Source: Siderastrea radians
Taxonomy: Eukaryota; Cnidaria; Anthozoa; Scleractinia; Rhizangiidae
Assembly (NCBI GenBank): GCA_964017195.1
Contig: OZ024890.1
Coordinates: 24,241,201-24,305,200 of the forward strand
Length of the DNA stretch: 64,000 nucleotides
Direction of reading: 5' to 3'
Positions 1 to 64,000 of this stretch are shown one piece after another. Every line of letters begins with the position of its first letter. Position 1 is the stretch's first letter. A program made the translations under genes and the position numbers. The notes under the pieces are model-generated. The model saw nothing but the letters and a program-made list of their open reading frames with translations. It was not told the origin of the DNA and ran no database searches.

Positions 1-741
1 ATTCCTCGTTTTATACGCCTTGAGGGCCGAGTCGACAACCTCATATCTGAACTTTTTGCTGTACCCCGAGTACTGCATCCTCAGGACCATCTCATTGACA
101 TTTTCCACTACCCTCTCCCATGGTAATAACTTGCTACAGTTTATTAGAACTCTTAGGACTTCTTGGGTTAGCACTGTCCTCTTGGTACTCCAGCTTAAGG
201 CAGATCTAGCATTTATGACTGCTTTAGAGGCCATGCACTTGGAGTGGAACTCATACATGATCACTGACACTTTCCCGACTTGCCTCTCCGTTTTCTTCTC
301 CCTTGACTCTACCCATACCTTCAGGTCGAGGACAGGCAGCTTTCCGTCTTGGTGCTTAGACGGATAGTCTACTTCAAGTTGTATCGATGGGTGGATGTCG
401 TTTCCTACTTGTTTAATCAACGCCATTGTCCTTTCGTCACTACTGACTCTTCCACCCTCAGTAATGGAACTTTCATCCACGTAGGTTTGACCGTTCTTGT
501 ACCTCATTCCAGGTGGTGTTGCCTGCACAGCCAAGTTGATATCATCCACATACCGTTTGTTCATTGTCACCAGGATGGACATTTCGTCAAGCCTCGCGGC
601 AAATTCCTTATCCCACCAAATCATGAAGATCTGGGCCAGTACTCCAGTCAACTTCAAGCCAATCGGGCCGCCTTTGGTTTGCTTCCTGATCTCGTTATCA
701 AATTAAAGGTGTACACGTGGTTCTTCATAATCACTGTTAAA
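1..741 (-). mobile_element. Penelope-like retroelement, antisense RT fragment
   Basis: Read on the minus strand this stretch is one open frame that runs off the left edge of the window. It encodes the middle and thumb of a reverse transcriptase: the KQTKGGPIG segment, the catalytic RYVDD motif, then a lysine-rich stretch ending near AYKTRN. The same protein is encoded on the plus strand at 1,304-1,903, and the last ~30 codons match the start of the fragment at 26,664. In Penelope-like elements this RT is followed by a GIY-YIG endonuclease, as seen at 26.7-27.4 kb. The copy is 5' truncated: homology begins at 741 on the minus strand and the RT start is missing. Unlike its neighbour it shows no internal stop, so it is the younger or better preserved of the two. 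Confidence 0.72.
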
Positions 742-1903
742 GATCATAAAGAATGTAGTGATGAGTACCGCGGTCCTCCTGTTAGACCTGTGTGCGGGGC
801 GGTGGTAGGCTACAATTGCAAGCTTTCACACGTGATGAGCGTGTTACTGGCTGAAGTATGGAAGTCAAGAGAAAACAGCGCCATATGTATTAGTACGGAA
901 GACATGATATCTGAAATGAACAGAACTAACAAGAACCAGGAGGATGACGGTTTGTTTATCTGATCTACTGACGTGGTAGCGTTATATCCAAGTCTGGATA
1001 TAGATTTCACCATCGATAAGGTGTGCGAAGTGTTCTTTGAGAGTGACATCAGTATTGAAGGTATCGATTATACATGGAGTTGGGTTTGTACCTGGCTGTG
1101 ACGACGTCACCTGAGGTGCTAACAAAGCTAGGCATAGCTGATGTATGCCCAACGAGGAAGACAGATAAAGGGAGACCGCCCACGATTACTGCAAGTGGGA
1201 GTAAAGAACAAAAGGAAAAGCGCTTTAAGTCATGGAATTTACCGGTCAGACAACCAGATGAACGTGCGAGACGTATAATGCTAAGAGAGGCACTGAGGGT
1301 CGCGTTAACAGTGATTATGAAGAACCACGTGTACACCTTTGATAACGAGATCAGGAAGCAAACCAAAGGCGGCCCGATTGGCTTGAAGTTGACTGGAGTA
1401 CTGGCCCAGATCTTCATGATTTGGTGGGATAAGGAATTTGCCGCGAGGCTTGACGAAATGTCCATCCTGGTGACAATGAACAAACGGTATGTGGATGATA
1501 TCAACTTGGCTGTACAGGCAACACCACCTGGAATGAGGTACAAGAACGGTCAAACCTACGTGGATGAAAGTTCCATTACTGAGGATGGAAGAGTACGGTA
1601 GTGACGAAAGGACAATGGCGTTGATTGAACAAGTAGGAAACGACATCCACCCATCGATACAACGTGAAATAGACTATCCGTCTAAGCACCAAGGCGGAAA
1701 GCTGCCTATCCTCGACCTGAAGGTATGGGTAGAGTCAAGGGAGAAGAAAACGGAGAGGCAAGTCGGGAAAGTGTCAGTGATCATGTATGAGTTCCACTCC
1801 AAGTGCATGGCCTCTAAAGCAGTCATAAATGCTAGATCTGCCTTAAGCTGGAGTACCAAGAGGACAGTGCTAACCCAAGAAGTCCTAAGAGTTCTAATGA
1901 ACT
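742..1903 (+). mobile_element. Penelope-like retroelement, sense RT fragment (broken)
   Basis: This is the plus-strand half of a head-to-head pair with 1-741. It starts upstream of the partner, so it includes the RT fingers and palm: a KDHK...PVRPVCG segment, motif A as STDVVALYPSLD (964-999), and YVDD at 1,488-1,499. It is dead. An in-frame TGA at 961 precedes motif A, a frame shift lies near 1,073, and a 1-nt insertion relative to the antisense copy near 1,592-1,600 introduces a stop. Homology to the antisense copy stops at about 1,903. RT identity rests on motif A, YVDD and the flanking conserved segments. Assignment to Penelope-like elements rests on the related GIY-YIG fragment elsewhere in the window. 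Confidence 0.7.
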
Positions 1904-2521
1904 GTTTTCAGCTGTTTGTTGTCCTTATGGAACTAGTATCCATGGTAACATTCATTTGTTGTTTGATTTTATTGTTCTCGAAAACAGACCCCCCAAAAAC
2001 TGCCCCAGTGCGGTGGTGAAACTAGTGAATTTGAGGCAACTTCAGCAGTGAACATCTTCTAAACGAAATACGCTACAGAAATGATATGGCACATATGTAA
2101 CACTTGTCGTTTTCGTATTAAAGTGAATGGCAGGGCAAAGGTTAACTATCTTTTGTTAACGTTCTGCGAGGCAACAAATAATGCCCCGTTCACGACATTT
2201 CCGAAAATTTCAAAATAAGCCTTTTTCACAACTGAGCGATCTCGTGGATTTAAAAAATGGTTTTCCTGTCTTGATTTTAGCTAATAGTTTGGTTAATAAG
2301 TCCGTAAAAACCTTCCATTCTTTGAATAGGTGAAAATTCCGCAAAAATTTTATTCTGCGAGTGAGTGAAAATTCCATTAGTGACAAAACAGAGGTTGTTA
2401 GGGGGCGTGCTCTTATAATATTACTCGTCATGTGCAGATTTCGCGATTATGAGTTTAACCAAGTCTGGAGAGTACAAAACTCACGTTTCGTACAGCAAGA
2501 TATTCCAGTCCTACTTTTTGC
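1904..2521. other. Intergenic, no gene seen
   Basis: AT-rich sequence between the Penelope-like fragment and the next element. No coding motif, tandem repeat or RNA gene was recognised. Confidence 0.5.
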
Positions 2522-2530
2522 TAATCAAGC

Positions 2531-4277
2531 TAACCTGCGATCAGGCTCTATTTTCGTTTCGCTCGGTGAAACATTCAGGCGGGACGGGCGAAACGAAAAA
2601 TAGAGCCTGATACAATTCTTCTACGGAACGTCTGCCGCCCACTTTTTTGATTGATTGACATTCAACAAAACAGCCAATCAAAATTTCTTCTGCTTGCACG
2701 ATCCTCGGTATGCAAATTTCCCATAACGGCAATTCGCAGAAAGTCACGCAAATGTCGGCAAAATAAGAAAATCATAGGCTACGATATATCTTTTAGGCAC
2801 AAGCACTCAAATTTACACGATTGCTAACTTCAAGGTTCCGGTATTGTACATGGTTGCTCTGTCTGAGCTGAAACTGAATGAAAATTCAAAACACGACGAG
2901 GTTCTCATGTACCAAAATATGCCGCATGCTTGTACATTGTACATGTTGTATCCTTTCCCATTTCAGACATTTCAAGTGGTATCCGGAAATATTCTTTTAA
3001 TACGCATTTGTAACCGATTTTCTTCGTGAAAAACCTTGGGCAAATAAGAGAAGTACCTTCAGTTTCATTCTTAAAAGGGCACAGTCACGAGGATTTCGCA
3101 GATTTCTCGTCAAAAATGTGCTGAAATTATCGGTAGCTAACTTTATCCATGCCCAATTGTGTTTGAACATTTAAAGGAACATATTAACTTAATTTCATTA
3201 AGAGAAAACAAACCATGACCATTTAATATCGATTTAATGTCAACACGCTGAAAGAATTTGAAAAGTTTAGCCTAATTTTTTCAAATTGCAATCCATTTCC
3301 ATCCGTGCCATCCGTAGCAACAGACGACAGAGAATAGTTTCAGTGAAGTAATATAGTCTTTGGTAACAAAACTAGACCATTATTTGTGGGCGTACATTGG
3401 TGCGAGGACGTATTTTTTAATTTTTAAAGTGAACTCAAATAGCGTGACTATGCCCCTTTAAGAATAAAGATATAAATAAAACCGTTTATAAAGAAAGGAG
3501 TATTTTGTAATTTAATTTAGTTCCAGAAGTGATAAATATTTGAGATTAGCCGCGAATTTTATCTCTAAACAGCAGCGAATTTTAAAACGAAGAACATTTA
3601 TTATAAAACTAGTCAGATCCTTTGATGTCAATGTCAGAGATCAATAAAACGACATTTAAAAACAATGAATGACTATAAACTGAAAATCGGTTCTCGCCAA
3701 ACGTCAGTTAACCGTTCAGTTTACCGAATTATCGGTTGACTTGTTGATCATTCTTGGCGAAAGATACTTGTTCGTCTGCTGTTCGTTTTGTTTTGTAAAA
3801 CGCGGAAACAGCCATTACTCTGTTCATGTTATCAATACTAGCTGAAAGCCGTCAAATGAAAATTCCGAGACACGATGCGATAAAACGGAATACATAAGTT
3901 TATACTTCACTGTTGCTGCACTTCTCTGCTCCAGGTGAGAGACAGCTTGCGTCAAACCGAACGCCATTCTCAGGAGAGAAAGAGATGGTGACAATTCTCC
4001 TAGAACGAAGAGAATTTATTAGAGCAACACATTTTACTTCGGCCGACTTGTTCCTTGGTTGTTCCTTGGCGATGGTGGTCGGATCGAAACTCGTAGACAA
4101 TTTACTTCCGTTGACAGCTCTATTGTTAAAGGGCCAATCAGATTGCGAGATTCCCGCGGCCAAAATTTGGCCGCCGACACGAACTCCTGTGAGAGATTGT
4201 ATCAGGCCCTATTTTAGCGAGCGACCAACGTAAGAGAATATCAGAGCGATGCTAAAATTCGGCCTGATGGCAGGTTA
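2531..4277. mobile_element. Mutator-like non-autonomous element with double-hairpin ends
   Basis: The ends are inverted repeats starting TAACCTGC(G/C)ATCAGGC. The element is flanked by a perfect 9-bp direct repeat TAATCAAGC at 2,522-2,530 and 4,278-4,286. A 9-bp target duplication is the hallmark of Mutator-like (MULE) transposons. Each end also folds on itself. At the left, 2,540-2,562 pairs with 2,588-2,611; at the right, 4,201-4,222 pairs with 4,251-4,268. The inner hairpin arms are inverted repeats of each other (gcctgatacaatt near 2,604 against the complement near 4,195). The 1.5-kb interior has no transposase frame, so the copy depends on enzymes supplied elsewhere. Boundaries come directly from the target duplication; the superfamily is inferred from its length. 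Confidence 0.7.
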
Positions 4278-4286
4278 TAATCAAGC

Positions 4287-4841
4287 GTACCCGGCTTACG
4301 TTCATATTAACCCTCTTGCAGCTGTTTCAGCGTTTTTAATTACACATTTCTTATACCGTTTACGCTGCTATCGCGTGCGTTTTTATCGTACAAAGTAGAA
4401 AATGGTACTAAAATAAAAACAAAGCCCCTTCTGTAATTCCAGTAACGTCTATTTCTCTTTTTCTTATTGCTTATTGCCGCTTTAAAATAGTTGTTTCATA
4501 CGGTATTTATCGCATGGTTGTACAGGAATAAAGGAAGTTGAAACTGACAACGTTGTTCGTTTCTTTGTCAGATTGCTCGATCGTGATGTCTTTGCAATTG
4601 TAAAAGCATTAACTCCGAGTTTCGTGATTTCAAAATAATAATAATAATAATAATAATACAGAATATGCGAATGCTACCACAATTCCATTGCTTAACTGCA
4701 AGAACGATGTCAGTTTTTATTTACGATCAATTGGGGCAAGTGGCGCTCGTGGACGAAACACATCTACCCAAATCACAGAAGTTGAGCTTATTTTGAACAG
4801 GGCTGGACTTTTTATTTCCCCCTAAAGAAGATATCAGCAAC
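4287..4841. other. Intergenic with (ATA)n microsatellite
   Basis: No gene seen. A short (ATA/TAA)n microsatellite lies at about 4,637-4,660. Confidence 0.5.
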
Positions 4842-5034
4842 ATGACAATTTGTCCTCGACATGGGAAGCAACTAACGGTAAACTGGTCGGGCTCTAAAGT
4901 TGTTACTTGCCGTTACCCTTCACATCAAAAAAGACGAACAAGAACAGTGTGGAACGGGAAACCGCGAAGAATAACAAAGCAAGTATCCGAACAAATATTC
5001 TGGATGTATGACACAGTCGTTCCGATTGGTGTAG
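4842..5034 (+). CDS. Candidate exon of a Cys/His-containing protein
   Basis: A 64-codon open segment begins at ATG 4,842. It contains two similarly spaced clusters, CPRH near residue 4 and CRYPSH near residue 23, followed by a basic stretch and a hydrophobic end (VPIGVG). It meets a good splice donor, GTAG|GTAAC, at 5,034/5,035, after which the frame soon ends. The Cys/His pattern suggests a metal-binding fold, but I do not recognise the family and no function is claimed. No second exon could be joined to it. It may be a remnant of a repeat-encoded gene rather than a host gene. Confidence 0.3.
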
Positions 5035-5206
5035 GTAACACTGGCATTTTCCTAATGTTGTAATTTTTAGTTGGTAGTAGCTAGCGAAGAAGGTATCTGT
5101 TGTCCCGCAAGTCAGTTGTGAATCAGTGTAAACGAGATAGTCAGGTAAAAAATAAACAAATGAAAATAGAATGATGTGTGGAGAGAGGAAACTCAGAAAA
5201 AAAAAT

Positions 5207-5290
5207 CTGAGTTCCAGATAGGATGTGAATCCACGACCTTCCGTACACTGATCGGATGCTCTAACCACTGAGCTACGAGAACTCTAGCGG
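5207..5290 (-). repeat. tRNA-like element (SINE head)
   Basis: On the minus strand this reads as a tRNA-like unit: GAGTTC/GAACTC closing stem, A-box-like TAGCTCAGTGG, and B-box-like GGATTCACATCC. A run of T (AGATTTTTTTTT) follows that could end Pol III transcription. The T-loop is altered (TTCACAT), so it is a tRNA-derived repeat rather than a working tRNA gene. The frames crossing it are incidental. Confidence 0.55.
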
Positions 5291-6562
5291 TGAGCGATGG
5301 TCACTTGTGGGCTGACACAACGAAAAACAAAAAAATTAACAAACTAAACAAAAATAAACAAAAATTAAACAGTTTCAATTTGAACAGTTAGTTCAGGGAT
5401 CCATGGTTCGAACAATTTTTCAGTTTTGTCAATCACGATATAGTTCCACAGCGTATACTAGACGTGGTAAAGATAACCGAGTTTGAATGAAATCCCATTT
5501 CTTGTTGGCACTTTGATTTTTATAAAAGCAAACAGGTCTGAAGATCAAATTCAAAACACCCATGTTTCCGATTCTAACTTGAAGACGTGAAAGAGGCGCT
5601 TTAATTTGTCGCTACGAATTGCAAAATATAGGATTTCGATCGTGATTTATTTATACCCTTCTTTATTATGCACTGATTCTACCTAAATGAATGACATAAG
5701 CTGCAAAAAATTTGCTAAAAAGGAGGCCTTTTTGCGTTGAAATAAACACATCAATCTTATATAGAGTTCTGCTATTTATTCATTTTTTTATTTATTTTAT
5801 TTTATTTTATTTTTTATTATTATTTTTTTGTTGCTGATAGCAGGGAGGCCGATGTCGCCTTACATGACCCGGCCAAAGGTTGTAGAAACACTGCGGTCTT
5901 CAATACACTGTATCTCCGAAAGAAGGACTATGACCCCTCGATTTCTCTGCCAGTCTGGCATGAGTTCGTCGTTATCTAGCTGCAGCAAAATTTAAAAAAA
6001 TCTGAACGGGGGAAAAATTAGTATTTTAGGCGCGAACGTCCTTAAATCAGCTTGTGTTCGATTCTGTTCCTTGTAAAGAACATGGGCGAATCCAGGCTTC
6101 TTCTTATGGAGATATTGCAATTTGAAAACGTTTTTATGTGTTAAAAGAAATCAGACCCATTCACTAAACCTAAATACACAAAAGAGTTACTGTACCACAT
6201 TCACTTTTTGCGGTCTTCTCGATAGGAGTCACGCGATATGAAGTTTGCGAAGAATAGTGCGGGTAAGCTGCAGTTTCAACGAATTGAATGGCACACTGCT
6301 CAGTAGATCAGCAGTTCCTTTTCCAGACTTGCCGCAGAACAAAGAAAGAGGCCACCTGAACTGACAAGCTGGAGAGCCGCAAGAGCCGGGTCTGAAGACG
6401 ACGAGGAAAATTGAGAAAGGGAGAATGACCTGACTCAGATGAGAAAGGCTGTCTGTCAGGAAATTAATCTTCCCCACCCATTAGAATACGAGGGTGATAA
6501 CAAGAGAAACAAATTTCAGGCGAAATGCAAGAACAGAGATCTGAAGCGCTTTCCATTTTTTC
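5291..6562. other. Intergenic, AT-rich, no gene seen
   Basis: Contains a T/A homopolymer-rich stretch at 5,770-5,830 and otherwise unremarkable sequence. No coding or RNA feature supported. Confidence 0.45.
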
Positions 6563-6626
6563 TAGCCTGCGTGCAGACGGCCACCCGCGGGTGGCAGGGA
6601 AATAGGAGACGTCTGCACGCAGGCTA
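6563..6626. mobile_element. 64-bp palindromic micro-element
   Basis: A 17-bp perfect terminal inverted repeat TAGCCTGCGTGCAGACG encloses only 30 bp, which itself begins with the perfect 16-bp palindrome GCCACCCGCGGGTGGC. Direct repeats CATTTTTT (6,554-6,561 and 6,627-6,634) flank it, with one extra C at the left. An 8-bp target duplication would fit the hAT superfamily. The T-rich target makes chance a partial explanation. Confidence 0.5.
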
Positions 6627-6689
6627 CATTTTTTTCAAGACTCACTTTAAAGCCGGGGGTACTCCTTTACTAAAATAAGCCACATTAAG

Positions 6690-6850
6690 GTATGTGCGGC
6701 GTGAAAGGATATGGATTTTGAGCTGTTTTGGTCTGAAATAGGGCATGGATTTTACCCATTTTGGTCTGAAATAGGGTATAGAATGTATCCATTTTGGTCT
6801 GAAATAGGGTAAGGGTTTGTCCTCTGGTCTGGAATTAGGTACTATTTTTA
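6690..6850 (+). repeat. Minisatellite, GGTCTGAAATAGGG unit
   Basis: Imperfect tandem copies of a ~36-bp unit with core TTTTGGTCTGAAATAGGG are seen from about 6,725 to 6,850. Relatives (ggtctgaaataacg) lie near 7,000. The flanking AGCCGGGGGTACTCC at 6,650 looks like an element end, but no clear partner was found. Confidence 0.5.
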
Positions 6851-8150
6851 GAAGAAGCTACCTTTTTGTAATTATTCATCTCTTGAGAAAAGTGCAGTTT
6901 GATTAATATTTGAAACCCTTCTCTAATGTTTACGCAAACTCAAGCAGTTCCTATGCAGTGCTATCATGTATCACATGATACGTGCTGCAAGGACTTGGTC
7001 TGAAATAACGAATCGAATTCTGGGTCAGTCTTGAAACAGGGTTGTGAACGTCACCGATATGTTCTGGTTTAAAAAAGCGAATGGGTCTCGAGAAGCGCAC
7101 CGCACACTCCGACTCAAATTTTCGGGGAGTATCCACGGGGCTGAACTCCAGGGAAAATTCCGAAAACTGTTGCATTATATCGAAAAACGGACCATCATTA
7201 AACCGAGAAATAAACGGAATGGCGGAAATAGGTTTTAAAACCTTTTCCTGGAAGATGCTGGAATATGAAAACGCACAGTGCTCCACTTGCGCGGGAAGAT
7301 ACTCTACTCTGTATATAAGACATCAGGTCTTGTTGTCGAATAGAAATTAGAAAACTCCCCGGATTAGTAATTCAATGACCGGTGGAAAACAAACTAAAAC
7401 TGAGAAACGAGTCTATTTACAACTATTGTTCTGTTAATTTAAAGACACTTCTTTCCCGGTTTTCCCAGGTTTTCCCTAGGTTTATTGTTTATTACTACTG
7501 TATTAAGTCTTATGTATTAATTATTAGCCGAAAATACTACGAAGACATAGAACAATCTAAATTGTAACGGGAAAGACAATTTGCCATCAAGCTATGTATA
7601 TAATAATAATAATAATAATGATAATAATAATAATAATAATAACTTCCTACGTATTTCAGTTTAGTTTGTATGACTGAACTGCCGATTACCCAATACGGAT
7701 CGCTAAAATGCACTACTCAAGTGTTATCAGTGATTCAAGTTTTCGAAAAATGCTTAAGGGAAAACAGTTTTTATGAAGGAGAAACCATTTTCCTAGCCGG
7801 TTTTTCCTACAACTTTGGCAGAGACCCTTGCGAAAATAAAAATTATGTTTGCACTTATTTTCATCTTTTTAGCGGGCGCTTGCCAATATAAATAAGCCTG
7901 CTGCCTGCGGCTCGGGTTGGAAAAAAAAAAGAAAAATACGAATTGGCAATAATTTCCCCGTAGGTACCGAACCTCAATGATAATCGGACCATCGGCTAGC
8001 ACTTGGCGAGGGTGGGGGGATGGGGAATTATTGCATTCGCCAGGTTCCCAAGATTTTTCTCCCTGAATGGGAGGGAAAGTCCTAGATAACAACTACTGTA
8101 GCCGCTAAGTACCTCATGTAACATAACTCAAAGTATAACCCCAAATATTC
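6851..8150. other. Intergenic with (ATA)n microsatellite
   Basis: No gene supported. An (ATA)n tract lies at about 7,601-7,643. Several short open frames here show no conserved motif. Confidence 0.45.
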
Positions 8151-9775
8151 AAACAGCGCTATAAAACCTTAAAAGTAGATCCTATAGAATCATATAAACC
8201 CTATACAGCCCTGTAAACCCCTATAAACCCCTGTAAACCCCTTTACAACCATGTAGACCCCAATACAACCCTGTTAACCCTATACAACCATGTAAACCCC
8301 TATACAACCATGTAAACCCCTATATAACCCTATTAAACGCTATACAGCCCTATAAACTTATGCCATCATGAAGACCTCCTATACAAACCTGTTAACCCCT
8401 AACAACCCTCTTAGCCCCTATACTACCCTATAAAACCCTATAAAACCATGTAGACCCCTGGGATACAACCCTGTAAACCCTGTACAACCATGTACACCCC
8501 TATACAACCATGTAAACCCCTATAGAACCATGTAGACCCCTATACAGCCATGTAGACCCCTTTGGAGCCCTGTCAAGTCCTATACAACCATGTAGAACCC
8601 TATACAGCCCGGCAAACCCTATTCAACCCTGTAGACCCCTATACAACTATGTATAAATCCTCCCTCTACAACCCTGTAAACCCCTCTACAACCCTGTACA
8701 CCCCATACAACCCTGTACACTCCTATACAACTCTGTACACCCCTATACAACACTATACATCCTATACAACCCTGTAAACCCCTCTACAACCCTGTAAACC
8801 CCTCTACAACCTGTACACCCCTATACAACCCTGTACACCCCTATACAACCCTGTACACCCCTATACAACCCTGTAAACCCCTATATAACCCTGTAAACCC
8901 CTATACAACCCTGTACACCCCTATACAACTCTGTACACTCCTATACAACCCTGTACACCCGTATACAACCCTGTACACCCCTATACAACCCTGTAAACCC
9001 CTATACAACCCTGTAAACCCCTATACAACTCTGTAAATCCCTATACAATCCTGTACACCCCTATACAACTCTGTACACCCCTATACAACCCTGTACACCC
9101 CTAAACAACTCTGTAAACCCCTATACAACCCTGACACCCCTATACAACCCTGTTCACCCCTATACAACTCTGTACACCCCTCTACAACCCTGTACACCCC
9201 TATACAACTCTGTAGACCGCTATACAACTCTTTACACCTCTATACAACTCTGTAAACTCTTATACAACCCTGTACACCCCTATACAACCCTGTACACCCC
9301 TCTACAACTCTGTACACCCCTATACAACTCTGTAAACCCCTATACAACTCTGTAAACCCCTATACAACCCTGTACACCCCTATACAAATTTGTAAACCCC
9401 TATACAACTCTGTACACCCCTATACCACCCTGTAAATCCCTATACAACTCTGTACACCCCTATACCACCCTGTAAATCCCTATACAACTCTGTACACCCC
9501 TATACCACCCTGTAAACCCCTATACAACTCTGTAAACCCCTATACAACCATGTAGACCCCTATACTGCCGTGTTGACCCCTATACAACCATGTGGACCCC
9601 TATACAACCATGTGGACCCCTATACGACCCTGAAAACCCCTATACAACCATGTAGACCCCTATAGAACCATTTTGACCCCTATCAACCATGTAGACCCCT
9701 ATACAACCCTGTAAACCCTATACAACCCTGTAAACCCATATACAACCATGTAATCCTCTATACAACCCTGTACAC
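8151..9775 (+). repeat. Satellite, left arm, outer unit class
   Basis: Tandem array of a 20-bp unit, consensus tatacaaccctgtaaacccc, with a frequent variant tatacaaccatgtagacccc. Units are mostly exactly 20 bp with point changes. The left edge (8,151-8,210) is more degenerate. The reverse complement of the same two unit types forms the outermost part of the array on the other side (22,267-24,135), so this is one arm of a large inverted repeat. Confidence 0.9.
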
Positions 9776-9989
9776 CCCTATACAGCACTATACACCCTTA
9801 AACAGCTCTATACACCCCTATACAGCACTATACAGCACTATTCACACACCCTTATACACCCTTATAAGACTCTATACAGCCCTATACAGCAGTATACACC
9901 CTATACAGCTCTATACACCCCTATACAGCACTGTACACCCCCTGAGCAGCAGAATACATCCCTACACAGCACTATACACCCTTATACAG
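9776..9989 (+). repeat. Satellite, left arm, inner unit class (part 1)
   Basis: The unit changes here to tatacagcactatacacccc, the reverse complement of the dominant unit at 14.75-18.8 kb. Inner-class sequence resumes at 12,097, so 9,990-12,096 is an interruption. Confidence 0.85.
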
Positions 9990-11242
9990 CCTTTTATTAA
10001 AAACTGGACTAGGTATATTGGATTTCTAGCATTTTGATTGGCTGAACGGAGCTAGGCTATCAGCTCATATACCTGCTGCGATCATATATGGTCAATGAAC
10101 ACTCACCAACAAAGTGAGCTGAAAGCTTTTTCCTCGCGAGCGACCCGGCGAGAAAAACGGATGAGAAAAATCACTTGGCTGCGAATTTAAATAAAGCAGA
10201 AATTGCAACAGCGTCACTAAGACACAAATCAAAATTGTTCCATAGTGCTTGATTTCTTAAGACAACAAGAAACTGTCTGCAGATATAGAAATTTAAGCAT
10301 TAAGAGTTGTGTTTGCAATTAATTCCTTTCATCGATCGTCACGTCGATTATTGAAATTGAACAAACGGTAGGTTTTATCAAGAAGGCTTTCCACTTCAAA
10401 ATATCAAGACAAAACATGAAGGACAAAGTGAAATGGGGAAGAAGAATTTAACGAAAACTATCACACATTCATTGCAAGTCGGTACGAAAATCATGAAGCA
10501 ATCTAAACAAGTACCAAACTACCAAGAAGGAAGGAAGGGCGAATTTTTTTTCGGCTATAACACGCAAAATTGACATTGGTTTACCTGCACTCGTTGTAGC
10601 GCTGTGTTCCAACAGCCGGGTCCAAATGTTCAGATACAAATCGGATGCCATGTAAACGGAGTTGAATCGCTTTCCCGGTTGTTTGAGTGTTGTTTTTACC
10701 ATTCCGTCCGCAATCTCTAAACCGAGAACAACTGCGTTTTGTGCTTTGCGTTTAACAAACTATGATAGTGAATTATAAAGTTCCTCGCTACAGTAATCTT
10801 GCTTCTGAGCTGCTTAGAAATTACTTCTTCAAGTTCAAATTAGTTCTGTCTTCAGCTCGATCAAACACGCACATGATGGATCCGCGAACGGATTACAAAC
10901 TTGCTCCCTTTCAACTCCAGCAGCTAACGATGAAATCGTACAGCTTCAATCCGCTTTGAACGATGATTACAGCAATGCTTCAGGAAAAATAAAACACGTA
11001 CCCTATTTCACGGCCAATAATTAAAAGATTTTTTTCCAAAACTTGTGCCACTTCTTTCACTTTCGAGCAGTTTCATTGATTCATTCAGCTTTGCAATGAA
11101 ACGCTGCAACACTTCGCAAGGTTTTGGCGCCTTTCTCGTTCAGTCATGTGATCGATTCTTGTTCCCTTGTTCTCTCTTTTACCTTTTTTCTCATTTTTTA
11201 CCTTTCTTTCTTGATTTTTTTTAAGTAGTGGCGAATTTTTAA
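9990..11242. repeat. Interspersed repeat interrupting the satellite
   Basis: Sequence unrelated to the satellite. Its core, about 10,140-10,990, is homologous to the minus strand of 58,440-59,240. Shared landmarks are the gacccggcgagaaaaa segment near 10,145, the minus-strand frame at 10,469-10,702 whose product shares LYLNIW and GKPxSILR with a frame at 58,792, and the agctcgatcaaacacgcaca segment near 10,855. Divergence is substantial. I see no transposase or RT domain; this is a non-coding dispersed family. Confidence 0.6.
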
Positions 11243-12096
11243 TAAAACAATTATTCTACTCGGGCTTGCTGGATATCGAATGATTATAACCAACGAGGCG
11301 CTACGCGCCTCGTTGGTTATCTATTTAACAATTATCCTGCGAAATCGCGCGGAATATCACCTGATACTTAGCCGACGAGGCCGTAGGCCGAGTTGGCTAA
11401 ATCAGGGGATATTCCGCAAGATTGAGCAGGATAATTGTTTTATTATTCAACAAATTCTCATCGACTACCATTTTCAGACAGAGAAAAACTATGGTTCTAT
11501 GATGAAAACGCTAAAAGCTAGCAACACATAATGAAAATCAAAACACAACTTCAAGAAATCGAACTTTACTACCGTTCACTTAAAAAGACTTATTTACAAA
11601 CTCATGTCTGGAAATAACAAGACAAAGTAAAAAAAATATTGCTACCGTACCGAGAATAAGTCCTCTTCCTGTGAATTAAAATCTTTTCAACTTTACAACT
11701 TTCCGTGAGCAAGTCTGCTGCTTAGTTCGCAATAGCATTTTCTTGGTTGAGTTCTCACTATGAAAATTCCAAGTCAACCTCTGGATATCTTTGTGAGCTG
11801 AAGCAAATACTTGTTGGCTTTTTGAGAGCATTTAATCGTGGAAAGTTTCTTCCAGGGAGTTAAAATTTGCGGAGAACACTGCTAAAACTGCCTCGCCTTT
11901 CAAAATGGCCACCAAACAAGCAATGAAAGAAAATCTGCAGTGCACTTCCAAATATGGTCATTTACGTATATCGCAGGATATCTGTCATGTAGGATGACAG
12001 ATATTGAGGGCTTCCGTACCATATATGGGCATAGTGACAATTTGTTGAATAATAACATTCGATATCCAGCGCGCCCTCGTAGAATAATTGTTAAAT
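11243..12096. mobile_element. Foldback element with nested hairpins inside the satellite
   Basis: The two ends are inverted repeats. The caattattctac...gctggatatcgaatg segment near 11,250-11,282 is matched by the reverse complement at 12,055-12,090. Inside are a perfect hairpin aaccaacgaggcgc-tac-gcgcctcgttggtt at about 11,290-11,320, and a longer hairpin at 11,329-11,441 that encloses another palindrome (tagccgac...gttggcta). No coding sequence. The right end abuts the satellite at about 12,097, so it inserted into or next to the array. Confidence 0.6.
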
Positions 12097-12491
12097 ATCC
12101 CCTATACAACACTATAAACCCCTATACAGCACTATACATCCCTATACAGCACTATACAGCCCTATACAGCTCTATGCGCCCTTATACAGCACTATACATC
12201 CCCTGAGCAGCAGTATACAACCCTACACAGCACTATACACCCCTATACAGCAATATACACCCCTATACAGCACTATACACCCTTATACAGCTGTATACAC
12301 CCCTTTACAGCGATATACACCCCTATATAGCATTATACACCCCTATTCTGCACTATACACCCCCTGAGCAGCAGGATATACCCCTTTACAGCACTATACT
12401 CCCCTATACAGCACTATACACCCTTATACAGCACTATACACCCCCTGAGCAGTAATATACACCCCTATACAGCACTATACACCCCTATTCT
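12097..12491 (+). repeat. Satellite, left arm, inner unit class (part 2)
   Basis: Resumption of the 20-bp unit tatacagcactatacacccc, with several copies of the variant ccctgagcagcag. It ends abruptly about 100 bp before the splice acceptor of the SWIM gene exon. Confidence 0.85.
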
Positions 12492-12591
12492 GTTACATTG
12501 GAAAATTTGCACCTTTTCATTTGTTCAAGCTAATATCGACACTGATTGCCCTAGTACAGTAAAACAACTTTCCCTTTTTGTTTCTCTTTAG

Positions 12592-12767
12592 AGGTGGGTG
12601 TGGCTCTACAGAAAAGATCGCATAAATGTGAAGGTGAATACCAACAATGGCATAGAGCGTCAAAACAAATCTTTCAAGTACGAATTCCTTGAGGGGAACA
12701 GAGACATGAAGTTAAGCGGTCTTCTTGCCATTCTTGTGACACAGTTTCTTCCACAGTCCTTTAAAAA
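12592..12767 (+). CDS. SWIM zinc-finger / MULE-like gene, penultimate exon
   Basis: A pyrimidine-rich acceptor (ttgtttctctttag) ends at 12,591. From 12,592 one frame is open for 58 codons plus 2 nt to a GT donor at 12,768, reading RWVWLYRKDR..., NTNNGIERQNK and LAILVTQFLPQSFKK. The NNGxERQNKxFK signature is typical of the C-terminal part of MULE-transposase-related, SWIM-bearing proteins common in cnidarian genomes. Removing the 288-nt intron joins this exon in frame (phase 2) to the exon at 13,056. Earlier exons are not in the window: immediately upstream is the satellite array, which has probably expanded in the preceding intron or cut the gene. The cellular role is unknown. Confidence 0.6.
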
Positions 12768-13055
12768 GTAGGTTAATGACCAAGATAACGAATGCCATAT
12801 TATATTTACCCTAAAAGTAGATATGCTATTTGAAAATAGCATATAAAGCCTCCTACTACTATGAATAAACGTAGTTGTATAAAGGTAACCCATTAAGAAG
12901 TCGTCATGAACGATATGGTTGTGAAAAAAGCTCATCCCTTCAAGGATGATGATGATGATGATGATAATGATGATGATGGTGTCAACAGGTGTTATGACAT
13001 TAGTTAACAATCAGTTTATTAGTTTTTGCTGACAATGTTCTTTAAAATCCCATAG
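12768..13055 (+). other. Intron of the SWIM gene with (GAT)n microsatellite
   Basis: GT...AG intron of 288 nt (donor gtaggttaatg, acceptor aaatcccatag) containing a (GAT)n tract at about 12,946-12,978. Confidence 0.55.
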
Positions 13056-13476
13056 GTATGAGGAACTGAACATTAGATCTTCGAGTTCATATCGCCTATA
13101 CAACACAAATGTGCCTGTGTGGTTAAGAGACAGACCGCGAGAGTTTGTTGCACATTGTATGGGTAGACTTTCCAGTGCTATGGAAACACCTGTTGAAGAT
13201 ATACAGGTGGTAGGCGGTGGCAAGTTTAAAGTTAAAAGCCAGACCGATCCGAAGGAGTATACCCTCGGCTTCTCAAATGAATTTTTTCCATCTTGTGAAT
13301 GCGAGGACTGGAAGAAAAATCATTGGCCCTGCAAACACTTTATGGCAGTCTTCACAAATTTTGAAGAATGGGGGTGGTACTGGTTGCCAGCTGTATCCCT
13401 CGATCCAAGCATCGTTGAACCAGGGCAAGTTCAAGAAGGTTACACGTTTGCAAAATTGAAGAATCGGCTTCGTTAA
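13056..13476 (+). CDS. SWIM-type zinc-finger exon
   Basis: The exon follows the acceptor cccatag at 13,055 and continues the frame of the 12,592 exon (YEELNIRSSSSYR...VPVWLRDRPREF). Its core is a SWIM motif, CECEDWKKNHWPCKHF, with the CxC...CxH arrangement that binds zinc. SWIM domains occur in MULE-type transposases and in ZSWIM-type host proteins, where they are thought to mediate DNA or protein contacts. The frame stops at 13,474-13,476. Coding potential then continues in another frame (13,480-13,844), so the stop is probably caused by a frame shift near 13,450 (within gcaaaattgaagaat) rather than being the true C-terminus. No internal ATG is needed, since this is an internal or terminal exon. 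Confidence 0.65.
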
Positions 13477-13479
13477 ACG

Positions 13480-13844
13480 TTAGTTTCAACCAAAATATGG
13501 AAGATGAAACCTTAGAAGAGGAGCAACTTTCTCTGAGCAAAAATTTTAAAGAGTCGGCGATGACGTGTCGAGAATATTTGACCCAAATTAAAGACTTGAC
13601 CTATCTGTGTGAAAATCATCAAATACTTGAAGAAACAGGTCAACTACTTAATAACATTCTTATTGATTTCCGGAAAAAACTTGAGACTGAGGATGGGCTT
13701 CTACTGGGAAAAAGAGTAGCTAAACGAGGACAAAGCTTAACCCAACCATCCACTCCAACAACCAGATGCTATTCCGAGATTCCCTGCAGAAACAAACGCA
13801 AACGAAAAACAAACCGAAACGGTAAATCTCAGAAAAAGGCATAA
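13480..13844 (+). pseudogene. Frame-shifted C-terminal tail of the SWIM gene
   Basis: Open in the +2 frame relative to the SWIM exon and directly continuous with it (ESASLNVSFNQN then MEDETLEEEQ). It is predicted to form a helical segment (CREYLTQIKDLTYLCENH...) followed by a lysine/arginine-rich tail resembling a nuclear localisation signal (RNKRKRKTNRNGK). A Cys-x3-Tyr helical tail after the SWIM domain is a pattern I associate with this protein family, but without a search that is an inference. If the frame shift is real, the gene copy is decayed. If it is an assembly error, the protein simply continues here. Confidence 0.45.
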
Positions 13845-13984
13845 AAGAAAGACAAAGCGTAACAGAAGCTTGGTACTAACAAGAACTTATTTACGAACGC
13901 GTTTCGAGCTATTTAGTTAGATAAGCGCGGGTTAACTTTCGCACAATGAAATTGTGGCCTAACATTTAAACACATTATTATTCT

Positions 13985-14145
13985 TTTGAGCTCACGATCG
14001 CCACTTTGAACGCTACTTAGACCTGGCGATCCGCGATTCTCCTCTTTAAACTTGGAATTGCCATTTTGAGCTGGTGATTGCCATTTTGAACTGGCAATTT
14101 GCTACTCTGGACTGGCGATCGCTTCTTGGAACTGGCGAAAATGGT
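13985..14145 (+). repeat. Degenerate 21-bp minisatellite
   Basis: About seven imperfect copies of a unit like ctggcgattgccattttgaa lie directly downstream of the SWIM gene. Confidence 0.5.
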
Positions 14146-14750
14146 CTGAGGCGTGAGCAGGCCTTGAGATCACAGTTTTTTTTTTACAACAGACCTGAGT
14201 TGCAGTGCCGTAGTAGGGTTAAAGTTATTGGGGTGGGGGGGCACATGACGAGCGCCGCAGGCACGAGCTTCTAGGGGAGTCCAGGGGAATGCTCCCCCGA
14301 GATATTTTCAAATATGAGGTCTCTGGAATAGCATTTCTCTCCTTCTGAGAGCAGTTTCCACCAAGCAATTTTTCTAACTGACTTTAATCATTGGAATACG
14401 TTACAGAAATAGCAATAGGAAAGCAAAATTAGGCTAACCAGAGCGCTAATCAGGCTAAACAAATCCAACGATATGGTAACATTGTTACTGTTCTATTTTT
14501 GAATATTAAAGCGGCACAAGCATATTATCACAGGGGAACGATTGACGTTGAAAGCGAATGACACCGAAATTTTATGGTGAGCGTTTAACTTCAATAAAGG
14601 TTTGCTAAAGGTCAGAATATTGGTGATGTCACTTTTTTGGCACTATTTCAAGCTAATTGATGTATAGATATCTTGTTTTTTTTTAATTTCAGAATACAAA
14701 TTGTACATCGGGAAATAATAAAGGTTGACTTTTACATCGAGTATCTATCG
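14146..14750. other. Spacer, no gene seen
   Basis: Includes a G-rich segment (ttggggtgggggggcac at 14,228) and the motif ggggaatgctcccccga at 14,285. Similar 'gggggagcatgcccc' segments recur at 56,075 and 62,195, suggesting a shared dispersed repeat. Confidence 0.4.
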
Positions 14751-17700
14751 TGTGTATAAGGCTGTATAGGGGTGTACAGTGCTGTTTAGGGGTGTATAGT
14801 GCTGTATAGTGCTGTATAGTGCTGTATAGGGGTGTGCAGTGCAGTATAGGGGTGTATAGTGCTGTATAGGGATGCATAGTGCTCTACAGGGGTGTATGGT
14901 GCTGTATAGGGGGTATATAGTGCTGTATAGGGATGTATAGTGCCGTATAGGGATGTATAGTGCTCTATAGGGGTGTATGGTGCTGTTTAGGGGTGTATAG
15001 TGCTGTATAGGGGTGTATAGTGCTGTATAGGGGTGTATAGATAGTGCTGTATAGGGGTATATAGTGCTGTATAGGGGTGTATAGGGATGTATAGTGCTGT
15101 ATAGGGATGTATAGTGCTGTATAGGGGAGTATGGTGCTGTATAGGGGTGTGCAGGGTTATATAGGGGTGTGCAGTGCAGTATAGGGGTGTACAGTGCTGT
15201 ATACAGATGTATAGTGCTGTATAGGGGTGTATAGTGCTGTATAGGGATGAATAGTGCTGTTTAGGGGTGTATAGTGCTGTATAGGGGTGTATAGTGCTGT
15301 ATAGGGATGTGCAGTGCTGTATAGAAGTGTGCAGTGCAGTATAGGCGTGTATAGGGATGTATAGTGCTTTATAGGGGTGTATGGTGCTGTATAGGGGTGT
15401 ATAGTGCTGTATAGGGATGTAGAGTGCTGAATAGGGATGAATAGAGCTCTATAGGGGTGTATAGTGCTGTTTAAGGGTGTATAGTGCTGTATAGGGGTGT
15501 ATAGTGCTGTATAGGGGTGTGCAGTGCTGTATAGGGGTGTGCAGTGCAGTATAGGCGTGTATAGTGCTGTATAGGGTGTAAAGTGCTGTATAGGGATGTA
15601 TAGTGCTGTATAGGGATGAATTAGTGCTCTAAAGGGCTGTATGGTGCTGTTTAGGGGTGTATACTGCTGTATAGGGGTGTATAGTGCTGTTTAGGGGTGT
15701 ATAGTGCTGTATAGGGGTGTATAGTGCTGTATAGGGGTGTATAGTGCTGTATAGGGGTGTATAGTGCTGTATAGGGGTGTGCAGTGCTGTATAGGGGTGT
15801 ATAGTGCTGTATAGGGGTGTGCAGTGCTGTATAGGGGTGTATAGTACTGTATAGGGGTGTATGGTGCTGTATAGGGGTGTATAGTGCTGTATAGGGATGT
15901 ATAGTGCTGTATAGGGATGAATAGTGCTCTATAGGGGTGTATGGTACTGTTTAGGGGTGTATAGTGCTGTATAGGGGTGTATAGCACTGTATAGGGGTGT
16001 ATAGTGCTGTATAGGGGTGTGCAGTGCTGTATAGGGGTGTGCAGTGCAGTATAGGGGTGTATAGTGCTGTATAGGCATGTATAGTGCTGTATAGGGGAGT
16101 ATGGTGCTGCATAGGGGTGTGCAGTGCTGTATAGGGGTGTGCAGGGTTATATAGGGGTGTGCAGTGCAGTATAGGGGTGTATAGTGCTGTATAGGGATGT
16201 ATAGTGCTGTATAGGGGAGTATGGTGCTGCATAGGGGTGTGCAGTGCTGTATAGGGGTGTGCAGGGTTATATAGGGGTGTGCAGTGCAGTATAGGGGCGT
16301 ACAGTACTGTATACGGATGTATAGTGCTGTTTAGGGGTGTATAGTGCTGTATAGGGGTGTATAGTGCTGTATAGGGATGTATAGTGCTGTTTAGGGGCGT
16401 ATAGTGCTGTATAGGGGTGTATAGTGCTGTATAGGGATGTGCAGTGCTGTATAGGGGTGTGCAGTGCTGTATAGGGCTGTATAGTGCTGTATAGGGATGT
16501 ACAGTGCTTTATAGGGGTGTATGGTGCTGTATAGGGTGTATAGTGCTGTATAGGGATGTAGAGTGCTGAATAGGGATGAATAGTGCTCTATAGGGGTGTA
16601 TAGTGCTATTTAAGGGTGTATAGTGCTGTATAGGGATGTATAGTGCTGTATAGGGGTGTATAGTGCTGTATAGGGGTGTGCAGTGCTGTATAGGGGTGTG
16701 CAGTGCAGTATAGGGGTGTATAGTGCTGTATAGGGGTGTAAAGTGCTGTATAGGGATGTATAGTGCTGTATAGGGATGAATAGTGCTCTAAAGGGGTGTA
16801 TGGTGCTGTTTAGGGGTGTATAGTTCTGTTTAGGGGTGTATAGTGCTGTATAGGGGTGTATAGTGCTGTATAGGGGTGCATAGTGCTGTACAGGGGTGTA
16901 TAGTGCTGTAGAGGGGTGTGCGGTGCTCTATAGGGGTGTATAGTGCTGTATAGGGTGGTGCAGTGCTGTATAGGGGTGTATAGTACTGTATAGGGGTGTA
17001 TGGTGCTGTATAGGGGTGTATAGCGCTGTATAGGGATGTATAGTGCTGTATAGGGATGAATAGTGCTCTATAGGGGTGTATGGTGCTGTTTAGGAGTGTA
17101 TAGTGCTGTATAGGGGTGTATAGTGCTATATACGGAAGTATAGTGCTGTATAGGGGTGCGCAGTGCTGTATAGGGGTGTGCAGTGCAGTATAGGGGTGTA
17201 TAGTGCTGTATAGGGGTGTAAGGTGCTGTATAGGGATGTATAGTGCTGTATAGGGATGAATAGTGCTCTAAAGGGGTGTATGGTGCTGTTTAGAAGTGTA
17301 TAGTACTGTATAGGGGTGTATAGTGATGTTTAGGGGTGTATAGTGCTGTATAGGGATGTATAGTGCTGTATAGGGGTGTATAGTGCTGTATAGGGGTGTA
17401 TAGTGCTGTATAGGGGTGTACGGTGCTGTTTAGGGGTGTATAGTGCTGTATAGGGGTGTATAGTGCTGTATAGGTGTATAGTGCTGTATAGGGATGTGCA
17501 GTGCTGTATAGGGGTGTGCGGTGCTGTATAGGGGTGTATAGTGCTGTATAGGGGTGTGCAGTGCTGTATAGGGGTGTATAGTACTGTATAGGGGTGTATG
17601 GTGCTGTGTAGGGGTGTATAGTGCTGTATAGGGATGTATAGTGCTGTATAGGGATGAATAGTGCTCTATAACGGTGTATGGTGCTGTTTAGGGGTGTATA

Positions 17701-18802
17701 GTGCTGTATACGGGTGTATAGTGCTGTATAGGGGTGTATAGTGCTGTATAAGGGTGTGCAGTGCTGTATAGGGGTGTGCAGTGCAGTATAGGGGTGTATA
17801 GTGCTGTATAGGGATGTATAGTGCTGTGTAGGGGAGTATGGTGCTATATAGGGGTGTGCAGTGCTGTATAGGGGTGTGCAGGGTTATATAGGGGTGTGCA
17901 GTGCAGTATAGGGGTGTACTGTGCTGTATACGGATGTATAATGCTGTTTAGGGGTGTATAGTGCCGTATAGGGTGTATAGTGCTGTATAGGGGTGTGCAG
18001 TGCTGTATAGGGGTGTGCAGTGCAGTATAGGGGTGTATAGTGCTGTATAGGGATGTATAGTGCTTTATAGGGGTGTATGGTGCTGTATAGGGTGTATAGT
18101 GCTGTATAGGGATGTAGAGTGCTGAATAGGGATGAATAGTGCTCTATAGGGGTGTATAGTGCTGTTTAAGGGTGTATAGTGCTGTATAGGGGTGTATAGT
18201 GCTGTATAGGGGTGTATAGTGCTGTATAGGGGTGTGCAGTGCTGTATAGGGGTGTGCAGTGCAGTAAGGGGTGTAAAGTGCTGTATAGGGTGTAAAGTGC
18301 TGTATAGATGTATAGTGCTGTATAGGGATGAATAGTGCTCTAAAGGGGTGTATGGTGCTGTTTAGGGGTGTATAGTGCTGTATAGGGTGTATAGTGCTGT
18401 ATAGGGGTGTATAGTGCTGTATAGGGGTGTATAGGGGTGTATAGGGGTGTATAGTGCTGTAGAGGGGTGTGCGGTGCTGTATAGGGGTGTATAGGGCTGT
18501 ATAGGGGTGTGCAGTGCTGTATAGGGGTGTATAGTACTGTATAGGGGTGTATGGTGCTGTATAGGGGTGTATAGTGCTGTATAGGGTTGTATAGTGCTGT
18601 ATAGGGATGAATAGTGCTCTATAGGGGTGTATGGTGCTGTATAGGGGTGTATAGTGCTGTATAGGGGAGTATAGTGCTGTATAGGGGTGTGCAGTGCTGT
18701 ATAGGGGTGTGCAGTGCAGTATAGGGGTGTATAGTGCGGTATTGGGATGTATAGTGCTCTATAGGGGTGTATGGTGCTGTATAGGGGTGTATAGGGCTGT
18801 AC
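14751..18802 (-). repeat. Satellite, right arm, inner unit class
   Basis: About 4 kb of the 20-bp unit ggggtgtatagtgctgtata, the reverse complement of the inner class on the left. Variants (gatgaatagtgctct, gtgcagtgcagtata, gcagggttatata) recur at intervals of several hundred bases, which shows higher-order repeats. For example, 16,081-16,140 is repeated at 16,201-16,260. Long minus-strand open frames here encode a periodic Y/T/P/H/I peptide because three 20-bp units equal 20 codons; I do not count them as genes. Confidence 0.92.
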
Positions 18803-21800
18803 GAATTGTTCGAAGTCTCGAAAACGACATTGAAATCTATTCTTCCCAAGGGTCGACTCTACTCATGGGTGACCTAAACTCTAGAACAGGAAAATATTCG
18901 GACTCTGTCTGTCAAGAAGGAAATAACATGATAACCAACGACCAATCCGAATTTGCGATGTGTTCCACTCAGAGGAATAGTTTTGACAATGAGCTTAATA
19001 ACCACGGAAAGCGCCTTCTTGAACTCTGCCGAAGCGCGGACCTCCGAATACTCAATGGCAGAGTTAGTGGTGATTCATTAGGAAGAGCCACGTTTCATGG
19101 TAGAAACGGAACAAGTGTCGTCGATTATTCAATATGTGATCAAGATTTATTTCAACATGTAGCAAATTTTATTGTTAAAGAGCCATCCTGTTTATCAGAT
19201 CATAGCCCAATAGTGACTTGGCTGAATATTAACACGAATATTTCTAATCGGGATGCAATACCTGCAAATGATACTTTGACGAGTTTACCGAAACAGTTCT
19301 GCTGGGAGCATGACTCCACACAAAAATTCAAAGAGGCACTACGGTCTCCAAGTACCCAAACGTTAATCCGAGAGTTTCTAAACGACAACGAATCAATCGC
19401 AATCCCTTCAAAAAGTAGAAAACATTTTCATCGCAACTGCAAAACGCTGCTTAAAGATAAAAACTATAAAAAAACATAAACGCGCCCAATTATCTTCAAA
19501 CAAAAAATGGTTTGATAAAGAATGTCGCTTGAAAAGACATGAATTAAGAAAATTAGCAAATCAAAAACACAGAGATCCCTTAAACGTCATTCTCCGTGAA
19601 GAATATCATACTGTCTTAAAACAGTATAAGAACCTTCTAAATAATAAAAGAAATGAATACTACAATAACAAGATTTCTGAGCTAGAGGAAACCGCCCTCG
19701 ATTCAGACAAGAAACACTTTTGGAATTGTCTGAAATCAATTGATGACTCAGTGAAATTAAAACATACTCCACTGATTTCAGAAGAAAATTGGATGAAACA
19801 TTTCCAGTCTCTTCATTCAAATGACCCTCTTAACTCCGATCAACAAAACCGTATCTATGAGTTACGAAAACAAGAAGACAACAAAATGCAATCGCATCCA
19901 TTGGACTTCTTCATCACAGAAGCCGAAATACGTACAGCAGTAAAAAAATTAAAGAATAACAAATCACCCTATTCAGACAAAATACGAAACGAAATGATTA
20001 AAACTAGTTTAAATGAAATGATACTCGTTTATCAGAAACTTTTCAACAATATTCTTGATTTGGGATCAATGCCTCAAATGTGGTGTGGTGGGCTCATTAC
20101 ACCAATATTCAAGTCTGGTGGAAGAAATGACCCCTCAAATTACCGAGGAATTTGCGTTTCTAGCTGTCTAGGAAAATTATTTTGTTCGATTTTAAATCAA
20201 AGACTTCTAGAACATGTCAACTCGTTGAACATCCTTCACAAATCTCAAATCGGTTTTTTACCGAATAACCGAACTGCAGACCATGTTCTTACTTTGCGAA
20301 CATTGATAGATAAGTACGTTAATTGTCACCATGAAAAGGTATACGCCTGTTTTGTCGATTTCAGGAAAGCTTTCGACTCGGTATGGCACGATGGGCTCCT
20401 TTATAAACTGCTGCAAAATAATGTTGGAGGAAATTTTTATAACCTAATCAAAAGCCTCTACTACAATTCTACCGGTTCTATAAGGATTGGCAATAACCAA
20501 ACGCGACCTTTTCAATATGCAAGAGGTGTACGCCAAGGCTGCATTCTGAGTCCACTTCTGTTTAACCTATACATTAATGACTTACCTTTCTCTTTCGACA
20601 ATATTCTATCTGATCCATTTGTTTTACCCAATGGAACCAAATTAAACTCTCTTTTGTATGCAGATGACTTGATTATACTATCACGATCAAAAACAGGGCT
20701 GCAAAATTGTCTCAATGCATTAGCCCAGTACTGTACATCGTGGATGTTACAGATTAATCCTAAGAAAACTAAAATAATGGTTTTTCAAAAACGCGCGAAA
20801 AAATATGAATGTAACTTTTATATTGACAAAGAAAAGATTGACACTGTTCAGAATTATACTTATCTAGGAACGCGAATTTCTTCATCTGGAAATTTCACAC
20901 TGTCGTTGGATCACTTGAGAGAAAAGGCTCTTCATGCTCTCTTTGCTTTAAGACGGCACGTTGACTTAAGCCGTTTAAAACCCTCTCTTGCTTGCAAAAT
21001 TTTCGACACGATGATTTCACCCATTTTGACTTATAATAGCGAAGCCTGGGGTGTCTTTGCTAAATCAGATTTCAAGTCTTGGGACACTTCACCAATTGAA
21101 AAAAGTCACTTACAATTTTGCAAACGCTACTTACAAGTTAATAACAAGGCATCTAATATTGCATGCCGGGCTGAAATGGGTCGCTTCCCTTTAACCTTTG
21201 ATATAAATAAACGAATTCTTAAGTACATAAGTTATCTTCAAAATAAAGATCAAAACTCCTTCGTCTTGCAATCACTGATAATGTCAATAGATTTGCACTG
21301 TAATGGTAAAAATAGTTTCTATTCCAGTGTTATAAATATGCTCAATTATTATGACATTCCCTTTAACTTTAATCATGACACTTTAGATGACACTAAGATA
21401 ACGTACCTTGTAGATCAAATGAAAAAGAAATATATCGCTTATTGGAAACATTCTCTTTGTAATTCTCAAAAACTAGAATTTTATAATACTATTAAAGACA
21501 GTTATACACCTTCACCTTATTTACATTTGACTAGAAAAAATCCTAATCGAAAAACGCTTGTGAAACTAAGAATAAGTAATCACAAACTCCTGATTGAAAC
21601 AGGAAGATATAACAATGTCCCCAGAAGTGACAGACTATGCACTATTTGTGGGCATAATGTTGAAGATGAGACCCATTTTCTATTTCATTGTCCAAGATAT
21701 TCATCACTTAGAGACAACTTTTTCAGTAAAATAGATCATGTAATTTCGAAACCCAAGCAGCTATCAATTTCAACCTTGATTGTGCAATTAATGAACTCCA

Positions 21801-22017
21801 CTGACTATTATATTAATATGCAATTAGTGCAGTTTATATCGTCCTGTTTTGAAATGAGAGACAAATTATTGTCAAATTCTTGATCAGTGATTATTTGATT
21901 AGTTTTGTTTAATGACTTTTTATTGTAATTATTGTTATTATATATTATCTTATGCTTTTGCAATACTGTAATGTTTTATGGTCATGCAAATAAAGCGCAA
22001 GTGTTGTTGTTGTTGTT
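18803..22017 (+). mobile_element. 5'-truncated non-LTR retrotransposon (LINE), nearly intact ORF2
   Basis: Inserted in the satellite. It begins inside the apurinic-like endonuclease domain (LLMGDLNSRTG at about 18,858-18,890; SDHSPI at about 19,197). After a 1-nt frame shift in an A7 run at 19,468-19,474 it continues with a full reverse transcriptase: FVDFRKAFDSV, GVRQGCILSPLLFNLYIND and the catalytic YADD (about 20,656-20,667). Near the C-terminus is a Cys/His cluster, CTICGHNVEDETHFLFHC. The untranslated tail ends in (TTG)n at 22,000-22,017, as in CR1/L2-type elements that use short repeats instead of poly(A). The element copies its RNA at a nicked chromosomal target. Apart from the single-base shift both frames are open, so it is young. 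Clade assignment beyond CR1/L2-like is uncertain. Confidence 0.85.
19529..21883 (+). CDS. LINE ORF2 reverse transcriptase region
   Basis: A 784-codon open frame after the homopolymer frame shift. Order: N-terminal helical linker, RT fingers/palm (FKSGGRNDPSNYRGI, DFRKAFDSVWHDG, RQGCILSPLL), catalytic aspartates in YADD, thumb (LQINPKKTK), then a 350-residue C-terminal region ending in the CxxC...H...C cluster. The frame extends upstream of the nominal start (KKWFDKECRLKR); it is not a separate protein but the continuation of the endonuclease part at 18,803-19,479. It would supply target-primed reverse transcription. Confidence 0.8.
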   Translation: MKRHELRKLANQKHRDPLNVILREEYHTVLKQYKNLLNNKRNEYYNNKISELEETALDSDKKHFWNCLKSIDDSVKLKHTPLISEENWMKHFQSLHSNDPLNSDQQNRIYELRKQEDNKMQSHPLDFFITEAEIRTAVKKLKNNKSPYSDKIRNEMIKTSLNEMILVYQKLFNNILDLGSMPQMWCGGLITPIFKSGGRNDPSNYRGICVSSCLGKLFCSILNQRLLEHVNSLNILHKSQIGFLPNNRTADHVLTLRTLIDKYVNCHHEKVYACFVDFRKAFDSVWHDGLLYKLLQNNVGGNFYNLIKSLYYNSTGSIRIGNNQTRPFQYARGVRQGCILSPLLFNLYINDLPFSFDNILSDPFVLPNGTKLNSLLYADDLIILSRSKTGLQNCLNALAQYCTSWMLQINPKKTKIMVFQKRAKKYECNFYIDKEKIDTVQNYTYLGTRISSSGNFTLSLDHLREKALHALFALRRHVDLSRLKPSLACKIFDTMISPILTYNSEAWGVFAKSDFKSWDTSPIEKSHLQFCKRYLQVNNKASNIACRAEMGRFPLTFDINKRILKYISYLQNKDQNSFVLQSLIMSIDLHCNGKNSFYSSVINMLNYYDIPFNFNHDTLDDTKITYLVDQMKKKYIAYWKHSLCNSQKLEFYNTIKDSYTPSPYLHLTRKNPNRKTLVKLRISNHKLLIETGRYNNVPRSDRLCTICGHNVEDETHFLFHCPRYSSLRDNFFSKIDHVISKPKQLSISTLIVQLMNSTDYYINMQLVQFISSCFEMRDKLLSNS

Positions 22018-22266
22018 GTATAGTACTGTATAGGGTTTATAGCGCTGTATTGGGGTGTACAGTGCTATATAGGGATATATAGAGCTTTATAGGGGTGTAC
22101 AGTGCTGTATAGGGGTGAATAATGCTATATAGGGGTGTACAGTGCAGTATAGGGGTGTACAGTGCAGTATAGGTGTATAGTGCTGTATAGGATATATACT
22201 GCTGTATAGGGGTTTGTAGTGCTGTATAGGAGTGTATAGTGCTGTATAGGGATGTACAGTGCTCTA
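22018..22266 (-). repeat. Satellite, right arm, inner class beyond the LINE
   Basis: Inner-class 20-bp units (gtatagtgctgtata...) continue for about 250 bp after the LINE tail, then switch to the outer class. This shows the LINE landed inside the inner block. Confidence 0.85.
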
Positions 22267-24135
22267 AAGGGGTGTACAGGGTTGTATAGAGGTTTACAGG
22301 GTTGTATAGGGGTCTACATGGTTGTATAGGGGTTTACAGGGTTATATAGGGGATTACAGGGTTGTATGGGGCTTTACAGCGCTGAATAGAGGTTTACAGG
22401 GTTGTATAGTGGTCTACATGGTTCTATAGGGGTTTACAGGGTTGTATGGGGGTCTACATGGTTGTATAGGGGTTTATAGGGTTGTATAGGGGTTTTACAG
22501 GACATGACAGGGCTGTATACTGGTCTACATGGTTGTATAGGGGTTTACAGGGTCGTATAGGGGTTTACAGGGTTGTATAGGAGGTTTACAGGGTTTTATA
22601 GAGTTTTACAGCGCTGTATAGAGGGTTACAGGGTTGTATAGGGGTCTACATGGTTCTATAGGGGTTTACAGGGTAGTATGGGGTGTACATGGTTGTATAG
22701 GGTATATAGGGTTGTATGGGGGGTTTTACAGGACATGGCAGGGCTGTATAGGGGTCTACGTGGTTGTATAGGGGTTTACAGGGTTGTATAGGGTTTACAG
22801 GGTTGTATAGGGGGTTTACAGGGTTGCATAAGGGTCTAAATGGTTGTATAGGGTTTTACAGGGTTGTATGGGGGTCTACATGGTTGTATAGGGGTTTATA
22901 GGGTTGTATAGGGGTTTTACAGGACATGACAGGGCTGTATAGGGGTCTACATGGTTGTAGAGGGGTTTACAGGGTTTTATAGGGGATTACAGCGCTGTAT
23001 AGGGGTTTACAGGGTTGTATAGGGGTTTACAGCGCTGTATAAAGGTTTACAGGGTTGTATAGAGGTCTACAGCGCTGTAGAAAGGTTTACAGGGTTGTAT
23101 ATGGGTTTACAGTGCTGTATAGGCGTTTACAGGGTTGTGTAGGGGTTTACAGCGCTGTATAGAGGTTTACATGGTTGTATAGGTTAACAGGGTGTATCCC
23201 TAGGGGTCTACATGGTTCTATAGGGGTTTACATGGTTGTTTAGGGGTCTACATGGTTCTATAGTGGTTTGCAAGGCTATATAGGGGTCTACATGGTTCTA
23301 TAGGGGTTAACAGGGTTTATAGGGGTCTACATGGTTGTATAGGGGTTTACAGCGTTGTATAGGGGACTACATGGTTCTATAGGGGTTTACATGGTTGTTT
23401 AGGGGTCTACATGGTTCTATAGGGGTTTGCAGGGCTATATAGGGGTCTACATGGTTGTATAGGGGTTAACAGGGTTGTATAGGGGTCTACATGGTTGTAT
23501 AGGGGTTTACAGGGTTGTATAGGGGTTTACCGGGTTGTATAGGGGTCTACATGGTTCTATAGGGTTTACAGGGCTACATAGGGTTTTACAGGGTTTATAG
23601 GGGTCTACATGGTTGTATAGGGGTGTACAGGGTGTATAGGGGTCTACTTGGTTGTATAGGAGTTTACAGCGCTGTATAGGGGTTTACAGGGTTGTATAGG
23701 AGTTTACAGGGTAAAATAGGGGTCTACATGGTTCTATAGGGGTTACCAGGATTGTATAGGGGTCTACATGGTTCTATAGGGGTTAACAGGGTTGTATAGG
23801 AGTCTACTTGGTTGTATAGGGGTTTACAGCGCTGTATAGGGGTTTACAGGGTTGTATAGGGATTTACAGGGCTATATAAGGGTCTATATGGTTCTATAGG
23901 GGTTACCAGGGTTGTATAGGGGTCTACATGGCTCTATATTGGTTAACAGGGTTGTATAGGTGTCTACATGGTTGTATAGGGGTTTACAGCGCTGTATAGG
24001 GTTTACAGGGTTGTATAGGGTTTACAGGGCTATATAGGGGTCTACATGGTTCTATAGTGGTCTACATGGTTGTATACGGGTGTACAGGTTTGTGTAGGGG
24101 TTAACTGGGTTGTAAATTATAGGGCTGTATACTGA
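22267..24135 (-). repeat. Satellite, right arm, outer unit class
   Basis: Tandem 20-bp units ggggtttacagggttgtata and ggggtctacatggttgtata, the exact reverse complements of the two outer unit types on the left arm. About 1.9 kb, close to the 1.6 kb of the left outer block. The end is degenerate near 24,110-24,135. Confidence 0.9.
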
Positions 24136-24889
24136 TGTATGGGGAATTAAAGTCCTTTATATTGTAATCAATTGTAAGTATAATTTTTGGTTATACCTTG
24201 TGTTGCGTTATATAACGTACGAACGTTTGGCTACGGTAGTTGTTATCTAGAATTTTCCAAACGGGAGGACTCAAACTTATTTTAACATAACTTATCCGGT
24301 GGAGTTTCAAATTAATTCAGCTCATAGTTAGCCAAGAAACTTATTTTCGTCGCCAAGAAAAAAAACGTGGAATCGCTACGTCGTTAAGGAAATGTTTGAC
24401 CGCCGACGGTGTTTGTTTTGGGAACTATGATACGGTAGAGTCAAAACCACCAGCCACAGGTCTTCACTTCGAACAAGGAACTGTATTGACATCACGGCAA
24501 AGCAAAACGCTTCAGGTAATCTACAGGCCTGCTGCTTTGCCAGAAGCCAGAAGCTTTAAAGGCTAAACAACAACCATTGTTAGTAACAAGGATCAGCTTG
24601 ACTACAGTATAATTTGTCACGCAATTCTTCAAACGTGACGTTGGGTTTGCACTTGGATTCGAATTTATAAACTGTATAAAAATGGAGAATTCACGAACAA
24701 TATATCAAGGTACTTTAATCGCTGGATTTGTGTACGTTCTCAAACAGTTTATGAGTGGAAATTGAAGTAATACGATCGAAAGCGTAAAGAAAGCTATGTC
24801 GGTACTGGAGTTGCCGAGGCAGTTGAGAATCAGCAGTGCGGTAAAAACAGCGAACCCTTAGAAAACTGATTCGTTGGCCCAATTTTATA
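24136..24889. other. Intergenic, no gene seen
   Basis: Single-copy-looking sequence between the satellite and an inverted-repeat element. No coding motif recognised. Confidence 0.4.
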
Positions 24890-26176
24890 GTCAAAATACT
24901 CAGCGCCTTCCGCTTATTATTTGGGAATGTCTTTCATTAATCGGGAACGGATTGCATTATTGGAATCTAAATTCCACTTTCAAATTGAATATGTTACAAC
25001 GGTAGCCTTGTTCCAAATAAGGAATGCTGATTGGCTTATGTTTGACATGAGGAGAATGTTCACGTGCAAGTAGCAGACTATTGGCGGCTTTACCTTTCTG
25101 ACTAGATTTGTGTTCGCTCAACAAAATATTAGTTGCAAATACTTTTAAAAGTGAAGAAGCAGTCTGTAGCATAAAACCATGAAAAATAATTTCTTAAAAA
25201 CAAGTCGGCTGTAAATGCACAAGAACTGTTCCTGAAAATTGAGAAAAATTCCCTGTAATGTCAAACCGATTGAAACCAACAGCCGCCAACGGTTTCGTAT
25301 TTCGCGTGTGAACTTCTGGTTTACGTAAGTAACAACCCAATCAACATTCGTTATTTCGAATGAGTCTACCGTTGGAAGATTTCAATCTTCAATTTGGGTG
25401 CGTTTCTTTGGGAAAATCCGAAAACGCATTTGTGATCCCAGATCATATGGATTCTTCGACACCAAAGAAACGCAAAATCCGAAAAAGGATTATTTTGTCA
25501 TGACAAGACAGGCTGGAGGCACGCAATGTATATGTCAGCACGATATTTCTCTCGTACTGCCCAAGAATTCAACTAGAATGGAATACAAATAATTTATAAA
25601 CAAGGACAGTATCTGCAGTAGTTCAAGTGAACTCGCTATTTGCGTTCACAGTTAGCAAAATCTGGTCCCTGAATTACAGAAATGGTACACAAATGAAGTT
25701 ATCCTGACGTGTCAATGCTTCTGTCTGTACTTTTGGAGAAAACTTTTCAAATATACGGAACGGAATAATCACCTGAATTTTCTTTTTCACGATCGAATGT
25801 TTTGTCACGCAAGATCGAGAGAAAAATATGGCGAGACCAGTAAATTTGCATGGAAGACCGCTTGACAGATGTACTATTTTCGGATCCGTCCCCCAAAGAA
25901 ACGCACGGATCATGAATCCTAAAAATCCGGATTTAGATTTGATCTGATGTATCCACTCGGAGTGTGGATTCTTCAGATCACTAATCCGTGATTAATCCAT
26001 TTTCGGATTTAGGTAAAGAAACGCAAAATCCGTTTTTGGATACAAGAATCCGGAGTTGGATATTCCCAAAGAAACGCACCCTTTGAAAATGGAATTTTGA
26101 TTCCAATAATGCAATCCGTTCCCGAGTAATGAAAATCATTCCTAAATAATGAGCGGAACGCGCTGAGTATTTTGAC
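24890..26176. mobile_element. Inverted-repeat DNA element with a nested element
   Basis: The left end 24,890-24,985 (GTCAAAATACTCAGCGC...) is repeated in inverted orientation at 26,082-26,176 over about 95 bp with few mismatches. The right arm is cut by a second inverted-repeat element at 25,396-26,081. No clear target duplication was seen and there is no transposase frame, so this is a non-autonomous foldback-type copy. Confidence 0.6.
25396..26081. mobile_element. Nested inverted-repeat element (GGGTGCGTTTCTTTGGG ends)
   Basis: Termini GGGTGCGTTTCTTTGGG at 25,396 and its reverse complement ending at 26,081, with several internal copies of aaagaaacgca and aatccg motifs on both strands. 686 bp, non-coding. 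It sits directly against the right arm of the outer element, so it is the later insertion or its remnant. Target duplication unclear. Confidence 0.55.
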
Positions 26177-26663
26177 TGCAACTTTGGCACACCTTCCTAT
26201 GTTTGGTGAGTAATCTGCAATTAGTGTTTTATTTGTATCCTCCCGGACATCTGAGAAACAGCCCTGCGAAAAAGGCTTATTTTGTGCTTTTCAAAAATGT
26301 CACGGGGTGTGTATAATTAGTTTCCTTGTAGATGGTGAATTAAGGATAGTTAACGTTTGAGCTAACATTTATTTTAATGAACTAAGTTCAAATATTGCGT
26401 GTCTGTAAAATTAGGTTCGTAGTGGTTTTGCTTCAAAAGATATTCAAAGCTGAATTTCACTCAAAATCACTACTTCACCACCCCAGAGGGGCAGTTTTTG
26501 GGGGGGTGGTCTGTTCTCAGAAGCAATGAAGCCAATGGGAAAAACATATTACCATGGGTACGAGTTGTGTAAGGACAGTAACTAACAGAAATATGGTTCA
26601 GATCAGCTGATCCCCTTCTTCCAAGATTTTTCAATTTTGCCTGGTTATCTCAGACAGAGACTC
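26177..26663. other. Intergenic, no gene seen
   Basis: No feature beyond a G-rich run (tttttgggggggtgg near 26,495). Confidence 0.4.
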
Positions 26664-27443
26664 TTAATGAGATGGTCCTCAGGATGCAGTGCTCGGGGTA
26701 TACAGCAAGAAGTTCAGATATGAGGTTGTCGACTCGGCCCTCAAGGCGTATAAAACGAGGAATGAAGCTGCTCAAGAAGGAGAACGACCGCTACATCGAC
26801 CCAAAGAGTGGAAGAAAGACGAACGAGAACAAGAAAAGGCGAGGAAGAAAAACGATTGGTACAAGCGGGGCAGAAACGAGGCAGTCATCTTTGTACCAGC
26901 TACACCGAATTCACAGCTACTGAGGAAATATCAGAAAGAGTAAAACGGCAAGGTTTCAAGATCAAAGTAGTAGAAAAGGCTGGCATTGCAATTAAGAGAT
27001 TGCTCCAGAGATCTGATCGGTGTAAACCGCGACAATGTGAAAGAGAAGACTGCCCGGTATGTAGAACGGATGGAAAAGGACCGTGTCATAGACAGAGCGT
27101 AACATATGAAATCAAATGTACCAAGTGTAACAACATCTACGTGGGAGAAACACCAAGAAGCGCGTATACCAGAGAGAAGGAACACGAGAAGTCACTTAGC
27201 AATAAGGAAGAGCGATCGGCCTTGTGGAAACATTGTAAGGAGAAACATAACAATGAAGTGCAGAGATTTCAAATAAATGTTACCTGTCTTTACCCTAACG
27301 ACGCTATGTTGAGGCAGATATCTGAGGGTGTGAGGACAGAGAAAGTACCCGGAGACTCCTTAATTAACTCTAAAAACGAGTGGAACTTTTTCCGAATTCC
27401 GCGCGCGGTAATCCCGCATGGCCGCGCGCTACCATCAAAGTAG
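26664..27443 (+). pseudogene. Penelope-like element, C-terminal GIY-YIG endonuclease (broken)
   Basis: Begins at the point where the RT thumb of the fragment at 1-741 ends (shared AYKTRN segment). It encodes a basic linker, a cysteine-rich zinc-binding segment (CEREDCPVC near codon 75 of the 26,808 frame), and a GIY-YIG nuclease core with NNIYVGET and the following R...EH residues. In Penelope-like elements this endonuclease nicks DNA to prime reverse transcription. A 2-nt insertion near 26,700 and a 1-nt loss near 26,941 break the frame, so the copy is inactive. It ends near 27,443. Confidence 0.75.
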
Positions 27444-28519
27444 GACATCCCGTGACGACTAACATGGAGTCAAAGAAGATGTGGGCTATTCCAATGGTTT
27501 TTACACGAACATTTTTACATTTTAGTAGTTCTTACATGACTAATTTGACAATTTTATTTAGCGGCTGACGAGGCTCGAAGAGCGAAATATATTCCGCAAT
27601 TTTAACAGTGTTTTTACCGTTTTAAAGTTTTTAAGTGCGTCGAATGTGGATCAAAGACGTGATGTCTTATTATTCTTCTCGTTGTTCGAACACATTCTTG
27701 GCCTCGGTGGTCAAAATTTCTCCGAAGTAAAAGAGCGAACGTCGTTCCAGGCTCTCAGATAGTGATGAATAAGAAAAAATAAAGATTGAAGTAAAAGATA
27801 GTCTCCTACGCTGCCTACTCAGCAGTTCTAAGGGTCGTCACGCAACGCTCCTCCCCACAAACGTTTGCTTTAATCCGAACAACTTTCCTGTCCCTTTTTA
27901 GGCCAATCACAGCTTAGCTCACATAACCGGGAGCCAGTCGCGCCAAAACCACATGAGTCACATGCACGTGACAAACGCAAATCAAGATGGCGGCGACAGA
28001 TGTAGCTTTTCATCTAGTGTCGTCAACATTCAAAATGCCTGAATTAAATTTGCATGAGAACACGCGATTCGAAAAATCCTTGTAGGTAAGAAGGATCTCT
28101 TTGTTAACCTGCCGACGGGCTTTGGGAAGTCTTTGATTTAACAAGTCCTTCCGCTCGTGCTAGACCATGTTTTAAACCAAACAACGGGAACATATAGCAA
28201 GCGCTTATACACGTTTGCTAATAAACAACTCGGAGTCAGCGTAGCAGTTTATGTTCACATTTAACGAAGAATGGATGATTTCTGCAAAATTTGTAGCACT
28301 TGTTCATTCACCGTACAAAGCGACGAACACGTAAAACACTTTAAAACGCTCTCGACAAATTTCGTCTGTGTTTCAGCCATCCGAAACGGATCACAAGCTA
28401 AAATGTCTAACACATCACCGGAAAAACCATGGTCGCTTTTTTGCGCGAAAATTTACTTCATTGTCAACTTGCCGAAACGTGATTGGATGTTTCCATTTAC
28501 CGTAAACACAAGGGCAAAA
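27444..28519. other. Intergenic, no gene seen
   Basis: Contains a YY1-like CAAGATGGCGGC motif near 27,984 but no supported gene. No second exon for IRG locus I is found here or anywhere to the left. Confidence 0.4.
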
Positions 28520-29326
28520 GAATGTGGTTCGGATCGAAGCAGCCGTTTGTTGTTTTCCCCGCCGGTCGAGCTCCCGGGGAAGCCTGTTCAAAGACATGGT
28601 TGCGTGCCAATATTCCACACGTTCCAGCAGATTGACTTATCGATTTATTACAATTGATGTTTCACAATCTCCTGGCCGAAAACTTAAGGCAGCAATCACT
28701 AAACTGAGATATAAAAGGAAATCCTTGTTCCAGACGAAGTGTAATCCTTTCAAGCAAAAGCAATTGACTGTGTGATTGCATTTAAGATCCAACAGGTCAA
28801 AAGGCAAATACTGTAAAATTTATTTCAATACATGGTTTTCACTTAGAAATAATAAAATAACCTTACGCATCTCCACTGCAAAATTGTCAAAATAATGAAA
28901 TACTTATTTGCAACGAGTTGAAAATCTCTGACGTTTTATCATAAGCGTTTCACTTACTACTTCCGGTTTTGTTCCGTCTTCTGAAAGCGAAACTAGAAAT
29001 GTACTTCGTAAACAAGTCGAAAATACAGTAAGGGTGTGATTTTGATAAAAGTTTCCCTCGGAAAGTCACTGAAATATGATTTTGTTTTACTGAAAGGTTT
29101 TCACTTTATTTGGCTATTTTATATATTTTTTACTTTCTTTTCTTCGGACCAAAACGATCAATACGTTGACCGCATGCTTAAATAGCAAGTTATGGGACGG
29201 TACACAATCTACAGTCGGCAAATCAAATCTTGCAAATTCAAAATATTTTGAAAACAAAACATATATAGACACAGGCACTATGGAACAATAAATCCAAGTC
29301 TATTAGCTTAATAAGATTGTACTCAC
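28520..29326 (-). repeat. IRG-duplication block, intron part, copy I
   Basis: Homologous to 45,480-46,966 (minus its MITE) and to 63,250-63,627. It lies just inside intron 1 of each IRG locus. Marker segments include cctttcaagc...gcaattgactgtg and ggttttcacttagaaataataaaa. The same order next to exon 1 in copies I and II indicates segmental duplication. Confidence 0.65.
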
Positions 29327-29541
29327 TCTCGTATTGCGTTGATGAAACTGGATTTTCCAACTCCCGAGTTGCCAGTGATTGCGATGTTCACCTCGACTTC
29401 TCGCCATCTATCCAGTCTCTTCTTGAAGAACTCTTTAACATTCGAAACGCCTTTTTCATCAACCTCTTCTTGAAGTTCTTCAATTTGGTTTAATTCCCAA
29501 CTCTCCAGGCTCTCGTGTCCAATATTTCCAACAACAGCCAT
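29327..29541 (-). CDS. Immunity-related GTPase locus I, exon 1 (P-loop)
   Basis: Minus-strand exon of 71 codons plus 2 nt, ending at the donor CGAGA|GTGAGT. It begins MAVVGNIGHESLESWELNQ, continues through an acidic/amphipathic helix, and ends with the G1 nucleotide-binding motif GNSGVGKS followed by SFINAIR, as in IRG (interferon-inducible GTPase) proteins. An upstream in-frame ATG at 29,580 would add 13 residues; I prefer 29,541 because the paralogue at 47,140 starts at the same place. IRG proteins use GTP-driven assembly on membranes in innate defence in vertebrates; the cnidarian role is not established. No matching exon 2 lies to the left in the window, so this may be an orphan exon or have a very long intron. 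Confidence 0.7.
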
Positions 29542-29900
29542 TACGAATTCAGGGATAAATGAGAAGTTTATTGTCCTCAAGGCAGATGCGTCGTGGCCTC
29601 CGTGCCGATAGCAAAAATTGGATATCGCAATCTCGTTCCTAGAGGCTGCGTTCCTTATGGTCAGCAGAAAGGAAATACCAAGGGATTATTATCCTTTTCG
29701 TGTACTTCAAAAGGGGCCACTATTCAGAGGAAGTGATTTATCCGAGGCAAATTTTACGGTGTTTCGGAAACAATTATTTTAAAACGTTGTTCCGCAGAAA
29801 GAGAGGGGGGAGAGAGAATTATGCGAGAGAGGCACAGACCATCGGTGCCAATGTTGCTGACGACGGTGTAACGCAAGAGATCTGGCCCAATTTCAATTCA
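29542..29900 (-). promoter_or_regulatory. IRG 5' flank (duplicated), copy I
   Basis: Sequence upstream of exon 1 that is closely conserved with 47,141-47,530 (shared ctcgttcctagaggctgcgt and ccttttcgtg...acttcaaaagggg). It is the likely 5' untranslated and promoter region. Beyond about 29,900 the two copies diverge abruptly. No TATA box or defined factor site is claimed. Confidence 0.4.
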
Positions 29901-30239
29901 GCTGTGCTCTTATGTACTCTTACGTGGGTTCCTCACTATACCCGGCTATTTTCTCTATGTGCTTTTCTACGGAAGTAGTTTACCTGGTGCAACGAGAAAT
30001 AGCTCTTGGTTGAGCACGCTGCATGTGTCACGTTTAACTACTACGTGTGTGCGCGCTCAAGATTTATTCACATTTGGAAAGTTTGAAACAAAACTTCCCC
30101 AAAACGCAATATTGAAAACTTTATTTTGTAAGAACTATCGATTCGTTGTTGGTACACGCGCGTGGTTAAAATCTGTTCCTGTTTTTCATTATAAAATTAG
30201 GTCATTTTATGTCGAATCCGAACCGGCGCGTACTCCGCC

Positions 30240-30731
30240 AAACGTGATGACTTTTCCTAAAATTTATCTGGGAACAATTTAGTGTAGTAAGTTCTTGTCT
30301 ATTAAGTTTGACGTTACCATGGCAACCACTTTTTGACAAGCGGTTTTTTCAGAATTTTGAATTTCTCTCTTTTTAATCAAAAAATCATTGCTCTTTTGAA
30401 GTAAATTTTACATTTTTGGAGCATTTCCTTGTTAATTTATTGATTTTGATCACTTCTTGATCAATTTTGGCGGGTTTTGAAGGTTTTTGGAAAATTTAAG
30501 AAATCCAAGATGGCGGATCCAAGATGGCCGCCGTTTGAGAACAAAACGTTATTGTGACGTCGTATGACGTCATCAAATGAGGTTGCGGACCACAGTGGAA
30601 ATATTTTTGGACGTACTATCTGTCCTTCTAGTTTCGTTGTCATAGCTATAATATTCTCGGAGTTAAGAGGTGGGGGCGGAATGCGCCCCCCCCGGTCCCA
30701 CAAGACCAAAAAAAGCCCGGTCTGAATAGGA
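30240..30731. mobile_element. Truncated piggyBac-type MITE
   Basis: Related in inverted orientation to the complete element at 46,231-46,817. It has the same end CCCGGTCTGAATAGG followed by (A)TTAA at the right, and the same interior (gacgttaccatggcaacca, two aagatggc segments). The left terminus is missing. Non-coding. Confidence 0.6.
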
Positions 30732-30962
30732 TTAAGACATAAAGAAGAAACGTCAGCATTTTGATAGCCTATACAATAAGTTGAAGATTCTCTTCCTTTT
30801 CAAAAATGGTGATCCTTTTATCTTTAGTCTTACGGCTGCTAATATTCTTGCGGGGAATATAGACAGAGGTATGTCACTTAAACGTTGAAACTTCTATAAG
30901 ATGTGACCACAATCAAGATCCTGCTGTTTATAAAGTTACTGAAATAAACTACAATGAAAAAA

Positions 30963-31039
30963 CAGCAAAGAAAAAACGACGAGCGAGTTGGTTTTCCCGA
31001 TATTTCGGACACTATTTCGCTCGTCGTTGTTTCTTTGCT
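30963..31039. repeat. Hairpin, 23-bp arms
   Basis: cagcaaagaaaaaacgacga (30,963 on) pairs with tcgtcgttgtttctttgct at 31,021-31,039 across a ~30-nt loop. Confidence 0.55.
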
Positions 31040-31049
31040 TTTTTTTTCA

Positions 31050-31208
31050 CTATAGTATGTCACTTAATTTGAGCAAATTAGATTATATTTTATTCAGTTT
31101 TCTTTTTCGTATTGTCGACTTTTATCTTTATGTTGTAATTGTATTTTGTGTAATACCATGTACTCGTTTGGGAAAACCGAAATGAATTGTTGTTGTTGTT
31201 GTTGTTGC
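31050..31208 (+). mobile_element. Possible LINE 3' tail ending in (TTG)n
   Basis: A T-rich segment ends in a (TTG)n run at 31,187-31,208, the same 3' signature as the LINE at 22,000-22,017. No RT sequence remains, so the call is weak. Confidence 0.3.
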
Positions 31209-31543
31209 TTTCTCACACAACATTAAAATGTAATCTTGTTTTGCAGATGTGAAAGCTTGGTGGGAACGGTTGCCGAGAATTAGTTATTAACAAAAGGAAC
31301 CGTTCATCAGTAGGCACTAGTTTTGAAGGAGAAAGTCGTTCAATACACCATCCATCAAAGAAAACAAAAAGAGAGTTCATGAAACTAAGGGACTGATACA
31401 TGCAACTTTTAAGGATATATTGAATGTCACTAAATCAAATCAGAGAGATGAACATTTTGGGGATATTTTCCGAGTTATTTATTCCACGTGATATTTTTGA
31501 AAGATTTATCTTTTAATAAGAGGTTTGCTGAAAAACTTCAGTA

Positions 31544-31838
31544 GGAAATTAAAACTAACGCTGTCCGACGTTTCGATGGTTGTACCATCATTATCAAGGC
31601 AAAGTGACTGTTTCATCACGGTTTGAATATAAATGAGTGAAAACAATAGTAGACATTTTGTTTCTTTGTGCAAACTGACTCTATCAGCGCTAAGTTATTT
31701 ACATGATCACAAAGAAACAAAATGTCTACTGTTGTTTTCACTCATATTCAAACCATGATGAAACGGTCACTTTGCCTTGATAATGATGGTAGAACCATCA
31801 AACCTTCGGACAACATTAGCTTTAATTTTATTTCTCTT
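31544..31838. repeat. Foldback repeat, ~125-bp arms
   Basis: 31,544-31,670 is repeated inverted at 31,709-31,838, about 90% identical, with a 38-nt loop. Arms contain gatggttgtaccatcattat and agacattttgtttctttgtg. Non-coding. Confidence 0.7.
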
Positions 31839-31859
31839 TCAGCTATAAATATTATTAGA

Positions 31860-32170
31860 AGTACTAGTAGGTAGGAAGGTAAAGTCGCACACGCGCCAAG
31901 GAGGCCCACATGGCCGGAGTTTATCCCGGTTTCTGTAGCATGAACCAACTGAGAGTTTTGCTACTCCCCCCTGGATGAGATACTAGTCCATCGCAGGGTA
32001 ACCCCAGCAGTATGTCGCCGGTACCCATTTATCCACCTGGATGGAGAGAGACAATGTGGGGCAAAGTTTCGTATCTAAGGAAACAACACGATGGCAGCGA
32101 CTGGGCGTCAAACCACCGACCCTGAGATCTGAAGTTAAACGCACCAACCACTACATCACCGCGCCCCCGT
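31860..32170 (-). mobile_element. tRNA-derived SINE
   Basis: The minus strand starts with a tRNA-like head (A-box-like tgtagtggttggtgcg, B-box-like ggtttgacgcc). Next comes a body (tctctctccatccaggtgga, gggtaccggcgacatactgc, ccctgcgatggactagt) of a type I recognise as a widespread invertebrate SINE, and it ends in an acctt-rich tail. Transcribed, if at all, by Pol III from internal boxes. Confidence 0.6.
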
Positions 32171-32285
32171 TAGTACTAGTTGTTACTAACATTAGAACAA
32201 TACCCTATTTTGATTACTTTGTTCGCGTGTTACAGACCTTAGTTACAATCTAAGTTACAATCAGACCCTTCAGCGTCCCCACGCG

Positions 32286-32403
32286 CATATAAAAGCGCAG
32301 TTTGGCCTCCTTTTTGCCAGTGTTTCATAAGATTTGTGCGGTGTTGGTATCTTCGTTTTTTTTGTGCTTCTAACCTATTGCTCAAGCGAGACCGATATGT
32401 GAG
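32286..32403 (+). promoter_or_regulatory. TATA-type promoter-like segment
   Basis: catataaaag at 32,286-32,295 lies about 100 bp upstream of an ATG that overlaps a splice-donor-like ATGTGAGTAAT at 32,397. The arrangement looks like a promoter with a short first exon, perhaps carried by a retroelement. No downstream coding exon was identified. Confidence 0.25.
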
Positions 32404-34069
32404 TAATCTTTATTATTTTTGTTTAGGTTAGTTTTAAGTAATGGGCAAATAAGTACGCAGATAATCATTTTGTACAATCGTACAATTCAAGATTTAATTG
32501 ATTTAGAATCGTCTTAGTAATGAAATGAATTAAAACGATTTACTCGAAGTGAACGTTCACCTTAAAGTCTAGAGAGCACTAGGCTCTAAATCAGTTTATG
32601 GTGTATTTATGGAATCATCGGTATTATTTATTGAAATTCGCGTAGTTTAAGGCAGTTTTTACTGGTTTGTTTTTGTAATTGATGTTAAGAGTTGCAATTT
32701 GTCGCCGTAAAGATTTTATTTACATGCCATTTTGATCTTATTATTTCGCGATTGATCATTTCGTTGTATTATTTATTTCAGTCTACGATCGCTTCAACTT
32801 GATCAATGTTATAAACCACCCTTATAATTAACTGTCGACGTTTGGTTTCCGTGGTTTCTCTGCTACGCTCGTACAACGACCCAAGGAATCTTGAAGATCT
32901 CTTTTCTTGCGCTTTATTTGATGAAGTTGTCGCAAGCGCAACACTAGTAGCATTATTATAAATATTTGACCTCACTGAGCTATCTTCGTCCACGTTTTGC
33001 TTATTACTGAGACGGTGAAAACTAATCCCGTACTGGGAGGCTTCTGAACTCAGAATTTCTCCTTTAGTTTGAGTTAAAACACATGTTGGCTCAGAAGCTC
33101 TAAAAATTAAGTTTGGAATTGTTTGTGTTCATTCTACAAGGCGGTTTGGTTGTCGTTGTCTAGGTGGCTCTAGTTGTAGTAGGCGCACTGTTATGGTACT
33201 CTTTTTAGCTGTCGATTCATCCAAGCCGAATAAAAACCTTTTATGGGTCCATTCTATATCAGTTTTTCAGATTTTATCAGGAGAATTCTCGTATCCGTAT
33301 TGGAATTCTTAGATCCGTTTTGCTGACATTGTATTTAAAAAAAAAGTAGTTGATAAAGTGAAGCTTTATAGCGGAGCACCATTGCGAGGCAATTTTGGTA
33401 TCCTATCGATCCAAGAAATTTTGGTTGTGACGTCAGCGTACACGCCCGCCCTCCCGCCCGTACAGACTCTAGGGGAGGGGCAGGGGAGTCCCAACACAAC
33501 CCGACGGGAGGGGGGGGGGTGGGAATGCCATTTTTCTTGGCGGGAAATCGCACGGTGCTTTAGGGCAACCGGCGTTCTTCTTGGCAATCCGATAAGTATC
33601 GGTAAACTGCATCTCATTAATAGTGAAATCAACTGAGAGAGAGCTGGATCAGTTTATCCATTGATACAAGTGTTAAAAGAAGTAGACGATTTGTTAACTA
33701 TTGATACAAATGGTAAAAAGAGTAGTCGATCCGGTGAACACGCGAGCCGAAAGAAAATAATAAAAAATGCATGTAGGATGATTCGTTTTTTTAAACGTGA
33801 GGCGAGGATGAAAATCGCAATATGTCGATTACAGTTTCACTCTTCAACGGAAAACACGCTACCCGAAGCAGGGAACGCAAATGAACATAGTCGTAATTGG
33901 AAATGTCAGCAAAAACATTGATATTTCAGACTACCAAAGACCGCACTTTTCGTCTTAGCGTCTAAAAACTTTTAGCTGACTGAAACGTATTAGGATAACT
34001 ACTAGCCTACCACTAACCATGTTCTTGAGTGTAATAGTCCCCGCTACTGCTGTGCGGAAAACGTTTCAA

Positions 34070-34534
34070 TGTAATGACACTGATAGTGTAATTAGTTAGT
34101 AATATGTGTTGTAGTGCTAGTTGTACGTAAGTGAAATTGCATAAGAAACCTTGTATAAATGAAGGTGAATTGCTGTAATAAAATTGTCTTGAATCTGAAC
34201 GAGTTGTGTGTTCTTTACGGCACGTTACACAGTTTGGTGGCAGCGGTGATGAACAAACTAGCGAGCGAAACAATTATGACAGGAGAAACTCCCACCCAAG
34301 CCACCAGTAATACTTCGGCGCCACCTACAGCAACTACCTCTACGATCACCTCGAATTCAAGCACCATTTTACCTGAAAAGTTGGAAAGTGGTAACATCGT
34401 TCTATGGCTTCCCCAGTTCGAAACTTGCGCGACGGCGAATGGCTGGCAGGCGCGGGACAAAACAAACTTTCAGCCTTCCTGCGCGGTAGAGCGGCCACCT
34501 ATTTCCACGCCTTGCGCGATGAACAGAAAGTCAG
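34070..34534 (+). mobile_element. LTR retrotransposon fragment (LTR, primer site, start of gag)
   Basis: A 160-bp LTR (34,070-34,229) begins TGTAATG and ends CGTTACA. It is followed by a primer-binding-site-like TTGGTGGCAGCGG and an ATG-led frame rich in Thr/Ser/Pro, reading LWLPQFETCATANGW, that resembles the N-terminus of a gypsy-type gag and is frame-shifted near 34,463. It stops within gag. The paralogous IRG block at 50,630-50,657 lacks it. Both sides carry a 28-bp direct repeat (34,042-34,069; 34,535-34,562), far longer than the 4-6 bp usual for LTR elements. Confidence 0.6.
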
Positions 34535-34619
34535 CGCTACTGCTGTGTGGAAAACGTTTCAAGTTAAACGTTAATGACCCACATTTGTGTCGTGTTCTGT
34601 AACTACAAATTGAACAAAA

Positions 34620-35300
34620 GCTGATTATATATGTGAGTAAATATTTTCTTAAACTAATAGGTAATAGAAACTTAAGGATTTACAGGCACCTCAGCCAAAG
34701 TAATTATACTTTCATAAATCTACGTATACGGCTAAACACATCTTTAATTAAAAAGTAAATATTTTTTAAACGCGTTACCTAATGAAATCTTAAGGTTACA
34801 CAGCTCTTACTGGCAACACAGCCTAGGTACCTACTTTACAAAACCTTTATGACGAGTAGATATCTTTTTAATTAAAGAGTAAATATTCTTGTAACACGTT
34901 ACCTAACAAAATCTCAACGTTTGACAGTTCTTACTGACAACACAACCAAAGTACTTACTGAAAAAACATTGAATTGAGGAGTAAATACCTTTTTAAATTA
35001 AAGAGTAAATATTCTTGCAACAAGTTACCGTTCACAGTTCTTCGTGGCAACACAGCCATGGTTCTTACTACAAAGAGTCTATTTGACGAGTAAATATCTT
35101 GTCTTTTTGTAGCATGCTCACTAAAGGATTTTCAATGTTTTACAGTTCTTACTGGGAACACCTATAGTACCAAAGTTAGTGTAATTACCTATACGAGTAA
35201 ATATCATTTTCTTGACGATTAACGGCAGTAACTGTTGTTGTTGGCTATATATGGCCAAAGTAATTACGTCATAAAGTCTACTTTTAGGAGCAAATCTCAT
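34620..35300 (-). repeat. Degenerate ~115-bp minisatellite downstream of IRG II
   Basis: Imperfect tandem copies of a unit containing gagtaaatattcttg, cacagttcttactgg, caacacagcc and aagtacttac. A related array lies downstream of IRG III (50,690-51,550), so it predates the duplication. Confidence 0.55.
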
Positions 35301-36280
35301 TAATTTTTTCTTAAAGAAATACCGTATTTACCCGCAGGAAATTAATCTTGAAAATCAGTACTATAAACTTACATCGCGCTGGTAAACTAAAGCGCAGAGA
35401 AAAAGATACGCACTTTCTATCTACAGAACAAGTGTTTTTCATTAACTAGACAGTTGTGAAACAGCAGTAGCGAAATCTACTGAACACAAACAATTCCAAA
35501 CCAAAAGGCAGGTTTTATTGATCACGTAGAAACTGATTTGGAACCTAACTTCTGCGAAATAATTTAACATGTGCCATAATTCTTACTAAATGGTCTCAAT
35601 CCTCATTCAATAAACAGCATAAACATTGAATTAAACCATACCTTGAAACTGGCTTGGGTTATCCATGCTACTTTGTTTGGGACCAGTTCAAGCGTTTTGT
35701 CAAATAGCCATTTTGAGAATTATCGCAACAATTTCCGTAACATTAAAAACTTAAAGTGGATAGCTTACCCTATGAGGAAAGGAGCAGGGAATTCTAAATA
35801 CATGTGTATCATTTGTCATTATTTGATCGCTCAAAACGGCGACGCTTGCACCTCATTTTTCGACACACTTGTTGGATCTGTAAACAATATTCGCTCGCGA
35901 TCGAGTTCGGTCCGTTTCTCCTATTTATTTCTCCAGAGATCACTCAAGCGACAAGCTCATTAGGTTCTCGACTCGAAACTCGATTCTTCTTCTTGTATAT
36001 TTAAGAAATTATTTTCCCCCAAGATTAGGTCACAAGTTTGGGGTACGGCCTATATGCAGGAGCGGCCTCTACGCAGGTAAATGCGGTACGCACTTCTTGC
36101 CAGCTAACTGGCAAATGCTGAAGTACTCGTGTGAGTAATTATCCCTTTCTGGCAACATAGCAAAGTAATTACTTTATTATGTTTACTTATGGTTACATGT
36201 CCAAGGTAATTACGTTATATAGTCTACCTATAAAAGTGTATACCCGGGTTTTCTTAACAACTAAATATTTTATCCCAAAT

Positions 36281-37288
36281 TTAGTCAGTCTCCTCGATTG
36301 CGTTTTGGGCAGCTACCCTTAGGACTAACAATGCCACTTCTTCCACATCTTTCAGAAGCTTTGTTAGAGCGACATATATGGTCAAAAACGACATACCACT
36401 GGCTATGAACGAACCTACATACGGAACAGCATGAATTGGATGCCTAGCTCTACGCCTTTTTCAGTAGCATAGGCCGCCAAAAGCCAGTTACTGAGTTGCG
36501 TGATGGTCGTCAGGCTGACTTTGCTAATTTTCTCTTGGATGGAAAAAGGAAGCGCGGCAAATTTGTCCGAACCTGTTTCTGGAAGACCAAGCTGGGACCT
36601 GTAAAATCTGAGTTCCGTCAGTATTAGGACGGAGTCAACGGCAAAGGATAATCCGGGTAACGGAATAAACGCAGTGGTAGCAGATGCTGAAGCAACCTTC
36701 CATATGCGCCCTCTGAGAACCTCAACTTTTCTTTGAATAAGATCAGGTGATGATCAGGTGATGATCTTGTCAGTGACAATATGAGACTCTCTCGCTGGTA
36801 TGTCGTCAATGCATCTAGAATGGCCTGGGTTAGTCGTGCGAAATCCCATTTTTCGAGGTGATGGTTGCTTATCAAAAATACACTTTGGCCATCCCTCAGC
36901 AGGTCATCTTTTCAAACAGTCGCGTCGGATTTTCTCCAGCAAGGAATCTTCATTGAATGATCGCTTTCTCATCTCGTTTGCGACATCTATATCAACTTTC
37001 GTGCGAATGAAGAAGAATTTCTTATTGAACGATTTATTGATTTTCCTGGCCAACGCCAGGTCGTTCTCAGTGAATCGGCCAGCTGTGAAGATAAGGAACG
37101 CGTCGTACGTCTCCAACTCCACTTTCTGACAGAATGTCTCCAGGTCAGGATAGTTTGGAGTCCCTATTCCTGGTAAATCCCAAAACTTTATTTTCGGATT
37201 GGTCGGGTGGTCATACGCGGTCGGATGTGTAGTGGCCTCTTCCTCTGTGACACCAACCTTAGCTGCCCCTTCGTCATTGTCATGAACT
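36281..37288 (-). pseudogene. IRG locus II, exon 2 (inactivated)
   Basis: Minus-strand exon after the acceptor ttccaag at 37,289. It encodes HDNDEGAAKVGVTE, the G3 motif in FWDLPGIGTP, the G4 motif TKVD, and a helical C-terminus ending about 36,281. Compared with the intact copy at 51,564-52,548 it has a net 5-nt deletion near 36,906, an 11-nt tandem duplication near 36,750 (aggtgatgatc repeated), and a scrambled segment near 36,430-36,480. The first two shift the frame, so no full product is possible. Its exon 1, at 46,967-47,140, is also damaged. Confidence 0.78.
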
Positions 37289-39049
37289 CTTGGAAGAAAA
37301 ATTTATTGATATCAGAACGTTGTATTTCAGTTTCCAAACAAACATATCAGAGTCACCGAGCTATGAATTTTGCTCGTATAGATGGATCAGCGAAAAACAT
37401 TTTCAAAGCTTTGTGGAAAATAGTTCCCAGACCCTTAGCGCATTTTTTGTTTTTGTTTTTGTTTGTTTGTTTTTCTGAGCTCTTGATGGTGTTCGGCTTT
37501 AGAAGCATTCTTACACTAGGGACCCTCATGGTCCAAGACCGGGCGAAACAATATTATTTCAGTTTTCTCTTTTCAGCCGCCTTCCGCAAAAGCGCACAAT
37601 GAAATAAGTAAACTTGGGTTACTTGATACAAGAGCCATTTTTTTATAGGATGAATTTTACCGCTCCACCTTTCCCTTCTTACTAGGAAGGAAAGGCGTAC
37701 CGTAAATGAACTAATAAACAGGGTGTTGTATAGAGAGAGACGTTTTTATAGTTTTCCAAACAAGTATTAGAGTTCAACTTTTGTTAAATTCAAAGGCTGC
37801 TATACAATGAAAGTGAACCATCTCTGCATTGCAACGTAGTTCTCGATATCCATGGGCCCAAATCATCGTTCATTGTGTTTAATTTGACTGTCTTAGTCAA
37901 TATTAGGATGAATATTAGTAGCCAGAGGGGGACCGAATTAGCATTTTTTTTCCCAGCAGGTATCTGATTAAAGTGAGCAGGAATAAATTATGTTTAGATG
38001 GCTCCATGACACAAGTTGTTCGTGAATAAAATGCAGTGTGGTATATCATTAACTTATTGAGCGGGCAATACGTGATGAGATAGAGATTGCTAAAATGTCA
38101 GCATGTCAAAAGTTAAACATAGGCCCGCAAGGCGTGCAGAACCGACGAAGTGTTGGTTCGTCTCGAAAACAAAGCAAGCGAGGCGTGCGTAACTGCACTT
38201 CCCATGACAAGAACAAGTAGCCCTGAGGGCTACATAATTGTGCTGTCTGGCCCCCAGGCTGGTGTGGCAGTCGTGAACAAAGTCTTCTCTTGTGAATGGA
38301 CATAGACTTAAACAATTGCAGAGACTAACGCTGAAATTTGACCGACTGAAAAGGCGACCAAAACCCTGGAAAGGAGGGCTACCGAATTATTCACCTTCTC
38401 CTCACCAAACATTCTTCACTCATGATCATTGCTTGCTGTCTTTTAGTCTTTCTACCGCAAAACTGTGGACAAAAAGCCGTCACAACTCTTAAACCAGACT
38501 CATCTCAATAAATAGGCGATAAACTTTTCCAATAAATTGACCACATCCTTGCGATTGATAAGCATGGGCATCTTAACAGCCGCAAACAACCCAACAGAAT
38601 TTAACTCCTCCCCATGCCTTGGAACCACGCGTTGCGCTCAGTTCCCTTAAATCATAGCCTGCGTAGCAGGTGCGGAAAGGGGAGGGAAAAGGGGAGAAAT
38701 TATTCGCGAGCGAAAAGCGACCGCAATACGAAATAAATTATCGCTTTGTGATTAGGTGCTTTTTTCACGAAACAAAGGCTTCGTACCGAAATTATAGGCT
38801 CTCTTTAATGTAGTTTCGCCTCTCCCGTTCAGGGAACAAGAAAGTGTATTATGGTCATTTAAACCAGCCGTTTTGACCCCCTCCCCTCCCCCTCCAATAA
38901 ACAAATGTTAGCGTGACTCAACATATGGATCCTTGCGGGTCCTACCCCCATATTTTTACTTGGCTCAACCTTCTCACCGGCGTGACGAAAACTGTGACAA
39001 TATTTTGACTTTTGCGTTACTGAATGACGTAATGTTTCAAATCTGATTA
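37289..39049 (-). other. Intron of IRG II, left part
   Basis: No gene supported. A short coding-like run (PEGYIIVLSGPQAGV) is readable at 38,220-38,290 on the plus strand but is too short to assign. Confidence 0.4.
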
Positions 39050-39092
39050 CTCAGCTTACAACCTCGTCTCCAGGGTCTTCTCGGCTTCCAAT

Positions 39093-39272
39093 ATGGCGGC
39101 GGCTCGGGAGAAGACCCTGGCGCACAGCAGATCACGTGTCTCCAACGAGGATGGAGATGTATTCAAAATGGCGGCTACGGCGAAAAAGGGTGAGAAGAAC
39201 TGGGTACGAGATGCTAAGGTGAAGATAAACAAAATGGCGGAAAAAGCTGAAGTTCAGTTCAAGAAAAAATAG
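39093..39272 (+). CDS. 59-codon basic ORF in the MULE terminal repeat
   Basis: ATG at 39,093, stop TAG at 39,270. The product starts MAAAREKTLAHSRSR and ends MAEKAEVQFKKK, is lysine-rich and likely helical. It lies in the first 215 bp of the element and reads inward. In the opposite terminal repeat the same stretch is broken by a 5-nt insertion and an ATG-to-ATA change, so only one arm keeps the frame. Three ATGGCGG contexts within it look like YY1-type sites, which could instead explain the conservation. It may be the first exon of a gene in an autonomous relative, or chance. Confidence 0.3.
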   Translation: MAAAREKTLAHSRSRVSNEDGDVFKMAATAKKGEKNWVRDAKVKINKMAEKAEVQFKKK

Positions 39273-39794
39273 GAAAAACAGACACGTTTTGCATGTAAGA
39301 GTCTTAGGAATACGGCAAAGTGTTAGAGGTCTTGTTTTTGCTGTTCATTGTTTCTTTTTTGTTATTTTAAAGTTAGGAGTAATGGGTTTGAGCGTACTCT
39401 ACTGCGAAACTCCGTACCGCTAGTTGATTCAATGTTGCCCAAATGAACATATTATATTTTTGATTCATGAGGCTTTAGGCAATAAATTGTCTTATTGTTA
39501 CATTGTTACAAATCTGTCCTTCTTAAATATTGTTATAAATCCGTCCTTCTTAAAATTATATGCTTCAGCTTTAGACTTTGAAAATATATCAGGTTCAGAT
39601 TAAGCTTAAAATATAAATCTTAGGGAGTGAGCTTAGGCCTTAAATAAACTAGTGCTACAAAATATTTATTCTACATGGCTTACATCTCTGTGAGTTCAGT
39701 GGAAATGACTCATTTATGGAAATGACTCGTTAATTTTTGATCTGGCATATTCCTAGGTGCTGCTTTGGAGGCAGTGATAATCATTTTGACTTTG

Positions 39795-40782
39795 AAATTA
39801 TGAATATATGAAATTCATATATTTGAACTGCGGAAGGAAGAAATAAATGTAAAGAGAATCATTGCAGTTATTAACGCAACTTATGCAGTTGCGAAAAGAA
39901 AGCCTGAAAAAATCAGGCTTGCCGGGATTCGAACCCTGACCTCTGCGATACCGGTGCAGCGCTCTAGCCAATTGAGCTATCAAGCCAACTGGGAGCTGGT
40001 CATTAACTTGGTTCGTAATATACCCGCGAAAGATGAAGATGAAATTATGAATATATGAAATTCATATATTTGAACTGCGGAAGGAAGAAATAAATGTAAA
40101 GAGGATCCTCGCAGTTATTAACGCAACTTAAGCAGTTGCGAAAAGAAAGCCTGAAAAAATCAGGCTTGCCGGGATTCGAACCCTGACCTCTGCGATACCG
40201 GTGCAGCGCTCTAGCCAATTGAGCTATCAAGCCAACTGGGAGCTGGTCATTAACTTGGTTCGTAATATACCCGCGAAAGATGAAGATGAAATTATGAATA
40301 TATGAAATTCATAAATTTGAACTGCGGAAGGAAGAAATAAATGTAAAGAGGATCCTCGCAGTTATTAACGCAACTTAAGCAGTTGCGAAAAGAAAGCCTG
40401 AAAAAATCAGGCTTGCCGGGATTCGAACCCTGACCTCTGCGATACCGGTGCAGCGCTCTAGCCAATTGAGCTATCAAGCCAACTGGGAGCTGGTCATTAA
40501 CTTGGTTCGTAATATACCCGCGAAAGATGAAGATGAAATTATGAATATATGAAATTCATATATTTGAACTGCGGAAGGAAGAAATAAATGTAAAGAGGAT
40601 CCTCGCAGTTATTAACGCAACTTATGCAGTTGTGAAAAGAAAGCCTGAAAAAATCAGGCTTGCCGGGATTCGAGCCCTGACCTCTGCGATACCGGTGCAG
40701 CGCTCTAGCCAATTGAGCTATCAAGCCAACTGGGAGCTGGTCATTAACTTGGTTCGTAATATACCCGGGAAAGATGAAGATG
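39795..40782 (-). repeat. Four tandem 247-bp tRNA-like SINE units
   Basis: Exactly 4 x 247 bp (units start at 39,795, 40,042, 40,289 and 40,536), nearly identical. Each carries on the minus strand a tRNA-like domain (39,915-39,987 and +247 steps) with a GGCTTG/CAAGCC acceptor stem, A box TAGCTCAATTGG, a 17-nt anticodon arm whose loop CCGGTAT would give anticodon GGT, and B box GGTTCGAATCC. Next come TTTTTT inside a small hairpin (a Pol III terminator) and a non-tRNA tail. C at position 33 and an extra base before the D stem argue against a functional tRNA. CTTTG flanks the whole block (39,790-39,794; 40,784-40,788), and the opposite MULE arm shows the site without it. Confidence 0.8.
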
Positions 40783-41091
40783 CCTTTGTTGAATTTATTT
40801 GTGCCCATTCTTTGTGCTACAGTTTTGCTTATACAGTTGTAGATCTCCAGGGCTTTGTCACTTTCAATATTGTTTTCTACACTTTAGACTCAGTGAGTCA
40901 CATTAAACACTAGAACTGAGGAGATTGTGAGACTGTAAACAATGGAAAAATAAAGCATTTTAACAGTTCTGGGGATAATATTCCCAGGCTTGAAAAAAAT
41001 CTATGCTTAACAACTTCAATCAATTGAGTAACCTGCAGCTGGGTGAAGTTTGCAAGTGTTTCAAAAATGGGAAAGAGAGGATTGAACTCAC

Positions 41092-41480
41092 CTGAGGGAG
41101 TAATACACAAGTGATGGAATAGTACACAAGTGACGGAGTAATAAACAACTGACGGAATTATCATCCAACTGACTGAGTGTAACACAACTGACCGAGTCTG
41201 AGACAACTGACTGGGTAATACACAACTGATCGAGTAATGCACAACTGACAGAGAAGTACACAACTGACCGAGTAATGCACAACTGATGGGGAAGTACATT
41301 ATCATGCAACCCACTGAATGACACAGAACTGGCAGAAAAATGCACAACTGACCAAGTGATGCACAACTTCCAACTGCAACTTGCAACATGCAACTGACAG
41401 AAAGGTTACACAAGTGACCAAGTAACGCACAACTGACGGTGTAATACACAACTGATAGAATTATCATACAACTGACCGAG
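41092..41480. repeat. Minisatellite in the MULE centre
   Basis: About 20 imperfect copies of a ~19-bp unit, cacaactgaccgagtaata, between the two long inverted arms. The long minus-strand frames crossing it are products of the periodicity. Confidence 0.7.
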
Positions 41481-42049
41481 TGATACACACAGGACCTTTG
41501 CATCAAATTCCCTACTCCTCGGGCAAGGAAAATACATGTAGCCAAATGTCTGAGGTATGCCCGGAGGGGAGGGGGGGGATGTTGAAGATTCGAATTGATC
41601 AGCACATAAAGTTACAAATCCCACTTTTTAGGATGACTCGTTATTTCTTTGAACCTCTGTTGTAACTTTTAGTGGATTTTTGTGGTGTTCTAATTGGATC
41701 TGCAAACCCTTTTTTTTTTGGCTTAGATTGACATGAGAATAGTTTTAAAGTAGAGACATGAGATGGGAAATCATTTTAAGAGACCATCAAAAACTGATAT
41801 CCACATAAGAGCACCCCAGGTTGATAGCAGTCAGTTATGATATTCCTTTCCTTGTTCTTAACTTTAAGCCCCGATATCAACAAACATGTTCTCCTCACTA
41901 TTCTCCGTAAATGTCTTATGGTACTACTTGAGAGAATTCAGGGCCTGTATGTTTGAACAAGTAGTGATATTGTAAGGAGAAATTAGATGTTTGTTTGTCA
42001 CTACTGGGGCTTAAAGGCCTTACTACAAATTCCAATTTCAAAACTTCAT
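41481..42049. other. MULE interior, no coding sequence
   Basis: Unique, non-coding interior between the minisatellite and the right inverted arm. Confidence 0.4.
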
Positions 42050-43058
42050 GAAATCTTTTTCTCTCATTTTTTTCCCTGAAATCCGCTCTTTCTCATTGAT
42101 TTAAATTTTTCAAACACTTTCAAACTACACCCAGATAACTCAATTGATTGAAGTTGTTAAGCAGAAAATTTTTCAAACCTGGGAATATTATCCCCAGAAC
42201 TGGTCTAACATGCAAAGAGGACTTTATCTACCCACTGTTAAAATGCTTTATTTCTCCATTATTTACTGCAGTCCCACAATCTCCTCAGTTCTAGTATAAT
42301 TTAATGAGACTTACTGAAACTAAAGTGTAGAAAACAGTATTGAAAGCGACAAAGCCTGGAGATCTACAACTGTACAAGCAAAACTGTAGCACAAGGAATG
42401 GGCACAAATAAATTCAAGAAAGCCAAAATGATTATCGCTGCCTCCAAAGCAGCACCTGGAATATGCCAGATCAAAACTTAGTTTAACCAGTCCATACAAC
42501 ACTGCTCTTTTCTCATTCCCTTGCACTTCGTTAAATCGAGGTTGCACTGTAAATAAGCTTAAATAAATAAGTAAATAAATAAATAAATAAATAATTGAGT
42601 CATTTTCTATTAAAGGCCTAACCTCACTCCATAATATTTATATTTCAAGCTTAATCTGAGCCTGATATATTCGAAACGTCTTAAGCTGAAGCATATAATG
42701 TTAAGAAGGGCGGATTTATAACAATATTTAAGAAGGACAGATTTGTAACAATGTAACGATAAGACAATTTATTGCCTAATTTAAAGCCTTATGAAACAAA
42801 AATATAATATGTTCACTTGTAGTAGAGTACGCTATTTTTTCTTGAACTGAACTTCAGCTTTTTCCGCCATTTTGTTTATCTTCACCTTAGCATCTCGTAC
42901 CCAGTTCTTCTCACCCTTTTCGCCGTAGCCGCTATTTTGAATACATCTCCATCCTCGTTGGAGATACGTGACATGATCTGCTGTGTGCCAGGGTCTTCTC
43001 CCGAGCCGCCGCCATTTTGAAAAGCGAGAAGACCCTGGGGACGAGGTTGCTCAGCTTA

Positions 43059-43543
43059 CATGGAAAACACTCAACCCAGCTAGCTTGAATCCCACCATCA
43101 CCATACCGATACCATCGCGTAGACGGGCTGAAAATTTACCGTGTAATCGCGATTGCCGAGCCAGCCCGGTTATTCAGGCCAACACTTTCCCGTCACTAAA
43201 TTTCGTTTCATAATGAAATGGCTCACCAGAATATCGATATTTCTCTTTCTGTATAACACATAAAGGTTTAACAGACCACAAAGCTACATAAAACTGAAAA
43301 TAATGCACCAAAATAATGGATTAGCGAACGTAAAATCGCTCAATTCATTCTCTTCGAGGTAGCCATCATTTCACACGATTTAGCCGTAGCCGGGTGGCTA
43401 GCCTCATGTAATGACCGAGCGTGCCCGCCTATTAAACCGAGCCAGCCTGGCTCATGTAATCGGCCCCTAAAAGTCAACAAGTTGTCTTGAACTCTAAAAT
43501 CGAACAAATCGGTTGAAAAGTCAACGAGTAAAGCAGAAAAATT
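43059..43543. other. Intron of IRG II, repeat remnants
   Basis: Contains gagccagcctggctcatgta near 43,438, a motif that looks like a MITE end (gagccagc...ctcatgtaatcggccc). No partner end was found and there is no gene. Confidence 0.35.
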
Positions 43544-43610
43544 AACAGGTATATTATCCTTCTGTGCCGCTTATGCTATCCACGAGGATCGATGCATCGA
43601 TCGAGTAACA

Positions 43611-44521
43611 TGGTCAGCGTTACGTTTGTTTGTTCCTAAGGATAACTTATCTTCTTTTCCTTCAGTAGAATTCGGCCCTATAAACTTTAAAACTTCTAAC
43701 ACAGAATTCGACACATACTCAGCAAGATGCAGGCAGTTCTATTCGTTGCTGACTCCCACTAAAGCTAAACATCCTAACGGTTTTAAGACTCTGTCAGCCG
43801 ATCTCGGTATTCTCGATTCCGTATACAGCTGCAAGCGAGTCGTATGTTTGTTCCCCAATATGAAATTTTAAATAATATTGTGTTTACAAATACCAAATTG
43901 TTCAAAAGTGGATTTATCGAGTCTGAGAAGTGCTCCTTTTGCAAAATTTATAAAGAAGACCTTTATCACCTCTTTTATGACTGCTCCTGTGCGCGGTCCT
44001 TGGAACATGTTTAATATTTGGTGGTCTGACCTCCGCGGAGAAAATTTAAGATTATCACTAACAGAGTTAATAGTAGGCTTTTTTGATAGAAATGATCTCC
44101 CCAATTATTTGATAATTCTGGGTAAATTAAGTATATGGGAGTGCCGAAGAAATAAATCACTTTCAAAATTTCACTTGTTTCTACACAAGGTAGAAGCTAA
44201 GAAAAGGACTGAAAAGTTAATTGCTTTAAGAAACAAGAAGCTTCTAGATCAGTTTAAAAAAAAATGGGAACCCCTACTATAAACTTTAGAGACTGTTCGG
44301 AGGAAAAATGCGGTTGACCCCGAAAAGATAATCTCAGTTTTTGTCTTTAAATTATTATTAATTAACGTTGTTTATAAATGTAGTTGAGGTATCTGTATTG
44401 TGTCTGTGTTTGGTGTTTGTGTGTGTGCGTGGGTGTTTTTTGTTAATATAATTGGAGTGCTCCTAAATAGTGTTTTTAATCTGTAATAATCTTATAGCCT
44501 GTTCCAATTGAACTCCATAAT
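43611..44521 (+). mobile_element. 5'-truncated LINE, C-terminal ORF2 remnant
   Basis: Encodes only the end of a LINE protein: SRMFVPQYEILNNIVFTNTK, a zinc-knuckle-like CSFCK...YHLFYDC near 43,925-43,990, then after a frame shift NIWWSDLRGENLRLSL to a stop at 44,282, followed by a 240-bp 3' tail. The domain order and sequence style resemble L1/Tx1-type elements, unlike the CR1/L2-like copy at 18.8-22.0 kb. At least two frame shifts make it inactive. It is bounded by a long direct repeat (43,544-43,610 and 44,522-44,585), taken as the target duplication. Confidence 0.65.
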
Positions 44522-44585
44522 AACAGGTATATCCTTCTGTGCCGCTTATGCTATCCAAGAGGATCGATGCATCGATTGAGTAACA

Positions 44586-45479
44586 GAATTCCAGCTAACA
44601 ACATGAACCCGATCATTTCGTTTCGTGTACAGTCACTGACATCCACCAGTAAAGTGCTGAGGAGTAAGGAAATATAGCCTTCCTAGTCGAGTAAAAGGAG
44701 CATGGTAGACCCTTCCCAAGGTCCTTTGTGCCAATGCTAAACCTTCCCATGTTCCACTGTGTGAGCTACTCATCGGCCTCTTCTTTCTGCTTTTTCCGAC
44801 ACATTTAAAACGCCTGGGTACAAGGCAGTTGTTACACCAGGGCCAACTGAACGGTAAATGTAAACGGTCCGTATGTTTCGTACGGTCCGTCATCCTTGCT
44901 TGCGGACCGTCATTTGCTGATTACAAATAACCAATACAAGTACGATTATGCCTCGTTATTTAAGCGCACATACGAAGCGAGTAGCCTGCGAACGCAGATG
45001 TATTTCCGGCTGTCGTTTCTCTCCGCCGAAATTTGGCTAGTAGAGGTGCTACACTAGGCAACATTGCGTGCAACTTGTCTCGTAATGGTGCAACAAAAAA
45101 GGCATCCTCTAGCAGAGTTGCTTACGTGCTACGAAAGGACAAGGAAATTTGAACCAAGACGACTAGCTGCAGTGAGGAAATGGACGCGAACTCGTCAAAT
45201 CCAAGATGGCGGCTACATCTTCTGTAGTTACTATGGTTCCCAACATACGATCGTGACCAAAATTTCGTGACAGAAAGAACAATAGGTATAGTCCATACTT
45301 CGACCGTCAAAATGTATTTTCTGTATATTTTTGGCCTATTTATCACTATTTTTCTTATTTCAGCCAATTACGAAGCCGTATTTTAATTACTTAATTGAAA
45401 ACAGACACGGACTTCCTCCTGCTGCGTTGCCAAATTTTCTATAGTTCTCACGCTAACCACTGTTCGCGCGGTATACGCT
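44586..45479. other. Intron of IRG II, no gene seen
   Basis: Contains repeated ggtccgt motifs near 44,862-44,909 and a MITE-like segment gtagcctgcgaacgcaga near 44,982. A YY1-like CAAGATGGCGGC lies near 45,203. No coding evidence. Confidence 0.4.
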
Positions 45480-46966
45480 GATTGGTTAAAATCTGACAGT
45501 TGACAAGCAAATCCGTCAGCGATACCATAAGGGCGGCATTCGCCATTCTCAGACATAGTGGGAGGCTTCCCTTCATGTTTTTCCCCGCCGACTGAGCTGC
45601 CCAAAAAGCCCCGGGCGGAAAGCCTGTTAGCAGAAGAAGCTGCGTGTATATTCCCCGGGTATATTCCACGCTGTGTTCAAGGAAAACAATTTATCGGTTT
45701 ATTACAATTGATTTTTCACAATTTACTGGGCAAAAACTTAAAGCAGCAATCACTAAACTAAGAAATAAAACAAAATCCCTGTTTCAGGCGAAGTGTAATC
45801 CTTTCAAGCAACAGCAATTGACTGTGCTATTTGTTATTGCATAAGATCCAGAGACAAAAGGCTAATTCTGTAAAATGTATTTCAATAATGGTTTTCATTT
45901 AGAAATAATAAAATTACCTTACGCATCCGCCCTGCAAAATTCTCAAAATAATGCAATGCGTATTTGCCCCGAGTTGAAAATTGCCGAGGTTTACCATAAG
46001 CGTTTCACTTAGTACTTCCGCTTTTGTTCCGTCTTCTGAAAGCGAAACTAGCAATGTACTTCAATCGTAAACAAGTCAAAAATGAAGTAAGGGTGTGATT
46101 TTAATAAACCTTTCCCTCGGAAAGTCACTGAAAAATGATTTTGCTTTACTAAAAGGTTTTCACTTTATTTGGCTATTTTATATTTTTTTACTTTATTTTC
46201 TTCAGTCCAAAACGGTGACTGCGTGCTTAACCCTATTCAGACCGGGCTTTTTAGGTCTTCTGGGACCGGGGCGGGGGGGGGGGGGGCTGATTCGGCCCCC
46301 ACCTCATAACTCCAAGAATATTAAAGCTATGACAACGAAACTTGGAGGGCGGATAATAAGTCCAAAAATGTCTCCTTTGAGGTCCGCAACACAAGCTGAT
46401 GACGTCATATGACGTAACAACTACGTCAGGTTCTAAAATTGCGGCCATCTTGGATCCGCCATCTTGGATTTCTTGATTTTCCAGAACCTTTGAAATTTAC
46501 CAAAATTGACCAAAAAGTAACCGAAATCAATAAAAGAACACGAAAATGATATTAAAATGTAAAACTTTCTTCAGAAAAGTTGTAATTTTTTCAATGAAAA
46601 GGTGAAAATTTAAAATTGTGAAAAAACAGCCTGTCAAAAGGTGGTTGCCATGGTAACGTCATACTTGATGGACAAGCACTTGCTATGCCAAATTGTTCCC
46701 AGATTATTTTCAGGAAAATTCACCAAGTATGGTGGGCTTAGCTTGCTTATGAAAAAAGTTATAACCGTCCAAAGTGAGTGCGGGCACAATCGGCCCTCTC
46801 CCCCGGTCTGAATAGGGTTAAATAGCGAGTTATGGGACGGTACACAATCTACAGTCGGCAAATCAAATCTTACAAATTCAAAGTGTTTTGAAAACAAAAC
46901 ATATATAGATACAGGTACTATGGAACAATAAATCCTACTGTATTAGTTTAAGAAGAATGTACTCAC
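45480..46966 (-). repeat. IRG-duplication block, intron part, copy II
   Basis: Paralogue of 28,520-29,326, in the same position inside intron 1 next to exon 1, but carrying a 587-bp MITE that copy I lacks. Confidence 0.65.
46231..46817. mobile_element. Complete piggyBac-type MITE with paralogous empty site
   Basis: Ends CCCTATTCAGACCGGG...CCCGGTCTGAATAGGG, flanked by TTAA at 46,227-46,230 and 46,818-46,821. The paralogous block at about 29,175 reads gcatgcttaaatagc, one TTAA and no element. This shows directly that the insertion duplicated TTAA, the hallmark of piggyBac-type transposition. 587 bp, non-coding, with two inverted aagatgg/ccatctt pairs and an oligo-G run at 46,266-46,287. Confidence 0.85.
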
Positions 46967-47140
46967 TCTCTTATTGCGTTGAAAAAACTGGATTTTCCAG
47001 CTCCCGAGTTGCCAGTGACTGCGACGTTCACCTCGACCTCTCGCCATCCATCGAAACGCCTTCTTCATCATTCGCCTTTCAATTTGGCTTAACTCCCAAC
47101 TCTCCAGACTCTCCGATCCAATATGTCCAGCAACAGCCAT
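46967..47140 (-). pseudogene. IRG locus II, exon 1 (41-nt deletion)
   Basis: Paralogue of 29,327-29,541 with the same ATG context and donor. It starts MAVAGHIGSESLESWELSQ and keeps a P-loop readable as GNSGAGKS, but a net loss of 41 nt between them (near 47,045-47,085) changes the frame. The P-loop therefore cannot be translated from the ATG. Together with the broken exon 2 this marks locus II as a pseudogene. The two exons are 9.7 kb apart, a distance swollen by the MULE, SINE and LINE insertions. Confidence 0.72.
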
Positions 47141-47530
47141 GACGAATTCAGGGATAAATAAGAAGTTTATTATCCTTACGGCAATTGCGTCTTGGCGTCT
47201 GTACCGATAGCAAAAATTGGATACCGCAATCTCGTTCCTAGAGGCTGCGTTCCTTATGGTCAGCAGAGAGGAAATACCAAGGGATTATTATCCTTTTCGT
47301 GCACTTCAAAAGGGGCGACTACTCAGAGGAAGTGATTTATCCGAGGTAAATTTTATGGTGTTTCGGAAACAATTATTTTAAACGTTGTTCCATAGAAAGA
47401 GAGTAAGAGGGTCGGGGAGAGAGAATTATGAGAGAGAGGCGATTATTCGAGGAAACAGACCATCCGTTCTAATGCTGTTGTCGACGCTGTAACACACGAG
47501 ATCTGGCCCAATTTCAGCTTGGTTTATATG
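47141..47530 (-). promoter_or_regulatory. IRG 5' flank (duplicated), copy II
   Basis: Conserved with 29,542-29,900 up to ctggcccaatttca, then diverges. Probable former promoter and 5' untranslated region. Confidence 0.4.
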
Positions 47531-47589
47531 CATCTGTTACTGGAAACTTCGACCCCGGGAAAACATGGGGCATTAGCCAAGGAGCAAAG

Positions 47590-47929
47590 CCAAACTAGGA
47601 TAATGCCCCACATACAGGGGACGTATTTTCTGGTCAAGTCCTTACCAAATAAGGATAATGCCCCACATACAGGGGACAGACTCCTTGTCTACTAGAGAAA
47701 CTCAGTAAAATTTTCAGATGTGTGATTGAAATTTTTATTTTTTAATGGTAGTATGTAAACTGACAGGCCAAACACGACTCCCGCTAGTGGGGCATAGGTG
47801 GGGATTTGTGGTTGCTTTGACTCTTTGCCTTGCCCGAGGGGGAGGGAATTGATTTATTTTAGTCCTTTGCTTTGCCCACGGGGGTGGGAGATTAACACAT
47901 TTATGGAATACAGTGTTGACAGGCCAAAC
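47590..47929. repeat. Short direct repeats (ataatgccccacatacaggg; tgacaggccaaac)
   Basis: Two copies of ataatgccccacatacaggg about 50 bp apart (near 47,600 and 47,654), and two copies of tgacaggccaaac (47,761 and 47,917) flanking a G/C-skewed segment. Remnants of a dispersed repeat; no gene. Confidence 0.4.
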
Positions 47930-48285
47930 GCGGCTCATATGCTCGTGCTAATGTGTTTCCGCGACCGTGTAGTTTAGCTCTCATGAGTATAACGCCTAGA
48001 GATTTTCCTTTTTTGTTTGAGATTATCGGATGTTTTTCGTATATTTCTCTTAGCAATGGTTGATTTTGAATTAAGTGCCGTTTGCTTATTAGGAGGTTCT
48101 TAAGATTAGGCACAGCCATGTGGTACGTTGTTACGAAAGGAAGAATTTTTTCCGGACTCTGCATGTCTAGAAGTTCGGACTGTGGATTCGATCACTAATT
48201 TTCGGTCGGCCTTGGTCGGTATATTGTCGACTAATTTTTTCAGTTTCACAACCCGATTAATGTCTGTTTCCTCAACACTGGCAAC
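47930..48285 (-). pseudogene. Penelope-like RT fragment
   Basis: The minus strand encodes pieces of a reverse transcriptase C-terminal region of the Penelope type. One is an upstream helix (VVKLKKLVDNIP). After a frame shift near 48,150 comes a segment with LPFVTTYH, NLKNLLISKRHLIQNQPLL and GKSLGVILMRAKL. This sequence style differs from the elements at 1-1,903, so it is a second Penelope-like family. A (GACA)n tract follows at 48,287-48,328. Confidence 0.55.
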
Positions 48286-48286
48286 A

Positions 48287-48287
48287 G

Positions 48288-48328
<41 letters not shown>
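48287..48328 (+). repeat. (GACA)n microsatellite
   Basis: About ten copies of gaca with one gacg interruption. Confidence 0.85.
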
Positions 48329-49384
48329 ATCTTTATTTAAACGCGAAGTTTCGTCCATTACAAATGAATTGGTTTCCAAGAAAGTCGTGTTTTGAAGATG
48401 GCCAAAAGAAAAAAAGGCTCATTACGGGCTGACCAATGCATTCCACAATTTCTGTATAGCATGAAGTGACAGGGGGAGTTTTCTGAATACTTGAATCAAT
48501 TTTGCCACATTGGGGGGAGGGGGGGGGGTGACAGTAAGCGTCACTATATTTCCATGAGTCTGGAAAAAGTTTCGAAATATTCTTCTAATGGTGAAAACGA
48601 AACAGTAAATATGCGACTTTCCTTTTTGTGACAGAAATAAACCACTAAATACAAAAAATCAATGTCCAGTGTCACCAAAATTTCGTACAACAAGGCTAAC
48701 GTACCCTAATGCCTTTTGCTATATGGCAAGCAATTCTCCAGGCTAATTGGAGTACTCTGATTGGCTATTTCCCATTCGGGATTTTACAGTACAGACCGCT
48801 ACTATGGAAACGGTCCGTTTACATATTTTTCGCTCGCTACCACTCGCTCCCGGGAAATCAGTTAAATTATCAAACACAAATCTGAAAACTTTAGGACTCT
48901 TGTTAAAAGCGAAATAAAAAATCTCGAAAAATATTGCCTTCCAAAGCTTTAGTCTAGGCAGCAAGCACGGAATACGAACATTTACCCGGCGAGTTTGACA
49001 TTCCCGAAGGGAGAAAAACTTTCAATTGTGACTTTTGCAATTAGCGAGAGCCAGAAACAAATTCGGAGTTTTATTTTAGGATTCCTGACCAATTAAAGAA
49101 GGGTCAACAATACTGAGAAAACAATGACTGACATGAACACTCTCCTCTGTTGTATGAAGGCGATTGAAATGAGAAAATTTCCTTGAGAGCATGCCTAACA
49201 AAAAAAATCACTTTTTACCGATGATTAATTAGTAATATTGTACCAGTCCTTTTAGCATATAATGATCAAAGGCGCATTACAGCATGAGAACTAAGTAAAA
49301 TAAATTTAAACTAAATTGAACACGAATCGCAATTTCTTCTCTCATGTCCCCTCCAAGATGATCGCCGTTTAAACATTTACAAAC
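48329..49384. other. Intergenic between IRG II and III, no gene seen
   Basis: Contains a G-rich tract at about 48,512-48,530. No coding or RNA feature supported. Confidence 0.4.
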
Positions 49385-51563
49385 ACGTAAAGAAGAAATA
49401 TCAGCATTTTGATAGCCTAGACAATTCTGAACTCAGAATTGCACCTTAAGTTTGAGTTAAAACACATATTGACTTAGAGGCCCTAACAATCAAAACTATA
49501 ACAAAATTCTCGAAACTGATTGGCTATCGCCAGCCAGATTTTTTTGGAATTGTTTGTGTTCATTTTACAAGGTGGTTTGGTTGTCGTTGTCTAAGTGGCT
49601 CCAGTTGTAGCAGGCGCACAGTAAAGGTACTCTTTTCAGCCACCAATTCATAAAAGCCGAAAAAAAAAACTTCTATGTGGTCCATTTTAAATCCGTATTT
49701 GAGATGTTATCTGGACAACTCTCATATCCGTTTTGGCATTCTTGGAACCGTTTGCTGACCTCGTATTAAAAAGAAAAAATTACTAATAAAGTGAAGCTTT
49801 ATAGGACCATTTTCACGATCACTGACGTCCTGGCTCACAGAGCCTCGAGGACTGCGGTGCGTATATTTTGTCTGTTCCTTTCACAGTTATTACGGTGACC
49901 TGATTACCACCTGGAAAAGACGTTTTCTTGCTAATAGTCTCCTTTTAAGATGGTTGAATGTCCTCGGAAAGCTGCTTTGGAAAATGGTAAATCTATAAAT
50001 GTTTTCTGAAGTGTTATTACCTGTCTATAATTATCATCCCTCCTTTTTCACTGAAGGTACTCTGCCAGGAATCCTAGTTCATACAGGTTTTGATTTGTTC
50101 TGGCTTCGGAACATAACACGAACAAGCATCTTCTACCTTTCCACCCGACATTGATATCGCTTCCAAATTTTTGCGATTTTACTGCTAAGAAAGGACAAAT
50201 AAAAGCTTTGCTAGTAACGCAAAGATGCTTTTGTCACAACTTGAAGGTGGTTTTAAGGGGATTGTCCACAGGAAAGTACGTAATATGTCTAATAAGATAG
50301 TGTATAGCGACCAGCCCAAGCTCGGGGTCGGCAACGTTTATTGTAGTAAAAAAGCAGTACTTATCAATACCATGCGAGCTCATGAAGCATTACCGCTAAA
50401 GAGATGTGCGTGTTTGGCTAAAACTGACATGCATTAAATTTTGGTAACTCCTAAAAAAGCGGCGTATATGAAGACCAAATACGTACTTAGTTGGAAATAT
50501 CAGGAAAAGAGGCCAACGGCATTTCAGACTACCAAAGACCGCGCTTTTTGTGTCAGCCTCTAAAAACCTTTAACTAACTGAAAAGCATAAGGATGTCTAG
50601 CCTACCATGTTCTTTGGTGTAACCGTCACCGCTATTGCTGTGCAGAAAACGTTTCAAGATAAACGTTAACGTCCCTCAGTTGTGTCGTATTCTTTAACAA
50701 CAAATGGAACAAAAGCTGATTTTTTATGTGAGTAAATATTTTGTAATACTAATTTTAAAAGGTGCTAATTTTACAAAACCTACATGACGAGGTAGATATT
50801 TTTAATAAAAGAGTAAATATTCTTGAAACACGATACCTAATAAAATCTCAAGGTTGGACAGCTCTTCCTGGCAACACAGCCAAAGTACTTAATAAGAAAA
50901 ACCTTCTTAACAAATCAATAACCCTTTTTAATTAAAGAGTAAATATTCTTGTAACAAGTTACCTTTCAAGGTTCTTCCTGGCAACACAGCCATGGTTTTT
51001 AGTATAAAATGTCTACTAGGCGATTAAATATCTTTTTTGTGAGGTAGTAAATGTCTTTCTCCAACAGCTCACTAATGGTTTCTTAATGCTTTACAGTTTT
51101 TACTAGCAACAAAGGGAAAATAATTACTTGTACGAGAAAATATCACTTTTTTGACAATTTATACTTCGATCTTGCTGGCTAAAATGCCAACTGAGAAATA
51201 CTTTTTTGAAGAGTAATTAACTTTTCTTGGACGAGTTCCCCAGTCGCTTGTTGGCTACGTCGCCAAAATAATTACGCCGTAAGTCTACTTTTAAGAGTAA
51301 AAATGCGAATTTTCTTAACGAGATACTCCGTACTTGCTGGCTACATGGCAAAAGTAATGACTTGCTGAAATCTACTAGTGTGAGTAAATATCCTTTGCTG
51401 GCTACATGGCCAAGTAAATACTTCATAAAGTCGACTTGTACAATTTCTTATCTCTTACGTTTCGTTACGAGTTCCACAGTTCTTGTTGGTTACATGACCA
51501 AACTAGTTGCGTTATAGTGTCTACCTGTAAGAGTACATATCCGGGTAAATATTTTATCCCAAT
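49385..51563 (-). other. 3' flank of IRG locus III (duplicated block)
   Basis: Paralogue of 33,044-36,280 without the LTR fragment. Holds the degenerate ~115-bp minisatellite at 50,690-51,550 (gagtaaatattcttg, ggcaacacagcc, tggctacatgg...aagtaatta). The frame at 50,225-50,437 has no recognisable motif and is not called. Confidence 0.5.
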
Positions 51564-52548
51564 TTAATCAATCTTGTTGATTGCCTTTTGGGCGGCTTCC
51601 CTCAGGACTAACTCTGCCACTTCTTCCACATGTTTTAAAAGCTTCTTTAGAGCAAAATATGTGGTCGTAAACGACATACCACTGGCTATGGCCAAGCTTA
51701 CAAACGGAATATAACGGATCTTATCCTCAACAGCTGCGTCTGCGGTATAGCTAGCTGCCAGATACGCAACAAGTTGCGGAATAGTCGTCAGGCTAACTTT
51801 ACTAACTTTTTCTTGGGTAGAAAAAGGAAGCGCGGCAAATTTGTCCGAACCTGTTTCTGGAAGACCAAGCTGGGACCTGTAAAAGCTGAGTTCCTTCAGA
51901 ATTAGCACGGCGTCAACAGCGATGGATAATCCAGGTATTGGAACAAGCGCAGCGGCAGCAGATGCTGAAGCAACCATCCATATGCGCCCTTTGAGAACCT
52001 CAACTTTTCTTTGAATAAGATCACGTGATGATCTTGTCAGTGACAATATGAGACTCTCTCGCTGGAACGTCGTCAATGCATTTAGAATGTCCTGGGTTAG
52101 AAGTGTGAAATCCCATTTTTCGAGGTGATGGTTGCTTATCAAAAACACACTTTGGTCATCCCGTAGCAGGTCACCCAGATTTTCCAAACAGTGGCGTCGG
52201 ATTTTCTCCAGCACGGCATCCTCATTGAATGATTGCTTTCTCATCTCGTTTGTGACATCTATATCAATCTTTGTGCGAATGAAGAAGAATTTCTTATTGA
52301 ACGATATACTGATTTTCCTGGCCAACGCCAGGTCGTTCTCAGTGAATCGGTCAGCTGTGAAGATGAGGAACGCGTCGTACTTCTCCAACTCCACTTTCTG
52401 GTAGTATGTCTCCAGGTCAGGATAGTCTGGAGTCCCTATTCCTGGCAAATCCCAAAACTTTATATAAGGATTGGTCGGGTGGTCATAAACAGACGGATAG
52501 GACTCTAAAGCATCAATCTCAGCTGCCCCTTCATCATCTTCATGAAGT
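51564..52548 (-). CDS. Immunity-related GTPase locus III, exon 2 (intact)
   Basis: Minus-strand exon after an excellent acceptor (tgttttttcttaattag, 52,549 on), open for 327 codons to TAA at 51,564. It encodes ELHEDDEGAAEID, the G3 motif DLPGIG, a conserved TADRFTENDLALARK stretch, the G4 motif TKID, then the C-terminal helical domain with a hydrophobic hairpin (MVASASAAAALVPIPG). With an exon 1 like that at 29,327 the product would be about 400 residues, the usual IRG length. The open frame upstream of 52,548 is intron read-through. Exon 1 is not in the window; a copy of the block that adjoins exon 1 elsewhere is at 63,250-63,627, so exon 1 should lie just past the right edge. Known IRG proteins bind GTP and act on membranes in cell-autonomous immunity; the role here is inferred. 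Confidence 0.85.
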
Positions 52549-55500
52549 CTAATTAAGAAAAAACAGCGACTGGTATTTAAATGTTGGCAAAACAAACTAT
52601 GTACTTTATCATTAAATTCCTTTTGTGAGCCGTAGCTTGTGATGAGTCGCATTGTATTTTCCAGACAATTATATCAGGGAAACCGAGATAAAAATTTTGC
52701 TCGCAGTGGGTCAGCCAAGAAAATTTGTCAAAGATTTGTGGGAAATAGTTTCCAGGCCCTTCGTTCGTACGTTGCTTTTTATGGCACTACGAACACTACG
52801 AGCCTTCAGGCTTCATTATCCAGGGACCAGGCGAAGGCAGTTTTTCCTTTTCAGCTGCCTTTCGCAAAAACACAGTTCTACCAAGCCAAATGCAATAATT
52901 AAACTTCTGTTGGGTTAAATTGTACCACTTACGCCAAATGCAATAATTCAGTAAACTTCTGTTGGGTTATATTGTACCGCTTACGCCTTTCCCTCCTTAC
53001 CAGGAGGGCAGATAGGAAGTCAAGTTGTGGAAAACTAATATAACGGGAGAAAGAAAGGATCGTGTTTGAAAGGGAAATCACCAAGTTATCCGTGTTTAGA
53101 ACGGAAGTCAAGCAAGTTTTACCGGTATAAGTAGGGAAATAAAAGGCATAAGTGCATCTGAAATCGCAGTCGCTGTAGTAATAGGCCGGTTCTCACTAGG
53201 GCTCTCAAGTGCACTTGAAGTGCACTTGATACATACCTGTAGTGGAACTCCTTTCTGAGGAGTCTGCCTTACGTTTCAATAGAAGCTCTCATCTGATTTA
53301 TTTACACGTTAACATCTCTTTGTAAAATGTATCGAAGAGGTAAAAATTAATATCTGCAACTGAACCTAATTAAAAAGTTGAATAATTCGCAGTAGGTTTT
53401 TTTCTTTAAGCTTCATATGTTTCTTCTTTTTTTATCAAAAACGTCTTTTTGAATGGCACGTGCTGTTGGTTTGTGCGGACTCACTCAACAGCCGTGAGCT
53501 CGCGTACTTGGAGTTGAACTTTTAAATGACAGAATTTTTTGATTCGTTGTTTCCCTGGCGATAAGCGTAAAAAAAAGGATTCAAGTGCAGTTGAAAGTAA
53601 GGTCTACCCCTTGCTTGAGGGAAGTACTTGACCAATGACAGAACAGCCTTCCAGCTAAAAGCACGCGGGCGAGCAACTTTGAATTCCACAGGGAGCGAGC
53701 TCTCTGCGTTTTGGTTTTCGATTCTCAGGCGCGTTTCTCGAAAGCCCCGAAAAGCCATTCGTAAAAGTATGAAACACTCATTCTACAAAACTGTCATTTT
53801 GACACGTCTTTAAGATAAGAAATGTTTAACTAATAGCAAAGAAACTTTTTGTTTACGAAATTTCAGACCTGACGCAAAATTCAATACGCGCTAATTAGAT
53901 CTGATAACATTCAAGAGGCACTTTTAAGGGTGCCTTCTAAAACATCTTAAAGCCTATACCTAATGTTAGATCTGAACGCACAAACGTTTTCAGACCAAAA
54001 TGGTCAAAATCGCGGTGTATTTTCAAGGTATTTTCATTGAAACCAGTACCTGAGGAAAAATGCGACAGCACTGGGAACGAAGTCTATCTGCTTGGAGTCG
54101 CCCGCGCCCCGAGCACCCACTGTTCACTACTTTCCGAACTGCTTCCCCCGCCCTTTCTCCGTCCAATCTTCGCGATTCGCCGCGATTTTGAAGATTACAG
54201 TCTTTTGAAGTACTCCTTAAAGCTCTTGTTACACTTTAATAACGCACAAACCACCGCACCTTTCCCTCAAAGTAAGGCACCCAACGCTTTCTCTCATGTC
54301 ATTATCGCTCCTTCCAGAGCACATGCACTAAAAAGAGTTTCTACATTTCAATACTGTACCATTTCTCACGCTACATTTCTAGAACTAGTTTTCACGATAG
54401 CTCCTACATTCCTTTAAAACTCATAACTTCCGTACAACATAAACCTATTAATTACGGTGGCCCCTAATCAGCGGTAAGGTAGAGGCCTATTTGTGCCAGT
54501 GTGGGGTTTATTTGTTACTCGTACCTAGGGCTGCTAAAATGCAAAAAGAAAATGGGATGGGGGGGGGGGGGTTACCGTGCATTTTTCAGAAATAATTAAG
54601 CCCAAATATGGTTAATAAGTGCTGATGGAGCATTTTTTTAAAAATTAGGAAATAAACTTTTTTAAAATAAAAGATAGCCATTATTTGATTTAAGTAGGAG
54701 ATGAAAATGTCTAAACTGATAGAAGCTTTGTAATGAATAACAACAGATACAATTCTCAACATGCTGCGGAATTCTATACGCGAATTTCCTCTTCTTGGGG
54801 CCATTATTTGACCTAGTAGATTGGAACGTTTTGTAAAACAACTTTTGACAGACTGTTGTTCTTCTGAAAAAAAGTTTTTTCACAATACCTAACAGTAGGC
54901 CAGCTTCTGATTGATTACATAAAAACTAGGGGTAACCGTCCATTTTTGAAAGTTAACTTCACTTTTTCCTAACTCACGCACGACATGTTTTCCATCGGTA
55001 ACGATTTTTTTGACGCTCTCCTCCCCGGTGGGGAATAAAATGTAAGTCGAAGTGATGTATGCTGGGAATCGAACATGGCGGAGGGGACGCGTGGTGAAAG
55101 GATGCAGCAAAGCACAACGTCGATTGATTTTATCGCTGCCAACTGTATGGGGATTTTACAATTGCCTTATCAAAGAACATACTATAACGGCAGAGTGCCG
55201 TTAGGCGTTTTCATTGTTCAATTAATGTTATGCAGCCGAGAATCTTGATTGTTGTTTACATGCTTGGAAGTTCAAGAGGGCTACTGCAAATTGTCAGTGG
55301 GGTCAGACCAATCCTGTCTATATATATAGATAGGAGCTCCCATAAATAAGCTGGTGTTCGTTTCTCAAAAAACCCGAACACTCTTCGGGCCCAAAACTTT
55401 TGCGGGGCTATTTTCGGGCGCGATGTTCTTTCGAAAGTGTTTGCACAGCGCCATTCGTAGCAGACCCTACTGAGCATACCTTAAAGAAGCTAATAACAAC

Positions 55501-55640
55501 GCTCAACACTTTCTTCATCAAAGTCTAACCCCCCTACCGGACAAGCTCCAACCAGATACCTGCTAGCCGTCATCGGACCTGCACGCACAACGTGCCTATG
55601 TTTGAATGATCGCGATCAACAGGTTGATGCTGTCGCACAC
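52549..55640 (-). other. Intron of IRG III, left part
   Basis: No gene supported. A perfect 14-bp palindrome tcaagtgcacttga, partly repeated, lies at about 53,207-53,232, and a G-run at 54,560-54,571. The 126-codon frame at 54,037-54,417 has no recognisable motif. Confidence 0.4.
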
Positions 55641-55644
55641 GGCT

Positions 55645-55800
55645 AGTCGACATCAATCGATAACAATCAATCGGTTGATAATGAAAAACAATGGATAATC
55701 TAATTATCACAAAAACATGCGATATCGATTGTTCGTCGATTTCTAACATCAATCGATTGTTATCGATTGATATCTATTGTCATCGATTATCGATTTATTA
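55645..55800. repeat. Cluster of ATCGAT motifs
   Basis: At least eight ATCGAT or near matches in about 155 bp, several within tcaatcgat / atcgattg(t) and arranged in inverted pairs (atcaatcgataacaatcaat against atcaatcgattgttatcgat). Confidence 0.55.
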
Positions 55801-56772
55801 ATTTAACACGCCGGGAACATAGAGGTTAAACTTTTCGCGGAGTAAAAACCTCGATTTCACGTTTAAGAAAAAAGGATTTGAACCCTTTTGTTTTCATCTT
55901 GTAGTATGATGACGTGTTTCATGCCGCGAGAGATTTTTGCCATGATAGCTTCAGCTTTAGAAATTTGTGTCCTTCGTAGCGAGTATGCGGGTGAATTAAT
56001 AAATTTCATATGCGTAGCAGTTTTAGATCCATTTTTAGCCAATTCAGAAGACCCAAATATAAAAAATTTCACGGGGGAGCATGCCCCGGACCCCCCTAAA
56101 CGGTTTGATCAAGATCTTTTCTTCGCTCCTCTCTTTTGGCTGCTACAGTCCCTTGTGTTGGTGCCCTTCTGGCTTTCCGGGATTTTTTTGCCGCAATTTT
56201 GCTCAAATGGAGTAGACAGTTTGTGTTCATTTCAATATCCAACGTTTAGCCAGATATGAATTCTGTATTGTATCTGTGAGTTTTGAACTTGATTGAGTTG
56301 TTTTAGTTTTCTATCCGCTTGTGTCTAAATCTTCTTTGAGAAAATCATTCGATTTCTGTCTCTCCTCAGGTAAATTAAGGACTGGATCTGCTAGTATCTC
56401 ATCCAGAAAGTAACGGGGGGTGGGGTGGTGTATCTTCGAAAGAGAACACGTGATAAGTATGAGACTTGGCCATGGCCTTAATCTTGTTAATATCAGTACC
56501 ACTCAGCTGTTGATATAGTATTTTTGGCATTGAAGTTTCCATAGCAACACATTGCATGACCACTTAGGGTTTTAGTTCTGCTTTTGTCCTTTTGGGCTTC
56601 TGCACACTGGCAAAAGTAATCATAGGCACGCATCGCGTGCTTGACCTATGTTGAAATGACAAGTCTTATCCTCGCTTATCTGCGATTTTTAAGACATACT
56701 CTGAGGACAAAACAACACACGCGATTATTCTTGCAAATACTTCCCCCTCCACCATAGCACCTGAGTGCATAA
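55801..56772. other. Intron of IRG III, repeat-like sequence
   Basis: Includes cgggggagcatgccccggac at 56,071, related to segments at 14,285 and 62,195. No gene supported. Confidence 0.4.
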
Positions 56773-56983
56773 AGCCCAGTTCAGACGCCGCACCTCCCAT
56801 GTGCCGTACCAAGTAGTACGTAGTTTTTTGGCAGTTGTACGGTATCCAAATGAGTTTTTTCGACAGATTTCAATTAGGCAAGCCAAAATCTCAGGGTACG
56901 GCAAAGTTTGCCGCTTAAATACGACCTAGGAGCGAAAATGCATTTGGTACGGCTCATAAGAGGTACGGCGTCTGAACTGGGCC
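56773..56983. mobile_element. 211-bp MITE with ~40-bp inverted ends
   Basis: Ends AGCCCAGTTCAGACGCCG and (inverted) GGCCCAGTTCAGACGCCG, extending about 40 bp with a few mismatches, flanked by TAA on both sides (56,770-56,772; 56,984-56,986). A 3-bp TAA/TTA target duplication is typical of PIF/Harbinger elements. Non-coding. Confidence 0.65.
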
Positions 56984-57305
56984 TAAAACAGCTTTTTTGT
57001 TTACTCAGCAATACCCTTGGAATGCAAAACAACATCCCGCTAAAAACCCAGTTGGACCAAAATTGGAGATAGAGCAGCCATCGTGCTAGTAGGCTACAGG
57101 CTAAAACGGTCAAACTGACACTAGAACAAAACGACTACATATTAAGAATTTCAAATTAAATCTAAAACTGAAACCTCAGTTAAGGTCAACTAATGATTGT
57201 CTGCATAGTACTGAAGAATATAAAGCGAGGTCACAACAAGATGTGAAAGAAACAAGCGTAGTAGATAATAATTTGAGGAGAGGACAGTCATTGCGGTCAT
57301 GTTAA

Positions 57306-57366
57306 AACGCAGACTGCAGACTGTGCAGACTGCAGACCATGCAGACTACGCAGACTATGCAGACTG
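57306..57366 (+). repeat. GCAGACT minisatellite
   Basis: Seven copies of gcagact with 0-2 nt between them (gcagactgcagactgtgcag...). Confidence 0.75.
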
Positions 57367-57645
57367 GTATTTTGTTTTCTTTAAGTAAACTGTGATTTGT
57401 TGTACTTTTTAGGACTTTTCACTTTTTGTCGTGTTAAGATGACATGGCCAGGAGCTTGGCACCGAGTTCTCCAAAAAATGCCCCGCAGTAAGAAATTCTC
57501 GAACAATTTCGACGGAAAGATTCGCACCTTCTGGGAGTATTTCATATTCCTTTGCCAGACGATTCAAAGGTACATTTTGGGCAGTTAACGAAGTTTCCGA
57601 GCTTGAGCGTACCGTGAACTCGCTATGTTACCGTATACATTACAG

Positions 57646-57960
57646 GTTTAAAAACCTGCAGACACGCTTGAACAAGCTAATCTATGCAAATTGCTATCTT
57701 AAACACGTCGCTAAAAAATTCTAAAAAACCATGTGTTCCCGTATATGATGAAACCAAGAAAGAAATCATTTCTATGTCGGCTGGAAAATCTGTGGATATG
57801 ACTGATACAAATCATGGACACAACATCGTAAACTAAAACTAAACCGCATTTTGGGAAGAGAAAACAGGTTTAAAAGCCTACTGACACGCTTTAATAAACG
57901 AGCTAATTTATGCAAATTGCAATCTTATAAACACGTCGCTATAAATTTCAAATTACCAAA
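57646..57960 (+). repeat. Pair of ~85-bp direct repeats
   Basis: 57,646-57,728 recurs at about 57,866-57,958 (shared gcaaattg...atctta and aacacgtcgcta). Imperfect, spacing about 220 bp. The rest of 56,987-58,440 shows no gene. Confidence 0.5.
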
Positions 57961-58439
57961 CAAAGCTGTTTCAAAAACCTTGCAAAGTACTGTCAAAATT
58001 ATCCATATCATATCAAGCACAGATACAATCTTTTCAACCAACATCTTGCTCAAAGATACATAACCAAAACAGCTGTTTCATAACACAAATCATAAAAGAA
58101 CAAATTAAATTACAGTTTCTCGTCAACAGGTCTATTTTTGGAACGATGTAAATTGTTTTTGTCACGTACTCACGTTCCATGTTGGCCACGACAAAGTTCA
58201 ATTTTACCTGCCCTTGCAATAGCTTTAGGAAATTACCATCAATTCCACCACATCAAGCCTTTACTGAAATATAACATTCGAGAGGAAAAAGTAGAAAAGC
58301 ACATGTGCGCTGATCGTTTCCGTCTCCATATGTACATTCAACATGGCCGGTAAGCTTAACCTTGTCTGACCTTCAGCTTCAGTAAGTGGATTCTAACCAG
58401 CTCTTTCATTGGTAGAATGTACTCTTAGCTTAGTAGCCT

Positions 58440-59240
58440 CAATCTTTTTGTTGTAATCATTGTTCAAAGCGGTTTGAAATTGTAGGCCGAAGCTGTAGAT
58501 CTCACCGTTATAGCTGCGGAAGTTCAAATGAACAAGTTTGTGATCGATCCGTTCGCACAACGCTGACAACGGAGCCATCATGTGTTTGTTTGATCGAACT
58601 GAAGACAGAATTAATATTTTAACTTGAACGATAACTTCTATGCAGCTCACTGAAACAAGACTGCGGAGGTGAGGAACATTAGAATTACCATCTTACTTTT
58701 TTAAATGCAAACCACAAAACGCAGTTGTTCTCAGTTTAGAGCCCGCGGACGAAATGGTAAAAGCGACACTCAACTGTGAAAGCGATTCAACGTGTTTTAC
58801 ATGGCATTCAATTTTTATCTGAACATTTGGAGCTGCTGGAACACAGATAGAGACACAACGAGTACAGGTAAACCAGTATCAATTTTGCGTGGTATAGCCA
58901 AAAATTGTCGCCCTTTCTGCTGCATGATTTTTGTGCTCACTCGCTATAAGAGTTTGACAATTTTTATTAACTGCTTCTCTCCCACTTTACTGTGCTTTAT
59001 TTTGTCCTGTCTCGTTATTTCGGAGTCAAAGCCTTCCGTATAAAACCTACTGTTTGTGAAATTTTAAGAACAAGTGATTGACTTGACGATGAAAGAAATT
59101 GTAAACACAGCGCTAAATGCTTAAATTTCTGCTTCTATAGTTTTTTTTCGTCCTAAGAAATCAAGCACTCTGCAACAACTTAGATTTGTGTCTCAGTGCG
59201 CTTCGATACAAAGTGATTTTTCTCGTCGGGTTGCTGGCGG
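58440..59240 (-). repeat. Interspersed repeat, second copy
   Basis: Homologous in inverted orientation to 10,140-10,990, the sequence that interrupts the satellite. Shared markers: tcagttcgatcaaac complement near 58,590, the GKPVSILRG frame near 58,865, and gagaaaaatcact complement near 59,215. Non-coding by the evidence available. Confidence 0.6.
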
Positions 59241-59796
59241 AGAAATAAAAATTAAGTTCACTCTGTCGTTGAAACCCTTGCCACGTCCACTGCGCTATGT
59301 ATCCCTTCTAGGTTCCTAAATTGCCCAGTAAGTAATATCCAGTACTAGGGCATCACGAAGTTTCACTTCAACTTTCTCCTTCTCAGCGATGGAAGTATTT
59401 TTTTTCTTGGTGTTTGTCCAGTTCTCTATTTTGTCGACGATTGATAACGCACCACGAGAGCATTTGATTGAAAATATAAAAGCGCGCTTTTCGGCGCTAT
59501 CTTTTGTCTTCATTTCGGCCACTTCGGTAAAGGCGGACATTGTTTCAGAAAACATACGCTGAGAAATCTCGGCAAACGTTTTCTTTCCTGTTTCGGTAGT
59601 TTGAATCTATGTTACTATTTTCTTTTGCAGTGGAAAAAGAGAAACTGATTTATCAGTGCGTGAGTTTTCTTCACACCGTGCTTAGACATTCATTTTACAG
59701 TCTTTGCGGCTGCCCTTCAATCTCTTTACGTCCTCAGAGGAAATATAGTTTCGGGATGTCTTTTCCCTTTTCCTGCCTGATTCGTCTTCGACTGTT

Positions 59797-60060
59797 TTAT
59801 CGTGGTTCGACGCCTTTTTTGCCCGCAAAACGTTTCATCCGTCTAACGGAGAAATCCTCGTCCGACATGTCCGACACATCTTCGCCACAGGATTTGTCTG
59901 AAATATTCTCACTGTCATCATCGGAATCACTTGTACAATCCTAATATCAAGAGTCACTATCCAGAAAGTTCTCCCCAAGGGCTTGCCTCAAATTTGGAAG
60001 TGACACCTACGACAGAAACTGAATTTTTTCATCTCCAATGAAGGCAATTTTTGACGCCAT
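59797..60060 (-). pseudogene. Decayed acidic coding fragment
   Basis: From an ATG at 60,060 in a favourable context (acaaaATGG) one minus-strand frame runs 88 codons to a stop at 59,797 but contains three earlier in-frame stops. It reads MASKIAFIGDEKIQF, then LRQALGENFLDSDS, then an Asp/Ser-rich tract (DCTSDSDDDSENISD), then MKRFAGKKG. Acidic N-termini of this style occur in piggyBac-derived and other transposase proteins. That is a suggestion only. Confidence 0.35.
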
Positions 60061-60318
60061 TTTGTTTGTTTTCTTTGCGCGGAGTCCTCGCAAAATACAC
60101 GCGCGTGTGTAACGCGCGATGGCGCAATTTTTTCTAAAAATAGCACATTTCTCTTTTTCGATGGGGCCAACGCCACTAGTGAAAATGGTATTTAGTTACG
60201 GTCTCCGTCCCCGATTATGGCTCCTGGTACACATGAACACTTAGTCTTGCAAAAACAGTTACAAACTGATTGTTTTGTTCTCCTTTCAAGAATTCATTTG
60301 GAGTTCTAAGACCATTTT

Positions 60319-62776
60319 TCGCCCCATGTAAGGGAATCCGGAATCCGGAATCCAACATTTTTTTGCCTTTGGAATCCGGAATCCAGTCCCTGAAATCCGG
60401 AATCCAACCTCATCCATAACTCAGGAATCCCGGTCTGGAATGTACTACACTGTTAGTAACAAATCACCACCTGGCCCCTCCCCTCGGCATCCCTACCAGC
60501 ACCATCACCAAGAAGTGTTTGGTCACCTAACATGTACACAAAATATGTCAACACTGCGGCTGGGTGGTTTTTGATTCCTTATTGGGCACATGTTTCATAT
60601 GTTTAAGATCAGTCATTTTTTATTTATTTTTCTGACATGCCGTCTTTCTGAACTTTTCCGACGTTGACCCGCACTGTCTCCTAAATGCTGAACACCGTTC
60701 ACAGTTGTTTTCTTTCATGCAGGGTTTCACATCGAGCTGCATGTAGTGGTATCCAACGTTTACCGTTTTATTCTGCTGTTTTGATAATCTGTTAATCAAA
60801 CGCGGAAACACCGAAAGAAGTACACTAAAGCTTGGAAAGATAATTGATGAATACATAGCTATTTGGTAGTCATACATATCGGTCTAGTGTTCATTGAGAC
60901 AATTTTCATGTGTTAGGTCTGCACATCATGAAATCAAAAAACCTTCGCGCAGCATTACTCAGTTTGGAATTATTTTGCTTCGAACTGGTACTTGAAACTT
61001 CAATTTTTACGAAGCACTGTCTGTGTCTCCGCTAATGGGCGTAAGACTGCGATGGATGGCCGTTGGCTCATAAAGAGCTCATTCGCTCTTTAACTAGCCT
61101 CCGATCCTACACAAAGCTAAGGTTCTTTTGGTTGGTCACGAAACGATCCTCCCAGCAAACGATCGGATAAAGGGTGGGTGGATGCTCAGCGAGAATAAAA
61201 ACGAGACCCGTTGGGAACGGACCATTAGGAAAAGTATGGAAGGGGGTGGGGGCGAATCAAGGAGAATGACAAAAAAACCTTGAAAGGGAAAATTTTGCGA
61301 AAAAAAATCGTTCACACCGAGCAGCCTAGAAAAAATTCTTGTATCGACCTTCCGAAATCTTAGTAATGCGCACCAGAGAGCAGTTGGAGTAAAAAAACAT
61401 CTGTAGTTAAAAACATGCCTTCTTTCCTGGCTTCTGTTCAGAGTGGATGTTTATTCAAAACGTCATTTTAACCAATTAATTGTTTTATTTATTTAGTTCT
61501 TTCGCCACGGGAATCAACACAGTGAGAGGATAAAACAGGACTGCGTCCCAGTTGTCGTCAACCCCTTAATTACCCACACAATTCACCAAAGGCTCAGCAC
61601 ACCAGCGGGGTGTACGTCCCCACCTCCTTTCGAACAGCAGTCTGGGTTCTTATACGCCCCACACTGACGGTCAGATCAGTGAAGACAGTGAAAGTGCTGT
61701 GAGACGGGGCATACGGTTTTTCGTCCTTATCCGAGAAGACTAGAAAGTCTAGCCATTTGCAGATGCGAAACAAAGGCAGCACATTCTACTCAGTTATTTT
61801 AAGACCTGAGTGTTGGCCCGGCCGGTAATCGAACCCAGGCCCAATGCTCCGAAGTCTGGTACCCAACCAATTGAGTCAACCAGTCGGCAGTTAATTTTGG
61901 AAGACGCCGGCTCTTTAGTAGTGGTGTCTGGTGTATGTCGATTACCGGAGGTCCACCGCCATCTATAGGGCCTAATAAGTACCACTTTCTATATAAAATG
62001 CTTTGTGTTAATGCTTTCGCGAGGGCTCCTGCTGAGAGTTTATTGAGAGTTTATGAAAGAAGGAAACAACAACAACTTACAGCGACTGTAAGTCGTTTTT
62101 ACTATTCTTCACAGAAAAAAGTCGCAACTCTATCTGATTCCCAGAATGCTGGAAATTGCATTTCCGAGGATCTAGATTTCAAAATTTTATGGGGGATCAT
62201 GCCCCCAGCCCCCCTAGATTAAAGGGACTCTTACGTCGCCCTTTTTCTAAGCAAGCTGCCGCTTATGTCGCTTATTGGAAATTTTCTGAAATCCCTATGT
62301 CTTAACATTTAAAGTCACAAGTATTGTCTGTAAAAAAAAAAAACTTTAACAGCATGTAGACTGTGATTTTTATCATTTTTAACTTTTAGCGAAGGGGCTA
62401 AAATAAATAATTCTTAGAGGTGTCCACTATTATGACCGGTATTAAACAAACAAATAGTTGTTAGAAAATTATCCATTATAGAGATGCATCAGCATTAACA
62501 CATGCTTTAGAAATTACAATAAATTTTGATCTTTTGGACAGCAAATGAACTTTCCTGTTTAGATAGACGACTTCAGATACAGTATAAAAAGTACTGGCCT
62601 TTGAAATACGAATGAAAACCAGAGTTAAGAACGTTGGAATCCGGAATCACAGAAAGTTTGGAATCCGGAATCCATAGGCTTGGAATCCGGAATCCAACCG
62701 TCGGAATCCGGAATCCGGAATCCACGGTGTGGAATCCGGAATCCACGACTCGCTTGGATTCCCTTACATGGGGCGA
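60319..62776. mobile_element. 2.46-kb DNA element with GGAATCC subterminal repeats
   Basis: Ends TCGCCCCATGTAAGGGAAT in inverted orientation, flanked by CATTTT at 60,313-60,318 and 62,777-62,782 (6-bp target duplication). Inside each end are clusters of ggaatccggaatcca (60,335-60,430 and 62,636-62,757) on opposite strands. Such subterminal arrays are typical transposase-binding regions. No transposase is encoded. A SINE (about 61,485-61,895) is nested inside. The superfamily is not assigned. Confidence 0.65.
61485..61895 (-). mobile_element. tRNA-derived SINE with a long conserved body
   Basis: The minus strand begins with a tRNA-like head (gccgactggttgactcaatt; B box ggttcgattac). A body follows, with actttctagtcttctcggat, aaggacgaaaaaccgtatg and cccgtctcacagc, and it ends in an aaataaataaaac tail. 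The body resembles the deeply conserved 'Nin-type' SINE domain reported from corals and other animals; that comparison is from memory. Confidence 0.6.
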
Positions 62777-62782
62777 CATTTT

Positions 62783-63249
62783 GTACATAAGAAAATGCTG
62801 CTAGATTCATTTAACTAGAATTTTGACCTCAAGACATAAAATAAAGGTGACATTTGTCATAGCCTCTTTAAATAACAAACTCTGAAAGCCTTTTACAAAA
62901 TTATCACAGAGTTTGTGAGCGAGATTCAGCTGCGCTGTTTTTTTTCGAAGGATTCTTTGTTTGTGCTGTTTACTAGCTGAACTCGTTGCTTTGCTCAGTT
63001 TTACGTCTTTCGAAAGTTTTGAGAGACAGTTAGTCTGGGTTTACAATGCTTCATGTAATGCCAAGTTTGAAAGTCTCACACGCAGTCGTTTTTACTTTAA
63101 TAGCCTGCGCCTTTCCCTCGATGATCACTTTTCGGCGACTGCCACGCAGGCTAGTTTTTAGGGTACCCGTGTTCCTTTCCTTCTTGTGGGGAGCAAAAAC
63201 GACTGCGTAGGAGGCTACATTACATTGGATTTCACTTCTGGTCTACGCT
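62783..63249. other. Intron of IRG III, no gene seen
   Basis: Includes an inverted pair tagcctgcg...cgcaggcta (63,102-63,153) resembling the micro-element at 6,563. Confidence 0.4.
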
Positions 63250-63627
63250 GATTGGCTAAAATCTCAGTTGACAAACAAAGTAGGTTCATAGGGGCGGCAT
63301 TCGCGATTCTGAGCTTCCCTTTGTGTTTTCCCCGCCGACTGAGCTCCCCAGAAAGCCCGTTCACAGAAGGAGTTGCGTGTATATTTCACACGTTCCAGGA
63401 AATTGAGTTATCCATTTATTACAATTTATTTCTCACAATTTACTGGCCGGCATAAAGGCGGAATCACTAAACTAAGAAATAGAAGGTAATCCCTGTTCCA
63501 GACGAAGCATAATCCTTTCAAGCGACAGTAATTGACTGTGTCATTGCACAAGATCCAGGGTCAAAAGGCAATACTGTAAAAATTCATTTCAACAATGGTT
63601 TTCACTTAAAAATAATAAAATTACACT
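63250..63627 (-). repeat. IRG-duplication block, intron part, copy III
   Basis: Third copy of the block found beside exon 1 of loci I and II (shared ttccccgccgactgagct, cctttcaagc, ggttttcactta). Homology stops at about 63,627, where an unrelated sequence begins, before exon 1 would be reached. Confidence 0.6.
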
Positions 63628-64000
63628 CTTTTTTTTATATAAGAATGTATATTTTTCATGCCCAGGCTGGATATTCTTATTTGTCTGCCGAATAAAGGCT
63701 AAAAATATTTTTGTGTACATTCTTAGATTACAGAGTATTGTATTTCTGTTAGATAAAACGGATGTGACCAGTAATTGAACTATCAAATAGAACTGTATGG
63801 TGTCTGTATCGTGCTACATTGCGACTGACGTGCTTCATCGCTTAATACCTTACAGCTAATTTTGTTAGAAAAAGGAAAGAATTCACCATACTTTTTAACG
63901 GTAAAATAAACGGTTCATTTAAAAACACTTTATGATTTTATTCTCTTCTATTTTCCATCAATGAGCAAGAAAGGTTCATCACAAAAACTCAGCCTTGGGT
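63628..64000. other. No feature seen
   Basis: AT-rich sequence that interrupts the expected IRG block. It could be the end of a further insertion. Confidence 0.35.

What the first reader, a model, noticed from the sequence alone, without database searches (positions are those of the whole stretch)
8151..24135. A 16-kb inverted satellite with mirrored unit classes
The 20-bp repeat forms two arms in opposite orientation. Both arms have the same order from outside to inside: tatacaaccctgtaaacccc-type units, then tatacagcactatacacccc-type units. The outer blocks are similar in length (about 1.6 and 1.9 kb), but the inner block is about sevenfold longer on the right (4.3 kb against 0.6 kb). Mirror ordering is what one expects if an already differentiated array was duplicated as an inverted copy, followed by one-sided expansion of the inner part. 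Such a structure could form a giant hairpin, a fragile site or a heterochromatin seed.
Basis: seen in the sequence. Interest (0 to 1): 0.8.

Follow-up and report, generated by a model that had tools for sequence, protein, structure and literature searches.

The report
Decayed foldback-type transposon with satellite ends
The mirrored repeat arrays are best read as the two inverted ends of an old, broken jumping gene of a kind already known from flies and nematodes, here in what looks like a stony coral; it matters mainly as an example of how transposon ends can grow into satellite-like DNA.

Summary
The mirrored array is real. 20-bp units run in + orientation at 8195-9991 and 12099-12488 and in - orientation at 14752-18801 and 22017-24114, with the same class order from outside to inside in both arms. 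Of 413 units, 384 have their nearest cross-arm neighbour in the same class, 7 in the other, 22 tie.

(1) Inverted homology continues beyond the satellite: non-repetitive ends at 8074 and 24258 align inverted (score 59; best of 2376 control comparisons 26), beside a candidate 9-bp target-site duplication matching 7 of 9. (2) The centre carries 3' exons of a MULE-type transposase relative with a SWIM finger, frameshifted; the catalytic DD half was not found. (3) A 2.1-kb non-coding stretch splits the left arm. (4) A 3.2-kb LINE splits the right arm.

Best explanation: a dead copy of a Foldback-type Mutator-like transposon whose terminal inverted repeats consist of tandem subrepeats that turned over separately in each arm. 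A new member of a known kind. Only one copy was seen; the genome-wide search did not complete.

The parts
8065..8073 (.). candidate left target-site duplication GAATGGGAG
   Evidence: 7 of 9 match with 24259-24267, both mismatches transitions; random pairs reach this in 0.2% of trials at a fixed boundary, 5% with boundary and length free
8074..8190 (+). non-repetitive outer end of left terminal inverted repeat, begins GGAAAGTCCTAGATAACAACTAC (inner limit is a judgement)
   Evidence: 8060-8160 against the reverse complement of 24140-24260 scores 59, control maximum 26 of 2376; 61 of 77 aligned bases identical in the outermost part
8195..9770 (+). left outer satellite block, 79 units, TATACAACCCTGTAAACCCC class
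9771..9998 (+). left inner satellite block, outer piece (11 units), TATACAGCACTATACACCCC class
9999..12096 (.). non-coding stretch splitting the left inner block, read as a later insertion; holds inverted-repeat pieces (11246-11287 with 12052-12092; 11327-11439 self-inverted) and a stretch 10210-10884 related to 58570-59202
   Evidence: self-BLAST; no Pfam domain in six frames; no convincing direct repeat at its borders, so 'insertion' rests on inner-class units on both sides
12097..12490 (+). left inner satellite block, inner piece (20 units)
12590..12767 (+). transposase-like exon with VNTNNGIERQNK (presumed third catalytic acidic residue; splice sites read by eye)
   Evidence: P0001 matches 12598-12768 at 91%; aligned; no Pfam match above cut-off for this exon
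13056..13844 (+). transposase-like exon with SWIM zinc finger; frame changes near 13450-13470, homology continues in another frame to about 13841
   Evidence: PF04434 E 2.1e-7; P0001 and P0002 match across two frames
14745..18801 (-). right inner satellite block, main piece (204 units)
18802..22016 (+). non-LTR retrotransposon (endonuclease and reverse transcriptase, ends in (GTT)n), apparently 5'-truncated, inserted in the right inner block
   Evidence: PF14529 E 1.7e-8, PF00078 E 2.9e-41; sequence
22017..22275 (-). right inner satellite block, outer piece (13 units)
22276..24116 (-). right outer satellite block, 94 units
24117..24258 (-). non-repetitive outer end of right terminal inverted repeat
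24259..24267 (.). candidate right target-site duplication AAACGGGAG

Best explanation
The region 8074-24258 is one old, inactivated copy of a Foldback-type Mutator-like DNA transposon (16.2 kb, about 10.9 kb without the two interruptions) in a cnidarian, probably stony coral, genome. Its terminal inverted repeats have a short unique outer end followed by tandem 20-bp subrepeats in two classes (outer, inner). Shown: the arms, the class order, the unique inverted ends, the remnant exons with a SWIM finger, and the two interruptions. Inferred: a transposase once bound the termini (and perhaps the subrepeats) and moved the element by cut-and-paste, leaving a 9-bp duplication; subrepeat numbers then changed independently in each arm by slippage or unequal exchange; an internal deletion removed the 5' transposase exons and possibly much of the left inner block; a LINE and a non-coding sequence later landed in the arrays.
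For: Inverted homology reaches unique sequence outside both arrays and stops at GGAAA, next to a 9-bp direct repeat with 7 of 9 matches. The centre encodes relatives of proteins that carry the MULE transposase domain PF10551: 7 of 10 longer hits by precomputed domains, 3 of 7 proteins scanned. Closest protein: P0001 from Oculina patagonica, 88% over 95% of the query, cluster of 11 sequences. Classes pair across arms, while units are more often closest to their own arm than to the other (43 to 12, 37 to 6, 15 to 5 and 110 to 29, rest ties) and show no order shared between arms, as expected if each arm turned over on its own. Tm1, a Mutator/Foldback family, has the same plan: unique terminal motifs, 13-15-bp tandem repeats differing in number at the two ends, 9-bp duplications, nested elements (PMC3169594, abstract and passages).
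Against: Only one copy was seen. The duplication is imperfect, and 5% of random pairs do as well when boundary and length are free. The catalytic DD half was not found in the window by motif scan or by tblastn (the printed tblastn list was cut within P0013), so the gene's tie to the termini rests on position; it could be a captured piece. The border of the left insert shows no convincing direct repeat.
Confidence: 0.78

Rival explanations
1. Free-standing satellite: a differentiated array was duplicated as an inverted copy, with one-sided expansion of the inner part; the gene piece and unique ends are simply what lay beside it.
For: Mirrored class order and class pairing.
Against: Inverted homology stops at 8074/24258 beside a candidate 9-bp duplication; the centre holds a transposase relative; no shared unit order. 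A segmental inversion gives no reason for a target-site duplication.
Confidence: 0.1
2. A transposon whose interior captured a piece of an unrelated host SWIM-domain gene (Pack-MULE-like), so the gene is cargo and not the element's own transposase.
For: Only 3' exons are present and relatives are annotated as ordinary uncharacterized genes; MULEs tend to acquire host gene fragments (PMC6446971, start of abstract in the listing).
Against: The cargo would happen to be the C-terminal part of a MULE-type transposase. Hydra relatives P0011 and P0016 stand for clusters of 23 and 14 sequences, and P0011 also has a Ulp1 protease match (P0016 was not scanned there), a companion of some mobile elements (recalled).
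Confidence: 0.1
3. Assembly artefact: collapsed or inverted contigs made the mirrored arrays.
For: No reads are available; repetitive arrays are assembly-prone.
Against: The unique ends differ at 16 of 77 aligned bases plus 10 gap positions, the arms hold different insertions, and CTGAGCAG variants occur only on the left, so one arm is not a misplaced copy of the other. Array lengths may still be wrong.
Confidence: 0.02

Closest known systems
Tm1, Mutator/Foldback family of root-knot nematodes (PMC3169594; abstract and passages seen)
   Same: Unique terminal motifs, then tandem short repeats differing in number at the two ends; mostly 9-bp duplications; a putative MULE-type transposase in some copies; a nested element in one copy.
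   Different: Repeat unit 13-15 bp, not 20; Tm1 transposase resembles Phantom, the remnant here resembles SWIM-bearing MULE/ZSWIM1-3-like proteins; the right arm here holds about 6.2 kb of units.
Drosophila Foldback (FB) elements (not fetched; described as composite TIRs with domains and tandem repeats in PMC3169594 passages)
   Same: Long inverted repeats made of domains and tandem repeats.
   Different: No sequence comparison was made; the host here is a cnidarian.
Tetris of D. virilis (PMC4079207; abstract and passages seen)
   Same: Foldback structure whose internal tandem repeats served as building blocks for satellite arrays; 8-10-bp duplications; placed in Mutator on that and earlier suggestions; no transposase found in its copies.
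   Different: Amplification into satellite arrays was shown there; here a single locus with a 20-bp unit.
Galileo (PMC3573991; abstract and passages seen)
   Same: TIR length changes by expansion and contraction of internal tandem repeats, with different numbers in the two TIRs of one copy.
   Different: P-superfamily transposase; TIRs of about 1.26 kb at most in that study; repeat about 210 bp.
Rehavkus (PMC6446971; passages seen)
   Same: MULE-like, 9-bp duplications, a minisatellite near an end.
   Different: Minisatellite only before the 3' TIR there; tandem repeats in both TIRs here.

Membership tests
Mutator-like elements (MULE) | terminal inverted repeats at both ends | tested here: met
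   8060-8160 against the reverse complement of 24140-24260 scores 59, control maximum 26 of 2376
Mutator-like elements (MULE) | 8-11-bp target-site duplication directly outside the TIRs (PMC6446971 passage) | tested here: inconclusive
   9 bp at the alignment boundary, 7 of 9 match; null 0.2% fixed, 5% flexible
Mutator-like elements (MULE) | DDE transposase with MULE domain | tested here: inconclusive
   only the third-acidic-residue exon and SWIM exon found; PF10551 in 7 of 10 longer relatives by precomputed domains and in 3 of 7 proteins scanned; no D/D motif found in the window
Foldback-type elements | composite TIRs with a unique part and tandem subrepeats whose number differs between the two ends | tested here: met
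Foldback-type elements | dispersed multiple copies with the same termini | not testable with these tools
   The genome search did not answer in 11 tries; patterns had 0 matches in viral contigs and genome contigs, where a coral element is not expected
Rehavkus | minisatellite before the 3' TIR only (PMC6446971 passage) | tested here: not met
   tandem repeats make up both TIRs
Rehavkus | PHD finger in the transposase | tested here: inconclusive
   no PHD match in the three + strand frames of the centre or six frames of the left insert, but most of the gene is missing, and the Hydra relative P0011 has a below-cut-off PHD match (22.8 bits, cut-off 24)
Conventional satellite DNA | head-to-tail arrays in one orientation, up to megabases (PMC4079207 passage) | tested here: not met
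   two opposed arms of about 2.2 and 6.2 kb inside a bounded element; other loci could not be searched

The most novel reading that the evidence does not exclude
A coral family of Foldback-type MULEs, with a SWIM/ZSWIM1-3-like transposase, whose 20-bp subrepeats are repeated transposase-binding sites that grow into two-class satellites: each arm is a satellite nursery that diversifies on its own while the outer/inner division is kept by function at the ends.
Probability: 0.25. Interest if true: 0.5.

Novelty: new member of a known kind. Interest (0 to 1): 0.35.

Why it matters
If other copies confirm it, this would be a cnidarian case of a Foldback-type element with satellite-length ends, and a clear example of mirrored satellites arising from transposon termini and not from segmental inversion. 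It also suggests that inverted satellites in coral assemblies should be checked for transposon ends. It does not by itself open or settle a major question.

Tried and rejected
Rejected: wider inverted duplication. Self-BLAST (E up to 1e-5) shows only two inverted matches between the left flank (1-8073) and the sequence right of 24258, both in Penelope-like pieces (1-96 with 26666-26763; 1989-2058 with 26437-26505) at unequal distances; this BLAST also did not list the 79%-identical TIR ends, so it is blind to short diverged matches. The targeted alignment of 7600-8260 with 24050-24800 began at 8074/24258. Rejected: matching inner flanks (best score 20, 15 bases). Rejected: shared unit order. 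Led nowhere: terminus and array patterns in viral contigs (0) and genome contigs (0); SWIM protein in viral contigs (1 pattern match, none confirmed); PDB sequence search (0). Literature searches (listings capped, 15 of 58, 2 of 2, 5 of 5, 12 of 30, 10 of 54, 10 of 23, 6 of 6) showed no title or abstract start that I recognised as a coral or other cnidarian Foldback element; Repbase and most subscription papers are not held, so absence from print is not shown.

Full report
Observation. Blocks were set by position and units compared afterwards. Of 413 units kept (8 of 421 dropped for more than 4 gaps), 384 have their nearest cross-arm neighbour in the same class, 7 in the other, 22 tie. Blocks differ in size, which biases nearest-neighbour counts towards the larger block; comparison of means gives 75 of 79, 29 of 29, 89 of 91 and 210 of 214 for the same class.

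What was missed. The left inner block is split at about 9999-12096 by a non-coding stretch with repeat pieces and the right inner block at about 18802-22016 by a LINE. I read both as later insertions because inner-class units lie on both sides; the left one has no convincing border repeat, and the short matches at the LINE borders are array sequence itself. The inverted homology continues beyond the satellite: 8060-8160 against the reverse complement of 24140-24260 scores 59, against a maximum of 26 in 2376 comparisons with other stretches of the window on both strands. The aligned ends start at 8074 and 24258, with GGAAA on both sides. In the outermost part 61 of 77 aligned bases are identical (9 transitions, 7 transversions, 10 gap positions). 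The nine bases outside are GAATGGGAG and AAACGGGAG, 7 of 9 alike, both differences transitions. Random pairs reach this in 0.2% of 200,000 trials at a fixed boundary, and 5% of 20,000 when boundary and length are free: suggestive, not proof.

Centre. Between the inner blocks lie two exons, with splice sites read by eye. The first contains VNTNNGIERQNK, taken as the third acidic motif of the DDE core (recalled); by itself it has no Pfam match above cut-off. The second has a SWIM zinc finger (PF04434, E 2.1e-7). The nearest protein is an Oculina patagonica gene model (88%), which is why I take the host as a stony coral; this was not tested otherwise. Of 10 longer relatives, from Hydra, scallops and a crinoid, 7 carry PF10551 by precomputed domains; of 7 proteins scanned here, three (P0009, P0011, P0014) do. 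In the alignment these proteins have conserved LDATY and DY motifs, the presumed two Asp residues, upstream of the point where the window's first exon begins. A motif scan of six frames found only the third motif, and the tblastn rows printed (cut within P0013) show no strong match outside the two exons. The SWIM exon changes frame near 13450-13470. This copy is very probably dead.

Interpretation. Unique inverted ends, tandem subrepeats of unequal number, a candidate 9-bp duplication and a MULE-type gene remnant together match the Mutator/Foldback plan as described for Tm1. Galileo shows that tandem repeats in the two TIRs of one copy expand and contract independently, and Tetris that Foldback repeats can seed satellites. 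Independent turnover fits the lack of shared unit order, the excess of own-arm nearest neighbours and the arm-specific variants: CTGAGCAG occurs 4 times, all in the left inner block (9942, 12203, 12364, 12445), and the combination A, G, C at unit bases 7, 12 and 15 is found in 26 of 79 left outer units against 4 of 91 right outer units. The MULE TIRs surveyed in PMC6446971 are 14-500 bp (passage), so arms of about 2.2 and 6.2 kb of units are long for the superfamily. The short left inner block and the missing 5' exons lie side by side, so one deletion could explain both; this is inference.

Limits. One copy only; the genome-wide search did not answer in 11 tries. Array lengths rest on the assembly. 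The Rehavkus link is not fully closed: a Hydra relative, P0011, has a below-cut-off PHD match.

Noticed in passing
39053-43056: A second inverted-repeat structure: five pairs of segments (39053-39272 with 42832-43056 at 93%, through 40955-41068 with 42105-42213), with a 4-copy 247-bp tandem array (39793-40782) only in the left arm and 19/38-bp arrays (41092-41489) in the centre.
   Followed up: no
39913-40729: Each of the four 247-bp tandem copies carries a tRNA-Thr(GGT)-like sequence on the - strand.
   Followed up: no
28637-37436 and 45691-52761: Direct duplication in several pieces, with interferon-inducible GTPase (IIGP, PF05049) coding sequence on the - strand at 51567-52673 and a related stretch at 36262-37215 (86%).
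   Followed up: partly
1-2058 and 26437-27440: Penelope-like pieces (name recalled): an inverted pair 97.5% alike (136-740 with 1305-1905) and, on the right, an open frame with a below-cut-off GIY-YIG match (E 0.0013).
   Followed up: partly
12097-12490: An 81-bp higher-order period in the left inner block with CTGAGCAG variants at 12203, 12364 and 12445 (and one at 9942); none in the right arm.
   Followed up: partly
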